Source: Gemmatimonadales bacterium
Lineage (GTDB): Bacteria > Gemmatimonadota > Gemmatimonadetes > Longimicrobiales > Gaopeijiaceae
DNA length: 47,769 bases
Assembly: GCA_007692605.1 (NCBI GenBank)
Contig: REBS01000136.1
Location: forward strand, 1-47,769
Reading direction: 5' to 3'
Under the pieces are notes generated by a model. The model ran no database searches. It worked only from the letters and a program-made list of their open reading frames with translations, and was not told where the DNA came from. This document shows, piece by piece, positions 1 to 47,769 of this stretch. The number at the start of each line of letters is the position of its first letter. Within the stretch, counting starts at the first letter, position 1. The translations under genes and the position numbers were made by a program.

Positions 1-58
1 CTTGCCAGAGCGGCGCATCGTCAGTCTCGGTGCTAAACGGGACTTTCGAGACACTGCA

Positions 59-1003
59 CTAGGAGGTGAGGTGTTCGACGAAGAACTCGGCCGCGCGCGA
101 CGAGACCTTCTCGAACCACTCGCCGTGGTAGGCGTCGAAGTGGCCGATCGGGAACTCCTCGATCCGGCCATTGGGCAGGCGTCGGGCCACCCGACGGGTC
201 GCGCCGATTGGAGTGACACGGTCGTCCGACGCTCCCAGGATCAGGGTGGGGACCCGGATCCGTTCCGCTCTGCGGCCGGGGTGGTAGCGGAGCACCTGCA
301 GGAAGGTCCGGGCGGGGACGGGACCGGGAGCCGGAGCGTCGTCGGGTACGAGCGACAGGTACCCGTCGTGGCTGTCGGGTGAGGCCAGCAGGGCCAGCCC
401 CCCTTCTCTCACGATGGGGACGGTCAGGGGACTGAGCCCGAATGCTCTCCGCAGGGCGTCGATCAGCCCCAGGGTGATCGCGGGGAACTGGTAGCGGAGC
501 GGAAAGGCCAGGCTGCTCGCCAGTCCGCTCACGAAGGGAATCTGTGCAACCACGGCCTTCACGCCAGCGGGGGCATCCGCGGCGGTGCGCAGAACGTGCC
601 CTCCCGAGAATGAGGTGCCCCACAACCCGATTCGTTTCCCGTCGAGCCGGGGATCACTCCGCACACACGTCAACGCAGCGCGATAGTCGGCGAGCTGCCG
701 GGCCGGCGACACGAGCCGGCGGGGGGTGCCGGAGCTGCCTCCGAAGTGTCGGTAGTCGAAGACCAGGACGGCGAGTCCCCGATCCCGGAAGCGGTCGGCG
801 AACGGAGCGAGTCCGTAGCTTCGCTCGGCCCCGATCCCATGTGCCATGACCACGACGGGCGGACGGGGCCGGCCCGCGGGAAGGCGGTCCTCGGCGCCAT
901 CGGTCCGAGCCACCCCCGGAAGGTACAGGTCTCCCTCGAGGCTCCCGCCCTCCGACGGGAAGCTCAGCTTCACCGGTGCGGGTCGCTCCGGATCAGCGGA
1001 CAT
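59..1003 (-). CDS. alpha/beta hydrolase
   Basis: Predicted soluble serine hydrolase of 314 residues; the substrate cannot be named. The fold is recognisable from the oxyanion segment MAHGIGAERS (about residues 53-62), the nucleophile elbow WGTSFSGG with Ser131, the acid-loop LILGASDDRVTP, and the catalytic His in the near-C-terminal GHFDAYHGEW. The elbow reads G-x-S-x-S-G-G rather than the classic G-x-S-x-G, as in a subset of S15/dienelactone-hydrolase-like proteins. There is no signal peptide, so it is probably cytoplasmic. Its ATG overlaps the last 11 bases of the upstream ypdA-like gene, so the two are probably co-transcribed and translationally coupled. Family assignment is firm, function is not. 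Confidence 0.85.
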   Translation of the reverse strand: MSADPERPAPVKLSFPSEGGSLEGDLYLPGVARTDGAEDRLPAGRPRPPVVVMAHGIGAERSYGLAPFADRFRDRGLAVLVFDYRHFGGSSGTPRRLVSPARQLADYRAALTCVRSDPRLDGKRIGLWGTSFSGGHVLRTAADAPAGVKAVVAQIPFVSGLASSLAFPLRYQFPAITLGLIDALRRAFGLSPLTVPIVREGGLALLASPDSHDGYLSLVPDDAPAPGPVPARTFLQVLRYHPGRRAERIRVPTLILGASDDRVTPIGATRRVARRLPNGRIEEFPIGHFDAYHGEWFEKVSSRAAEFFVEHLTS

Positions 1004-2015
1004 GGGCTGCCGGGATCGAGTCGACGATCCGGCGTCCGTGCCAGCGGCCGTTCTCGATGAAGATGCGATTCGCGTCGTGGCCGGCGGCGAGTACGCCGGC
1101 GATGTACACTCCGGGCACCGGGGTCTCCATCGTCTCGGGGTCGTGGGCGGGCACCCCGGTCTGCTCGTCGACCGGAACGCCCAGCTCCCGCAGGAGGACC
1201 GGATCGGCCTTCCATCCGGTCAGCGCCAGCACGAAGTCGTTGGCAATCGAGGCGGTCGCCCCGTCCGATTCCCGTCGCAGCGTCACCCGACCGGGCTCGA
1301 TCCTCGAGACCCGATGGCCGAACCGAGCCGCGATCTCACCCTTCTCGATCCGATTCAGCATGTCCGGTCGAACCCAGGGCTTCACGCTCCGGTCGAGTTC
1401 CTCGGCGAAGTGGACGAGGGTGACGCGCACGCCGGCCCGATACATCTCGAGCGAGGCCTCCACGGCCGAATTGGACCCTCCGACCACGACCACATCCTGG
1501 TTCCAGTAGGGGTGGGCCTCGGTGTAGTGATGCCGGACCTTGGGAAGCTCCTCGCCGGGCACGTTCAGGAGGTTCGGTCCGTGGAATCCACCGGTCGCGA
1601 CGACGATCCTGCAGGCCCGAAGCGTCCGGGAGGGGGCGTCGGCCCCTTCGAGGGTGGCGCGGGTGCGGATCCGGAAGTCGCCCATCGAGCCCTCGATCCC
1701 CTCGACCTTCTCGTAGAGTCGGGTGTCGAGTTCGAAATACTCGGTGACCCTTCGGAAGTAGACCAGCGCCTCCTTTCGAGTCGGCGTCTTGTCGGTGGTG
1801 ACGAAGGGAAGGCCCTCGATCTCGAGTTTTTCGGGGGTCGAGAAGAAGGTCATGTAGTAGGGGTAGCGAACGATCGAGTCACACAAGGGGCCCTGGTCGA
1901 CGACGACGACGTCGAGTCCGGCGCGACGTGCCGCGGCTCCGGCGGCGATCCCACAGGGACCGGCTCCGATGATGGCGAAGTCGACGGGGCCCGAAAGGGA
2001 ATCCGGATGGGACAT
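993..2015 (-). CDS. ypdA: YpdA-family putative bacillithiol disulfide reductase
   Basis: A 340-residue FAD/NADPH flavoprotein. The N-terminal dinucleotide motif is IIGAGPCGIAAG, followed by the YpdA-typical block IVRYPYYMTFFSTPEKLEIEG. A second Rossmann motif, VVVGGSNSAVEA, lies mid-protein, and the C-terminal FAD segment GVYIAGVLAAGHDANRIFIE is present. YpdA (Bdr) reduces oxidised bacillithiol in Firmicutes and Bacteroidetes, so this cell may use bacillithiol; that is inference, because no bshABC gene is visible. The start chosen is the ATG of MSHPDSL: the longer open frame upstream adds 38 residues of non-conserved, Arg/Pro-rich sequence. It lies 55 bases after the amidohydrolase stop and overlaps the hydrolase gene, giving a probable three-gene operon. 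Confidence 0.88.
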   Translation of the reverse strand: MSHPDSLSGPVDFAIIGAGPCGIAAGAAARRAGLDVVVVDQGPLCDSIVRYPYYMTFFSTPEKLEIEGLPFVTTDKTPTRKEALVYFRRVTEYFELDTRLYEKVEGIEGSMGDFRIRTRATLEGADAPSRTLRACRIVVATGGFHGPNLLNVPGEELPKVRHHYTEAHPYWNQDVVVVGGSNSAVEASLEMYRAGVRVTLVHFAEELDRSVKPWVRPDMLNRIEKGEIAARFGHRVSRIEPGRVTLRRESDGATASIANDFVLALTGWKADPVLLRELGVPVDEQTGVPAHDPETMETPVPGVYIAGVLAAGHDANRIFIENGRWHGRRIVDSIPAAHVR

Positions 2016-2070
2016 GGAGTTGAGCGCGCGGGTCTGGGTTTCTGCGGGTCTCGGAGAGCCCCGAGACCCC

Positions 2071-3549
2071 TCAACCCCCGGCCCGTTCCGAAATCTCGTC
2101 GAGACGGCGCTGCAGCTCCTCGCGTGCAAGCCAGTGCCCCCGCACCATCACCCCGGCCGGATCCCGGAGTGCCCCGAGGGCCTCTAGGGGGTTGGCGTCA
2201 ACGAGAATCAGGTCGGCCCGGGCCCCGGGGGAGACGTGCCCGAAGTCCTCGTCGTACCCCAGTTCCGACGCGGCATACTCGGCCACACGTCGGCTTCCAC
2301 TCTCGAGAATCGTCGAGGACGGCACTCCGGCCTGGGCCATGACCCGGATCTCGTGATGGACCGCGAACCCGGGCACCATGAACATCTGTGGGGAGTCGGT
2401 GCCCATCAGGAGCCCGGCGTCGGCGGTGTTCAGCGCGGCAAGAATCTCCCTGCGGAGGTCGATCAGGGCGCGGGCCGTTTCCGCATCGACGTCGTCGGCG
2501 CCCATGGCCCCATCGGTTCGCCAGCCCTCGAGGAGTTCGACGAAGACCCGATTCTCCTTTTGGGCGGTCCACTGCTCGAGCTCCCGAGGCGTGGCGTAGC
2601 GCATCTCGGGAAGGGCCGAGAGCTCCTCGGCGGGAACGTCATTATAGAAGTTTTCCCACAGGTACATGGTGGGAACGTTCCAGGTGCCGGCATCGCGGGT
2701 CATTTCGGCCAGTTCGGCGATCCGCTCGGGGGTTGCGCTCGCGACGACCTCGGAGAGGGGGACCGGTTCCCCGGCTTGCGCTCGGGCACGGACCTCGGGC
2801 GAGGCGGAGGACTCGACGTACCCGTCCAGGTGGTCGATCGTCGACTTGCCCGTCTGCAGCGATCGCTCGAGCCCCACCTCCGGAGAAACATGGCCCGCCC
2901 ATGTGATGCCTTCTTCGCGTGCCACCTCGACGATCCGGTCGTACGTCTCCGGACTCAGCCCGGGGTGGAGCTTCAGGAGGTCGTATCCCGCGGCGGCGTG
3001 CCTGCGGACCAGCCCTTCGGCGGTCTCGGGGTCGGGGGCCGAGGTGCCGCTCAACGACGGGGAGGCGGAAAAGATCGTGGGTCCGAGGATCTGGCCCGAC
3101 GCGGTGGCCTCGCGCAGCTCGGGGTGGTTGGGGGCACCCTGCATGCTCCGGATCGTGGTCACCCCGTTGGCCAGGTACAGGAAGAGAATGTCCTCGATGC
3201 GCTCGTCCGGGGTGTCGGGCCCGGGAAGGTGTGCGTGCATCTCGGCCAGTCCGGGGAGGAGCCACCGCCCCGCGCCGTCGATCGTGGTCGCCTCATCGGG
3301 GACCGGAGTTGTTCCGGCGGGCCCGATGTCCGTGATCCGCCCGCCCTCGATGATCACCGTCCGATCCTCGAGTATGGGATTCCCGTCTGTCATGGTCAGG
3401 ACATGAACACCCACGAACGCCATCGGTTGCGTAGATGCTCCCGAGACGGGGTCTGCCGGTTCGGCGGCGCCGGAGGAATCCGAGCACGCGAGGGTACCGA
3501 GGGTGAGGATGGCGCAGCATGCGATGAACGGGAGTCGAGTCGGGGTCAT
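2071..3549 (-). CDS. amidohydrolase-family lipoprotein (imidazolonepropionase-like)
   Basis: A secreted metal-dependent amidohydrolase of 492 residues. The N-terminus is a lipoprotein signal with lipobox LGTLAC (Cys22), so the mature protein should be lipid-anchored outside the inner membrane. Metal-binding landmarks are EMHAHLPG (His105, His107), WAGHVS, IDHLDG and MGTDSP. The C-terminal segment GARADLILVDANPLEAL is the usual beta-sandwich end of this family. Members act on cyclic amides, dipeptides or related compounds, and the substrate is not predictable here. The ATG at 3549 was chosen because AGAGAGG lies just upstream and the signal peptide begins there. It is first in an operon with ypdA and the alpha/beta hydrolase. 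Confidence 0.88.
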   Translation of the reverse strand: MTPTRLPFIACCAILTLGTLACSDSSGAAEPADPVSGASTQPMAFVGVHVLTMTDGNPILEDRTVIIEGGRITDIGPAGTTPVPDEATTIDGAGRWLLPGLAEMHAHLPGPDTPDERIEDILFLYLANGVTTIRSMQGAPNHPELREATASGQILGPTIFSASPSLSGTSAPDPETAEGLVRRHAAAGYDLLKLHPGLSPETYDRIVEVAREEGITWAGHVSPEVGLERSLQTGKSTIDHLDGYVESSASPEVRARAQAGEPVPLSEVVASATPERIAELAEMTRDAGTWNVPTMYLWENFYNDVPAEELSALPEMRYATPRELEQWTAQKENRVFVELLEGWRTDGAMGADDVDAETARALIDLRREILAALNTADAGLLMGTDSPQMFMVPGFAVHHEIRVMAQAGVPSSTILESGSRRVAEYAASELGYDEDFGHVSPGARADLILVDANPLEALGALRDPAGVMVRGHWLAREELQRRLDEISERAGG

Positions 3550-3606
3550 GGTGGTGCCTCTCTGCATCGGGGTCGTCCGTTCTTCGATCGAGTTGCGATT
3601 GGCGGC

Positions 3607-3635
3607 AGAGTAGACACGGGATCTGCCGCGGGCAA
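3607..3635 (-). promoter_or_regulatory. candidate sigma-70 promoter for the amidohydrolase operon
   Basis: Read on the minus strand, TTGCCC and TACTCT are separated by 17 bases and sit about 60 bases upstream of the amidohydrolase start codon. Each hexamer matches the consensus at four positions and the spacing is ideal. This is sequence inspection only. Confidence 0.4.
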
Positions 3636-3680
3636 GCTGCGAACCCTCCCGGACGTTCGGGCGCGTGTGCGCCCAATGCC

Positions 3681-3712
3681 GGTGCAAAGAGGTCACGGTG
3701 CAAAGAGGTCAC
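3681..3712. repeat. perfect 16-bp tandem direct repeat in a divergent promoter region
   Basis: The unit GGTGCAAAGAGGTCAC occurs twice with no spacer, at 3681-3696 and 3697-3712. It lies between two divergent genes, about 165 bases upstream of the flavoprotein ATG and about 130 bases upstream of the amidohydrolase ATG. It could be a pair of operator half-sites or a recent slippage duplication. Confidence 0.8.
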
Positions 3713-3876
3713 GCGGGAATCATACTGGGGAACGTCAGGGGGCACGTGGTGCGTTGGTATCGTGGAATCGGGATGCAGCTCGCCCCCCGGCGCCTGTTCG
3801 CCCACGGGACGTTGGCAACACCACGCGGGCATGCTCGGAATCGAACTCAATGCCCATTTTGCAAGCGAGGTAGAAG

Positions 3877-5277
3877 ATGACTGACTACAACCCCGGCGGC
3901 GCGCGGCACGTCGACGATCTGATCATTGGGACCGGGCAGGCCGGAAAGCCGTTGGCCGGCGCCCTCGCTGAAGCGGGCCGAAGCGTCGTGATCATCGAGC
4001 GGGATCGGGTTGGGGGGACCTGTGTGATTCGCGGATGCACTCCCACCAAGACGATGGTCGCGAGCGCCCGTATCGCCCACCTGGCGCGACGGGCGGGAGA
4101 CTACGGGGTCCGCACCGGTGTCGTTTCGGTGGACATGACCGCGGTGCGGAAACGGAAGCGTGGGATCGTCGACGAGTGGAGTGCGGGGAGTCGGAAGGGG
4201 CTGGAGCGACACGAGACCCTGGAGCTCGTCGAAGGCGCGGCCTCGTTCGATGGAATGCGGACCGTGCGTGTGCTCGGTGAGGGGGGCGAGGTCGGGCGCT
4301 TCGAGGCGGAGCGGGTCTTCATCAACACCGGCGGGCGCCCCCGGATTCCGGAGCTGCCGGGTCTCGACGCCGTCCCCTTTCTGGATTCCACTTCGATCAT
4401 GGAGCTGGCGGAGGTCCCGAAGCACCTGATCGTTCTGGGTGGAGGATTCATCGGCCTGGAGTTCGGGCAGATGTTCCGGCGATTCGGTGCCGAGGTCACC
4501 GTGCTCGAGCGGGAGGACCGACTCGCGGGCCGGGAGGATCCCGATGTGGCAGAGGCGATCGAGGAGCTTCTCGAGGTCGAAGGCATTCGGGTTCGGACGG
4601 GGGTGATGGCGGAGCGCGTGGCCCGGGACGGAGAGGAAGGGGTGAAGGTCGTCCTGGCCGGAAGCGATGAGGTGGTCGCTGGAAGCCATCTTCTGGTCGC
4701 GGCCGGACGAGTGCCGAACACCGACGTGCTCGCTCTCGAAGCCACCGGGCTCGAGGCCGATGAGCGGGGCCACGTGCCGGTGAACGATCGACTCGAGACT
4801 CGGGTCCCGGGAATCTGGGCGCTTGGGGATGTAGCCGGATCCCCTCCCTTCACCCACATGGCCTACGATGACTTTCGCGTGGTGCGTGAAAACCTCCTGG
4901 GCGGGGGGGAGGCGTCGACCCGAGACCGCATCCCTACCTACACGGTCTTCCTGGATCCGCAGCTGGGCCGGGTCGGGATGACCGAAGCGGAGGCGCGGGA
5001 TGCGGGGCACGAGGTTCGGGTGGCGCGCCTGCCGATGTCGCGCGTGGCTCGCGCGATCGAAATGGGCGAGACCCGCGGATTGATGAAGGCGGTGGTCGAC
5101 GCAGACTCGGATCAGATTCTCGGTGTCGCGATTCTCGGGGTCGAGGGAGGGGAGACCGCAGCGACTCTCCAGGTCGCTATGATGGGGAAGCTCCCCTGGA
5201 CCACGCTCCGCGACACACCCATCGCGCATCCGACGCTGGCGGAATCGTTGAACAACCTCTTCATGGCCCTCGACTGA
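3877..5277 (+). CDS. class I pyridine nucleotide-disulfide oxidoreductase (mercuric reductase/Lpd-like)
   Basis: A 466-residue homodimer-type flavoprotein. The FAD motif IIGTGQAGKPLA lies at residues 17-28 and the redox-active disulfide motif GGTCVIRGCTPTK contains Cys49 and Cys54. A central NAD(P)H Rossmann motif VLGGGFIGLEFGQ follows, then the FAD segment GIWALGDVAGSPPFTH. The C-terminal dimer-interface catalytic pair is HPTLAE (His451, Glu456). It therefore has every residue needed for disulfide chemistry. It lacks the N-terminal heavy-metal domain and C-terminal Cys-Cys pair of classical MerA, and no pyruvate or 2-oxoglutarate dehydrogenase gene is adjacent, so the substrate is open. GAGGTAGAAG upstream supports the start. 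It is probably monocistronic or leads into the Nramp gene 147 bases downstream. Confidence 0.87.
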   Translation: MTDYNPGGARHVDDLIIGTGQAGKPLAGALAEAGRSVVIIERDRVGGTCVIRGCTPTKTMVASARIAHLARRAGDYGVRTGVVSVDMTAVRKRKRGIVDEWSAGSRKGLERHETLELVEGAASFDGMRTVRVLGEGGEVGRFEAERVFINTGGRPRIPELPGLDAVPFLDSTSIMELAEVPKHLIVLGGGFIGLEFGQMFRRFGAEVTVLEREDRLAGREDPDVAEAIEELLEVEGIRVRTGVMAERVARDGEEGVKVVLAGSDEVVAGSHLLVAAGRVPNTDVLALEATGLEADERGHVPVNDRLETRVPGIWALGDVAGSPPFTHMAYDDFRVVRENLLGGGEASTRDRIPTYTVFLDPQLGRVGMTEAEARDAGHEVRVARLPMSRVARAIEMGETRGLMKAVVDADSDQILGVAILGVEGGETAATLQVAMMGKLPWTTLRDTPIAHPTLAESLNNLFMALD

Positions 5278-5424
5278 GCGGCCTCGCACTTGACCTTCCG
5301 ACCGGTGGGCCGAGGGCGGGAACACGGCCGCCCCCTTTCGGAACGAGGGAAAATCGGCGAAGGTGCCTCCCATTCAGGGTCGGGTCGCGCCCGAACTTCG
5401 ATTTCAGCCAGGACGAAGCTGCCG

Positions 5425-6726
5425 ATGAGTTCAGAACCGACGCCCCGGTCGGATACCCACTCCGATTCGGGTCCCGATCGTCGACCGGACCCCGCGACCG
5501 GTACGGGCAACGGCGCCGCTCCGGCGAGGGCGAGTCGCGGGGGGCCCGGGTGGATGGTGGCCGCAGCCTTCATCGGGCCGGGTACGGTCACGACCGCCAC
5601 CCTCGCGGGCGCCAACTTCGGCACGATCCTGCTGTGGGCTCTCACCTTCTCGATCGTCGCGACCCTCATACTTCAGGAGATGGCCGCACGCCTGGGAGTG
5701 GTCACGGGGCTCGGGCTGGGCGAGGCGGTGCGACGCAGGTTTCAGGGACCTTTGCTCCGCCTCGGCGCCATCGTTCTGATCGTCTCGGCGATTGCAATCG
5801 GAAACGCCGCCTACGAGACCGGAAATCTTCTGGGTGCCGCGCTGGGACTCGAGGCCATCGCCGGGGGCGGCCCGAATCTGTGGGCGCTCGCGATCGCCGT
5901 GGGAGCTGCGGCCCTCCTCTGGACCGGAAGCTACCGGCTCCTCGAGCGCTTCCTGATGGTCATGGTGGGGCTGATGTCGGTCGTGTTCATCACCACGGCG
6001 ATCATGGTGAGACCTCCCCTGGCGGAGCTCGCGTCGGGGCTCCTCATCCCGAGCCTTCCCGATGGGGCGATCCTCTTCACGGTGGCCCTGATCGGGACCA
6101 CGGTCGTTCCGTATAACCTCTTCCTGCACGCGTCGGCGGTGAAGGAGCGCTTCAGCGGCCCTGCGGACCTGGGGGCGGCACGCCGTGATCTGGGGGTTTC
6201 GATCCTGGTCGGCGGCGCGGTGAGCCTGGCGATCGTGGTCACGGCGGCGGGTACCATCCACGGAACCCCGGGCGAGGTCGGAAACGCCACCGAGATGGCC
6301 CGTCAGCTGGAACCCCTCCTGGGGCGATGGGCCCAGATCTTCTTCGCAACCGGGTTCTTTGCGGCGGGTCTTACCTCGTCGATCACGGCCCCTCTGGCCG
6401 CGGCCTTCGCCACCGCCGGGGCGCTGGGGTGGGAGCGGGACCTCACGGCTCCCCGGTTCCGGATGGTCTGGGGAGGCGTGATCGGGATCGGGGCCCTGTT
6501 TGCCGCGACCGGGATCAACCCGGTGCAGGCGATCCTCTTCGCTCAGGCCGCGAACGGCATTCTCCTGCCCTGCATTGCGCTCTTTCTTCTCCTGGCGGTC
6601 AACGATCCGCGATGGATGGGGGAGCACCGGAATGGTCCGATCTCGAATACCCTCGGAGCCCTCATCTTTTTGGTGACCGTCGTCCTCGGTGGGCGTGCGC
6701 TGCTGACGGCCTTCGGGCTGCTGTAG
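5425..6726 (+). CDS. Nramp-family divalent metal transporter homologue with altered metal-site motifs
   Basis: An inner-membrane transporter of 433 residues with about eleven hydrophobic helices after a polar 42-residue N-terminal tail. Helix 1 carries GPGT (residues 51-54) where classical MntH/Nramp proteins have DPGN. Helix 6 carries TTVVPYNLFLH (VPY at 228-230) where they have the A-x-MPH motif. The metal-coordinating Asp, Asn and Met are thus all absent, although the framework around them (AGANFGTILLW, LQEMAARLG, GLGE) is clearly Nramp. Such proteins form a recognised divergent clade whose substrate I cannot state; import of Mn2+ or Fe2+ should not be assumed. The start at MSSEPTPRS follows an AGGA site; the frame extends further upstream without conservation. 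Confidence 0.85.
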   Translation: MSSEPTPRSDTHSDSGPDRRPDPATGTGNGAAPARASRGGPGWMVAAAFIGPGTVTTATLAGANFGTILLWALTFSIVATLILQEMAARLGVVTGLGLGEAVRRRFQGPLLRLGAIVLIVSAIAIGNAAYETGNLLGAALGLEAIAGGGPNLWALAIAVGAAALLWTGSYRLLERFLMVMVGLMSVVFITTAIMVRPPLAELASGLLIPSLPDGAILFTVALIGTTVVPYNLFLHASAVKERFSGPADLGAARRDLGVSILVGGAVSLAIVVTAAGTIHGTPGEVGNATEMARQLEPLLGRWAQIFFATGFFAAGLTSSITAPLAAAFATAGALGWERDLTAPRFRMVWGGVIGIGALFAATGINPVQAILFAQAANGILLPCIALFLLLAVNDPRWMGEHRNGPISNTLGALIFLVTVVLGGRALLTAFGLL

Positions 6727-6830
6727 AGTCGTCTGCGGGGATCCGGACGGGGGGGCGGGGGGTTGAAAAACGTCTGCCGGGCCGACCCGGCTCCCGTTCA
6801 CCCGTTCGACCTCGATCCAGGAGCTGGTCC

Positions 6831-7565
6831 ATGATCCGCATCCCGACCCCCGATTCCGGATTCCGCCGCCTTTCGGCCGTGGTGGCCGCAGGACTGTTCG
6901 GCCTCGCACTCGCGTGGACGGCGCAGTCCGCGACGGCGCAACCCGCGCCGTCGAACGCCGCGCCGGCGGTGATGGAGGCGGAGTGGGGGCTCGATCCCGT
7001 GCTCGAGTGGCGCACGGCGGCCGAGGGGAACGAGGCGCGCTACCGGGTCAGGGAGCAGCTTGTCCGGCTGGACTTCCCGAACGACGCGGTGGGGGTCACG
7101 ACCGAGGTGGAGGGACGGCTCACCCTGACCCCGGAGGGCCGGATCGCCAGTTCGAACTCGGGCTTCACGATTGGGCTGGCGGCCCTCACCAGCGACAGTG
7201 ATCGCCGTGACAACTACCTGCGTCGCAACACCCTGGCCACCAACGACCACCCCGATGCGCACTTCCAGCCACGGGAGTTCCGGGGGCTGAATGCCGCCGC
7301 GATCGTGTCGTCCGCGGGCGCCAACGGAGAGATGGTGGCCGTCGCGTTCGAACTTGTCGGAGATCTCACGATCCGCGAGGTAACCCGGCAGATGACCTGG
7401 GCGGTCGAGGCCGAGATCGGCGCCGAGGCGATTCGCGGCCTGGCCCGCACGCAGTTCACCTTCGGGGACTTCGATCTCGAGGTTCCGAGCGTGGGGTCGG
7501 TCCTGAGCATCAATGACGATATCCGCCTGGAGTTCGACTTTCACCTGGTCCCCGCCGGGTCCTGA
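6831..7565 (+). CDS. secreted YceI-family lipid-binding protein
   Basis: A 244-residue protein with a cleavable signal peptide (basic start, hydrophobic residues about 15-30, A-x-A-type site near residues 33-37). The rest matches the YceI beta-barrel: an early region around VTTEVEGRLTLTPEG, the DNYLRRNTLATNDHPDAHF segment, and the characteristic C-terminus TQFTFGDFDLEVPSVGSVLS with a following IRLEFDF strand. YceI proteins are periplasmic and bind isoprenoid-type lipids; several are induced by stress. An AGGAG site lies 9 bases before the ATG. It follows the Nramp gene by 104 bases on the same strand. A shared transcript is possible but not demonstrated. Confidence 0.85.
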   Translation: MIRIPTPDSGFRRLSAVVAAGLFGLALAWTAQSATAQPAPSNAAPAVMEAEWGLDPVLEWRTAAEGNEARYRVREQLVRLDFPNDAVGVTTEVEGRLTLTPEGRIASSNSGFTIGLAALTSDSDRRDNYLRRNTLATNDHPDAHFQPREFRGLNAAAIVSSAGANGEMVAVAFELVGDLTIREVTRQMTWAVEAEIGAEAIRGLARTQFTFGDFDLEVPSVGSVLSINDDIRLEFDFHLVPAGS

Positions 7566-7670
7566 ATCGGGGAAGGCCGGCCGCCCGACCGGGGCCGGCG
7601 GCCTGCCGGAGTCTCCTGCGAACACCCGCACCGAAGTCCCGAACCCAACCCCTGAACCGGATCCCATCCC

Positions 7671-7934
7671 ATGTCCACTCCCGAATCCGAAGCCCGCAAG
7701 GCGCTGAACCGACTCACCCGTGCGCTCGAAAAAAGTCGCCGTGAGCTCGACTCGCTTCAGGGGGCCATTCGGCACGCCGAGGGCGAGGACTTCCCGGCCG
7801 CAGCCTACGCCGAGGCCGAGGAGGGGATCGAGCGGCTTCTGGAGTTCGGGCGCGAAGAGGGGGCGAGGCTGCAGGCCAAGATCCTGCAGTCCGGTGGGCT
7901 CGAGCCGGGACGGATCCGCCGATCCTCGTCGTGA
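7671..7934 (+). CDS. small coiled-coil protein of the luxE-luxC unit, function unknown
   Basis: An 87-residue, strongly charged protein with no signal or membrane segment. Residues about 5-75 show heptad-like spacing of Leu/Ala between charged residues (ALNRLTRALEKSRRELDSLQ and later GIERLLEFGREEGARLQAKI), suggesting a helical hairpin or coiled coil. I recognise no family. Its TGA overlaps the GTG start of the LuxE-like gene by four bases (GTGA), so it is translationally coupled to the acyl reductase genes and probably serves as a scaffold or accessory subunit. That role is inference from position. Confidence 0.6.
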   Translation: MSTPESEARKALNRLTRALEKSRRELDSLQGAIRHAEGEDFPAAAYAEAEEGIERLLEFGREEGARLQAKILQSGGLEPGRIRRSSS

Positions 7935-9247
7935 GGCCCATGCGGAGTGGTGCTCCCGAGACCGAGGCGTTCGCGCTGCGTGACGACCTGGTGCGCTGGA
8001 TGCGCGAGCCGGATCCCGCCGGGTTCGGCGCGCTCGCGCTCCGGGTGCTGCGCTTTCAGGCCGCCGAGAATCCGGTCTATCGTGCGCTCGTTCGTGCCCG
8101 GGGGCTGGACCCCGCGCGGATCGACCGGTGGGAGGACTTCCCGCCCCTCCCCGCCCGGGCCTTCCGCGAGTTTTCCGTCTACTGCGGACCCCCCGGATCC
8201 GAGGAGGCGCGGTTCCTGACGAGCGGCACCACCACCCGGTTCTCCGCCGCCACCCGGCCGGCCGCCGGAGCCCTGGAAGGGTCGGGGGCATCGGCGGCGA
8301 GAGAGGCGGGGCGGGGTCTGCACTGCGTCCGGGACCTCTCGATCTATCGCACCTCGCTGCTCGTGCAGGCCGAGCGGTACCTGGCCCACCCCCGCCCGCG
8401 AAGGGTCCTGGCCCTCCTCCCCTCACCGGGGGATCGTCCGGACTCCTCGCTCGTGCACATGGCGGGCGTCTTCCACCAGGAGTGGGATGACGGGAGAGGG
8501 GGATTTTTCGCCAACCCCGGGTGGGAGCTTCGCCGCGACGCCTTCCGGAGTGCTCTCGACGATGCCCGACGGGACGGGGTCCCGACCCTCCTGATCGGAA
8601 CGGCCTTCGCCTGGGTCCACTGGCTCGAAGGGAGAGAGTCGATCGAGGAAGATCGCATCTCCCTGACCGGCGGGGACCGGATCGGCCTCCCCGAGGGCAG
8701 TGTCCTGGTCGAGACCGGCGGCTTCAAGGGGCGGAGTCGACGGGTGCCCCGCGAGGAGCTCTACGCTGCGCTCGCCAGGCGTCTGGGAATTCCCGGCCGG
8801 CGGATCGTGAACGAGTACGGAATGACCGAGATGCTCTCGCAGTTCTACGAGCCGGTGCTGCTTGAGGCCGATGGCCCCGCACGGACACGGACCGCCGGGG
8901 CGTCGTCGATGGGGCTCGATACGCCCGACCCGCTCGAGGACCGTTGGCACGAGGGTCCCCCCTGGGTGCGGACACGTGTCCTGGATCCTGTCACCCTCGA
9001 TCCGGTCGAGACGGGAGCGCCGGGACTGCTCTGTCATCTGGACCTGGCGAACCTCTTTTCGGCCTCGTACCTCCTGACCGAGGACCGGGGCGTGTCGCTC
9101 GGGCAGCCGAGCGGGTCGCTCGAGGTACCCGATGCCGGGGTGCGGGACCGGGGGGCCGCATTCCGCCTGATCGGTCGGGCACCCGGCGCCGAGGCCCGGG
9201 GGTGCTCGCTCGTGATGGAGGCGCTGCTCGAGGAAACCCGTGGCTGA
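7931..9247 (+). CDS. luxE: LuxE-like acyl-protein synthetase
   Basis: A 438-residue member of the LuxE family (an ANL-superfamily branch), which activates fatty acids with ATP and hands the acyl group to the reductase LuxC. Visible motifs are the nucleotide-binding loop FLTSGTTT (TSGTTT at residues 97-102) and the adenylation signature NEYGMTEMLSQFY (YGMTE at 296-300). The C-terminal part contains the LLCHLDLANLFSASYLLTEDRG region typical of the lid. Translation probably starts at the GTG overlapping the upstream stop codon; an ATG three codons later is also possible. It overlaps luxC by eight bases. No luciferase genes (luxAB) are nearby, so the product aldehyde must serve another purpose. 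Confidence 0.85.
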   Translation: MRPMRSGAPETEAFALRDDLVRWMREPDPAGFGALALRVLRFQAAENPVYRALVRARGLDPARIDRWEDFPPLPARAFREFSVYCGPPGSEEARFLTSGTTTRFSAATRPAAGALEGSGASAAREAGRGLHCVRDLSIYRTSLLVQAERYLAHPRPRRVLALLPSPGDRPDSSLVHMAGVFHQEWDDGRGGFFANPGWELRRDAFRSALDDARRDGVPTLLIGTAFAWVHWLEGRESIEEDRISLTGGDRIGLPEGSVLVETGGFKGRSRRVPREELYAALARRLGIPGRRIVNEYGMTEMLSQFYEPVLLEADGPARTRTAGASSMGLDTPDPLEDRWHEGPPWVRTRVLDPVTLDPVETGAPGLLCHLDLANLFSASYLLTEDRGVSLGQPSGSLEVPDAGVRDRGAAFRLIGRAPGAEARGCSLVMEALLEETRG

Positions 9248-10559
9248 GGCTGGTCGGGATCCCGTCACGCGGATTGCCCGGCTGCGGGGAGTCGGTGCGG
9301 AGGCTCTGCGCCTGCGCCCCGTGACCGAGTTGATCCGGGTGCTCGGTGGGGCCGGCGCCCGGTTTCTGGATCGATCCGACCCGCTGCGGGTCGAGGCGGA
9401 GGCCCGAATGCCCGAGGAAGCCGGGGTCTCACCCGAGATGGCCCGGGCGATCATCGAGGGGATGGCCCGGGACTGGACCGCGGACCGGCTCGAGACTCTG
9501 GTGCGCAGTGAGTTTGCGGACCCCGAAGTCCTGGATGGCCCCCGACCGGGCCCGGGGGGAGATCGCTGGATGGCGATGGGGGATCGGTTCGCGTTCCACA
9601 TCGCGTCAGGGAGTGTGCCGGGAGTCGGGGCGACGTCGATGTTGCGGTCGCTCCTGGTGAAGACTCCCCTGCTCCTGAAGCCCGGGCGGGGGGACCGGAC
9701 CCTGCCGCAGCTCCTGGCTCGGGCCATCGGCGAGGCGGACCGGGAGCTGGCCGCGGCGCTCGAGGTCATCTACTGGCCGGGGGGAGCGGGGGGGGCGCTC
9801 GAGGAGGCCGCCCTGGACTGGGCCGAGCGGGTGGTCGTCTACGGGGGAAATGACACGGTGGCCGAGATTCACCGGAGGGTCCGGCCCGGGATTCCGGTCG
9901 TAGCCTACCCGCACCGGGTTTCGGTGGGGATGGTCGGTCGGACCGCGCTGGTCGAACACGGAGATGTCCTGGCCGATTCGGCTGCGGGGGCCGCCGCATA
10001 CTTCGACCAGCGCGGGTGCGTTTCACCTCACATGATCTGGGTCGAAGGAGACCCCGAGCTCGTCCGAGGGTGGGCGGAGGGCGTCGCACGAGCCTCGGAG
10101 CGCTGGGCGGCCTCCCTTCCTCCCGGCCCGATGGAGCCCGACGAAGCGGGGCGAATTCAACAGCGCAGGGCCTCCCTCGAACTGAGGGCGGCGGTCGCCG
10201 CCGAGGAGAGAGGCGCCGCGGACTGCCGGGTGTGGGCGGGGAAGTCCCTTGCGTGGACCGTGGCACTCGATCCGGACCCTGCCTTCACCCCTTCCTGCCT
10301 GGGACGCACGCTTCTGATCAAGCCGATCGAGGCACTGACCGATGTGGTCGGGATCCTGGCTGAGCACAGCCGTGTTCTCCAGTCGGTCGCGCTCGAGGTC
10401 GAAACCGGACGCCGGGACCCTCTGGCGGCGGAGCTGGCCCGTGTCGGGTGCACCCGAATCACGACGTTCGCACGACAGCCCTGGCCGCCGGCGTGGTGGA
10501 AGCACGACGGGCGGGGACCGCTCGAGGTTCTGGTGCGCCGGGTGTCGCTCGAAGAATGA
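9240..10559 (+). CDS. luxC: LuxC-like long-chain acyl reductase
   Basis: A 439-residue LuxC-family NADPH-dependent acyl-CoA/acyl-enzyme reductase, related to aldehyde dehydrogenases. The central region FAFHIASGSVPGVGATSMLRSLL and KTPLLLKPGRGD is the LuxC nucleotide-binding region. The expected catalytic thiol is Cys260 in YFDQRGCVSPHM. In light-emitting bacteria LuxC with LuxE reduces fatty acids to aldehydes; here the same chemistry is expected with an unknown acyl donor. The start is a GTG overlapping the luxE 3' end, so the two subunits are translationally coupled, as suits a complex. It is the last gene of the three-gene unit, followed by 155 bases before the TPR lipoprotein gene. Confidence 0.87.
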   Translation: MAEAGRDPVTRIARLRGVGAEALRLRPVTELIRVLGGAGARFLDRSDPLRVEAEARMPEEAGVSPEMARAIIEGMARDWTADRLETLVRSEFADPEVLDGPRPGPGGDRWMAMGDRFAFHIASGSVPGVGATSMLRSLLVKTPLLLKPGRGDRTLPQLLARAIGEADRELAAALEVIYWPGGAGGALEEAALDWAERVVVYGGNDTVAEIHRRVRPGIPVVAYPHRVSVGMVGRTALVEHGDVLADSAAGAAAYFDQRGCVSPHMIWVEGDPELVRGWAEGVARASERWAASLPPGPMEPDEAGRIQQRRASLELRAAVAAEERGAADCRVWAGKSLAWTVALDPDPAFTPSCLGRTLLIKPIEALTDVVGILAEHSRVLQSVALEVETGRRDPLAAELARVGCTRITTFARQPWPPAWWKHDGRGPLEVLVRRVSLEE

Positions 10560-10714
10560 GTGCGCGGGTGCACGACGAGTGGTGTCGGCGGGCTGCGACC
10601 TGTCGCCGGACGGGGATCCACCGCTATCGTGAGCGGTGCAGATGATGGATGCCGGCGCCGAGGGACGAGGTGGTCGGCCCGGGAATCGAAGATACGGCTG
10701 AGCGAGGAGTCAGG

Positions 10715-12205
10715 ATGAGAATTCGAATCTGGACGTTCGTGCGGGTCGCGGCGTGTGTGGCGACTCTGTCCGCCTGTGCGGAGCCCGATGCGGAGCTCGA
10801 GGGAGACGGCTCCATGACACTCGGCGAGGTGAGCTTCCCGACGTCGTGTGATGCGGCCGTACGGGGCGATTTCGAGCGTGGTGTAGCCCTCTTGCACTCG
10901 TTCTACTTCGCAGCGTCTCGGCAGACCTTCGAGGGGGTACTGGACCGGGACCCGGAGTGTGCCATGGGCTACTGGGGACTGGCGATGACCCATCGGGGCA
11001 ACCCCTTCGCCGGAGGACCCGCGGCCGAGTCCGATCGCTCCGGTCTGGCCGCTGCCGAGCGTGCGCTCGCGCTGGAGCCGCCGACCGATCGGGAGCAGGG
11101 ATACGTCGACGCGGTGCTGGCACTCTTCCGGGAGCACGAGTCCGTCGACTACCGCACGCGAGCGCTCCGCTACGAGGAGGCGATGGACCGGCTGCGGACC
11201 GCTCACCCCGAAGATCACGAGGCGACCATCTTCTACGCTCGTGAGGTCACGGCGAATGCGTCGCCGTCGGACCCGACCTTCGAGCGTCAGCTGCGGGCGA
11301 CGGAGTTGATGGAGCCCCTCTTCGAGCAGTTTCCGCGGCATCCCGGGCTCGCCCATTACATCATCCACGCCTACGACGCGCCGTCGCTCGCCGAGCGGGG
11401 ATTGGACGCGGCCTTCGCCTACGCCGAGATCGCGCCCGATGCCCCGCACGCCCTTCACATGCCTTCGCACATCTTCACCCGGATGGGCTACTGGGCCGAG
11501 TCGATCGAGGCGAACCGTCGCTCGGCCGAGGCGGCGGCCCCGGAATCGGGCGAGCGGCTGCACGCCTGGGACTACATGGTCTACGGGCACATCCAGCAGG
11601 GTGAGTTCGAGCTGGCGGAGTCGGTGCTTGCCGAGGCCGAGGCATTGATCGACCGGGCCGGAATCGACGGGCGCATCCCATACAACGCCGCCGCGATGGA
11701 GGCCCGTCTGTCGCTCGAGAGAGATCGCTGGGATCACGCTGCGGGCCTCGAGGTCCGGTCGGCCCCGGATTCACCCCCCGAAGCGGTGACCCGCTTCGCG
11801 CGGGGGCTGGGAGCGGCTCGATCCGGGGAGCTGGGCGCGGCCCAGGAGGAAGTCGTCGCACTGGCCCGAATCCGTGACGCACTTCGGAGCGCGGGAGAGG
11901 ACGATTGGGCGGAGCGGACCGAGGCTCAGCGCCTTGCCGTCTCGGCGTGGATCGCCCTCGCTCGGGGAGAAGAGGAAGCCGCGATGCGCATGGCCGATGA
12001 AGCGGGTGCGATCGAGGAGCGGGTCGAGAAGCATCCGGTCACCCCCGGCCCCCTGATCCCGGCGCGTGAACTCCACGGAGACCTGCTCATGGCGCTGGGA
12101 CGATACGAAGAGGCCGAGACGGCGTATCGTCGGACGCTCGAGCGGGAGCCGAACCGGGCGCGGACCGAGACGGGACTGGCTCGCGCCACGCGGGAGGGAT
12201 CATGA
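10715..12205 (+). CDS. TPR-repeat lipoprotein
   Basis: A 496-residue protein with a lipoprotein signal (lipobox TLSAC, Cys21) followed by helical repeats over the whole length. Recognisable TPR-like blocks include residues about 50-95 (FSRQTFEGVLDRDPECAMGYWGLA-type), about 150-190 and the C-terminal LGRYEEAETAYRRTLEREPN. Proteins of this form are common extracytoplasmic scaffolds, and no enzymatic motif was seen. The ATG at MRIRIW follows GAGGAGTCAGG; the open frame extends 22 codons upstream without signal-peptide logic. Its TGA overlaps the ATG of the next lipoprotein gene (ATGA), so the two are translationally coupled and probably act together at the cell envelope. Confidence 0.8.
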   Translation: MRIRIWTFVRVAACVATLSACAEPDAELEGDGSMTLGEVSFPTSCDAAVRGDFERGVALLHSFYFAASRQTFEGVLDRDPECAMGYWGLAMTHRGNPFAGGPAAESDRSGLAAAERALALEPPTDREQGYVDAVLALFREHESVDYRTRALRYEEAMDRLRTAHPEDHEATIFYAREVTANASPSDPTFERQLRATELMEPLFEQFPRHPGLAHYIIHAYDAPSLAERGLDAAFAYAEIAPDAPHALHMPSHIFTRMGYWAESIEANRRSAEAAAPESGERLHAWDYMVYGHIQQGEFELAESVLAEAEALIDRAGIDGRIPYNAAAMEARLSLERDRWDHAAGLEVRSAPDSPPEAVTRFARGLGAARSGELGAAQEEVVALARIRDALRSAGEDDWAERTEAQRLAVSAWIALARGEEEAAMRMADEAGAIEERVEKHPVTPGPLIPARELHGDLLMALGRYEEAETAYRRTLEREPNRARTETGLARATREGS

Positions 12206-14007
12206 GGAGTTCGGGTGGGGCGTGGAGCCCACGGCTCCTCGTCGGCCTGCTCGCGCTCGCCACGTTCGTCCTCGCCGCGAGCGGTTGCTCCGAGAAGCGG
12301 GAGGACCAGGCCACGCAGGAGGATCGACTCCCCCAGGTGGAGGCGATCGCGGGGATGACCTCTCCGGCCGAGGGGGAGGCGGCAGAGCCGAATCTCTTCG
12401 CGGCGCCCGACGGATCGGTTTATCTGTCCTGGTTCGAACGGCTGGAGGGTGACGGGTACGCCCTCCGCTTCAGCGTGATGAACCCGACCCGGGGGGAGTC
12501 GTGGAGTGCCCCGCGTACGATTGTCGAGGGCGAAGACTTCTTCGTGAACTGGGCCGACTTCCCCTCGATGCACCAGCTGGCCGATGGGACGCTCGCGGCG
12601 CACTGGCTGGTGCGCAGCGGCTCGGGTCCGGTCGACTACGACGTGCATCTCGCGTGGAGCACGGACGGGGGCGACCGATGGAGTGACCCCGTCATTCCGC
12701 ATCGCGACGGGACCGAATCGGAGCATGGGTTCGTGTCTCTCTTCCCCTGGGACGCGGGCGAGGATGGGGCCGACGCGCTCGGGGCGATCTGGCTCGATGC
12801 CCGCAACCTGGAGCTTGCTGGAACCGAGCAGGCGGACGGGCCTCGGGCCATGTCGCTTCGCTTCACTTCACTGTGGCCGGAAGGCATGGGCGAGGAGGTC
12901 CTTCTCGACGACTACGTCTGCGACTGCTGCCAGACCTCGGCGGCGGTCACCTCGCACGGCCCCGTCGTGGTGTATCGGGATCGAACCGAGGACGAGATCC
13001 GGGACATCTCGATCGTTCGGCATGTCGACGGAGCCTGGACGGAGCCCGCCGCGGTCCACGACGACGGGTGGGAGATCGCCGCCTGTCCAGTGAATGGACC
13101 GATGGTCGCCGCTTCGGGGGAGCGGGTCGCGGTGGCATGGTTTACCATGGCCGGGGGAGAGCCGATGGTGCGACTGGCCTTCTCGGAGGATGCCGGAGAG
13201 AGCTTCGGGGACCCGATCCGCATCGATGACGGGAAGCCGGTCGGGCGTGTGGCGGTGAGCCTGCTCGAGGGTGGCGAAGCGCTGGTGACCTGGCTCGAAA
13301 CCGAGGGCGAAGACGTCGCCTCGGTGCGGATCCGGACGGCAGTGGACAGGGGTGGGCCCGGTCCATCCGAGACAATCGCGATCTCCTCGCCGGGTCGCTC
13401 GAGTGGATTCCCCCGGATGGTGAGGGTCGGGTCGGATCTGATCTTCGCCTGGACCGATGTGACCGGGCCGGAGTCACGGGTTCGGGTGTCGACGGCCCGG
13501 GTCGGGGGACTCGACGGAGAGTCGGGTGGCCTGCGCACGGCCGCAGAGACGGAGCAGGTCGGGGAGATGGCGGACTTCGAGCCTCTCAACCTTCCGGCAC
13601 CCGACTACAGCGCCCCGGACCTCGAGGGGAACCCGGTCGATCTTGCCGAGATGAGGGGTGAGGTGGTGCTCCTCAACGTCTGGGCCACCTGGTGCGCCCC
13701 CTGCCGGGTGGAGATGCCCGACCTCCAGCGTCTGCACGACGAGTTCTCGGGGGATGGGCTGCGGGTGATCGGCGTGAGTATCGATGGTCCCCGCTCCGAG
13801 GCGATGATCGAGCGGTTCCTCGGCGAACTGGAGATCGACTTCATGATCCTGCGGGATCCCGAGGATCGAATCTCGGGAATCCTTTCGGCCCACGCGGTGC
13901 CCCTCACGATCCTGATCGACCGCGAGGGGCGGATGCAGTGGCGCCACCTGGGACCGGTGACGTCGGACGACCCGGTGCTGCGAGCGGTGCTTGCAGCCGC
14001 GCTCTAG
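12202..14007 (+). CDS. BNR/sialidase-like lipoprotein fused to a TlpA/ResA-type thioredoxin domain
   Basis: A 601-residue lipoprotein (lipobox LAASGC, Cys29). Residues about 45-440 form a beta-propeller-like region with BNR/Asp-box-type repeats (LAWSTDGGDRWSDP, LAFSEDAGESFGDP), resembling exo-sialidase-like proteins without a demonstrable sialidase active site. Inside it is a cysteine cluster VCDCCQT (Cys240, 242, 243). Residues about 460-601 are a TlpA/ResA-like thioredoxin domain with WCAPC (Cys498, Cys501) and the cis-Pro segment HAVPLTILIDREG. The thioredoxin domain should act on extracytoplasmic disulfides; the propeller may bind a partner or a metal. The gene is coupled to the upstream TPR lipoprotein. 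The domain fusion is seen in the sequence; its substrate is unknown. Confidence 0.82.
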   Translation: MRSSGGAWSPRLLVGLLALATFVLAASGCSEKREDQATQEDRLPQVEAIAGMTSPAEGEAAEPNLFAAPDGSVYLSWFERLEGDGYALRFSVMNPTRGESWSAPRTIVEGEDFFVNWADFPSMHQLADGTLAAHWLVRSGSGPVDYDVHLAWSTDGGDRWSDPVIPHRDGTESEHGFVSLFPWDAGEDGADALGAIWLDARNLELAGTEQADGPRAMSLRFTSLWPEGMGEEVLLDDYVCDCCQTSAAVTSHGPVVVYRDRTEDEIRDISIVRHVDGAWTEPAAVHDDGWEIAACPVNGPMVAASGERVAVAWFTMAGGEPMVRLAFSEDAGESFGDPIRIDDGKPVGRVAVSLLEGGEALVTWLETEGEDVASVRIRTAVDRGGPGPSETIAISSPGRSSGFPRMVRVGSDLIFAWTDVTGPESRVRVSTARVGGLDGESGGLRTAAETEQVGEMADFEPLNLPAPDYSAPDLEGNPVDLAEMRGEVVLLNVWATWCAPCRVEMPDLQRLHDEFSGDGLRVIGVSIDGPRSEAMIERFLGELEIDFMILRDPEDRISGILSAHAVPLTILIDREGRMQWRHLGPVTSDDPVLRAVLAAAL

Positions 14008-14026
14008 CGCCGCTTGTGCGCGGGGC

Positions 14027-14218
14027 TCAGTCCTCGGACTGCTGTTCGGAACGCCAGACGACCATCTGCCGGGCGCCGGTCGGGTTTTCCTCGACCCGGA
14101 CGGTGAGAAGGTCTCCTTCCTCGATGCCGAGGTCGTCGCGCATGTCCTGCGGGATGGTTATGCGCCCACCGACGCCAACCGTCACTTCACTGTAGTAGCG
14201 CGTCCGGAAGATGGCCAT
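14027..14218 (-). CDS. AbrB/SpoVT (MazE-like) DNA-binding protein
   Basis: A 63-residue swapped-hairpin AbrB-type protein. The core VTVGVGGRITIPQDMRDDLGIEEGDLLTVRVEE matches the SpoVT/AbrB consensus (…GRITIPKEIREKLGI..GD.L.V). The ATG at 14218 is preceded by AAGGAG; the open frame continues far upstream but without conservation. Such proteins act as small transition-state regulators or as antitoxins. No toxin gene follows on the same strand: the next gene downstream, the propeller/thioredoxin lipoprotein, is convergent. It is divergent from the ABC exporter operon, so that operon or itself could be its target; this is inference. Confidence 0.8.
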   Translation of the reverse strand: MAIFRTRYYSEVTVGVGGRITIPQDMRDDLGIEEGDLLTVRVEENPTGARQMVVWRSEQQSED

Positions 14219-14281
14219 CCAGTCTCCTTGCTCTCTGTATGCGGGGCTTACGGGTGCTGTCTCGACGAACCGGATAATGTA

Positions 14282-14294
14282 GGGGGAATCCCCC
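14282..14294. repeat. short G/C inverted repeat in the abrB-like/ABC divergent region
   Basis: GGGGG-AAT-CCCCC lies 64-76 bases upstream of the AbrB-like start, and on the minus strand it is followed at once by TACATT, a weak candidate -10 element. It could be an operator for autoregulation. The rest of the 283-base region 14219-14501 shows no gene. Confidence 0.35.
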
Positions 14295-14501
14295 CCATGG
14301 GAACAGTAGAGTTGCACCGTTGCCGTGCGGGGACGCAGGTAGAACCCCGATGCGACGCGTCCGATCCAACAACCGGGCGAGCCGGTGAAGTTCGGTTGCC
14401 CGTCGCCCGTAGACGCAGTGCGAAGACCACGAAAGTCCGATATCACCGGAGTCCAGAGATATGATTCAGGGACCATGCATGACCGCGGCGAGGGCGAGTT
14501 C

Positions 14502-15470
14502 ATGACCGAGCCCGCCATCCTTCTTCGTGGCGTGGTGAAGGATTTCGGAGAGTTGCGAGCCGTGTCCGAGCTCGACCTCGAGGTCCCCCGCGGGAGCATT
14601 TACGGCCTGCTCGGGCCGAATGGGTCGGGCAAGACGACGACGATCCGCATGATCATGGGGATCCTGGAGCCCGATCAGGGCTCGATTTCGCTCTTCGGCG
14701 GGGACCCGAACCGAAGTCGGCGGGCGAAGGTCGGATACCTTCCCGAGGAGCGGGGGCTGTATCGTCGGATGAAGGTACTGGAGCAGCTGATCTTTCTGGC
14801 CCGACTGCGTGGAATTCCCCGGGCGCTGGCGCGAGAGCGCTCCGAGCACTGGCTCGCGCGGCTCGGGCTCGACGATCGGGCGGAGAAACGGGTCGAGGAT
14901 CTCTCGAAGGGGATGCAGCAGAAAGTCCAGTTCATCGGCACGGTTCTGCACGAACCCGAACTTCTGATCCTCGACGAGCCCTTTTCGGGGCTCGATCCGA
15001 TCAACCAGGATGTGTTGGAGTCGATCGTCTGGGAATTCCAGGAGCGGGGCGCAACGATCCTCTTTTCGACCCATCTGATGGAGCAGGCGGAACGCATGTG
15101 CGAGAGCGTCTGTCTGATTTCCGGGTCGAAGAAGGTTCTCGACGGCGACCTCCGCGAGTTGAAGCGGGCCGAGCGGATGGGAGTCGTGGTGGTGGATTTC
15201 GAAGGCGGGCAGGATTGGGTGGCGGGTCCCGGCGTCGAGGACTTCGACGAAACGCCCACCGGCGTCCGGATTCGGCTCCTCGATGACGCCGACCCTCAGC
15301 CCATCCTCGAGCGTGCCCTGCGTGCCGGGATCCGGATCGGCCGCTTCGAGGTTGCCCAGCCCCGGCTGCACGAGATCTTCGTGAAGCATGCGGGGGCGCC
15401 GGCCGACACCCCTCCGGAAGGGCTTCGGAGGAACCAGGAGCTCGAAGTGGCTTCGGAGGGCCGGCCATGA
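14502..15470 (+). CDS. NatA-like ABC transporter ATP-binding protein
   Basis: A 322-residue ABC ATPase for an ABC-2-type exporter. Walker A is GPNGSGKT (residues 38-45), the signature is LSKGM (134-138) and Walker B is LLILDEP (154-160), followed by the FSGLDPINQD D-loop and the switch His in FSTHLMEQ. The C-terminal 80 residues form the DUF4162-like tail seen in NatA/CcmA-type ATPases. The ATG at MTEPAILL, after GAGGGCGAG, was preferred to one nine codons upstream with a poorer site. Its stop overlaps the permease start (ATGA). NatAB exports Na+ in Bacillus; the substrate here is unknown. Confidence 0.9.
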   Translation: MTEPAILLRGVVKDFGELRAVSELDLEVPRGSIYGLLGPNGSGKTTTIRMIMGILEPDQGSISLFGGDPNRSRRAKVGYLPEERGLYRRMKVLEQLIFLARLRGIPRALARERSEHWLARLGLDDRAEKRVEDLSKGMQQKVQFIGTVLHEPELLILDEPFSGLDPINQDVLESIVWEFQERGATILFSTHLMEQAERMCESVCLISGSKKVLDGDLRELKRAERMGVVVVDFEGGQDWVAGPGVEDFDETPTGVRIRLLDDADPQPILERALRAGIRIGRFEVAQPRLHEIFVKHAGAPADTPPEGLRRNQELEVASEGRP

Positions 15471-16735
15471 GCGCGTCGCCGATGCGAACCGTGCCGATCC
15501 TGATTGCGCGCGAGTACCTCCAGAGGGTTCGCACCAAGGGGTTCGTCCTGGGGACCATCGGAGCCCCGATCTTCCTGCTGGCGATCGTGTTGATCCCCCA
15601 GTTTCTGGCCGGTGACGGGATCCTGGCCCAACGCGAGATCGCCCTGGTCGACCGAACCGGAGTGCTGGCCGAACGCCTGGCCCCGAGGCTCGAGGACGGG
15701 GGGTTCGAGGTGGAGCTCGTGGCCGACGCCGAGGCCGAAGACCGCGCAATCGAGCGGGCGCGGGAGGGCGAGATCTCAGGCGTCCTCGTGGTGGACGAAC
15801 GCACCCTTCAGGATGGCTCCGCGACCTTTCGTGGACTCGACAGCCCCTCGACCCTGCGCCAGATGGCGTTGCGACAGGCGGTGAATCAGACGGCCCTCGC
15901 CGTCCGGCTGACCGATGATGCCGACGCGTCGCTCCTCGCCCTGCTGCAGGGTGGAGGGCTGGAGATGGATCGTCTCGGTGACGAGGAGGATGTCGATGAG
16001 ACCGGGGGGCTTGCGGGGTACGCCGTGGGCTTCATCGGAGCGTTCTTCCTGTATTTCGTGCTCCTGATCTATGGGAACATGGTGCTTCGATCCGTGCTCG
16101 AAGAGAAGACCGGGCGGATTGCCGAGGTCGTGCTCAGTTCGGTGCCGGCGTGGGAACTCATGCTCGGGAAGATCGTCGGTGTGGGAGCGGTCGGGCTCAC
16201 CCAGATCCTGGTCTGGGTCCTTTCGGCCGTGCTGATCCTGAGCCTGGGCGTTCCCGCGGCCATTCCCTTCCTGGGCGAGATGGAGTTTCTGGCCGATCTC
16301 CCGGCATTTCTCCCGAGCGCTTGGGTTCTGGCCTTCTTCATTGTCTGCTTCATCATGGGCTACTTCATCTACAGTTCGCTCTTTGCGGCCGTCGGGGCGA
16401 TGTGTTCGACCGAAGAAGAGGCGCAACAAGCCCAGCTTCCCGTGATGATGCTGATCATCGTGCCCTTCATAATGCTCCTGCCGGTTCTGGAGGCGCCAGA
16501 CACCACCTTCGCCCAACTCTCTTCGCTCTTCCCCTTCTTCACCCCGATCATCATGTTCGGCCGTGTCGCCGTGGGAACCGTTCCGGCATGGGAGCTGGGT
16601 GTATCGGTCGTGGGAATGGCGGCGGCGATCCTGGCGGTGGCCTGGGTGGCTGGGCGGATTTATCGCGTGGGAATCCTCATGCAGGGCAAGCGGCCGACCC
16701 TTCCGGAACTCTGGCGCTGGGTGCGCCGAGCCTGA
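15467..16735 (+). CDS. NatB-like ABC-2 permease
   Basis: A 422-residue membrane subunit. One hydrophobic helix (about residues 26-46) precedes a large extracytoplasmic domain (about 50-175), then five to six C-terminal helices containing VLEEKTGRIAEVVLSSVPAWELMLGKI, the ABC-2 permease coupling region. This topology is that of NatB-type permeases. It is translationally coupled to the ATPase gene and ends in a short inverted repeat shared with the convergent neighbour. Export of an ion or small molecule is likely, but the cargo is not predictable. Confidence 0.87.
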   Translation: MSASPMRTVPILIAREYLQRVRTKGFVLGTIGAPIFLLAIVLIPQFLAGDGILAQREIALVDRTGVLAERLAPRLEDGGFEVELVADAEAEDRAIERAREGEISGVLVVDERTLQDGSATFRGLDSPSTLRQMALRQAVNQTALAVRLTDDADASLLALLQGGGLEMDRLGDEEDVDETGGLAGYAVGFIGAFFLYFVLLIYGNMVLRSVLEEKTGRIAEVVLSSVPAWELMLGKIVGVGAVGLTQILVWVLSAVLILSLGVPAAIPFLGEMEFLADLPAFLPSAWVLAFFIVCFIMGYFIYSSLFAAVGAMCSTEEEAQQAQLPVMMLIIVPFIMLLPVLEAPDTTFAQLSSLFPFFTPIIMFGRVAVGTVPAWELGVSVVGMAAAILAVAWVAGRIYRVGILMQGKRPTLPELWRWVRRA

Positions 16736-16771
16736 CCCCGAGCTCCAGCCCCGGTCCGGGATCCGGTCAGG
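16731..16771. terminator. possible bidirectional terminator between convergent genes
   Basis: CCTGACC (16731-16737) and GGTCAGG (16765-16771) form a 7-bp inverted repeat that contains the stop codons of both convergent genes. A GC-rich internal segment may extend the fold. There is no U tract, so this is a weak call. Confidence 0.3.
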
Positions 16772-17048
16772 GGAGAAGGGACCGGAGAAAGGCCTGGAGC
16801 TGATGCTCCTCGAGCTGTCGAGCCCGATAGACGGCCTCTTCGTAGGAGGGCTCCACGATGATCGCGATCGTCCGGAGTAGGTCCTCTCCCTCGTTGCGGT
16901 CCGCCGGCGAAAAGGCCAGGAGAGCCCGGTAGGCCCCCGACCGCCGGGGGTCCTCTTCGAATTCCAGGTAGACATCCCAGAATCGGCCTGCGTGGCTGAT
17001 CGATGCGAGGTGTTGGCCCGGTGATGGGGCGTCGTTGGCCACTGTCAT
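16767..17048 (-). CDS. 93-residue protein of unknown function, coupled to mscS
   Basis: A small soluble-looking protein with no signal or membrane helix. Aromatic and acidic residues dominate the first half (GRFWDVYLEFEEDP), and a helical second half contains EPSYEEAVYRARQLEEHQLQ. I recognise no family. It could be a cytoplasmic partner or regulator of the channel: its ATG overlaps the mscS stop codon (ATGA), so the two are translationally coupled. The frame is unlikely to be accidental because of this overlap and its protein-like composition. Confidence 0.65.
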   Translation of the reverse strand: MTVANDAPSPGQHLASISHAGRFWDVYLEFEEDPRRSGAYRALLAFSPADRNEGEDLLRTIAIIVEPSYEEAVYRARQLEEHQLQAFLRSLLP

Positions 17049-18049
17049 TTCGGCCTCTCTTTGGTTTCCCGGCTCCCGCGATCGGCGTCCGGGTCATCGT
17101 GGTCGGCAGAAGGGGCCGGATCCTGCACGTCGGGTTCGGTGGAGTCGGGCTCGCGCTCCTCTTCCTCGTCGATCGGGGCGGCACTCGAGATCGTGACCGG
17201 AAAGGGGTCGGTGGCGGATCCGACATAGAGTGAGCGGTGTGGGAAGGGGATCTCGATCCCGGCCTCGTCGAAGGCGGCCTTGATCTCCTCCAGGAGAGAA
17301 CGCTTCAGGTCCCAGAAGTTCTCGCGCGTGGTCCAGACCGTGAGTCTCAGGTCGAGCGAGGAGTCTCCGTACCCGTCGAAGAATACGACCGGGGCCGGCT
17401 GCATGAGCGACTTCGGGTTTGCCCTGGCGAGCTCCATCAGGGTCTCTCTGACCCGGGGGATGTTCTCCTTGTAGGCCACCCCCACGTTGAGATCGAGCCG
17501 GCGAATCGGGAATCGGGTGATCGTTACGACCTCGCTCTTGACGATGGTCTCGTTGGGGATGCGGATGAAGCGGTTGTCGAAGGTCCGCAGCTTCACCGAA
17601 AGCGTGTCGATCGAGAGGACCCGTCCCACCGTGCTTCCGACCTGGATCACATCGTCGACCTGAAAGGGGCGCTCGGCGATCAGGAAGAAGCCGGAGATCA
17701 CATTCGACACCGATGTCTGCGAGGCGAAGCCCACGGCGATCCCCACGATCCCCGCCGCGCCCAGGAGGGGGGTGAGAGAGAAGCCGAGCTGCTGGAGGGC
17801 GGTGATCAGGACGATCGCGAGGCCGGGGTAGAAGACCAGCTTCCCCGCAATGAGCCCCTGCTGCTGCGAGTAGTTCTTCGATACCCAGCCTCGGACCCAG
17901 CGCGTGAGCGTGAATACGACCGGGGTCCCGATCGTCAGCCACGCCACGGCACGGAAGAAGTCGGTCGGGTTCTCCCAGCGGAGCATGGCCGAGATCATCC
18001 CCCCCTGGGCTTCGGACTCCTGAATCAGGAGGAGCGTCGTCGAGGTCAT
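17045..18049 (-). CDS. MscS-family mechanosensitive channel
   Basis: A 334-residue small-conductance mechanosensitive channel. Two or three N-terminal hydrophobic helices precede the pore helix and beta domain: LLGAAGIVGIAVGFASQTSVSNVISGFFLIAERPFQVDD is the conserved TM3/beta junction, and the following VGSTVGRVLSIDTLSVKLRTFDN is the MscS beta domain. The last about 45 residues are acidic, Asp/Pro-rich and probably disordered. MscS channels open on membrane tension to release solutes during hypo-osmotic shock. The gene overlaps both neighbours by four bases (ATGA), forming a compact unit DUF432-like - mscS - small protein. Confidence 0.9.
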   Translation of the reverse strand: MTSTTLLLIQESEAQGGMISAMLRWENPTDFFRAVAWLTIGTPVVFTLTRWVRGWVSKNYSQQQGLIAGKLVFYPGLAIVLITALQQLGFSLTPLLGAAGIVGIAVGFASQTSVSNVISGFFLIAERPFQVDDVIQVGSTVGRVLSIDTLSVKLRTFDNRFIRIPNETIVKSEVVTITRFPIRRLDLNVGVAYKENIPRVRETLMELARANPKSLMQPAPVVFFDGYGDSSLDLRLTVWTTRENFWDLKRSLLEEIKAAFDEAGIEIPFPHRSLYVGSATDPFPVTISSAAPIDEEEEREPDSTEPDVQDPAPSADHDDPDADRGSRETKERPK

Positions 18050-18984
18050 CCGACCCCCGGAAGCGAACGGAGCCTGTCGAAGGTCCGTGCCCTGAGCCCC
18101 CTCGCCAGGGGTTCCCGGGGTGGAGCCACGAGTGTCGCCTCCCCGGCCTCCTCGGGGGGGGAGCCCGACATGTCGATCTGGCTGCCCTCGGTGTCCCCGA
18201 GGTACCGGACTCTAGCGGTATCAGCCCAGAACCCTCCCACCCCGGATGCGCCGGCAAAGAGGCTGAGGCCGCCTACGCGAAGGGCCAGCTTTTCGACCTT
18301 GAGCTCGGTGGTCGAGCGGTTCGAGAGCTGGAAAGGGCAGATGGCTCGATAGGGCTGGAGGAGGCTGGGGTCGATCTGACGGCGTGCGGTCGTGTGGAGC
18401 CAGTAAGAGATCTCGCCGTCGGCGAAGTCCCCCCACCAGGTGTCGGAGAGGGTGACGGTTCGAATCTCGATCAGGATGAGCGGTCGATCCACACCCTGAA
18501 CCACCACCTGGACCGAGAGCGGCACGCGGACGTATATCCGTGCTTCGGTCGACGGGAGGAGGCTGAAGGGGATCTCGGGTTCGACGACCACCTGGCGGTC
18601 GGGAAACACCGGACGGAGGTGGACCGAGTCCACACCTTCGGGGATGGCCCAACGGGACCACGCGGCGGCGTCCGGGGGGGTGTCCTCCGTTCGATGCTCT
18701 GTCTCCGGGGGAGCTCCCCCCGGCCCCACGGTCTCCTGCGCCGACTGCATCGACGCGATGCGGATCTCCCCTTCGATGCGCAGCAGCCAGAGCTCCAGAG
18801 GGCCGATCCGTCGGTAGACCCTCCGGCCCTCCGGAAGCTCGACCGGCCCCCAGGGTGCGGGGGGGTCGGTGCTGTCGCGCCTGATCTTTCTTCCCGGCCG
18901 CCCGGAGCTTCGATTCGCTGAGTCCATGAAGGCAATGTGGCGAAGAGGTGGGGGTGCGGACAACTGAGATCGATTCTCAGCCAT
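18046..18984 (-). CDS. DUF432-like protein encoded with mscS
   Basis: About 312 residues, with no signal peptide or membrane helix. After a disordered N-terminus come segments rich in beta strands: PWGPVELPEGRRVYRRIGPL, PEIPFSLLPSTEARIYVRVPLSVQV and WWGDFADGEISYWLHTTARR. This arrangement and its place next to an MscS gene resemble the DUF432 family, but I am not certain of that assignment. It may sense or modulate the channel. Its TGA overlaps the mscS ATG. The start is uncertain: an ATG at 18984, one at 18927, or the GTG at 19008; AAGAGGG lies upstream of 18984. Another possibility is simply an uncharacterised conserved protein. Confidence 0.6.
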   Translation of the reverse strand: MAENRSQLSAPPPLRHIAFMDSANRSSGRPGRKIRRDSTDPPAPWGPVELPEGRRVYRRIGPLELWLLRIEGEIRIASMQSAQETVGPGGAPPETEHRTEDTPPDAAAWSRWAIPEGVDSVHLRPVFPDRQVVVEPEIPFSLLPSTEARIYVRVPLSVQVVVQGVDRPLILIEIRTVTLSDTWWGDFADGEISYWLHTTARRQIDPSLLQPYRAICPFQLSNRSTTELKVEKLALRVGGLSLFAGASGVGGFWADTARVRYLGDTEGSQIDMSGSPPEEAGEATLVAPPREPLARGLRARTFDRLRSLPGVG

Positions 18985-19058
18985 CGGGGACCGGAACCCT
19001 CTTGCCACTCGCGGGTTTCGGGCGCCGTTGCCGAGATGGGCAATCCAGCCCTCCGGCG

Positions 19059-19088
19059 TTGACAGGCACGCGGCGGGTCGGGTAAGTT
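19059..19088 (+). promoter_or_regulatory. candidate promoter of the act operon
   Basis: A perfect -35 hexamer TTGACA (19059-19064) and a -10-like TAAGTT (19083-19088) are 18 bases apart, about 60 bases upstream of the actA ATG. The -10 matches the consensus at only three positions. No other strong promoter-like pair was seen in this divergent gap. Confidence 0.5.
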
Positions 19089-19150
19089 CTCGCCCTGTTC
19101 AGGGACAGGGAATCCCGATCCCGCCCGCCCTTCGACTGAGAATAGCGGTT

Positions 19151-19696
19151 ATGAAGAAGCAGTGGTTCATCGCCATCGTCGTCATATTCGCCGTTCTGGG
19201 CTCCCTTGCCTTCGTGCAGGCCCAGGGCGGGAACAGTCAGGAATCCGAAGCTGCCGCCGCCCAGGACTACGGGCCGTCGGGCCAGCCGATCGCCTTCCCG
19301 CACAACACTCACGCGGGGGAGTACCAGATCGACTGCCAGTACTGCCACTTCTCGGCCGAGCGCGCATCGAGCGCCGGAGTGCCGCCCGTGGCCAGCTGTA
19401 TGGGGTGCCACACCGCGGTTGCGGGCCCCGAAGGCGGTGAGGAGATCCCGAAGCTCCGCGGATACTGGGAGCGCGGGGAGGCCATACCGTGGAACCGTAT
19501 CTACAAGGTTGCCGACCACGTTCAGTTCCCCCACATGCGCCACGTTTCCGCGGGAGTGGATTGCGCCGCCTGTCATGGGAACCTCGAAGAGATCGGTGTG
19601 ATCCAGCGAGTCGAGCAGCCGCTGACCATGGGCTGGTGCCTCAACTGTCACATCGACATGGGCGCATCGCGAGACTGCACCGTCTGCCATTACTGA
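19151..19696 (+). CDS. actA: alternative complex III pentaheme cytochrome c subunit A
   Basis: A 181-residue periplasmic protein anchored by an N-terminal hydrophobic helix (KKQWFIAIVVIFAVLGSLAF). It has exactly five CxxCH heme c sites: CQYCH, CMGCH, CAACH, CLNCH and CTVCH, with extra His residues (PHNTH, FPHMRH) as distal ligands. ActA of alternative complex III is a pentaheme cytochrome that relays electrons from the Fe-S subunit to the monoheme subunit or an external carrier. The start at MKKQW was chosen for its signal anchor; the frame extends 41 codons upstream without conservation. It is the first gene of the act operon and is separated from actB by a perfect hairpin. Confidence 0.93.
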   Translation: MKKQWFIAIVVIFAVLGSLAFVQAQGGNSQESEAAAAQDYGPSGQPIAFPHNTHAGEYQIDCQYCHFSAERASSAGVPPVASCMGCHTAVAGPEGGEEIPKLRGYWERGEAIPWNRIYKVADHVQFPHMRHVSAGVDCAACHGNLEEIGVIQRVEQPLTMGWCLNCHIDMGASRDCTVCHY

Positions 19697-19705
19697 CCTG
19701 AGAAT

Positions 19706-19739
19706 CCGCCCCGCTCGGCGAATCGGCCGAGCGGGGCGG
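19706..19739 (+). terminator. perfect 14-bp hairpin between actA and actB
   Basis: CCGCCCCGCTCGGC (19706-19719), loop GAATCG, then the exact complement GCCGAGCGGGGCGG (19726-19739). It begins nine bases after the actA stop codon. No U run follows, so it may act as an mRNA-processing or stability element, or as partial termination that makes actA more abundant than the rest of the operon, rather than as a full terminator. Confidence 0.6.
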
Positions 19740-19787
19740 AAGACTGCCGGGATACCACCCCGGTCCAAGGATGATTGAGGGACGTTC

Positions 19788-22700
19788 ATGAGTGAAGGAA
19801 TCAAGCGGCGTGATTTCCTGAAGGTCCTCGGTGTCACGGGTGCCGGCGCCGGGCTGGTGGGCTGCTCCACGGATCGTGTGGAGAAGCTCATGCCCTACGT
19901 CACCCCGCCCGAGGACATCACCCCCGGCGTGGCCACCTGGTACTCCACCGCGTGCGGCGAATGCTCCGCGGGGTGCGGAGTCTGGGTCAAGTCGATGGAT
20001 GGCCGGGCGATCAAGCTCGAAGGGAATCCGAATCACCCGATCTCGGGTGGCGCGCTCTGTGCACGGGGTCACTCGAGCCTTCAGGCGCTCTACAACCCCG
20101 ACCGGGTGACCCAGCCGATGCAGCGCAACGGCGACGAGTTCGAGCCGATCGACTGGGAAACGGCCGAGGGAATCCTGACCAACGCGATTCAGGACGCCGG
20201 CTCCGCTACGCGCTTCCTGTCCGGTCGCGTCGGACCGTCACTCAGTGCACTGATGGACGAGGTGGTTGCCGAGATCGGAGGGGAGCGCGTCGAGTACGAG
20301 GCCCTCTCCGAGGCCCCCCTCCGTGAGGCCGTCCGGATCGCCTTCGGTCGGGACGAGGTCCCGCACTTCGACTTCGAATCGGCGGACCTGATCCTCTCTT
20401 TCGGTGCCGACTTCATCGAGACGTGGCTCTCGCCGGTCGAACACATGCGGGGCTTTGCGAGATCCTCGGGTGTGGACGACACCGATGGCTCGAAGACCCG
20501 CTTCGTGTTCCTTGGATCCCGGCTGAACCTGACCGGTCAGAACGCCGACGACTGGTATCCGATTCGCCCGGGGTCCGAGGGAGCGGTGGCCCTGGCTCTC
20601 GCGAACGCGCTGGTGCAACGTGGCGCTGATGCCGGCCCCTACAACTCGATCGTGCAGGGCTATTCTCTGTCGGCGGCCGCCGAGCAGGCCGGGATTCCCC
20701 AGGACTCGCTCGAGGAACTGGTCGACCACCTCTCCGCCGCGGAGGCGCCCCTGATCCTGGGGCCCGGCGTGGCGGGGCAGCACCGGAACGCGACCGCGTC
20801 CAACCTGGCCGCGATGGTGCTGAATGCCGTTTCCGGTGCGATCGGCTCCACCGTGCACTTCGACCAGTCGCTCACCGGAGCAGCCACCCGCCCGTATTCG
20901 GAGTTGTTCGGGCTGATCGAAGAGATGGCGGGTGGATCGGTACAGGCGCTCGTGCTGCATGGGACGAATCCGGCGTACTCTCTCCCCCCGGCCGCCGGAT
21001 TCCGCGAGGCGATCGAGGGTGTGGGATTCAAGGTGGCGATCGTTTCGCAGATGGACGAGACGGCCGAGCTTGCGGACCTCGTCCTTCCCGACCGTCACTA
21101 CCTGGAGTCGTGGGGTGACTCGAATCCGCGCCCGGGCCTCTGGACGGTTCAGCAGCCTGCGATGCGGCCGGTCCCGCACTTTGATTCCCGTCCGTGCGGC
21201 GATCTGCTCCTCTCCCTGGCCAGCCGCCTCGGGGCGGATCTCGGCGCCGAGACCTTTCACGACTACGTGCGCAACCGCTGGAGCGACCTGCACGCCGACG
21301 CCGGCTCGCCGGTCGGAACCTTCGATGTCTTCTGGCGCCAGGTTCTTCGGGACGGGATGGCCGAGCTGCCGACCGACGCAGCCGCGCAGGTTTCCCTGCA
21401 GTCACCCGATCGGGCCCTGACCTTCGACGCCCCGGCGCTCGACGGTGATGAGGACGGTCACGTCCTGGTCGTGTACCCGTCGTCGCGCTTCGGAGACGGG
21501 AGCGGGGCCAACCGGCCCTGGCTGCAGGAGCTTCCCGACCCGGTTTCGAAGATCGCCTGGCACTCGTGGGTCGAGATCCACCCGGACACGGCCTCCGAAA
21601 TGGGCGTTCGCAAGGGCGACATCGTCCGCTTGCGCTCTCCCCACGGTGAGGTCGAGCTGCCGGTCTTCACCTATCCGGGTGTTCGTGCCGACACCGTGGC
21701 AGTCGCGATGGGCTCGGGACACGAATCCTACGGACGCTACGCCGAGGGCAAGGGGGTGAACCCCATGCGCCTGCTGCCCGCCGAACAGGAGCAGCCCTCG
21801 GGTGCCCTCGTCCACCTCGCGACCCGCGTCGAGGTCGAACCGACCGGACGTCATCGTCGCCTGGCGACGATCGAGGGGTCCGATCAGACGTACGACCGCC
21901 CGATCGCCCCCGCTGTGGCACTCGCCGAGCTGGGTCAGGGCCACGGCGACGACCACGGAGGCTATGACCTGCAGGAGCTTCAGGCGATGGGAGGGTTCGT
22001 CCCGGTTCCCACTGAAGGGCGCCCGCAGGACTACCCGCTTCCCGGGGCACAGTACGGCGACTACGACCCGGCCGAGAACGCACGCTGGTCCATGGCGATC
22101 GATCTGGACAAGTGCACCGGGTGCTCGGCCTGCGTCACCGCGTGTCAGGCCGAGAACAACGTGGCGAACGTGGGTGAAGATCAGATCATGATGGGTCGCG
22201 ATCTTCACTGGATCCGCATGGAGCGCTATTACGAGACCGTGGACGCCACGGCGCCCGGGCCGGTCGATGTTCGCTTCGTGCCCATGATGTGTCAGCACTG
22301 TGGGAATGCGCCTTGTGAGCCGGTCTGCCCGGTCTATGCGGCGTACCACACTCCAGATGGCCTGAACGGCCAGATCTACAACCGCTGTGTGGGTACCCGG
22401 TACTGTGCGAACAACTGCCCGTACAAGGTTCGGGTGTTCAACTGGTACGGCTTCTCGGACGTGCCGGAGCCGATGAACTGGCAGTACAACCCCGATGTGA
22501 CCGTCCGCTCCGAAGGCGTCATGGAGAAGTGCTCCTTCTGCGTGCAGCGGATCCGTCAGGTCGAGAATCGCGCCACGGTCGAAGGCCGGGACGTCCGCGA
22601 CGGCGAGGTCGTACCGGCGTGTCAGCAGAGCTGCCCGGCCGAGGCGATCGTGTTCGGGAACATCAGGGACCCCGAGTCCAGAGTGGCTCAGGTGGTCGAG

Positions 22701-22805
22701 AACGAACGCACCTACCGCGTGCTGGATGTGCTGATCAACACCCAGCCAGCTGTGAATTATCTACGTAAAGTGACCTTCCACCCGGTCGACGACATTCACG
22801 TCTGA
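19788..22805 (+). CDS. actB: alternative complex III subunit B (molybdopterin-like domain plus ferredoxin domain)
   Basis: A 1005-residue fusion. The start has a twin-arginine signal (KRRDFLKVLG). Residues about 50-650 form a molybdopterin-oxidoreductase-like domain with the Fe-S motif CGECSAGC and a later ALCARGH. Known ActB proteins lack the molybdenum cofactor in this domain. Residues about 770-960 form the four-cluster ferredoxin domain: CTGCSACVTACQ, CQHCGNAPCEPVCP, CVGTRYCANNCPYK and CSFCVQR with CQQSCP. In studied complexes these hold three [4Fe-4S] and one [3Fe-4S] cluster carrying electrons from the quinol-oxidising membrane subunit to the hemes. GAGGGA precedes the ATG. Confidence 0.93.
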   Translation: MSEGIKRRDFLKVLGVTGAGAGLVGCSTDRVEKLMPYVTPPEDITPGVATWYSTACGECSAGCGVWVKSMDGRAIKLEGNPNHPISGGALCARGHSSLQALYNPDRVTQPMQRNGDEFEPIDWETAEGILTNAIQDAGSATRFLSGRVGPSLSALMDEVVAEIGGERVEYEALSEAPLREAVRIAFGRDEVPHFDFESADLILSFGADFIETWLSPVEHMRGFARSSGVDDTDGSKTRFVFLGSRLNLTGQNADDWYPIRPGSEGAVALALANALVQRGADAGPYNSIVQGYSLSAAAEQAGIPQDSLEELVDHLSAAEAPLILGPGVAGQHRNATASNLAAMVLNAVSGAIGSTVHFDQSLTGAATRPYSELFGLIEEMAGGSVQALVLHGTNPAYSLPPAAGFREAIEGVGFKVAIVSQMDETAELADLVLPDRHYLESWGDSNPRPGLWTVQQPAMRPVPHFDSRPCGDLLLSLASRLGADLGAETFHDYVRNRWSDLHADAGSPVGTFDVFWRQVLRDGMAELPTDAAAQVSLQSPDRALTFDAPALDGDEDGHVLVVYPSSRFGDGSGANRPWLQELPDPVSKIAWHSWVEIHPDTASEMGVRKGDIVRLRSPHGEVELPVFTYPGVRADTVAVAMGSGHESYGRYAEGKGVNPMRLLPAEQEQPSGALVHLATRVEVEPTGRHRRLATIEGSDQTYDRPIAPAVALAELGQGHGDDHGGYDLQELQAMGGFVPVPTEGRPQDYPLPGAQYGDYDPAENARWSMAIDLDKCTGCSACVTACQAENNVANVGEDQIMMGRDLHWIRMERYYETVDATAPGPVDVRFVPMMCQHCGNAPCEPVCPVYAAYHTPDGLNGQIYNRCVGTRYCANNCPYKVRVFNWYGFSDVPEPMNWQYNPDVTVRSEGVMEKCSFCVQRIRQVENRATVEGRDVRDGEVVPACQQSCPAEAIVFGNIRDPESRVAQVVENERTYRVLDVLINTQPAVNYLRKVTFHPVDDIHV

Positions 22806-22849
22806 GGACTACCAGGTCCTCCGGGTGACCCGGGGGCGAGAGGGAGAGC

Positions 22850-24238
22850 ATGGCGACGGTAACCGAAAAAGAGCGGGGCGCTCAGACCCACCCCGACGTA
22901 CGAAAGTACGCCGAGGTCAATACGGACATCCTCCAGATGCTGTCCCGTCCCGGGAAGTGGTGGTGGATCCTTCTCGGCATGTCGATCGCCGGGATCGGGC
23001 TGCTCGCATTCTCGTGGGGCAACCAGATCATCAACGGGATCGGACTCTCGGGGCTGAACTCCCCGGTGGGGTGGGGCGCGTACATCACGACCTTCGTCTT
23101 CTGGGTCGGTATCGCCCACTCCGGTACCCTGATCTCCGCCATCCTCTTCCTCTTCCGGGCACGGTGGCGGCAGTCGATCTATCGCGCCGCCGAGGCCATG
23201 ACGGTCTTCGCGGTGATGACGGCGGGGCTCTTCCCCCTGATCCACCTGGGCCGGGTCTGGCACGCGTACTGGCTCTTCCCGTACCCGAACCAGCGGCTGC
23301 TCTGGCCGAACTTCCGCTCACCCCTGGTCTGGGACGTCTTCGCGGTCTCGACCTACTTCACGGTCTCGTCGCTCTTCTTCCTGCTGGGGCTGATCCCCGA
23401 CATCGCGGCGGCCCGTGACCAGACGCAGAAGGGGACGCTGCGGAACCGCTTCTACCACCTGCTCTCCTTCGGGTGGCGCGGCACGGACCGCCAGTGGCAT
23501 CACTTCGCCAAGGCCTACCTCCTGCTCGCCGCGCTCGCCACCCCGCTGGTCCTCTCGGTCCACTCGGTGGTCTCCTGGGACTTCGCCATGGCGATCGTTC
23601 CGGGTTGGCACGCCACGATCTTCGCACCCTACTTCGTGGCCGGAGCGATCTTCTCGGGCGTGGCAATGGTGATCACCCTGATGGTCCCGATCCGGAAGGT
23701 CTTCAGGCTCGAGAAATACCTGACGATCCGACATTTCGACGCCATGGCGAAACTCTGTCTGGTGACGGGACTGATCGTGTTCTACGCCTACCTGACCGAG
23801 TTCTTCATGGCCTGGTACTCGGGTGAGGACCCGGAGCGCCGGGTCTTCTGGAACCGGCTCTTCGGTCACTACTGGTGGGCGACCTGGATCATGCTGACCT
23901 GTAACGGGATGATTCCGATTCTCCTCTGGTTCAAGCGGGTCCGACACTCCATTCCGGCGCTCTTCGTGATCACGATCTTCATCAACATCGGGATGTGGTT
24001 CGAGCGCTACGTGATCATCGTCACCTCGCTCTCGCACGAGTACATGCCCTTCGCCTGGGCCGTCTACCGCCCGAGCTTCACCGAGATGGGCATCGTGATC
24101 GGGACCTTCGGCTGGTTCGCCTTCTGGTTCCTCCTCTTCATCCGACTCCTGCCGCCGGTGGCGATCTCGGAGATCAAGGAGGTCCTGCCCCCACCCATGC
24201 GACCGAAGCGTCGGACGAAGGAGGAGGTGTCGTCATGA
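22850..24238 (+). CDS. actC: alternative complex III NrfD-like membrane subunit C
   Basis: A 462-residue polytopic protein of the NrfD/PsrC family with about ten membrane helices. The early region TDILQMLSRPGKWWWILLGMSI, the HSGTLISAILFLFRARWRQ segment and the late WFERYVIIVTSL segment are typical of ActC. This subunit binds and oxidises menaquinol or ubiquinol and passes electrons to ActB. GAGAGGGAGAGC precedes the ATG. The stop overlaps the actD start (ATGA). Confidence 0.93.
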   Translation: MATVTEKERGAQTHPDVRKYAEVNTDILQMLSRPGKWWWILLGMSIAGIGLLAFSWGNQIINGIGLSGLNSPVGWGAYITTFVFWVGIAHSGTLISAILFLFRARWRQSIYRAAEAMTVFAVMTAGLFPLIHLGRVWHAYWLFPYPNQRLLWPNFRSPLVWDVFAVSTYFTVSSLFFLLGLIPDIAAARDQTQKGTLRNRFYHLLSFGWRGTDRQWHHFAKAYLLLAALATPLVLSVHSVVSWDFAMAIVPGWHATIFAPYFVAGAIFSGVAMVITLMVPIRKVFRLEKYLTIRHFDAMAKLCLVTGLIVFYAYLTEFFMAWYSGEDPERRVFWNRLFGHYWWATWIMLTCNGMIPILLWFKRVRHSIPALFVITIFINIGMWFERYVIIVTSLSHEYMPFAWAVYRPSFTEMGIVIGTFGWFAFWFLLFIRLLPPVAISEIKEVLPPPMRPKRRTKEEVSS

Positions 24239-24765
24239 GCACCGCTCGTGAGGGAGTCCTGGCGTCCTACGACTACCTGGACTCCACCCTGGACGCGATC
24301 CGGGAGTTGAGAGAGAAGGGCTTCGAAGAGATCACGGCCTTCGCCCCATTCCCCGAGCACCACATCGAGGAGGCCCTTGGCTACGGGACCACACCGATGG
24401 CCATCTTCACCCTCGTGGGAGGGCTGACCGGAGCCGCGACGGGATTCGCCCTGGCCGTGTTCACGAGTCTCGACTGGCCCCTGGTGACCGGCGGAAAGCC
24501 GATTCTGTCGATGCCGGCCTACGTGATCATCGCCTTCGAGATGACGATCCTCTTCGGAGTGCTCTTCACCGTGTTCGGGGTCTTCTGGAACATGCGGGTG
24601 CCCGATCTCAAGTCCGATGTGGTATACGACCCCGAATTCTCCGCCGGGCGGTTCGGGATTTACGTGACGGCGCCCGGAGACCGCCTCGCCGAGGCGCGAC
24701 AGATTCTGGAGTCCAGCGGTCCCTCGAGGATCGAGGACGACCCGGAGGCAAGGGCTCATGGCTGA
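24235..24765 (+). CDS. actD: alternative complex III subunit D (DUF3341)
   Basis: A 176-residue membrane protein with two helices (about residues 62-82 and 98-118) between hydrophilic ends. The N-terminal LASYDYLDSTLDAIRELREKGFEEITAFAPFPEHHIEEALG is the DUF3341 signature of ActD, and the C-terminal FGIYVTAPGDRLAEARQILESSG is also conserved. ActD helps hold the membrane and peripheral parts together; it has no redox cofactor. The open frame runs upstream into actC, but the ATG at 24235, overlapping the actC stop, is the natural start. It overlaps actE by eight bases. Confidence 0.92.
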   Translation: MSTAREGVLASYDYLDSTLDAIRELREKGFEEITAFAPFPEHHIEEALGYGTTPMAIFTLVGGLTGAATGFALAVFTSLDWPLVTGGKPILSMPAYVIIAFEMTILFGVLFTVFGVFWNMRVPDLKSDVVYDPEFSAGRFGIYVTAPGDRLAEARQILESSGPSRIEDDPEARAHG

Positions 24766-25408
24766 AGGAAGCGAAGGAATGGTGCGCACGCGCAGTTGGA
24801 CGGTTCTCTTCCTGGTCCTGATGACCGGGGCCGGATGCACCCCGATGGACGACCTGCTCGTCTCGATCTTCGGGCGCTCGATGCGGGATCAGCCCTCGAT
24901 CGGAGCCTACGAGGATCCGAGGCTCCCGCCCGAGGGCGCGGTCTCCTTCGCGTCGGGCAATTTTCCCGGCGCCCCGGGGGAGGTTGCCGTCGGCCAGCCC
25001 GAAGGCACGCCCATGCCGGCTCCGATCACCCCGCTCATGCTGCTCCAGGGCCACCCCGACGCGGTGGACCTCGAGAATCCCATCGAGGCCGACGATGCCT
25101 CGCTCGAGCGGGGCGAGGAACTCTACCTGAGAGCCTGCGCGCCCTGCCACGGAGACGCCGGTGCCGGAGGAGGCCCCGTGACGGCCGCGGGCGTCGCCTC
25201 CTTCACCATCATCGAGGGGCAGGCGCTCGAGCACTCCGACGGATATCTCTACTCGATCATCCGGGTGGGACGTGGCTCCATGCCCGCCTACGGACATCAG
25301 CTCACCCATTACGACCGGTGGCACGTGGTCAACTACGTGCGACAGCTCCAGGGGAATCTTCCGCAGCAGCAGGAAGAGGCCTCGGACGACTCCGGCGAGG
25401 AAGGCTAA
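24758..25408 (+). CDS. actE: alternative complex III monoheme cytochrome c lipoprotein subunit E
   Basis: A 216-residue lipoprotein: hydrophobic signal VLFLVLMTGAGC with the lipidated Cys at its end. The single heme site CAPCH lies near residue 128, and the axial Met is probably in GRGSMPAYGHQL. The preceding domain carries the ActE-type segments about MRDQPSIGAYEDPRLPPEGAV and GEELYLRACAPCHGDAGAG. In alternative complex III this subunit is a likely exit point to a soluble cytochrome or the oxidase. Two starts are plausible, at 24758 and seven codons later at MVRTRSW. Confidence 0.92.
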   Translation: MAEGSEGMVRTRSWTVLFLVLMTGAGCTPMDDLLVSIFGRSMRDQPSIGAYEDPRLPPEGAVSFASGNFPGAPGEVAVGQPEGTPMPAPITPLMLLQGHPDAVDLENPIEADDASLERGEELYLRACAPCHGDAGAGGGPVTAAGVASFTIIEGQALEHSDGYLYSIIRVGRGSMPAYGHQLTHYDRWHVVNYVRQLQGNLPQQQEEASDDSGEEG

Positions 25409-25418
25409 GGCCTGACCG

Positions 25419-26732
25419 ATGCATGATATCCACGTTCCATCCGATGTTCAGGCTCGATACCTGAACCCCTCCCGGATCACGACCTTCGTCCTTCTGGCGA
25501 TGGTCGGGGCTGGAGCCCTGGCCTTTGTCGTGCTCCTGGCCTCCGATGCCGACCGTGCCTGGCAGGCCTACGTCGCGAACTGGCTCTTCTTCACCGGGAT
25601 CGCTCAGGGTGCGGTGATTCTCTGCGCGGCCACCGTGATCACCAAGGCCAAGTGGAACTGGTCGGTGCGGCGCGTGTCCCTGGCGTTCGGGGCTTTTCTT
25701 CCCGTCGCCTACCTGCTCATGCTGCCCATGCTCCGGTTGCGGGAGAGCTACTTCCCGTGGATCGAGAAGATGGAGTACGACCCGATCGTGCAGTTGAAGG
25801 AAGCGTACCTCAACATTCCCTTCCTGATCTCCCGGAATCTCATCGGTACGGCCATTCTCTTCACCCTGACCCTCATCTTCATGTACTGGATGCTGCGGCC
25901 CGATCTGGGCGCGGAGCGGGCCGAAGACGAGGAGGGCCACTCGGGCCGCGCGAGCTGGCGGGAGCGACTCAGCGGGAACTGGCTGGGACAGGAGGCCGAA
26001 GAGCAGCGCGCCTGGCAGAAGCTGAAGGTCCTTGCGCCGGCGCTCGCCCTGGTCTACGCGGTGGTGATGAGCATGCTGGCGATCGACTGGGCGATGTCGC
26101 TCGAGCCGCACTGGTTCTCGATGCTCTTCCCCGGGTGGTTCTTCATGACCGCCTTCTGGGGAGGGATCGCGGCCACCGTGGTGGCGATGGTGCTCCTCAA
26201 GCGCAAGAACGCCTACTTCAACGAGCACATGGGTCCGCAGCAGAAGCACGATCTGGGCAAGCTGACCTTCGCCTTCTCGATCTTCTGGGCGTACCTGTTC
26301 TTCTCGCAGTACATCGTGATCTGGTACGGAAAGCTCCCCTGGGAACAGGCGTGGATCATCCACCGTTCCGGGGCGGAGTGGGGGCCGCTCGCACTCACCG
26401 CGATCATCCTCTGCTTCATCGTGCCCTTTGCGGGGCTGATCGGGCGCAAGCCGAAGCTAAACCCGACCTGGCTCGGTTCGATCGCGGCGATCGCCCTGCT
26501 GGGAGTCTGGCTCGAGCGGTGGCTTCTGATCGCGCCTTCGCTGCACGAGGCCGGTACGCCGACGATCACCCTCTGGGAGCCGCTCATCGGACTGGGCTTC
26601 CTGGGGATCTTCGCGCTGACCATCCGCTGGTTCCTTGCGACCTTCCCGACCATCCAGCTCTGGCAGCCCCCGCAGGAGCCCGAGATGCTCGACCGTGAAG
26701 TCGCTCCCAGCGAAGCGAGCGCGAGCGTCTGA
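25419..26732 (+). CDS. actF: alternative complex III quinol-binding-like membrane subunit F
   Basis: A 437-residue polytopic protein with about ten helices, homologous to ActC/NrfD but with a distinct sequence (WQAYVANWLFFTGIAQGAVILCAATVITKAKW is diagnostic). In solved complexes ActF packs against ActC and may serve in proton translocation or as a second quinone-associated subunit. It is the last act gene here; no actG or cytochrome oxidase gene follows. A strong hairpin begins six bases after its stop codon. Confidence 0.92.
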   Translation: MHDIHVPSDVQARYLNPSRITTFVLLAMVGAGALAFVVLLASDADRAWQAYVANWLFFTGIAQGAVILCAATVITKAKWNWSVRRVSLAFGAFLPVAYLLMLPMLRLRESYFPWIEKMEYDPIVQLKEAYLNIPFLISRNLIGTAILFTLTLIFMYWMLRPDLGAERAEDEEGHSGRASWRERLSGNWLGQEAEEQRAWQKLKVLAPALALVYAVVMSMLAIDWAMSLEPHWFSMLFPGWFFMTAFWGGIAATVVAMVLLKRKNAYFNEHMGPQQKHDLGKLTFAFSIFWAYLFFSQYIVIWYGKLPWEQAWIIHRSGAEWGPLALTAIILCFIVPFAGLIGRKPKLNPTWLGSIAAIALLGVWLERWLLIAPSLHEAGTPTITLWEPLIGLGFLGIFALTIRWFLATFPTIQLWQPPQEPEMLDREVAPSEASASV

Positions 26733-26738
26733 GGTTGC

Positions 26739-26783
26739 GTCGCGACGGGGGTCCTGGCTGACGCGCAGGATCCTCGTCGCGAC
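26739..26783 (+). terminator. strong hairpin terminating the act operon
   Basis: An 18-bp stem (26739-26756 with 26766-26783) and a 9-base loop. Sixteen positions are Watson-Crick pairs and two are G-U. It begins six bases after the actF stop. The outer GTCGCGAC arms are themselves palindromic. There is no U tract. The remainder up to 26878 holds no recognisable gene and ends at the convergent DUF4242 gene. Confidence 0.65.
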
Positions 26784-26878
26784 GGGTCACCGGTGCTGCC
26801 GCATCGCCTTCAGCGACCCGTCTTTTCCAGCACCGCACGACCCCGTCCCGGTGGTCCCTGTACGTCTGCAATGGCCTG

Positions 26879-27145
26879 CTACACGAACATCGACGGGCTG
26901 ACCTCCATCGCCACCTCGGAGATTCGATCCACCGGCAGCCCCGCCAGCTCGGCATGACGGAGTACGGCCTCCTCGTTCGGGGCCTCGTACTCGCAGTAGA
27001 TCTTTCCGGCGGCATCCGAAACGTAGCTCCGGATCCAGACGACGTCATCCATTCCCTCCAGGACCTCGTTGGACTTCCTGCCGGCGGCCTCCACCTCGTC
27101 TCTCGTGAGCGTTCCCGTCGTCCTCTCGATGATGTACCTGGGCAT
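26879..27145 (-). CDS. DUF4242 (SCO4226-like) small protein
   Basis: An 88-residue ferredoxin-like-fold protein. PRYIIERTTG, DVVWIRSYVSDAAGKIYCEYEAPNEEAVLRHAELAGLP and the C-terminal DRISEVAME match the DUF4242 family. One member, Streptomyces SCO4226, binds nickel; others are of unknown function. AGGAGAGCACC before the ATG at 27145 fixes the start. It lies 28 bases after the giant kinase gene on the same strand and so probably is the last gene of that operon. A link to nickel here is only by family. Confidence 0.82.
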   Translation of the reverse strand: MPRYIIERTTGTLTRDEVEAAGRKSNEVLEGMDDVVWIRSYVSDAAGKIYCEYEAPNEEAVLRHAELAGLPVDRISEVAMEVSPSMFV

Positions 27146-27173
27146 GGTGCTCTCCTGTTCTCGGTTCAATTCT

Positions 27174-30100
27174 TCAGGGGCGAAGTTTGGCGCATGCCTC
27201 CTGAAGGTCGTGGTCTCCCATCTCGTCCGCGATGAGCGTCGCTTCGGTCACCAGATCACGTACGCGGTCCAGATGCCCCATGTGGTGGGCCGACGTCGCG
27301 AGCCGCTGAATCATCCACCCGGCCCCGGTCTGATCTCCGATCCCCCTCCGGATCTCGAGGGAGTCCTGGAAGGCCTGCACGGCGAGCTCGGGCTCATCCT
27401 GCTCCAGGAGCGTATCACCCAGGGCCGCCAATGCGTATCCCTCGAGCTGGGCTTTACCCGACTCCCTGTGGAGGGAAATGGCCCGCTCCAGCGCGTCACG
27501 AGCCGAGTCCAGCCGGTTCAGGCGGCGCAGCGTCTGGCCCAGGCTGCTCAGTGCGTGCCCGAGGGAGGCCGTGTGGGCTGTGCCTTCGAAGCAGGCCACG
27601 GCGTCGACGTAGTGCCGGTGCGCAGTCTCGTAGTCCCCGGATTCCCAGGCAACGACGCCGAGGGAATTGAGGGCCACGCCCGCCTTTTCAAGCTGTCCGG
27701 TTTCCCGGGCGATCCGGACTGCATGCTCGTAGTACGAGATCGCGAGGCGGACAGACCCCAGATGCTCCCTGGTCAGACGTGCAAGGGCCATGAGGCTTTC
27801 AAACTCGAGCGGTTCGTCGCCCGCTTCTCCCGCGAGCTGGTGGGCGTCACCCCACGCGGCGAGCGCCTGCTGGGCCTCGCCTAGTTCCTCCTGGATGATG
27901 GCGACTCGGCTCTGGGCGTGGGCCTGCCGGTCGATTTCCTCCATGCGCCCGAACCAGGCGCTGGCCTCGGTCCAGTACGGCAGGGCATCCTCGTGTCGAC
28001 CGAGTCCCTCGAGCACCTTTGCCAGGGCACTGACCCCTCGGGCGACCCCCTCGGCATGGCGGACCCGACGGGTGAGATCCACGGCTTTCTCATAGAGGGC
28101 CACGGAATCCTCGGTGCGGCCGATCTGCAGGTACACGTGAGCCAGGGAGGTCATCAGGTAGGATTGCTGGAGGGGTAGATGATGCTTCTCACACAGCGCG
28201 ATACCCTCCTCCCACCTGGCGATGCCCTCGTCCGTCCGTCCCAATTCGCGCTGGCAGAGAGCCGCCGTATGGATCGCGTACACCTTGCGAAAAGGGCTGT
28301 CCTCGGCGAGCCGTATGGACTCCTCGGCGAGCTCGAGCGCCCGCTCGACCTCACCCATGCCCCGGTACACGCTGCCCAGATTGTGGTGGTCGAGAATCAT
28401 GCCCTGTTTATCCCCCGCCTCGCGGTCGTCGTCCAGTACCGCCTCCAGGATCTCGAGGGCCTCGTCGTTACGATCCTGGTGCCAGCGCAGGAGCCCCAGA
28501 CTGCGAAGGGCCTTGCGGTGGATGGCCGAGTCCGAGGCACGGCTCGCCTTGTCGACCGCCTCGAGCAGCGTGTCTTCGGCACTCTCGTAGTTCCGGAGCG
28601 AGACTTCGAGATCACCGGCCCGGACGAGCACCTCGGCCTGGAGGGCGAGGTCCTCGCACCCCTCCACAAGGGGGCGAAGCTCGCTGATGATCCTCCGTTG
28701 CTCGCCGCGTTCACCGGTGGTTTCGGAGAGCCGCTCCTTCATGAGAAGCATTTCGAGGCGTCGCTCGAACGCCTCCTCGTCGGGAAGATGTACGAGGGCG
28801 GTCTCTGCCACCTTCAGGGCCCGAAGGGCGTCAGGGATCTGGCTGAGCCGTGACGCCCTCCTCGCCGCACCCAGGGCGTAGTCGACAGCCTTGTCCCAGA
28901 CTTCCGCGCGGAGGAAATGGTCTCCGAGGCGCGCGAACGGGCGATCCTCGTCACTGGTGAGCCGCAGCGCCTCCATCGCCTCGCCAACCCGCTTGTGCAG
29001 CTCCTTGCGCTGATGACCCAGTAGCGTCTCGTAGGTCACCTCCTGGATCAGCGCGTGCTTGAATCGGTACGCGACATCCGGGACCACCCGGGTCTGCTGG
29101 ATGAGCCCCACGGCTCTCAACCGCTCCAGCGCGCCGTTCAAATCCGGCGCTCCGGGCAGCGCACGCCCCACCAGGTCTCGGGTGAAGTCACGTCCCACGA
29201 CCGATGCCGCACTCAGGACCTCCCTCGTGGCCGGCGTGATGCGATCGAGCCGTGTCCGAATCACCGACTGCACGGAATCGGGGAGCGACAGGGCTTCTGC
29301 CTCGCGCGAAAGCCCGGCTCGCCCTTCTCGGATTTCGATGGCGCCCTGCTCGGCAAGGGCTGCGCACATCTCCTCGATGAAAAAGGGGTTGCCCTGAGCA
29401 CGGTCGTGGATGCGGTCGACCAGCGCTTCGTTGACGACATCGACTCCAAGGCTCGATGCGACGACCTGGTGGATGTGGTCGGCCACCAGAGGGGCGAGGG
29501 TGATGTGACGGTGGTTGGCGAGAGATTCCCAGGTGACGCCGTACCCCGGCCGGTGGCTCACGATGACCAGCATGGGGAAGGCCGCGATCAGCTCACCGAG
29601 CTGGACGAGAGCTGCGGTGGACGCTTCGTCGGCCCAGTGCCAGTCTTCGAGGAGCAGCGTGATGGGACGGGACGTCGATGCGACCGTGAGGATCGCGGCA
29701 ATGGATTCGACAATGGCCAGGCGGAGCTGGTCCCCCGACAGCTGCTGGGGGACCGGAGTGTCAGAGGGGATGGACAGCAGGTGCAGATAGAACGGGGCGT
29801 AGGCCACCAGCTCCCCACCCAGCGCCTCGACACGCTCGGTAACCTCGGTCGCCGTGGGCGGATCCTGTTCGTCGATCTTCAGCAGCTGTCGAAGAACATC
29901 GAGAAACGGCATGTAGGGCACGGCACCGCCATAGGACTGACAGCGACCATGGAGAACACGGGTTCGATTGCCCAGCACCCCGAGCTCGAACTCGTAGAGG
30001 AGCCGGCTCTTTCCGATTCCCGCCTCACCGTTGACCGTCACGATTCCACCGGACCCCTCGATGGCTTCTTCCAGTCCTTCGACCAGCACGCCGAGCTCGG

Positions 30101-32126
30101 AACTCCTTCCGGTGAATGCAGTGAGCCCGCCGAGCGACCGTGCTTCCAGGGTAGACTCGAACTCCCGGAGATTGTGGACGTGGTAGGTGGAGATCGTCCC
30201 CGAATCGTGGCCCAGTCCGACATCGGGACCCCGATCCGTTTCGGCGAACGAGCGGACCATTCGGCGGCAGTCCGAGCTCACGAGTACCGTCCCGGGGCCG
30301 GCTTCGGTGGCGAGCCGGGCCGAACGCTTCATCAGGGATCGACCGATCCGGTACTTCCCTCCGTCTCCGGAGTCGAGGTGCACGGCGACGATCCCGACGT
30401 CGATCCCGCTACGCAGTGCAATTCCGAGGCTCTCCGGATTCGGGCCCAGGTGGATACGCTCGCATCGGCGTGTCGACTCCAGGGCCGCCTGGACGGCCCG
30501 CTTCGTGTCATCCTCACGGGCTTCGGGAATTCCGAAGACGCATTCGATCCGGTCGGCGTTCACGGCGTGGACCATCCCCCCCTGCGACGTCACCACGGCG
30601 GTCACGGTCTGCCGCACCCGTTCCAGGACGGCTTCGACGGCCTCGGTTGAGTGGTCATCGACCAGCTCGTCGAATTCGGCGAGGAGGGTCGTGAGCGCTG
30701 TCACCTGACGCCGCTCACCCTTGCGCATGAGTCCTCCCCGGAGACCGGACTCCCCGGCTTCGGGTGACGAGCCGATCCGGACCTTCTCGAGGGCCTCGAC
30801 CATCGCCGCTGCCGTCGCGTATCGTTTTGCCGGATCCTTCTGCATGGCGCGGCTCACCACAGGCTCCAGACTCGATGCTCCGTCGACGTGTGGAGCCAGG
30901 GGGTCGGGGACTCCGGTCAGAATCGAGTCCTGGATGGCCTGATCCGTCGACCCCCGGAAGGGACGGACCCCGGAAACCATTTCGTATAGCATCACGCCGA
31001 GCGCCCAGATGTCGGATCGGTGATCGACGGCCCCTCGCTGCGTCTGCTCCGGGCTCATGTAGCTGACGGTGCCCAGTGCGACGCCGGTGCGGGTCAGGTT
31101 CTGTCGGGCGACCTTGGCCACTCCGAAGTCGACGATCGTAGCCGTCCCACCGTCGGTGACAATGACGTTGGCGGGCTTCACGTCGCGATGAATCACGCCG
31201 CTGGCGTGGGCCGCCGCCAGGCCTCGGCCGACCTCGATGGCGATCGGGACCGCCAGCCCCGCGCCCAGGGCACCGCCCTTCAGAAGCTCCTTGACCGTGC
31301 GGCCGCTGTAGTAGGGCATGGCGATGAAAAGCCGCCCGTCGATCTCGCCGACCTCGAGGATCGTGCAGATGTTGGGGTGGTCCAGCGCGGCGGCGGCCCT
31401 CGCCTCGGCCAGAAAGCGCTGCTTTGCCGTGGGGTCGCTCGCCAACGTGGAAGAGAGGAATTTGAGAGCCACCATCCGGCCCAGTCGACTGTCCTCGGCA
31501 CGGCACACGACGCCCATCCCCCCGGAGCCGAGACGCTCGTGGAGCGTGTAGTGCCCGAACCGGCTTCCGACCTCGGGAGCCCCCCCGTCGATACGGACAT
31601 GGACCCGGAGGGACTGGGCGAGTTCATCGAGCATGCCATGGCCCTCGTGAGCCTCCAGCAGGTCGACCACCTCGGAGCGGACGGCCGGATCGGGTGCGAT
31701 GCGCTCCAGAGCTGCCGCTCGCCGGGAAGGTTCGACGCGCAGGGCCTCTTCGAAGGCCCTCTGGGTCCGGGCGAAGCGCGCTCTGGCGTCCGCGGAGGGC
31801 GACGACGGTCGGGCCGGGATCACTCCCGGTGCCTTGATCTCGCCGTGAGCCGCGCCGGTGCGCACAACCCCTTCGCGCGTGATGTCGAAGGCCCATCCCA
31901 GAACGACGGTCAGGGGAAGTCCGAGAGCGGAGAGGACGATGACCAGAGCCAATGCCCAGTCGGGGATCCCCAGGGCCGGAAAGGCGATCTCGGCGATCTG
32001 CCAGACGAGAAATACGGCTGCAGCGTAGGCCAGAACGACACGGAAGACGCGCCTCCGTCGGAGCTCGCCGACGAGCTCCACAAGCCGGCGCCGGCTCATG
32101 GGCTGGGGCCCGCTGTCCCCGGTCAT
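27174..32126 (-). CDS. membrane-anchored Ser/Thr kinase - cyclase-like - STAND ATPase - TPR regulator
   Basis: A 1650-residue signalling protein. Residues about 14-83 form two membrane helices with the RRRRVFRVVLAYAAAVFLVWQ start found on many TPR/cyclase sensors. A Hanks-type kinase follows (about 192-450): GSGGMGVV, Lys222, HRDVKPAN (313-320), DFG (333-335) and SPEQ are intact, so it should be active. Residues about 470-650 resemble a class III nucleotide cyclase, but the first metal-binding Asp is replaced (TALTTLLAEF), so catalysis is doubtful. A STAND/AAA-type ATPase has Walker A GEAGIGKS (700-707) and Walker B LLLEDWHWAD. From about 1120 to the end lie many TPR repeats. The ATG at 32126 is preceded by AAGGAGG; a GTG 14 codons upstream is less likely. 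Confidence 0.9.
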   Translation of the reverse strand: MTGDSGPQPMSRRRLVELVGELRRRRVFRVVLAYAAAVFLVWQIAEIAFPALGIPDWALALVIVLSALGLPLTVVLGWAFDITREGVVRTGAAHGEIKAPGVIPARPSSPSADARARFARTQRAFEEALRVEPSRRAAALERIAPDPAVRSEVVDLLEAHEGHGMLDELAQSLRVHVRIDGGAPEVGSRFGHYTLHERLGSGGMGVVCRAEDSRLGRMVALKFLSSTLASDPTAKQRFLAEARAAAALDHPNICTILEVGEIDGRLFIAMPYYSGRTVKELLKGGALGAGLAVPIAIEVGRGLAAAHASGVIHRDVKPANVIVTDGGTATIVDFGVAKVARQNLTRTGVALGTVSYMSPEQTQRGAVDHRSDIWALGVMLYEMVSGVRPFRGSTDQAIQDSILTGVPDPLAPHVDGASSLEPVVSRAMQKDPAKRYATAAAMVEALEKVRIGSSPEAGESGLRGGLMRKGERRQVTALTTLLAEFDELVDDHSTEAVEAVLERVRQTVTAVVTSQGGMVHAVNADRIECVFGIPEAREDDTKRAVQAALESTRRCERIHLGPNPESLGIALRSGIDVGIVAVHLDSGDGGKYRIGRSLMKRSARLATEAGPGTVLVSSDCRRMVRSFAETDRGPDVGLGHDSGTISTYHVHNLREFESTLEARSLGGLTAFTGRSSELGVLVEGLEEAIEGSGGIVTVNGEAGIGKSRLLYEFELGVLGNRTRVLHGRCQSYGGAVPYMPFLDVLRQLLKIDEQDPPTATEVTERVEALGGELVAYAPFYLHLLSIPSDTPVPQQLSGDQLRLAIVESIAAILTVASTSRPITLLLEDWHWADEASTAALVQLGELIAAFPMLVIVSHRPGYGVTWESLANHRHITLAPLVADHIHQVVASSLGVDVVNEALVDRIHDRAQGNPFFIEEMCAALAEQGAIEIREGRAGLSREAEALSLPDSVQSVIRTRLDRITPATREVLSAASVVGRDFTRDLVGRALPGAPDLNGALERLRAVGLIQQTRVVPDVAYRFKHALIQEVTYETLLGHQRKELHKRVGEAMEALRLTSDEDRPFARLGDHFLRAEVWDKAVDYALGAARRASRLSQIPDALRALKVAETALVHLPDEEAFERRLEMLLMKERLSETTGERGEQRRIISELRPLVEGCEDLALQAEVLVRAGDLEVSLRNYESAEDTLLEAVDKASRASDSAIHRKALRSLGLLRWHQDRNDEALEILEAVLDDDREAGDKQGMILDHHNLGSVYRGMGEVERALELAEESIRLAEDSPFRKVYAIHTAALCQRELGRTDEGIARWEEGIALCEKHHLPLQQSYLMTSLAHVYLQIGRTEDSVALYEKAVDLTRRVRHAEGVARGVSALAKVLEGLGRHEDALPYWTEASAWFGRMEEIDRQAHAQSRVAIIQEELGEAQQALAAWGDAHQLAGEAGDEPLEFESLMALARLTREHLGSVRLAISYYEHAVRIARETGQLEKAGVALNSLGVVAWESGDYETAHRHYVDAVACFEGTAHTASLGHALSSLGQTLRRLNRLDSARDALERAISLHRESGKAQLEGYALAALGDTLLEQDEPELAVQAFQDSLEIRRGIGDQTGAGWMIQRLATSAHHMGHLDRVRDLVTEATLIADEMGDHDLQEACAKLRP

Positions 32127-32172
32127 CGCATCGCCTCCTTCTGTGCGCTTCGCCTGGTCCACGGTCACGGCC

Positions 32173-33347
32173 TCAGCCCCAACGCCGCTCGTCCGCGAGG
32201 TCGACGCCGAGGAGCGCCTTGCCGAGCACCTCGTGGGTCACGTAGCGGTTGGCTGGATGGATCCGTCCCAACCGGGCGTCGCGGAAGAGACGCTCGAGCC
32301 CCGATCCCGGAAAGATGCCGAATCCCCCCGCTACGTCGAGCGCGCGATCCACGACGCGCCAGCTCGCCTCGACGGCGTGGGACTTGGCCGCGAAAATCTT
32401 CACCGGCCACACGGCGCCGTGATCGACCCCCCGAGACCAGTCGGCGGCGATCCGGTCCAGATGGGGTTCAACGGCCTCGAGCTCGAGGGCCATGGCCGCC
32501 ACGTCGTGCTGTACTCCGGGGTGGTGGCGCATGTCTCGGGACATGGCAATCGACGTCTTTTTCTCGAGGCGCTCGACCGTCAGGTCGAACATTCGGTGGG
32601 CGATCGCGAAATAGATGTTCCCAAAGGGCAGCAACGCCCAGACGAAGATGCCCAGGACGAAGGCATCAATGCCGGGAAACCCCGCGTCCACGACCCGGGC
32701 GATTCGCTCCTCGGGCACGAAGACGCCGTCCAGCACCGTGTCGTCGCTCCGTGTCGCGCGCATCCCCAGGACGTCATCCCACGTCTCCACGGTCGACAGG
32801 CCGGCGGAGTCACGCGGCGCGAAGGCGTGGACGACCCTCGGGTGCTCAGGGTCCGACGTGTCCAGCCCGTGGATCCCGAGCTGGGTCCACGCCGGACCGA
32901 GGCTCCCGAAGGCCTTTCGCCCCGTGAACCGGTATCCGCCGTCTGCCGGCTCCGCGCGGGTCGTCGAAAGGAGCACCGGGATGTCGTTTCCGGTCTCGGC
33001 GTGACCGGCCGCGAAGACCTCCCCGTCGACGGCCTCCTCGAGAAGCCACTGCAGGGAGGTGTCCCCCGCACGCCAGAGGTCGGCTGCAACGCCCGTCCAG
33101 TAGAGATGCATATTGACCGCCAGCGCCGAGGGCCCCGCGTAATACGCCAGGCGCCGCTGCAGCTGGCACACCTCAGCCAGCGAGGCTCCTGCGCCTCCCA
33201 GCTCCTCGGGCACGGCGATGCTCAGGTAGCCGATGTCACGCAGCTCGTCGAAGTCCTCCTGGAAGAAGCGGTTCTCGCGGTCGTACGTGGGTGCGCGCTC
33301 AGGAGCTCCGGGGACAGCAGCGCTTCCCCAGTGGCTGGGTTGTTCAT
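32173..33347 (-). CDS. acyl-CoA dehydrogenase homologue, apparent frameshift near the 5' end
   Basis: About 390 residues of an acyl-CoA dehydrogenase fold: the N-terminal DRENRFFQEDFDELRDIGYL helix, a central FAD/substrate region (FAAGHAETGND, YRFTGRKAFGSLG) and a C-terminal helical domain (RALDVAGGFGIFPGSGLERLFRD). Where most members have the catalytic EGT motif, this one has GRIHPANRY, so activity may differ. The natural start appears to be the ATG at 33347 after GGGAGAG, encoding MNNPATGEALLSPELL. That frame loses register at 33300; inserting one base between LL and ERAPTYDREN would restore a normal protein. Without the shift, the only in-frame start is a GTG at 33384 with no ribosome-binding site. 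It lies between the ECF sigma gene and the kinase gene. Confidence 0.75.
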
Positions 33348-33415
33348 GGTCTCTCCCGTGTCGGAGGGCAAGAGGGTCTCTCACCCGTGCTTGCGTGAAA
33401 CGGGCCTCGGACGGC

Positions 33416-33982
33416 TCACTCGCCGGGTTCGGGTCGTATCTGCCGGTTCAGCCAGGCCCGGGCCACGGTCCAGTCCCGCTTCACCGTCGCCGGAGACACA
33501 CCCAGGGTCTCCGCCGTCTCCTCGACGGTCATCCCTGTGAAGACTCGGTATTCGACGACTCGGGCCTTTCGTTCGTCGAGCGCCTCGAGCCGCTCCAGGG
33601 CGTCGTCGAGGGCCACGAGTTCGAGGGATCGGTCGTCGACCACGGCGAGGCCCGGGGTAAGCGGCTCGGGGATGGCGCCTCCGCCGCGTTTCCCGGCCCT
33701 GCGCTTCCTCGCGTGATCGACCAGGATCCGCCGCATCGCGCGGGCGGCGATGGACAGGAAATGAGCCCTGCCCTCGGCGTCGATGGGCGTGCTTCCCACG
33801 AAGCGGAGATACGACTCGTGGACGAGCGCAGTGGTATCGAGGGTGTGGTCCGGATGTTCGCGGGCGAGCTGGGCCCGGGCGACGCGCCTCAGATCGTCGT
33901 ATACCAGGGGATAGAGCTGGTCCAGCGCGCGCATGTCGCCCTCGGCGAGCCTCCGGAGGATCCCCTGCGCATCGGTGCTCAT
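33416..33982 (-). CDS. ECF RNA polymerase sigma factor (TIGR02999-like)
   Basis: A 188-residue extracytoplasmic-function sigma factor. The sigma-2 region is visible in ALDQLYPLVYDDLRRVARAQ and TLDTTALVHESYLRFV; the sigma-4 helix-turn-helix is YRVFTGMTVEETAETLGVSPATVKRDW. It matches the group frequently encoded beside Ser/Thr kinases, and such a kinase gene lies two genes downstream. It contains no anti-sigma factor gene next to it. The ATG at 33982 was chosen because the family starts there; the frame runs a further 104 codons upstream through non-conserved Arg/Pro-rich sequence. It is probably the first gene of the operon with the acyl-CoA dehydrogenase, kinase and DUF4242 genes. Confidence 0.9.
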   Translation of the reverse strand: MSTDAQGILRRLAEGDMRALDQLYPLVYDDLRRVARAQLAREHPDHTLDTTALVHESYLRFVGSTPIDAEGRAHFLSIAARAMRRILVDHARKRRAGKRGGGAIPEPLTPGLAVVDDRSLELVALDDALERLEALDERKARVVEYRVFTGMTVEETAETLGVSPATVKRDWTVARAWLNRQIRPEPGE

Positions 33983-34487
33983 GCGCCGGGCATCCGATCC
34001 GTCTCCCCATGTCCGCACCCACCGGACGTCCAGGTCGAACGTATGCGTCCCATGACCCTCCTCGACGCGCCCCGGAGCCGGTATCCACTCCCCCTGGGGA
34101 TCGGCACCTTGAGGGCAGCGCGTCCGTGACCGGAGCCGGTCAGGTGGGACGCCTGGTCCCCGAGCAGAGTTGGCGTTCTCCGGAGGAGCCGGACACCCTG
34201 AAATGGAGGAGAGTCCCGCAGGTCCCACGGTAGCATCCACCGAAGCAGGGGAACGCCGAGTACAGATATATTGCCCTGAATGCGCATGCGTCAAGCGGAG
34301 GGCGGGGGGTCAGGCTGAACACCCGGGGGCCGAGCTGAACGCCCGCGGGCATGATGCCGAGCGGCAGCTGCGTCGAGGCGAGCCAACGACCGAAGGGGCC
34401 CCTGCGGCCTCGGGTCCGGTTGGAACGCTTCCCGATGCTGCCGCATGGCGTTCAGCGACCCGAGGGCGATCTTGCGTCGACTGCGCG
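33983..34487. other. 505-base intergenic region, no gene seen
   Basis: Lies between the phosphatase stop and the ECF sigma-factor start, both on the minus strand. Apart from the candidate promoter at 34265-34294, it has a short direct repeat CCGGAGCCGGT (about 34072 and 34130). Open frames through it have the Arg/Pro-rich look of shadow frames. A long leader or a small RNA cannot be excluded by eye. Confidence 0.5.
34265..34294 (-). promoter_or_regulatory. candidate promoter upstream of the ECF sigma gene
   Basis: On the minus strand TTGACG and TATATC are separated by 18 bases, within the least GC-rich stretch of the gap. It would give a 5' leader of about 275 bases before the sigma-factor ATG. 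Confidence 0.45.
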
Positions 34488-35285
34488 CTATCGGTCGGAG
34501 AGAAGCTTCAGCGCTTCGGAGTGCAGGGGGCCATTCGAGGAGAGCCCGGAGCCACCGTGGATGGTAGCGGCGCCCGAGAGGTCGGTGAACCGACCTCCGG
34601 CTTCCGCTAGGATCGTGAGTAGCGGAGCGGCATCCCAGGCCGAGAGCTCGGGATCGACCATCAGTTCGGCCCGTCCGGTGGCCACGAGCGCGTGCCCGTA
34701 GGCATCGCCCCAGCTTCGGGTGTAGCCGACCGCGGCCGTGAGTCGCCCCCAGCCCGGACCGAACTGGCTGCTCGCCGTCATGCCTGGGTCCGAGGTCAGC
34801 GCGACCGCCTCCTTCAACTCCCGGGTGCCGTTGACCGACGCCGGTACGTCGATCCGACTGCCGGCGGGCCTCCAGAAGGCACCTTCGCCTCGGCCGGCCC
34901 AAACGGTCTCGGCGAGCGCGGGGAAGTGCGCGACGCCCACGACAGGAACGTCGTCTCGTTCGATCCCGATCAGCACCGCATAGAGCGGAACGCCGCGCAT
35001 GAAGGAGCGGGTGCCGTCGATCGGGTCGAGAATCCAGCGGACCCGTCCGGCCCCCTCGGTCTCTCCGAATTCCTCGCCCAGAACCCCGTGATCGGGGTAT
35101 TGGCGGGTGATCCGGTCGCGCAGGAGGGACTCCGCCTCGCGATCGGCGATGGTGACCGGTGAGCCGTCCCCCTTCGCTTCGGATTCGACGACGTCGCCGA
35201 AGTGCCGGAGGGTCACCCGACCGGCCTCGCGAGCCAGCGTCACCGCGCTGTCCATCAGCTCCCGGATCTCGGTATCCGGGCTCAT
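34488..35285 (-). CDS. inositol-monophosphatase-family phosphatase (HisN-like)
   Basis: A 265-residue Mg2+-dependent phosphatase. Motifs are GEEFGE (Glu71/72 region), WILDPIDGTRSFMRG (Asp87, Asp90, Gly91, Thr92) and SAWDAAP near residue 217, which together make the metal and phosphate site. Family members dephosphorylate inositol-1-phosphate, histidinol phosphate, PAP or fructose-1,6-bisphosphate. The RSFMRG variant after the DPIDGT motif favours the HisN-like histidinol-phosphatase group, but no histidine biosynthesis gene is adjacent. Its ATG overlaps the stop of the GGDEF gene by four bases. Confidence 0.87.
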   Translation of the reverse strand: MSPDTEIRELMDSAVTLAREAGRVTLRHFGDVVESEAKGDGSPVTIADREAESLLRDRITRQYPDHGVLGEEFGETEGAGRVRWILDPIDGTRSFMRGVPLYAVLIGIERDDVPVVGVAHFPALAETVWAGRGEGAFWRPAGSRIDVPASVNGTRELKEAVALTSDPGMTASSQFGPGWGRLTAAVGYTRSWGDAYGHALVATGRAELMVDPELSAWDAAPLLTILAEAGGRFTDLSGAATIHGGSGLSSNGPLHSEALKLLSDR

Positions 35286-36817
35286 GAAGACTTCCGCTTC
35301 CCCTTCGATCGGTACAGATCGCCGTCGGCGGCCTGAATCAGCGCCTCGGTGGTGTCGACCCCGTCCGAGAACTCCGATACCCCGAAGGACATGCTCAGCG
35401 CCAGGGGCCCGAGCAGGGGGTGCTGGCTGAGGCGTCGGGCTACTCGCTCGGCGTGCTGACGGGCGCCCTCCTCCGACGTATCCGAGAGCACCGCCACGAA
35501 CTCGTCGCCCCCGTATCGGGCCACCAGGTTCATGGCTCGGGTCTCGCCCTGCAGGATCTGCCCCACGGCGCGCAGCGCATCGTCACCGGCCAGGTGGCCG
35601 AGTGCGTCGTTGTACTGCTTGAAGTCGTCGAGGTCGAAGAGGACGAGCGAGAGCTTTCGGCCCCGCCGAGCTGCGGCCAGCTCCTGGCTGATGTGCATTT
35701 CCATGTGCCGGCGGTTCGGAAGGCCCGTGAGGGGGTCCGTGAGCGATAGCGAGCGCAGGCGTGCGTGCAGGCGCGCGTTCTCGAGCGCGAGCGCTGCATG
35801 GCCCGCGAGACGCTGCAGGAGCCGGGCTCCGTCGGGGGTGAAGCTCCGGGGCTCCGAGCTCCCCACCGAGAGTGCCCCGATCACGCGGTCCCCCGCGATC
35901 AGGGGCACGATCATCGCGCTCTCGCCCTTGAGTCGACGCCGTGTCGCCGCCGGGAGCAGGCCCGAGGCCGGCAGATCTTCGATGATCACCGATTCCCGAT
36001 CGTCGAGAATCAGCGAGATGAGCTCCCCCTGCAGGGGGAAGAGGGCACCCTCGGGGGGGCCGATCGCGCCGGCGGATGAGCCGACGCGGGCTCCCGCCTC
36101 TTCGAGGAGCCATACCGCGGCCCCATCGGCGGCCAGCAGGTCGAGCGAGGCGTCGACGATCCGGCGGAGCACTTCGCGGTCGTCGAGCGAAGAGGTCAGC
36201 GCCCGGGCGATGTCGAGAATGCGCTCGGCCTCGCGACGTCGACGGTCCAGCTCGGAAACATGTCGGGCGTTCTGGATGGCGACCGAGGCGACGTCGGCGA
36301 TGCCCTTCAGGAGCTCCATCTCCTCGGGGCCGTATGCGTGCGGGCGATAGCTTTGAACGCTGAGTGCGCCGATGACCGAACCTCCGCCATGGAGGGGGGC
36401 CGAGACCGCAGAGCGGGTCGGGGCCGAGTCGTCCTCCCCGAGCACCAGGAGGGATCGGTCCGCCAGACGATCCTCCACCAGCACCGGCTGGCCGGTCTGG
36501 ATTACCTCGCTCTCGGAACCCCGGAAGCGGATCTGCGAATGCCGTCCGCGCCCCCGGTCGGCCCAGTAGACGACCTCGGCCTCGTCGGTCCTGGGGTCGT
36601 GAAGCACGATGTAGAACCCGTCGGCCTCGAGGATCCGCACCGTCTCGCGGTGGATCGAGGCATAGATGTCCTCCTCTCTGAGCACACCGGAAAGCGAGCT
36701 TCCAATGCCCAGGAGCACCTTGTACCGATCCGCCAGGGTCGACGGAGCCGCGGGGGTGTCGGCGATGGGACGCATGGGGACGGGGACGGGCGGGGGCCAT
36801 CGACCCTTCGGTCGCAT
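35282..36817 (-). CDS. GAF-GAF-GGDEF diguanylate cyclase
   Basis: A soluble cytoplasmic protein of about 511 residues. Two GAF sensor domains occupy about residues 30-185 and 200-350, joined by a helix rich in Arg/Glu. The GGDEF domain (about 355-505) has LTDPLTGLPNRRHM, FDLDDFKQYND and an intact YGGDEF active-site loop (436-440), so it should make cyclic di-GMP. The inhibitory-site position reads RAMN (427-430) instead of RxxD, suggesting weakened product inhibition. The start is uncertain, at 36817 or an ATG 14 codons later; neither has a good ribosome-binding site. It is translationally coupled to the phosphatase gene. Confidence 0.88.
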   Translation of the reverse strand: MRPKGRWPPPVPVPMRPIADTPAAPSTLADRYKVLLGIGSSLSGVLREEDIYASIHRETVRILEADGFYIVLHDPRTDEAEVVYWADRGRGRHSQIRFRGSESEVIQTGQPVLVEDRLADRSLLVLGEDDSAPTRSAVSAPLHGGGSVIGALSVQSYRPHAYGPEEMELLKGIADVASVAIQNARHVSELDRRRREAERILDIARALTSSLDDREVLRRIVDASLDLLAADGAAVWLLEEAGARVGSSAGAIGPPEGALFPLQGELISLILDDRESVIIEDLPASGLLPAATRRRLKGESAMIVPLIAGDRVIGALSVGSSEPRSFTPDGARLLQRLAGHAALALENARLHARLRSLSLTDPLTGLPNRRHMEMHISQELAAARRGRKLSLVLFDLDDFKQYNDALGHLAGDDALRAVGQILQGETRAMNLVARYGGDEFVAVLSDTSEEGARQHAERVARRLSQHPLLGPLALSMSFGVSEFSDGVDTTEALIQAADGDLYRSKGKRKSS

Positions 36818-36845
36818 CGGCCCGACGCATGGAGACTGTACGAAA

Positions 36846-36874
36846 AAGGTACGCCATCGCGACCGTTACGCCAA
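36846..36874 (-). promoter_or_regulatory. weak candidate promoter of the GGDEF gene
   Basis: Minus strand TTGGCG and TACCTT 17 bases apart, about 30 bases upstream of the first possible start. A small inverted repeat CACAGA-TGTG-TCTGTG (36894-36909) lies between it and the trmJ-like stop and might end that transcript. Confidence 0.3.
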
Positions 36875-36920
36875 TGGAACGGGACCTTCCATGCACAGAT
36901 GTGTCTGTGGCGTCCCTGCA

Positions 36921-37784
36921 TCAGTGCTCGGATGGCGGATCGGCCGGGGGGACAGAAGAGGCGTCAGGAGATGCATCGGACGGGTCACCGGGGTTCGGCA
37001 GGTGGATCTGACCCGACGCAACCCGCTCCAGGTGTCGCTGGATCTCGAAGCCGAGGGCCTTCACGAGCCCCGCTTCCTGTTCGTCGAGATCGGCCCGGGC
37101 GAAGAGGGTACGGAAGGTCCGCATGACGTTTTCGGCTCGGCGAGCGCTGAAGAAGTCGATCCGCTCGAGCCCCCCTTCCAGGGCCCGGAACATCAACTCC
37201 AACTGGTCGCGAGACGCTGGCGCTGTGGAGCGCTTTCCGCGGGGCAGGGGGGGAAGTACGCCGGTCGACGCGCGTCGGATCTCGTAGGCCAGCAGCAGGC
37301 AGGCCTGGGCCAGATTGAGCGAGGAATAGGACTCGGCCGTCGGGATGATGGCGACCCCGTCGCAACGATCGAGTTCCTCGTTCGAAAGCCCGCGGTCCTC
37401 GCGCCCGAACACCAGGGCGACCGGCCCGACTCCGGCGCGGTCGATCAGCCGTTCCCCCCAGTCGGCTGCGTAGCCGTAGTTGCGATGGGCGGTCCGCGCC
37501 CGAGCCGACGTGCCGACGACCAGAACACAATCGGCCACGGCATCTTCGAGGGTCGTGAAATGCCGGGCCTCTTCCACCAGGTCGTCGCAGCGGTGGGCGA
37601 TTCCCGTGATCCGCCACGCGTCCCACTCCGCCGGGTTGACGACATGCAGGCGGGAGAGCCCCATGTTCTTCATGGCCCGCACGACCCCCGCGATGTTCAC
37701 GAGATTCTGCGGCTCGTTGAGGACGATGCGGACCCGATCGAGTCGGTCCGCGCGGTCGGGCTCGGTGGCGGGTGTGTCGTTCAT
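36921..37784 (-). CDS. TrmJ-like tRNA/rRNA 2'-O-methyltransferase (SPOUT)
   Basis: A 287-residue SPOUT methyltransferase. Motif 1 is NLVNIAGVVRAMKNMGL, motif 2 is ALVFGREDRGLSNEELDRCD and motif 3 is SYSSLNLAQACLLLAYEI, which form the knotted SAM site. The C-terminal about 90 residues resemble the extension of TrmJ, which methylates the 2'-OH of nucleotide 32 of tRNAs. The ATG at MNDTPATEP was chosen; the upstream frame is not conserved. It lies 31 bases after the MFS gene on the same strand. Confidence 0.87.
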   Translation of the reverse strand: MNDTPATEPDRADRLDRVRIVLNEPQNLVNIAGVVRAMKNMGLSRLHVVNPAEWDAWRITGIAHRCDDLVEEARHFTTLEDAVADCVLVVGTSARARTAHRNYGYAADWGERLIDRAGVGPVALVFGREDRGLSNEELDRCDGVAIIPTAESYSSLNLAQACLLLAYEIRRASTGVLPPLPRGKRSTAPASRDQLELMFRALEGGLERIDFFSARRAENVMRTFRTLFARADLDEQEAGLVKALGFEIQRHLERVASGQIHLPNPGDPSDASPDASSVPPADPPSEH

Positions 37785-37815
37785 GGGGAGACTATGGCAG
37801 GACCGAGGAGATGGA

Positions 37816-39120
37816 TCAACCGTCCACCGGCAGCGGAGTGGGCGGCGACGGGCCGGAAGGGGTGCGAGAGGGAGGTCCGTCACCGAACTGTCCCATGCGG
37901 AGTCCCCAGATGGCGGCGATGGCGGCCACGGCCGCTCCGGTCAGAAAGGGCCCGGGGCCTCCGGCCAGGTCCCACGCGATTCCGCCCATCAGGGGGCCCA
38001 GGATGCGCGCCAGCGCCCCCACGCTCTGACCCACTCCGAGAGAGCCTCCCTGAAGCTCGTCGGGCGCGGCCCGCGAGAGGAGGCTGACGAGACTCGGAAG
38101 GGTGCCGCCGAATCCGACCGCCAGAAGGAAGAGTGCGAGAAGGAGCACCGGAATATTCGGAGCGAGAGCGATCAGGAGAAGCCCGGCGACGAAGGGGCCC
38201 GACGCAAGGCGAACGAGCGCCCTCTCTCCGATCCGAGGCACCAGGACCCGAACCACACCTCCCTGCATGATCGCCGAGATCGTACCCATGAAGGCGAACA
38301 GCCAGCCCACGCCCCGTTCCTCGAGCCCGAAGCGTTCAGCCGCGAAAAGAGGAAACACGGGGTGAATCGCTGAAAAAGCCGCGGTGAAGAGGAAGGAGAG
38401 GAGAAGAACCTGCAGAAAGGCTGGGCTTCTGAGTACGACCTTGAGCTCCTCGAGCCGCGAAGGGCCTTCCCGCTCCAGGAGGATCGCGCGGGCCGAGCGC
38501 TCCTCTCGTTCCCGCGCCGTGAGCGATTCGGGCAGGAGGAAGAAGGCCAGGATCGCGTTCAGTGCACACAGACCGGCGGCCGCCAGCCCCGGGGCTTCGG
38601 GAGCGATCGGGGCGAGTACCCCTCCGATCGCCGGGCCGAAGATGAAGCCGAGTCCGAAGGCGGCGCCGATCAAGCCCATCCCGCCCGCCCGTTTCTCCGG
38701 CGGGGTGATGTCGGCGATGTAGGCCTGTGCGACCGGGATGTTGGCACCCCCTACGCCGGCCATCGTGCGGGAAATCAGCAGGGCGAGGATGGATCCCGCG
38801 TAGGCGAAGACCAGGTACGAGAGGGCGGAGCCCACGAGCCCGATCAACAGGATCGGCCGACGGCCGAAGCGGTCGGAGAGTCGACCCCAGATCGGTGCCA
38901 GGACCAGCTGTGCGGCCGAGTACGAGAGAACCAGGATCGCGATCTGGGTGCCCGAGGCCCCGAACCGATCCGCGTAGAAGGGCAGGAGGGGCAGGATAAT
39001 CCCGAACCCCACCAGGTCCACGAAGACGGTGAGAAAGAGGATCCCGAGCCGTACCTTGTGGGAACGGGGCTCTCTCGCCTGATCAGCGCCCTTCGACGTC
39101 GGACTCCCTCCGGCGGTCAT
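37816..39120 (-). CDS. MFS multidrug/tetracycline-type efflux transporter
   Basis: About 434 residues with twelve membrane helices. The opening helix LGILFLTVFVDLVGFGIILPLLPFYA and motif A GRLSDRFGRRPILL are characteristic of the TetA/drug:H+ antiporter-1 group, and the motif C-like GAAFGLGFIFGPAIGG in helix 5 supports an antiporter. Drug specificity cannot be read from the sequence. The start (39120 or 39138) overlaps the end of tatA, so it is probably in one transcript with tatA. Confidence 0.87.
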   Translation of the reverse strand: MTAGGSPTSKGADQAREPRSHKVRLGILFLTVFVDLVGFGIILPLLPFYADRFGASGTQIAILVLSYSAAQLVLAPIWGRLSDRFGRRPILLIGLVGSALSYLVFAYAGSILALLISRTMAGVGGANIPVAQAYIADITPPEKRAGGMGLIGAAFGLGFIFGPAIGGVLAPIAPEAPGLAAAGLCALNAILAFFLLPESLTAREREERSARAILLEREGPSRLEELKVVLRSPAFLQVLLLSFLFTAAFSAIHPVFPLFAAERFGLEERGVGWLFAFMGTISAIMQGGVVRVLVPRIGERALVRLASGPFVAGLLLIALAPNIPVLLLALFLLAVGFGGTLPSLVSLLSRAAPDELQGGSLGVGQSVGALARILGPLMGGIAWDLAGGPGPFLTGAAVAAIAAIWGLRMGQFGDGPPSRTPSGPSPPTPLPVDG

Positions 39121-39298
39121 CGGGGTCGTCGGGCGCATCGAGCCGGTCGCCGTCCTCTCCGCTCTTCAGCCCACCCTTGAAATTCCGAAACCCCTCGCCC
39201 AGCCCGCGGGCGATGCCGGGGATCCGCTTCGCCCCGAAGAGGAGGAGAAGGAGGAGGAAGATCAGGACCAGCTCCGGGATTCCGAGACCACCGAACAT
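39083..39298 (-). CDS. tatA: TatA/E twin-arginine translocase subunit
   Basis: A 71-residue single-helix protein: the N-terminal hydrophobic helix GIPELVLIFLLLLLLFGAKRIP is followed by the amphipathic helix GIARGLGEGFRNFKGGLK and an acidic tail. The F-G-A-K-R-I-P hinge is diagnostic of TatA. It oligomerises to form the pore for folded, twin-arginine-signal proteins such as the ActB of this window. AAGGAGCCTCC precedes the ATG. No tatC is visible nearby, so it must be encoded elsewhere. Confidence 0.93.
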   Translation of the reverse strand: MFGGLGIPELVLIFLLLLLLFGAKRIPGIARGLGEGFRNFKGGLKSGEDGDRLDAPDDPDDRRRESDVEGR

Positions 39299-39336
39299 GG
39301 AGGCTCCTTGCCGTCGTGGGGCGCGGGCGCTCTCCC

Positions 39337-40506
39337 CTAGCGGAGGAGGAGCTTTGCGATCGTCTGAAGCTGCATGTTGGTGGTTCCCTCATAGATCGTG
39401 CCGATCTTGGCGTCGCGATAGAGCTTCTCGACGGGGTATTCCCGCGTGAAGCCGTAGCCGCCGTGCAGGTCGATCGCCATCGATGCGACCTCCTGGGCGA
39501 TCTGCGAGGAGTAGAGCTTGGCCTGTGCTGCCTGCATCAGGAAGTCCTCGCCCGCGTCCTTCAGCCGGGCCGCGTTGTAGACCAGCAGGCGGGCGGCCTC
39601 GATCTTCGTGGCCATCTCGGCGAGCTGGAACTGAACCCCCTGGAACTTCCCGATCGGGCGGCCGAACTGTTCACGCTCCTGCACGTACTTGAGCGAGTGG
39701 TCGAGGGCACCCTGGGCGAGCCCCACCATCTGCGCGCCGATCCCGATCCGGCCCTCGTTCAGCGTCTCGATTGCGACCTTGTAGCCCTTCCCGACCTCCC
39801 CAAGCACCTGCGAGCCGGGGACCCTACACCCTTCGAAGATCAGCTCCGTGGTCGACGACGCACGGATCCCGAGCTTGTCCTCCTTCTTGCCGACGGTGAA
39901 CCCGGGGGTATCGCGGTCGACCACGAAGGCGGTGATCCCCTTGTAGCCCGCATCGGGATCGACGGTGGCGAAGACGATGAAGATCTCGGCCTCGTTTCCG
40001 TTCGTGATCCAGAGCTTCTGACCGTCGATCACCCAGTCGTCGCCGTCGGCCTCGGCGCGGCAGGCCAGGGCGAAGGCGTCGGAGCCAGACCCGGCCTCCG
40101 AGAGCGCGTAGGCGCCGACGGCTCCGGCTCCGAGGCGTTTAAGGTAGTGCTCCTGCTGCGTCTCGTCGGCCCAGCGGAGAAAGGCGTTGATCACGAGGGT
40201 GTTCTGGACATCGACCAGAACGCCGACCGACGGGTCGATCCGAGAGAGCTCCTCGACCACGAGCACCGAGGTGAAAAAGGTGCTCTCGGCTCCGCCCCAT
40301 CGCTCGGGAATCTCGATGCCCATGAGCCCCAGATCAAAGAGCTGTTTGATCAGATCGGGATCCATGGTCTGCGTCTCGTCCATCCGGGAGACGCGGGGGG
40401 CCACCTCGGCTCGTGCGAAATCACGCACGGCCTCCTGGAACATGACCTCCTCTTCGGAGAGGGTCGTGAGGGCAGGTCGAGCGCCGTTGGTCAGGATCGT
40501 GGACAT
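39337..40506 (-). CDS. acyl-CoA dehydrogenase (short/medium chain)
   Basis: A 389-residue FAD-dependent acyl-CoA dehydrogenase with the canonical layout: N-terminal helical domain (MFQEAVRDFARAEVAPRV), middle beta domain (YALSEAGSGSDAFA, LWITNGNEA) and C-terminal helical domain ending in GTIYEGTTNMQLQTIAK, whose Glu is the catalytic base. It should oxidise acyl-CoA in beta-oxidation and feed electrons to ETF. GAGGAAGCTC precedes the ATG at 40506. It is 38 bases upstream of tatA on the same strand and divergent from gcvH. Confidence 0.92.
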   Translation of the reverse strand: MSTILTNGARPALTTLSEEEVMFQEAVRDFARAEVAPRVSRMDETQTMDPDLIKQLFDLGLMGIEIPERWGGAESTFFTSVLVVEELSRIDPSVGVLVDVQNTLVINAFLRWADETQQEHYLKRLGAGAVGAYALSEAGSGSDAFALACRAEADGDDWVIDGQKLWITNGNEAEIFIVFATVDPDAGYKGITAFVVDRDTPGFTVGKKEDKLGIRASSTTELIFEGCRVPGSQVLGEVGKGYKVAIETLNEGRIGIGAQMVGLAQGALDHSLKYVQEREQFGRPIGKFQGVQFQLAEMATKIEAARLLVYNAARLKDAGEDFLMQAAQAKLYSSQIAQEVASMAIDLHGGYGFTREYPVEKLYRDAKIGTIYEGTTNMQLQTIAKLLLR

Positions 40507-40699
40507 GAGCTTCCTCGGTCGTGGTTCCGGATCAGGATGGGTGCGGTGCAAGGGTGCGCCGACGCCGGTTCGGTGAATGAACGCCGGACCAGCCCGACAA
40601 ATCTCTCGAAGGCTGCCGTAGAAGTACAGGGCCCGGGGTTGGGAGTCCCGGGGCCCCTGAGCTTCCGCAACCGCCTTCTGGCAAGACGCGTCGGAAATT

Positions 40700-40718
40700 C
40701 ATCCGTCCCCTTCGGATG
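40700..40718. repeat. inverted repeat next to the gcvH -35 element
   Basis: CATCCG, seven-base spacer, CGGATG. It ends three bases before the candidate -35 of the gcvH promoter, so it might be an operator. The gap 40507-40791 also has an imperfect GC-rich palindrome at about 40628-40658 and no gene. Nothing resembling the conserved glycine-riboswitch core was seen. Confidence 0.4.
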
Positions 40719-40720
40719 TC

Positions 40721-40749
40721 TTGACGCTCCCGCGCGGAAAATGTCTATT
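40721..40749 (+). promoter_or_regulatory. candidate sigma-70 promoter of gcvH
   Basis: TTGACG (40721-40726) and TCTATT (40744-40749) with a 17-base spacer, giving a start point near 40756, about 36 bases before the gcvH ATG. The hexamers match the consensus at five and four positions. Confidence 0.5.
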
Positions 40750-40791
40750 CCGCAGGCGCACGCACTCCCATACACTCCCCCTGGAGGGACC

Positions 40792-41184
40792 ATGTCCGTA
40801 ATCCCCGACGATCTTCTCTATTCCGAAGAACACGAGTACCTGAAGCCGACCGACGAGGACGGTGTCTACCTGGTGGGCGTTACGGACTACGCACAGGGTG
40901 AGCTCGGCGATGTGGTCTTCCTGGAGTTGCCGGGAGAGGGAGAGTCGTTCGAGCGGATGGACGTGTTCGGAACCATCGAGGCCGTCAAGGCCGTCAGCGA
41001 TCTCTTCGCACCGGTCACGGGGGAGGTCGTCGAGGTGAATGCCGCGCTCGACGAGGACCCCGCGCTTGTCAACTCCGACCCCTACGGAGAAGGATGGATG
41101 GTCCGGGTTCGTCTCGCCGATCCGTCGGAGCTCGACGCGCTCCTGAGCGCCGAGGACTATCGGTCGCTGGTCGGGGGAGACTGA
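40792..41184 (+). CDS. gcvH: glycine cleavage system H protein
   Basis: A 130-residue lipoyl-carrier protein. The lipoylated residue is Lys66 in GTIEAVKAVSD, within the typical DVVFLELPGEGESFERMDVFGTIEAVK segment; the C-terminal GEGWMVRVR strand is also typical. It shuttles the aminomethyl group between GcvP and GcvT. The ATG at 40792 is preceded by GGAGG. It is 141 bases before gcvP on the same strand; gcvT is not in the window. Confidence 0.95.
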   Translation: MSVIPDDLLYSEEHEYLKPTDEDGVYLVGVTDYAQGELGDVVFLELPGEGESFERMDVFGTIEAVKAVSDLFAPVTGEVVEVNAALDEDPALVNSDPYGEGWMVRVRLADPSELDALLSAEDYRSLVGGD

Positions 41185-41325
41185 GGCTCATCACGGCCCG
41201 CAGTTTTCTGGAACGCCCCACCCCCACCGGGGGTCACAAGGGTGAACCCCGATTCGGGATCCCCACACCATCGAGTCCGGCCGCCGAATCGGTCGGGCGT
41301 TGACGATCGATAGATCGAGGACACC

Positions 41326-44229
<2,904 letters not shown>

Positions 44230-44304
44230 TCCCATACGACACACGGTTCCGCTGACGACACGACACTGGACCTCCCAGTCCCAACCGAACGCAGGAGACC
44301 ACCG

Positions 44305-44994
44305 ATGGCGAAGCTGACCTTTCACGGCCACTCCACCTTTTCGATCGAGACCGCCGACGGGACCCGGATCGTGGTGGATCCGTGGTTCACCGGAAACCCG
44401 ATGGCGGATATCGCGGCCGAGGACCTCGACGACCTTGACTTCGTGTTCTGCACGCATGGCCACGAGGACCACATCGTCGACGCCTTTCCCCTCGTGCGGC
44501 GAACCGGCGCGACCCTCGTCTCGACCTTCGAGATCGTGATGTTCGCGGGCTCCCAGGGGATCGAGGGCGGACACCCGATGCACATCGGAGGGGGATGGGA
44601 TTTTCCCTTCGGACGGGTACAGATGACCCCGGCGCTCCACGGGGGTCAGGTGCACGGAGACGAGTCGGGGCAGTGGACCACCGTGCCGGGCGGTTTCCTC
44701 TTCGAACTCGACGGGACCCGGGTGTATCACGCCGGTGACACCGCCCTGCTCACCGACATGCAGTTGCTGAAGGGGCGGGTCGACGTGGCGCTCCTCCCGA
44801 TCGGCGACAACTTCACCATGGGGCCCGACGAGGCCGTGCGAGCGATCGAGTTCATCGAGCCGAAGGTGGTCGTTCCGATCCACTACGACACCTTCGAGCT
44901 GATCGAGCAGGATACCGACGCCTTCGTCGAAAAGGTGGGCAGCCGGGCGCGTGTCGAGGTAATGAAGGCCGGCGACACCATGGATCTGGGGTGA
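44305..44994 (+). CDS. UPF0173 metallo-beta-lactamase-fold hydrolase
   Basis: A 229-residue metal-dependent hydrolase of the YtkL/UPF0173 group. The metal motif is THGHEDH (His51, His53, Asp55, His56), followed by HAGDTAL and the late PIHYDTF. The family is close to UlaG-type hydrolases; physiological substrates are mostly unknown. CAGGAGACC precedes the ATG. Its TGA overlaps the GTG start of the LipM-like gene (GTGA), which links it to the lipoate branch without explaining it. Confidence 0.88.
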   Translation: MAKLTFHGHSTFSIETADGTRIVVDPWFTGNPMADIAAEDLDDLDFVFCTHGHEDHIVDAFPLVRRTGATLVSTFEIVMFAGSQGIEGGHPMHIGGGWDFPFGRVQMTPALHGGQVHGDESGQWTTVPGGFLFELDGTRVYHAGDTALLTDMQLLKGRVDVALLPIGDNFTMGPDEAVRAIEFIEPKVVVPIHYDTFELIEQDTDAFVEKVGSRARVEVMKAGDTMDLG

Positions 44995-45803
44995 GACAGA
45001 AGGCCGGAGAGGGTCTGACGGGCGTTCCGCGTCGCTGGCGGATTCTCCGGCACCCTCCCGGCGCAGCCGCATGGAACATGGCGGTCGACCACGCGCTGGC
45101 CCGCGAGCTCCCACCCGGCGAGGGGGTGCTGAGGATCTATCGATGGCAGCGCGCCACCCTCTCCTTCGGGCGCAACCAGCCGGCGAAGGGTCGCTACGAC
45201 CCCATGGCGATCGATGGGTTCGGGGTCGAGGTGGTGCGCCGTCCCACCGGGGGGCGCGAAGTCCTGCACGACCGGGAGCTCACCTACGCGGCGATCCTGC
45301 CCCTGCGCAACCCCGATGGCCTCCGGGGTACCTACGGTCGCATCAACCGCGCCCTGGTCAACGCCCTTCGCTCCCTCGGGGTCGAGAGCACGCTGGCCCC
45401 CGGCGGGGGGGACCCGCTTTCCCCCGATGCCGGCGCCTGCTTTCGAGCCCCCGCCCCGGGCGAGGTCGTCGCCGCCGGCCGGAAGCTGGTGGGGAGTGCG
45501 CAGCGTCGGATCGGCTCGACCCTCCTGCAGCACGGATCGCTCCTCCTCGCCCCCTCGACCACGACCTTCGCCGCGCTGCGGGTGCAGCCCGGACCCGAGC
45601 CCGGCGGGGGGCAGGGAATCTCGCTGGCCGAACTGGGGGTCGCTCCCCTTCCGTTCGCCCGGGTGGGGGCCGTGGTCGAGGCCGCGATGGCCGGGAGCTA
45701 CGGGGGGAAGTGGGAGATCGACGAGCTTCGCCCGCGGGAGCGGGAGGTGGCGGAACGCCTTCGAACGCAGTATGAATCCTCGGATTGGACATGGCGACGC
45801 TGA
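44991..45803 (+). CDS. lipM: LipM/LplA-type octanoyl (lipoate) transferase
   Basis: A 270-residue protein of the lipoate-protein-ligase/octanoyltransferase superfamily. Key sites are RRPTGGREVLH (residues 83-93), Cys150 in DAGACFRAP and Lys165 in GRKLVGSAQRR. A Cys at this point marks LipM, which moves octanoate from acyl carrier protein to GcvH, rather than ATP-using LplA; the assignment is by motif. It starts with a GTG overlapping the previous stop. Placed three genes after gcvH, it probably provides its lipoylation precursor, with LipA elsewhere. Confidence 0.8.
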   Translation: MRQKAGEGLTGVPRRWRILRHPPGAAAWNMAVDHALARELPPGEGVLRIYRWQRATLSFGRNQPAKGRYDPMAIDGFGVEVVRRPTGGREVLHDRELTYAAILPLRNPDGLRGTYGRINRALVNALRSLGVESTLAPGGGDPLSPDAGACFRAPAPGEVVAAGRKLVGSAQRRIGSTLLQHGSLLLAPSTTTFAALRVQPGPEPGGGQGISLAELGVAPLPFARVGAVVEAAMAGSYGGKWEIDELRPREREVAERLRTQYESSDWTWRR

Positions 45804-45865
45804 GTGATGCGGCTCCCGCGAGGGAGCGCCACCGGGTCGGCCCCATTGACTCGAAGGAGCATCAG

Positions 45866-47590
45866 ATGAGAACGACTCGCCGAGTGGTCTCGGTACTTCC
45901 CACCCTGGCGATCCTGGCTCTGGCCGGGTGCGGAGATGCCGACGGGACCCGCTCCTACGCCGGCATGCCGGCCTTCTGCCAGGAGGTCCTGCCCGCGGTC
46001 GATGCGTACATGGCGGGCTTCGAGGAGCCCACCGGGGAGCGCTACGGGGGCACGGTCGTGGTCGGAGGAATCGGCGAGATCGCCGACGGGATGAACGCCC
46101 TGGTCTCGTCGGACTACTCCGCGAACCAGCATCAGCTCTTCGTCAATCTGATGAGCCTGATCCGGCTGGACGAGGATCTCGAGTTGGCGCCGTACCTGGC
46201 CCACAGCTGGGAGGTCAACGACGAGATCACCGAGCTCACCTTCCACCTGCGCGACGACATCGTCTGGCACGACGGCACCCCCACCACGGCGCACGATGTC
46301 GAATTCACCTACCTGCGGGCCACCGACCCGCAGACGGCCTTTCCGAACTCCGCCTTCTGGTCGAACTATGTGCGGGGACCCGACGGGGTCGAGGTCCTCG
46401 ACGACCACACGATCCGCTTCCGCCTGCAGGAGCACGCCGATTACATGGATTCCTGGCGGGCCACCGCGATCATGCCCCGCCACCTCCTCGAGGACGTGCC
46501 TCCGTCCGAGCTGCGCCAGCACCCCTTCGGCACCCGATGCCCGGTCGGCAACGGCCCCTTCGTCTTCGCCGAGCACCGGCCCGACGCGTCGTGGACCTTC
46601 CGGCGCAATCCCGCCTTCAGCGAGGAACTCGGCGGCCCTCCGTACCTGGAGCGCTACATCTACCGGATCATCCCGGAGCCGACGACCCTCGCCACCGAGC
46701 TCCTGACCGGAAATGTCGATGTCTACATCGCACCCCTCCCCGACCAGGCCCCCGCGATCGAGGCCTCTCCCGAGGTCGAGCTGCGGGACTTCGCCTTCCG
46801 GAACTATGTCTTCGTGGGGTGGAACTCGCGTCGCCCCCAGCTGGCCGACGCACGGGTGCGCCGGGCGCTCACGCAGGGCACCAACCGCCAGCAGATCATC
46901 GACGCGCTGCTCGGGGGCTACGGCCGCATCGCGAACGCCGGGGTTCCCCCGTTCCACTGGGCCTACCACGAGGGAATCGAAGACGTGCTTCCCTACAACC
47001 CCGAAGAGGCCCGCCGACTCCTCGACGAGGCGGGGTGGTCGGAGGTCGGCTCCGACGGGATCCGAAGAAATGACGAGGGGGATCGGCTCGAGATCTCGAT
47101 CAAGTACAACACCGGGAACCAGCAGCGGCAGGATGTCGCCGAGATCATGCAGTCGCAGCTTCGGGATATCGGGGTCGCGATCCGGCCCCAGGTGGTGGAG
47201 TGGGCAACCCTGCTCAATCAGATCAATTCGCCCGACCTGAGAGACTTTGACGGGGTGGTGATGGGCTGGGTCACCGAGTTCAAGGTCGACGACCACGACC
47301 TCTTCCACTCCGAAAAGAAGGACACGCCCTTCGGCTGGGCCGGGACCGAGGACGAGCGGCTGGACTTCCTGCTGGACACGCTGCAGTTGATCGTCGATCG
47401 CGACGAGGCCCTCCCGCTCTGGCACGAATACCAGGAGAGGCTGGTCGAACTGCAGCCCTACACCTACTTCTTCTTCCCGCAGCGTCTGGGCGGTGTGAAC
47501 AACCGCCTCAGAGACGTGGCACTCGACGCGCGTGGGGAGTGGGTGAACCTGAAGGACTGGTGGATACCGGCCGACGAGCGGATCCGGTGA
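45866..47590 (+). CDS. ABC transporter substrate-binding lipoprotein (dipeptide/nickel family 5)
   Basis: A 574-residue lipoprotein (lipobox LALAGC near residue 20) of solute-binding family 5. The region NQHQLFVNLMSLIRLDEDLELAPYLAHSWEV is the family signature start, followed by the WHDGTPTTAHDVEFTYLR motif. These proteins bind oligopeptides, nickel chelates or sugars and deliver them to Dpp/Opp-type permeases; the ligand is not predictable. AAGGAGCATCAG precedes the ATG. A permease gene begins 95 bases downstream, and is cut by the window end. Confidence 0.9.
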   Translation: MRTTRRVVSVLPTLAILALAGCGDADGTRSYAGMPAFCQEVLPAVDAYMAGFEEPTGERYGGTVVVGGIGEIADGMNALVSSDYSANQHQLFVNLMSLIRLDEDLELAPYLAHSWEVNDEITELTFHLRDDIVWHDGTPTTAHDVEFTYLRATDPQTAFPNSAFWSNYVRGPDGVEVLDDHTIRFRLQEHADYMDSWRATAIMPRHLLEDVPPSELRQHPFGTRCPVGNGPFVFAEHRPDASWTFRRNPAFSEELGGPPYLERYIYRIIPEPTTLATELLTGNVDVYIAPLPDQAPAIEASPEVELRDFAFRNYVFVGWNSRRPQLADARVRRALTQGTNRQQIIDALLGGYGRIANAGVPPFHWAYHEGIEDVLPYNPEEARRLLDEAGWSEVGSDGIRRNDEGDRLEISIKYNTGNQQRQDVAEIMQSQLRDIGVAIRPQVVEWATLLNQINSPDLRDFDGVVMGWVTEFKVDDHDLFHSEKKDTPFGWAGTEDERLDFLLDTLQLIVDRDEALPLWHEYQERLVELQPYTYFFFPQRLGGVNNRLRDVALDARGEWVNLKDWWIPADERIR

Positions 47591-47684
47591 TTCGCGTGAT
47601 TCGCGCCGGGAAGGGTCTGCCGATCCCCGGTCCCTCGCCGCAGACCCGACCCGCCACGCTTCGATCCCACCAACGATCGGGCCG

Positions 47685-47769
47685 ATGGGCCGCTACCTGA
47701 TCCGGAGGCTGCTGGGCGCGATCCCCCTTGTCCTGGGGATCGCGACCATCATCTTCTTCGTCCTGAGCC
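47685..47769 (+). CDS. partial ABC permease (DppB/OppB-like), cut by window end
   Basis: Only the first 28 codons are present: a basic start GRYLIRRLLG followed by a hydrophobic helix AIPLVLGIATIIFFVL, the standard N-terminus of DppB/OppB permeases. It follows the binding-protein gene on the same strand, as expected for a peptide/nickel importer. No stop codon is in the window, so the length is unknown. Confidence 0.85.
   Translation, partial: MGRYLIRRLLGAIPLVLGIATIIFFVLS

Follow-up and report, generated by a model that had tools for sequence, protein, structure and literature searches.

Four adjacent genes on a contig of a Gemmatimonadales bacterium (the window, that is, the whole stretch of 47,769 nucleotides analysed here) on balance probably form a single sensor-switch-effector module, in which a giant kinase would phosphorylate an ECF sigma factor at Thr51 and the active sigma factor would transcribe the module together with the gene for a monooxygenase-like flavoprotein. 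More tentatively, at slightly less than even confidence, we propose that the DUF4242 protein encoded in the same run is the sensor of an undescribed multi-phylum signalling system, in which a pseudo-cyclase plus STAND-TPR part or fused regulator would be dedicated to Glu-less ACAD-fold flavoproteins and secreted partners, and would have been repeatedly plugged into a winged helix, AraC, LuxR or a kinase plus a phospho-activated ECF with a private promoter. The kinase-ECF part is of a known kind; in the literature searched, no description was found of a DUF4242/flavoprotein-linked system with interchangeable outputs. The interest of the module is that DUF4242 and flavoprotein genes persist in its relatives alongside quite different gene-control outputs. 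The features of the locus are as follows:

33416..33982, minus strand: ECF sigma factor, 188 aa (PF07638, E 6.7e-56; TIGR02999)
33390..33419, minus strand: degraded copy of a promoter-like motif, three mismatches (pattern match, position-ranked)
32173..33384, minus strand: dehydrogenase-like flavoprotein ORF with a frame change near the N-terminus (profile matches, ORF frames)
27174..32126, minus strand: 1650-aa sensor kinase with anchor, N2, Hanks kinase, cyclase-like, AAA_16 and TPR regions (profiles, motifs)
31557..31808, minus strand: N2 segment of the kinase protein, residues 107-190 (HMM test)
30804..31550, minus strand: Hanks-type Ser/Thr kinase domain, residues 193-441 (PF00069, E 6.8e-44; motifs)
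30177..30713, minus strand: cyclase-like domain, residues 472-650, predicted inactive (20.2 bits vs a cut-off of 21.9)
29565..30116, minus strand: STAND-type AAA_16 ATPase, residues 671-854 (PF13191, E 4.7e-19; Walker motifs)
27207..28649, minus strand: TPR array, about residues 1160-1640 (PF13424, nine stretches, E 3.6e-44)
26879..27145, minus strand: SCO4226-like DUF4242 protein of 88 aa, putative sensor partner (PF14026, E 2.1e-25)

The placement of all four genes on the minus strand, as given in the sequence-only reading, is borne out by the open reading frames and the profile matches. Of the intergenic gaps of 68, 46 and 28 bases listed there, the latter two hold with the starts as named, whereas the first rests on an ATG at 33347 that is out of frame with the dehydrogenase-like ORF (33384-33347 = 37); the sole opening of this long ORF as given is a GTG at 33384, which leaves a gap of 31. 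The frame of the ATG reads MNNPATGEALLSPELL, resembling the start of the homologue P0002 (MQTTTAREALLTPELLERFGERAPTYD; BLASTP identity 90% at 93% query coverage, and 85% in alignment A1), then departs from the dehydrogenase frame and reaches a stop after 41 codons. Since the ATG and the long ORF are in different frames, there is either a real frame change near the start or an assembly error. This N-terminal disturbance, together with the three mismatches in the motif copy of the window, might indicate that the module is decaying in this genome, a reading that we consider quite improbable: the ORF is otherwise open over 375 residues, its identity to P0002 is high (85% in A1), the other three genes are intact, and an assembly error is equally likely as the cause of the frame change.

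The catalytic Glu of acyl-CoA dehydrogenases lies in an IYEGT motif, which is present in a canonical dehydrogenase gene of the same window (39340-40551). At this place, the flavoprotein reads GRIHPANRYVTH vs GTIYEGTTNMQL in the canonical gene, and with the Glu missing, the activity of an acyl-CoA dehydrogenase, under which the gene had been introduced, is unsupported. Three ACAD domains score over the Pfam cut-off and the middle domain under it (21.2 vs 33.3), and the structure model (pLDDT 86.5) matches the ACAD fold. The best fold match is 5z8t, a flavin-containing monooxygenase (TM 0.83, E 1.3e-22), and further matches include the ACAD-fold flavin monooxygenases DszC, KijD3 and MsuC, all at about 30% identity or less; true dehydrogenases match the fold nearly as well. 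An HPxN motif (H376-P377-x-N379) is invariant in all 39 aligned flavoproteins. We predict a monooxygenase for this gene, not an acyl-CoA dehydrogenase. In flavobacterial loci, genes for TauE, DsrE and SoxA/TsdA-type cytochromes are found near the flavoprotein gene. A role in sulfur metabolism is a lead at most, as the few other annotated neighbours showed nothing similar.

The four-gene run is more than a chance neighbourhood. The full set is also found in six other loci (L010, L013, L014 of Steroidobacter agaridevorans, L023, L135 and L138), two from the same phylum, three gammaproteobacterial and one acidobacterial, among which the position and orientation of the flavoprotein gene vary. In the family of the dehydrogenase-like flavoprotein, DUF4242 is encoded in 30 of 70 loci, at 0 to 8.6 kb from the flavoprotein gene, and is missing from the other 40, some of which are short contigs; one separate clade of the flavoprotein tree has it in none of its 16 loci. 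The assignment of the dehydrogenase-like gene to the module is upheld by these six loci and by a shared motif in front of the gene in five of them (see below). Kinase homologues apart from the dehydrogenase or the sigma factor, which had been held to count against a module, were encountered in part. In six loci (L110, L112, L115, L123, L126 and L128), a kinase homologue and DUF4242 are present and this dehydrogenase is absent from the fetched region, although L110, L112 and L123 are short contigs and the dehydrogenase of the L123 genome is found on a separate one; furthermore, the fetched regions of L115 and L126 contain no ECF match. The dehydrogenase is therefore a frequent, not an obligatory, partner.

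An ordinary ECF-kinase pair, with the dehydrogenase-like and DUF4242 genes as mere passengers, is improbable and already disfavoured by gene co-occurrence. Such pairs are common in this genome and in the accessible parts of the literature, ACAD matches at E <= 1e-60 occur in only 6 of the 298 genomes of the phylum sample, and among the five other genomes of the phylum with a close flavoprotein, two carry the four-gene set and three do not in the fetched stretches. The same partners, however, recur over several phyla and arrangements. In addition, the ECF-kinase label must change five times across the flavoprotein tree, with no fewer than three of the changes forced by supported branches, so that the association has been repeatedly made or kept; the label shows no clustering on this tree beyond that of shuffles (37 of 500 as low).

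The sigma factor is a clear member of its family (PF07638, 189.5 bits vs 21.1; TIGR02999, 208.9 bits vs a cut-off of 126.15). In its sigma2.2 region, D49-T50-T51-A52 (DTTA) replaces the DAED of ordinary ECFs; the first acid of the patch, D49, is retained, unlike in QTTA or STTA. By its sequence, DTTA is an ECF43-type site, and the combination of family, kinase neighbour and Thr motif would likewise place the protein among the ECF43-like factors, with Thr51 as the predicted phosphosite. A Thr occupies the corresponding position in 15 of the 17 ECFs examined, and the ECFs of L128 and L138 have Asp there, so phosphorylation at this position cannot be universal. The genome of the window contains 14 PF07638 matches, nine of them strong. 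For the eight strong paralogues outside the window (the five weak matches are left out of this count), a kinase gene is adjacent in all seven cases with downstream sequence, and the eighth lies at a contig end. In the window, the Hanks kinase is encoded in the same run as the sigma factor, with the flavoprotein gene between the two.

According to the available text of the reports on EcfP and EcfK, the Thr that corresponds to Thr51 is phosphorylated in both proteins (PMC8999054, PMC13147305). The EcfK variant T51E is constitutively active, and T51A alone remains functional, only the combination of T51A and T106A failing (PMC13147305), so that Thr51 need not be the sole site. The pairs EcfP/PknT of Vibrio parahaemolyticus and EcfK/PknS of Xanthomonas citri resemble the window pair, as far as these texts describe them, in having a Thr-bearing sigma2.2 region beside a Hanks kinase, with STTA and QATE in those systems vs DTTA here. 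Control of the sigma factor by the kinase, proposed earlier from the sequence, is very likely in view of the paralogue pairing, the DTTA patch and these parts of the EcfP/EcfK literature. The window pair differs from the two published systems in its kinase, which is joined to a degenerate cyclase, a STAND ATPase and an extended series of TPRs, and in its ties to DUF4242 and the flavoprotein, partners that are also found with other outputs.

As had been noted from the letters, the Hanks kinase of the 1650-aa protein is intact (GSGGMG at 200, VALK at 219, HRDVKPAN at 313, DFG at 333 and SPE at 358); the ATPase motifs are at 700 (Walker A) and 823 (Walker B). The cyclase-like domain recognised alongside them is present, but it scores below the Pfam cut-off and lacks a metal-binding Asp. 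Class III nucleotidyl cyclases have two metal-binding Asp residues, the first of which is missing in all ten aligned kinase-type members, the window protein included. An active cyclase is rejected on the score and the missing Asp. The whole protein gives one match to the TOMM kinase/cyclase fusion family (TIGR03903) over residues 216-1449, which comprise kinase, cyclase, ATPase and some TPRs, at 414.8 bits vs a cut-off of 705.75, and accordingly is not a member by this model. A simple hydropathy scan reveals two hydrophobic N-terminal stretches, in agreement with the two-helix anchor suggested for this region. Among the module kinases examined, such an anchor was found upstream of the kinase domain in two, the window protein and that of L115, and not in L010, L013, L014, L023, L126, L128, L135 and L138; because it is absent from most of these relatives, the membrane or lipid signal that had been envisaged is unsupported, and membrane/lipid sensing is dropped as a general feature. 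The N2 segment was detected by the HMM in eight of nine held-out ECF-adjacent kinases vs one of nine non-adjacent kinases with a complete N-terminus, and is predicted to be a sigma-docking segment; PknS likewise has, in the available text, an extra 83-residue segment before the kinase domain, plus TPRs (PMC8999054, PMC13147305).

The combination of a STAND ATPase and a kinase might also suggest a defence or conflict module directed against invaders, with the flavoprotein as a toxic effector. The kinase domain is matched by PADLOC kinase models of 33 families, and one related regulator (L044) has a TIR domain within a TIR-AAA-TPR-LuxR architecture. Yet the 25 of these 33 matches that are listed are confined to about residues 184-527 (kinase domain plus edge), no PADLOC model matches any of the other three proteins, and the relatives scanned mostly have transcription outputs, not effectors, which makes this reading highly improbable. 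An anti-phage defence system is rejected, with PADLOC matches in one of the four proteins and there, among those listed, in the kinase domain only.

A candidate promoter would link the flavoprotein gene to the sigma factor. The motif RTGAGCY-N13-TTNNSGCYTY, with its fixed spacing, stands 31-53 bases before the start of the flavoprotein gene in five other four-gene loci, all but L023. The fetched sequences, 1.75 Mb in which some stretches are present twice, contain exact copies at nine distinct sites, all of them in these five loci (L010, L013, L014, L135 and L138), and none in L023 or in the genome of the window. In 11 whole genomes, nine of 14 motif matches are at the module, and the backwards-motif control gives one; when each lineage was held out in turn, one of its own module sites still ranked first in each of six loci. 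A search for new loci for an independent test of the motif, by the order around G317, gave 1 of 196, the already known genome. The window copy, with three mismatches, sits 42 bases before the ATG at 33347, a place that matches the relatives, and ranks 13 of 95478 window positions. Three-mismatch copies are as abundant in the window as by chance (16 observed, 16.8 expected), and only the place of this copy is unusual; a pattern relaxed after the fact matches this copy alone in its own genome. There is no good motif match upstream of the window ECF.

The same data bear on the possibility that the flavoprotein belongs to the sensing part, where it would bind or make the ligand, or report the flavin redox state, for DUF4242 and the STAND-TPR protein. 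Such a role would agree with the loss of the catalytic Glu, with the DUF4242-cyclase genes that directly adjoin the flavoprotein gene in L017 and L072, and with the persistence of the partnership across different output domains. However, five loci have the motif immediately in front of the flavoprotein gene, often as a separate unit, as for a regulated gene, and the motif is also found before genes that are not sensor genes, namely a PAP2-family gene in L010 and L014 and a gene without a Pfam match in L013, each with a signal-peptide-like N-terminus as judged by eye. We consider this alternative unlikely and prefer the flavoprotein as the effector of the module.

The DUF4242 protein shares the Pfam family PF14026 with the nickel-binding protein SCO4226 (89.1 bits, cut-off 28.5) and misses the NCBIfam equivalog cut-off (36.9 vs 125). 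The nickel ligands of SCO4226 (His23, Asp43, Ser46, Glu74 and His76) are called conserved in Streptomyces in the available text (PMC4186839). The window residues aligned to these ligands in 4oi3 are Gly22, Ser43, Ala46, Arg74 and Ser76, with no match; nickel sensing is dropped because the five ligands are not conserved. The only published DUF4242 function found in the accessible literature is the weak binding of nickel by a single Streptomyces protein (PMC4186839). Unlike SCO4226, the domain is linked here to regulators, and in flavobacteria it is fused to an AraC-type HTH. A secreted family, 'GHSH', also adjoins DUF4242; neither Pfam nor NCBIfam models match it, and a fold comparison with the PDB gave nothing at E <= 0.001.

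In the proposed sensor-switch-effector module, a ligand would be sensed by DUF4242 together with the pseudo-cyclase/STAND-TPR part, and an ATP-driven rearrangement of the STAND-TPR region might then free the kinase. With the sigma factor docked on the N2 segment, the kinase would phosphorylate the dormant ECF at Thr51 of DTTA and render it active. The motif would be the promoter of the sigma factor, from which the activated ECF would transcribe the module and the flavoprotein gene, and the flavoprotein might oxidise the inducing compound. In other phyla, where DUF4242 and flavoprotein genes are retained, a DNA-binding domain takes the place of the kinase plus sigma factor. The motif has few sites outside the module in the 11 genomes, so the switch should be testable in cultured Steroidobacter strains and is potentially usable as an orthogonal one.

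Loci of other phyla contain the same partners with winged-helix, AraC or LuxR outputs that replace the kinase and sigma factor. The analysis assigns DUF4242 a candidate function that can be tested, that of the sensor in a transcription switch. In particular, the NB-ARC/TPR regions of L018 and L023 are 74% alike, and the former is joined to a winged helix vs a kinase with an ECF in the latter. These two loci represent a natural domain swap, in which related STAND-TPR regions are combined either with a DNA-binding domain or with kinase plus sigma factor, and their comparison would reveal the route from a one-protein regulator to a kinase-plus-sigma output.

The window corresponds to contig 106 in a draft genome of 3.55 Mb with a completeness of 93.6%. 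The four genes that the sequence-only reading had joined in one run are indeed all encoded on the minus strand:

26879-33982 (-), four-gene run: ECF sigma factor, flavoprotein of the acyl-CoA dehydrogenase (ACAD) fold (32173-33384), 1650-residue kinase protein and 88-residue DUF4242 protein

The ATG at 33347, previously taken for the start of the dehydrogenase gene, belongs to a different frame from that of the long ORF. The frame opened by this ATG resembles the start of a close flavoprotein homologue (P0002) for 16 residues and then diverges, and the homology is picked up again by the long ORF at ERAPTYDRENRFF. Therefore, the frame is disturbed near the gene start (33250-33400 (-)), where the ATG corresponds to the start of the homologues yet the remainder of the gene is read in another frame, the cause being either a mutation or an assembly error.

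The association of an ECF sigma factor with an adjoining kinase gene is the rule in this genome among the strong ECF matches. PF07638 has 14 matches in the genome, 9 strong and 5 weak; the pairing count covers the strong ones. Among the eight strong ECFs outside the window, a kinase gene adjoins in all seven with downstream sequence, and the eighth is located at a contig end. The window differs in that the flavoprotein gene stands between the two. A segment of approximately 80 residues preceding the Hanks kinase domain (N2, residues 107-190 of the 1650-residue protein) was traced with an HMM trained on seven kinases of this genome. Of nine held-out kinases next to an ECF, eight contain N2 (the exception is L006), as does one (L126) of nine that have no ECF in the region examined, with L110 excluded because its N-terminus is cut off. 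A comparable, unexplained segment of 83 residues is described for PknS in PMC13147305. N2 is predicted to serve as the docking segment for the sigma factor. The L126 kinase-cyclase-AAA-TPR protein (L126:7840-13638 (-)) also contains an N-terminal alpha/beta-hydrolase domain and adjoins DUF4242.

The region 2.2 motif of ordinary ECFs is DAED. The ECF of the window has DTTA at residues 49-52, and looks, judging from this sequence, as if it were dormant before phosphorylation. Phospho-activated ECF sigma factors are already known from the EcfP/PknT and EcfK/PknS pairs: according to the reports, PknT phosphorylates the second Thr of the EcfP motif STTA, QTTA is the consensus of ECF43, and EcfK (QATE) is phosphorylated by PknS on Thr51, at the same position (PMC8999054, PMC13147305, PMC8103513). 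Thr occupies the phosphosite position, Thr51 in the window, in 15 of the 17 ECFs examined; it is replaced by Asp in L128 and L138 (motif ETDG), where the Asp would mimic the charge of the phosphate, possibly yielding a natural phosphomimetic sigma factor. By analogy with EcfK, a simple story with Thr51 only is argued against: PMC13147305 indicates that the T51A single mutant still works in vivo and that only the T51A + T106A double mutant does not, so that either one of the two sites is enough in EcfK.

A contig scan with the ACAD protein yielded 70 loci. The full four-gene set is present in L010 and L014 (both Steroidobacteraceae), L013 (a gammaproteobacterial MAG) and L023 (an Acidobacteriaceae MAG). 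Within the phylum of the window, a close ACAD is found in 6 of 298 genomes, including its own; wide regions of the five others contain the four-gene set in two (L135 and L138), no match to ECF, kinase or DUF4242 in the stretches examined of L136 and L137, and the kinase as the sole module partner matched in that of L139. The four genes co-occur in six loci outside the window, in several arrangements: the ACAD gene is located between the ECF and kinase genes in the window, divergently from the ECF gene in L135, convergently with DUF4242 in L010, L013, L014 and L138, and on the opposite strand beyond the ECF gene in L023. In the family of the window, the ACAD (E <= 1e-40) was found in its own genome alone among 58 genomes sampled, and a larger sample added one more, G286.

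The most constant partner of the ACAD family is DUF4242, detected with a locally built HMM in 30 of the 70 loci, with 0 to 8.6 kb separating it from the ACAD gene. In the ACAD tree (72 rows, rooted at the midpoint for display only), actinobacterial and Ancylobacter-type rows make up a separate clade, and DUF4242 is found at none of its 16 loci. Across the phylum, DUF4242 is present in 75 of 298 genomes, at 94 places. Twenty wide regions were hand-picked from these genomes. In all six whose DUF4242 shares at least 51% identity with that of the window, the gene immediately upstream codes for the kinase protein or for the C-terminal part of it, and none of the six has an ACAD within the region examined; among the other 14, a regulator match is found in three (L113, L117, L120) and none in 11. 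The DUF4242 gene of L113 (G000:C111:2918-3151) is a second, more distant one in the window's own genome, in a locus with an ORF resembling the NB-ARC/TPR regulators. DUF4242 is also fused to cyclases (L017, L072 and L114 by Pfam, L042 by HMM and BLAST) and, in flavobacteria, as an N-terminal domain to a C-terminal AraC-type HTH (L033 and L035 by Pfam, seven further loci by HMM and BLAST, in fragments in L036), with one to four copies of such proteins.

The outputs of the regulators encoded beside the ACAD family are swapped.

Regulators next to the ACAD family (loci with fully annotated neighbours)
Window, L010, L013, L014, L135, L138: kinase-pseudocyclase-AAA-TPR and ECF
L023: kinase-NB-ARC-TPR and ECF
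L018 (Pfam) and homologues in seven more loci (BLAST; one cut off): winged helix-NB-ARC-TPR
L029: cyclase-AraC-NB-ARC-TPR
L047; L048 and L078 by BLAST: AAA-TPR-LuxR
L044: TIR-AAA-TPR-LuxR
L050; L043 by BLAST, in two ORFs: SAM-cyclase-AAA-TPR
L031: kinase-AAA protein, partly masked by N

In particular, the NB-ARC/TPR parts of L018 and L023 are 74% identical and their front ends are different; in the ACAD tree, L023 falls among the rows with a winged helix. The ECF-kinase label requires five changes on this tree, at least three of them forced by supported branches, and its clustering does not exceed that in shuffles (37/500 as low). Although titled gammaproteobacterial, L074 is placed with Acidobacteria, perhaps through mis-binning. 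A further recurrent neighbour of the flavoprotein, in the acidobacterial L018, L020-L024, L063 and L071, is a methyltransferase carrying an Rv2258c-like winged helix (a cluster of 8 loci, with Pfam run on L018 and L020). Seven flavobacterial loci (L036-L041 and L045) have clusters in common, which Pfam, run on one member of each, assigns to a SoxA/TsdA-type cytochrome c, to DsrE and to TauE; in L045, these genes separate the flavoprotein from the DUF4242-AraC regulators. They hint at sulfur chemistry.

Another neighbour of DUF4242, here denoted 'GHSH' (for example, L013:10809-11429 (+)), is a family of proteins that are about 200 residues long and have N-termini resembling signal peptides, with relatives in L020, L021, L022, L063, L074, L128, L084, L090, L103, L105 and L111. 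These proteins share two invariant Cys and a conserved C-terminal end, LHxWxWxxNPxGxF, and have no match in Pfam, NCBIfam or PDB folds. At least 17 of the 94 DUF4242 genes of the phylum have a 'GHSH' gene within 2 kb; the family is present in 88 of 298 phylum genomes, with two copies in the window's own, both on other contigs.

Inspection of the sequence upstream of genes in the four-gene loci revealed a non-palindromic motif with fixed spacing, RTGAGCY-N13-TTNNSGCYTY, for which the sequence comparison makes a strong case as a promoter in the relatives. In 1.75 Mb of locus sequence (a set in which 21 loci are wholly contained in others), the exact pattern matches at 9 distinct sites, all in L010, L013, L014, L135 and L138. 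The motif precedes the ACAD gene in all five, the ECF gene in L138 and, in L010, L013 and L014, also the gene divergent from the ECF gene. The product of this divergent gene is a PAP2-family protein in L010 and L014, whereas that of L013 has no Pfam match; by eye, all have signal-peptide-like N-termini. In 11 whole genomes, the exact motif is found at 14 places in six genomes, 9 of them at the module; four of the five others were examined and all are inside ORFs, and the motif read backwards gives one match. The exact motif is absent from the window's own genome, G020, G161, G179 and G207. The pattern was derived from the same loci and the test is therefore partly circular; with each lineage held out in turn, every one of six loci still has a module site at rank one, and the ACAD site itself takes rank one in L013 and L135, rank two in L010 and L014, and rank three in L138. 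L128 lacks a nearby ACAD; there, the top-ranked site precedes the ECF gene and the second lies 53 bases before a gene of the 'GHSH' family. The window contains a degraded copy:

33390-33419 (-), motif copy with three mismatches, 42 bases before ATG 33347 (41 by the counting used for the relatives, where the distance is 31-53)

This copy ranks 13th of 95478 positions, so that the estimated chance of an equally good copy within the right 23 bases is ~0.003. Three-mismatch matches in the window are at chance level (16 observed, 16.8 expected), the pattern relaxed post hoc has this copy as its sole match in the genome (two for the backwards control), and the ECF gene has no good match upstream; therefore, the case for a promoter in the window itself is weak.

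The flavoprotein has GRIHPANRYVTH in place of the GTIYEGTTNMQL of the canonical acyl-CoA dehydrogenase of the same window (39340-40551 (-)), which has an intact YEGT motif and serves as an in-window control. Across the 39 members aligned, His376, Pro377 and Asn379 do not vary. The best fold match of the predicted model (pLDDT 86.5) is 5z8t, a flavin-containing monooxygenase (TM 0.83), and true dehydrogenases are nearly as close, so that monooxygenase activity remains a prediction. The cyclase-like domain lacks the first metal Asp in all 10 kinase-type members aligned. The two-helix membrane anchor noticed earlier is present in the window protein and is otherwise found in L115 alone among the module kinases examined. 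The DUF4242 protein of the window lacks the nickel ligands of SCO4226: His23, Asp43, Ser46, Glu74 and His76, as given in PMC4186839, correspond to Gly22, Ser43, Ala46, Arg74 and Ser76.

A literature search, with subscription papers mostly outside its scope, found neither this gene set nor DUF4242 as a signalling component described, the SCO4226 paper being the sole one found that is about a DUF4242 protein. The data on the module comprise its anatomy, co-occurrence and motif only, and the steps of the mechanism are predicted. A ligand would act on DUF4242 together with the pseudo-cyclase/STAND-TPR part, and a rearrangement of the STAND ATPase would come next; the kinase would then phosphorylate Thr51 of the sigma factor, raising its affinity for RNA polymerase. 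The active sigma factor would transcribe the flavoprotein gene, in the relatives also those of secreted partners and in L138 its own gene, and the flavoprotein would oxidise the inducer.

Two other gene groups are located near the module. Just upstream of the ECF gene (34488-36817 (-)), a gene for a HisN-like phosphatase, which scores under the NCBIfam cut-off (262.2 vs 275.15), overlaps a GAF-GAF-GGDEF gene by a few bases. On the plus strand (19788-26732), one molybdopterin/Fe-S gene and two NrfD-type genes are found in close proximity, resembling an alternative complex III operon.
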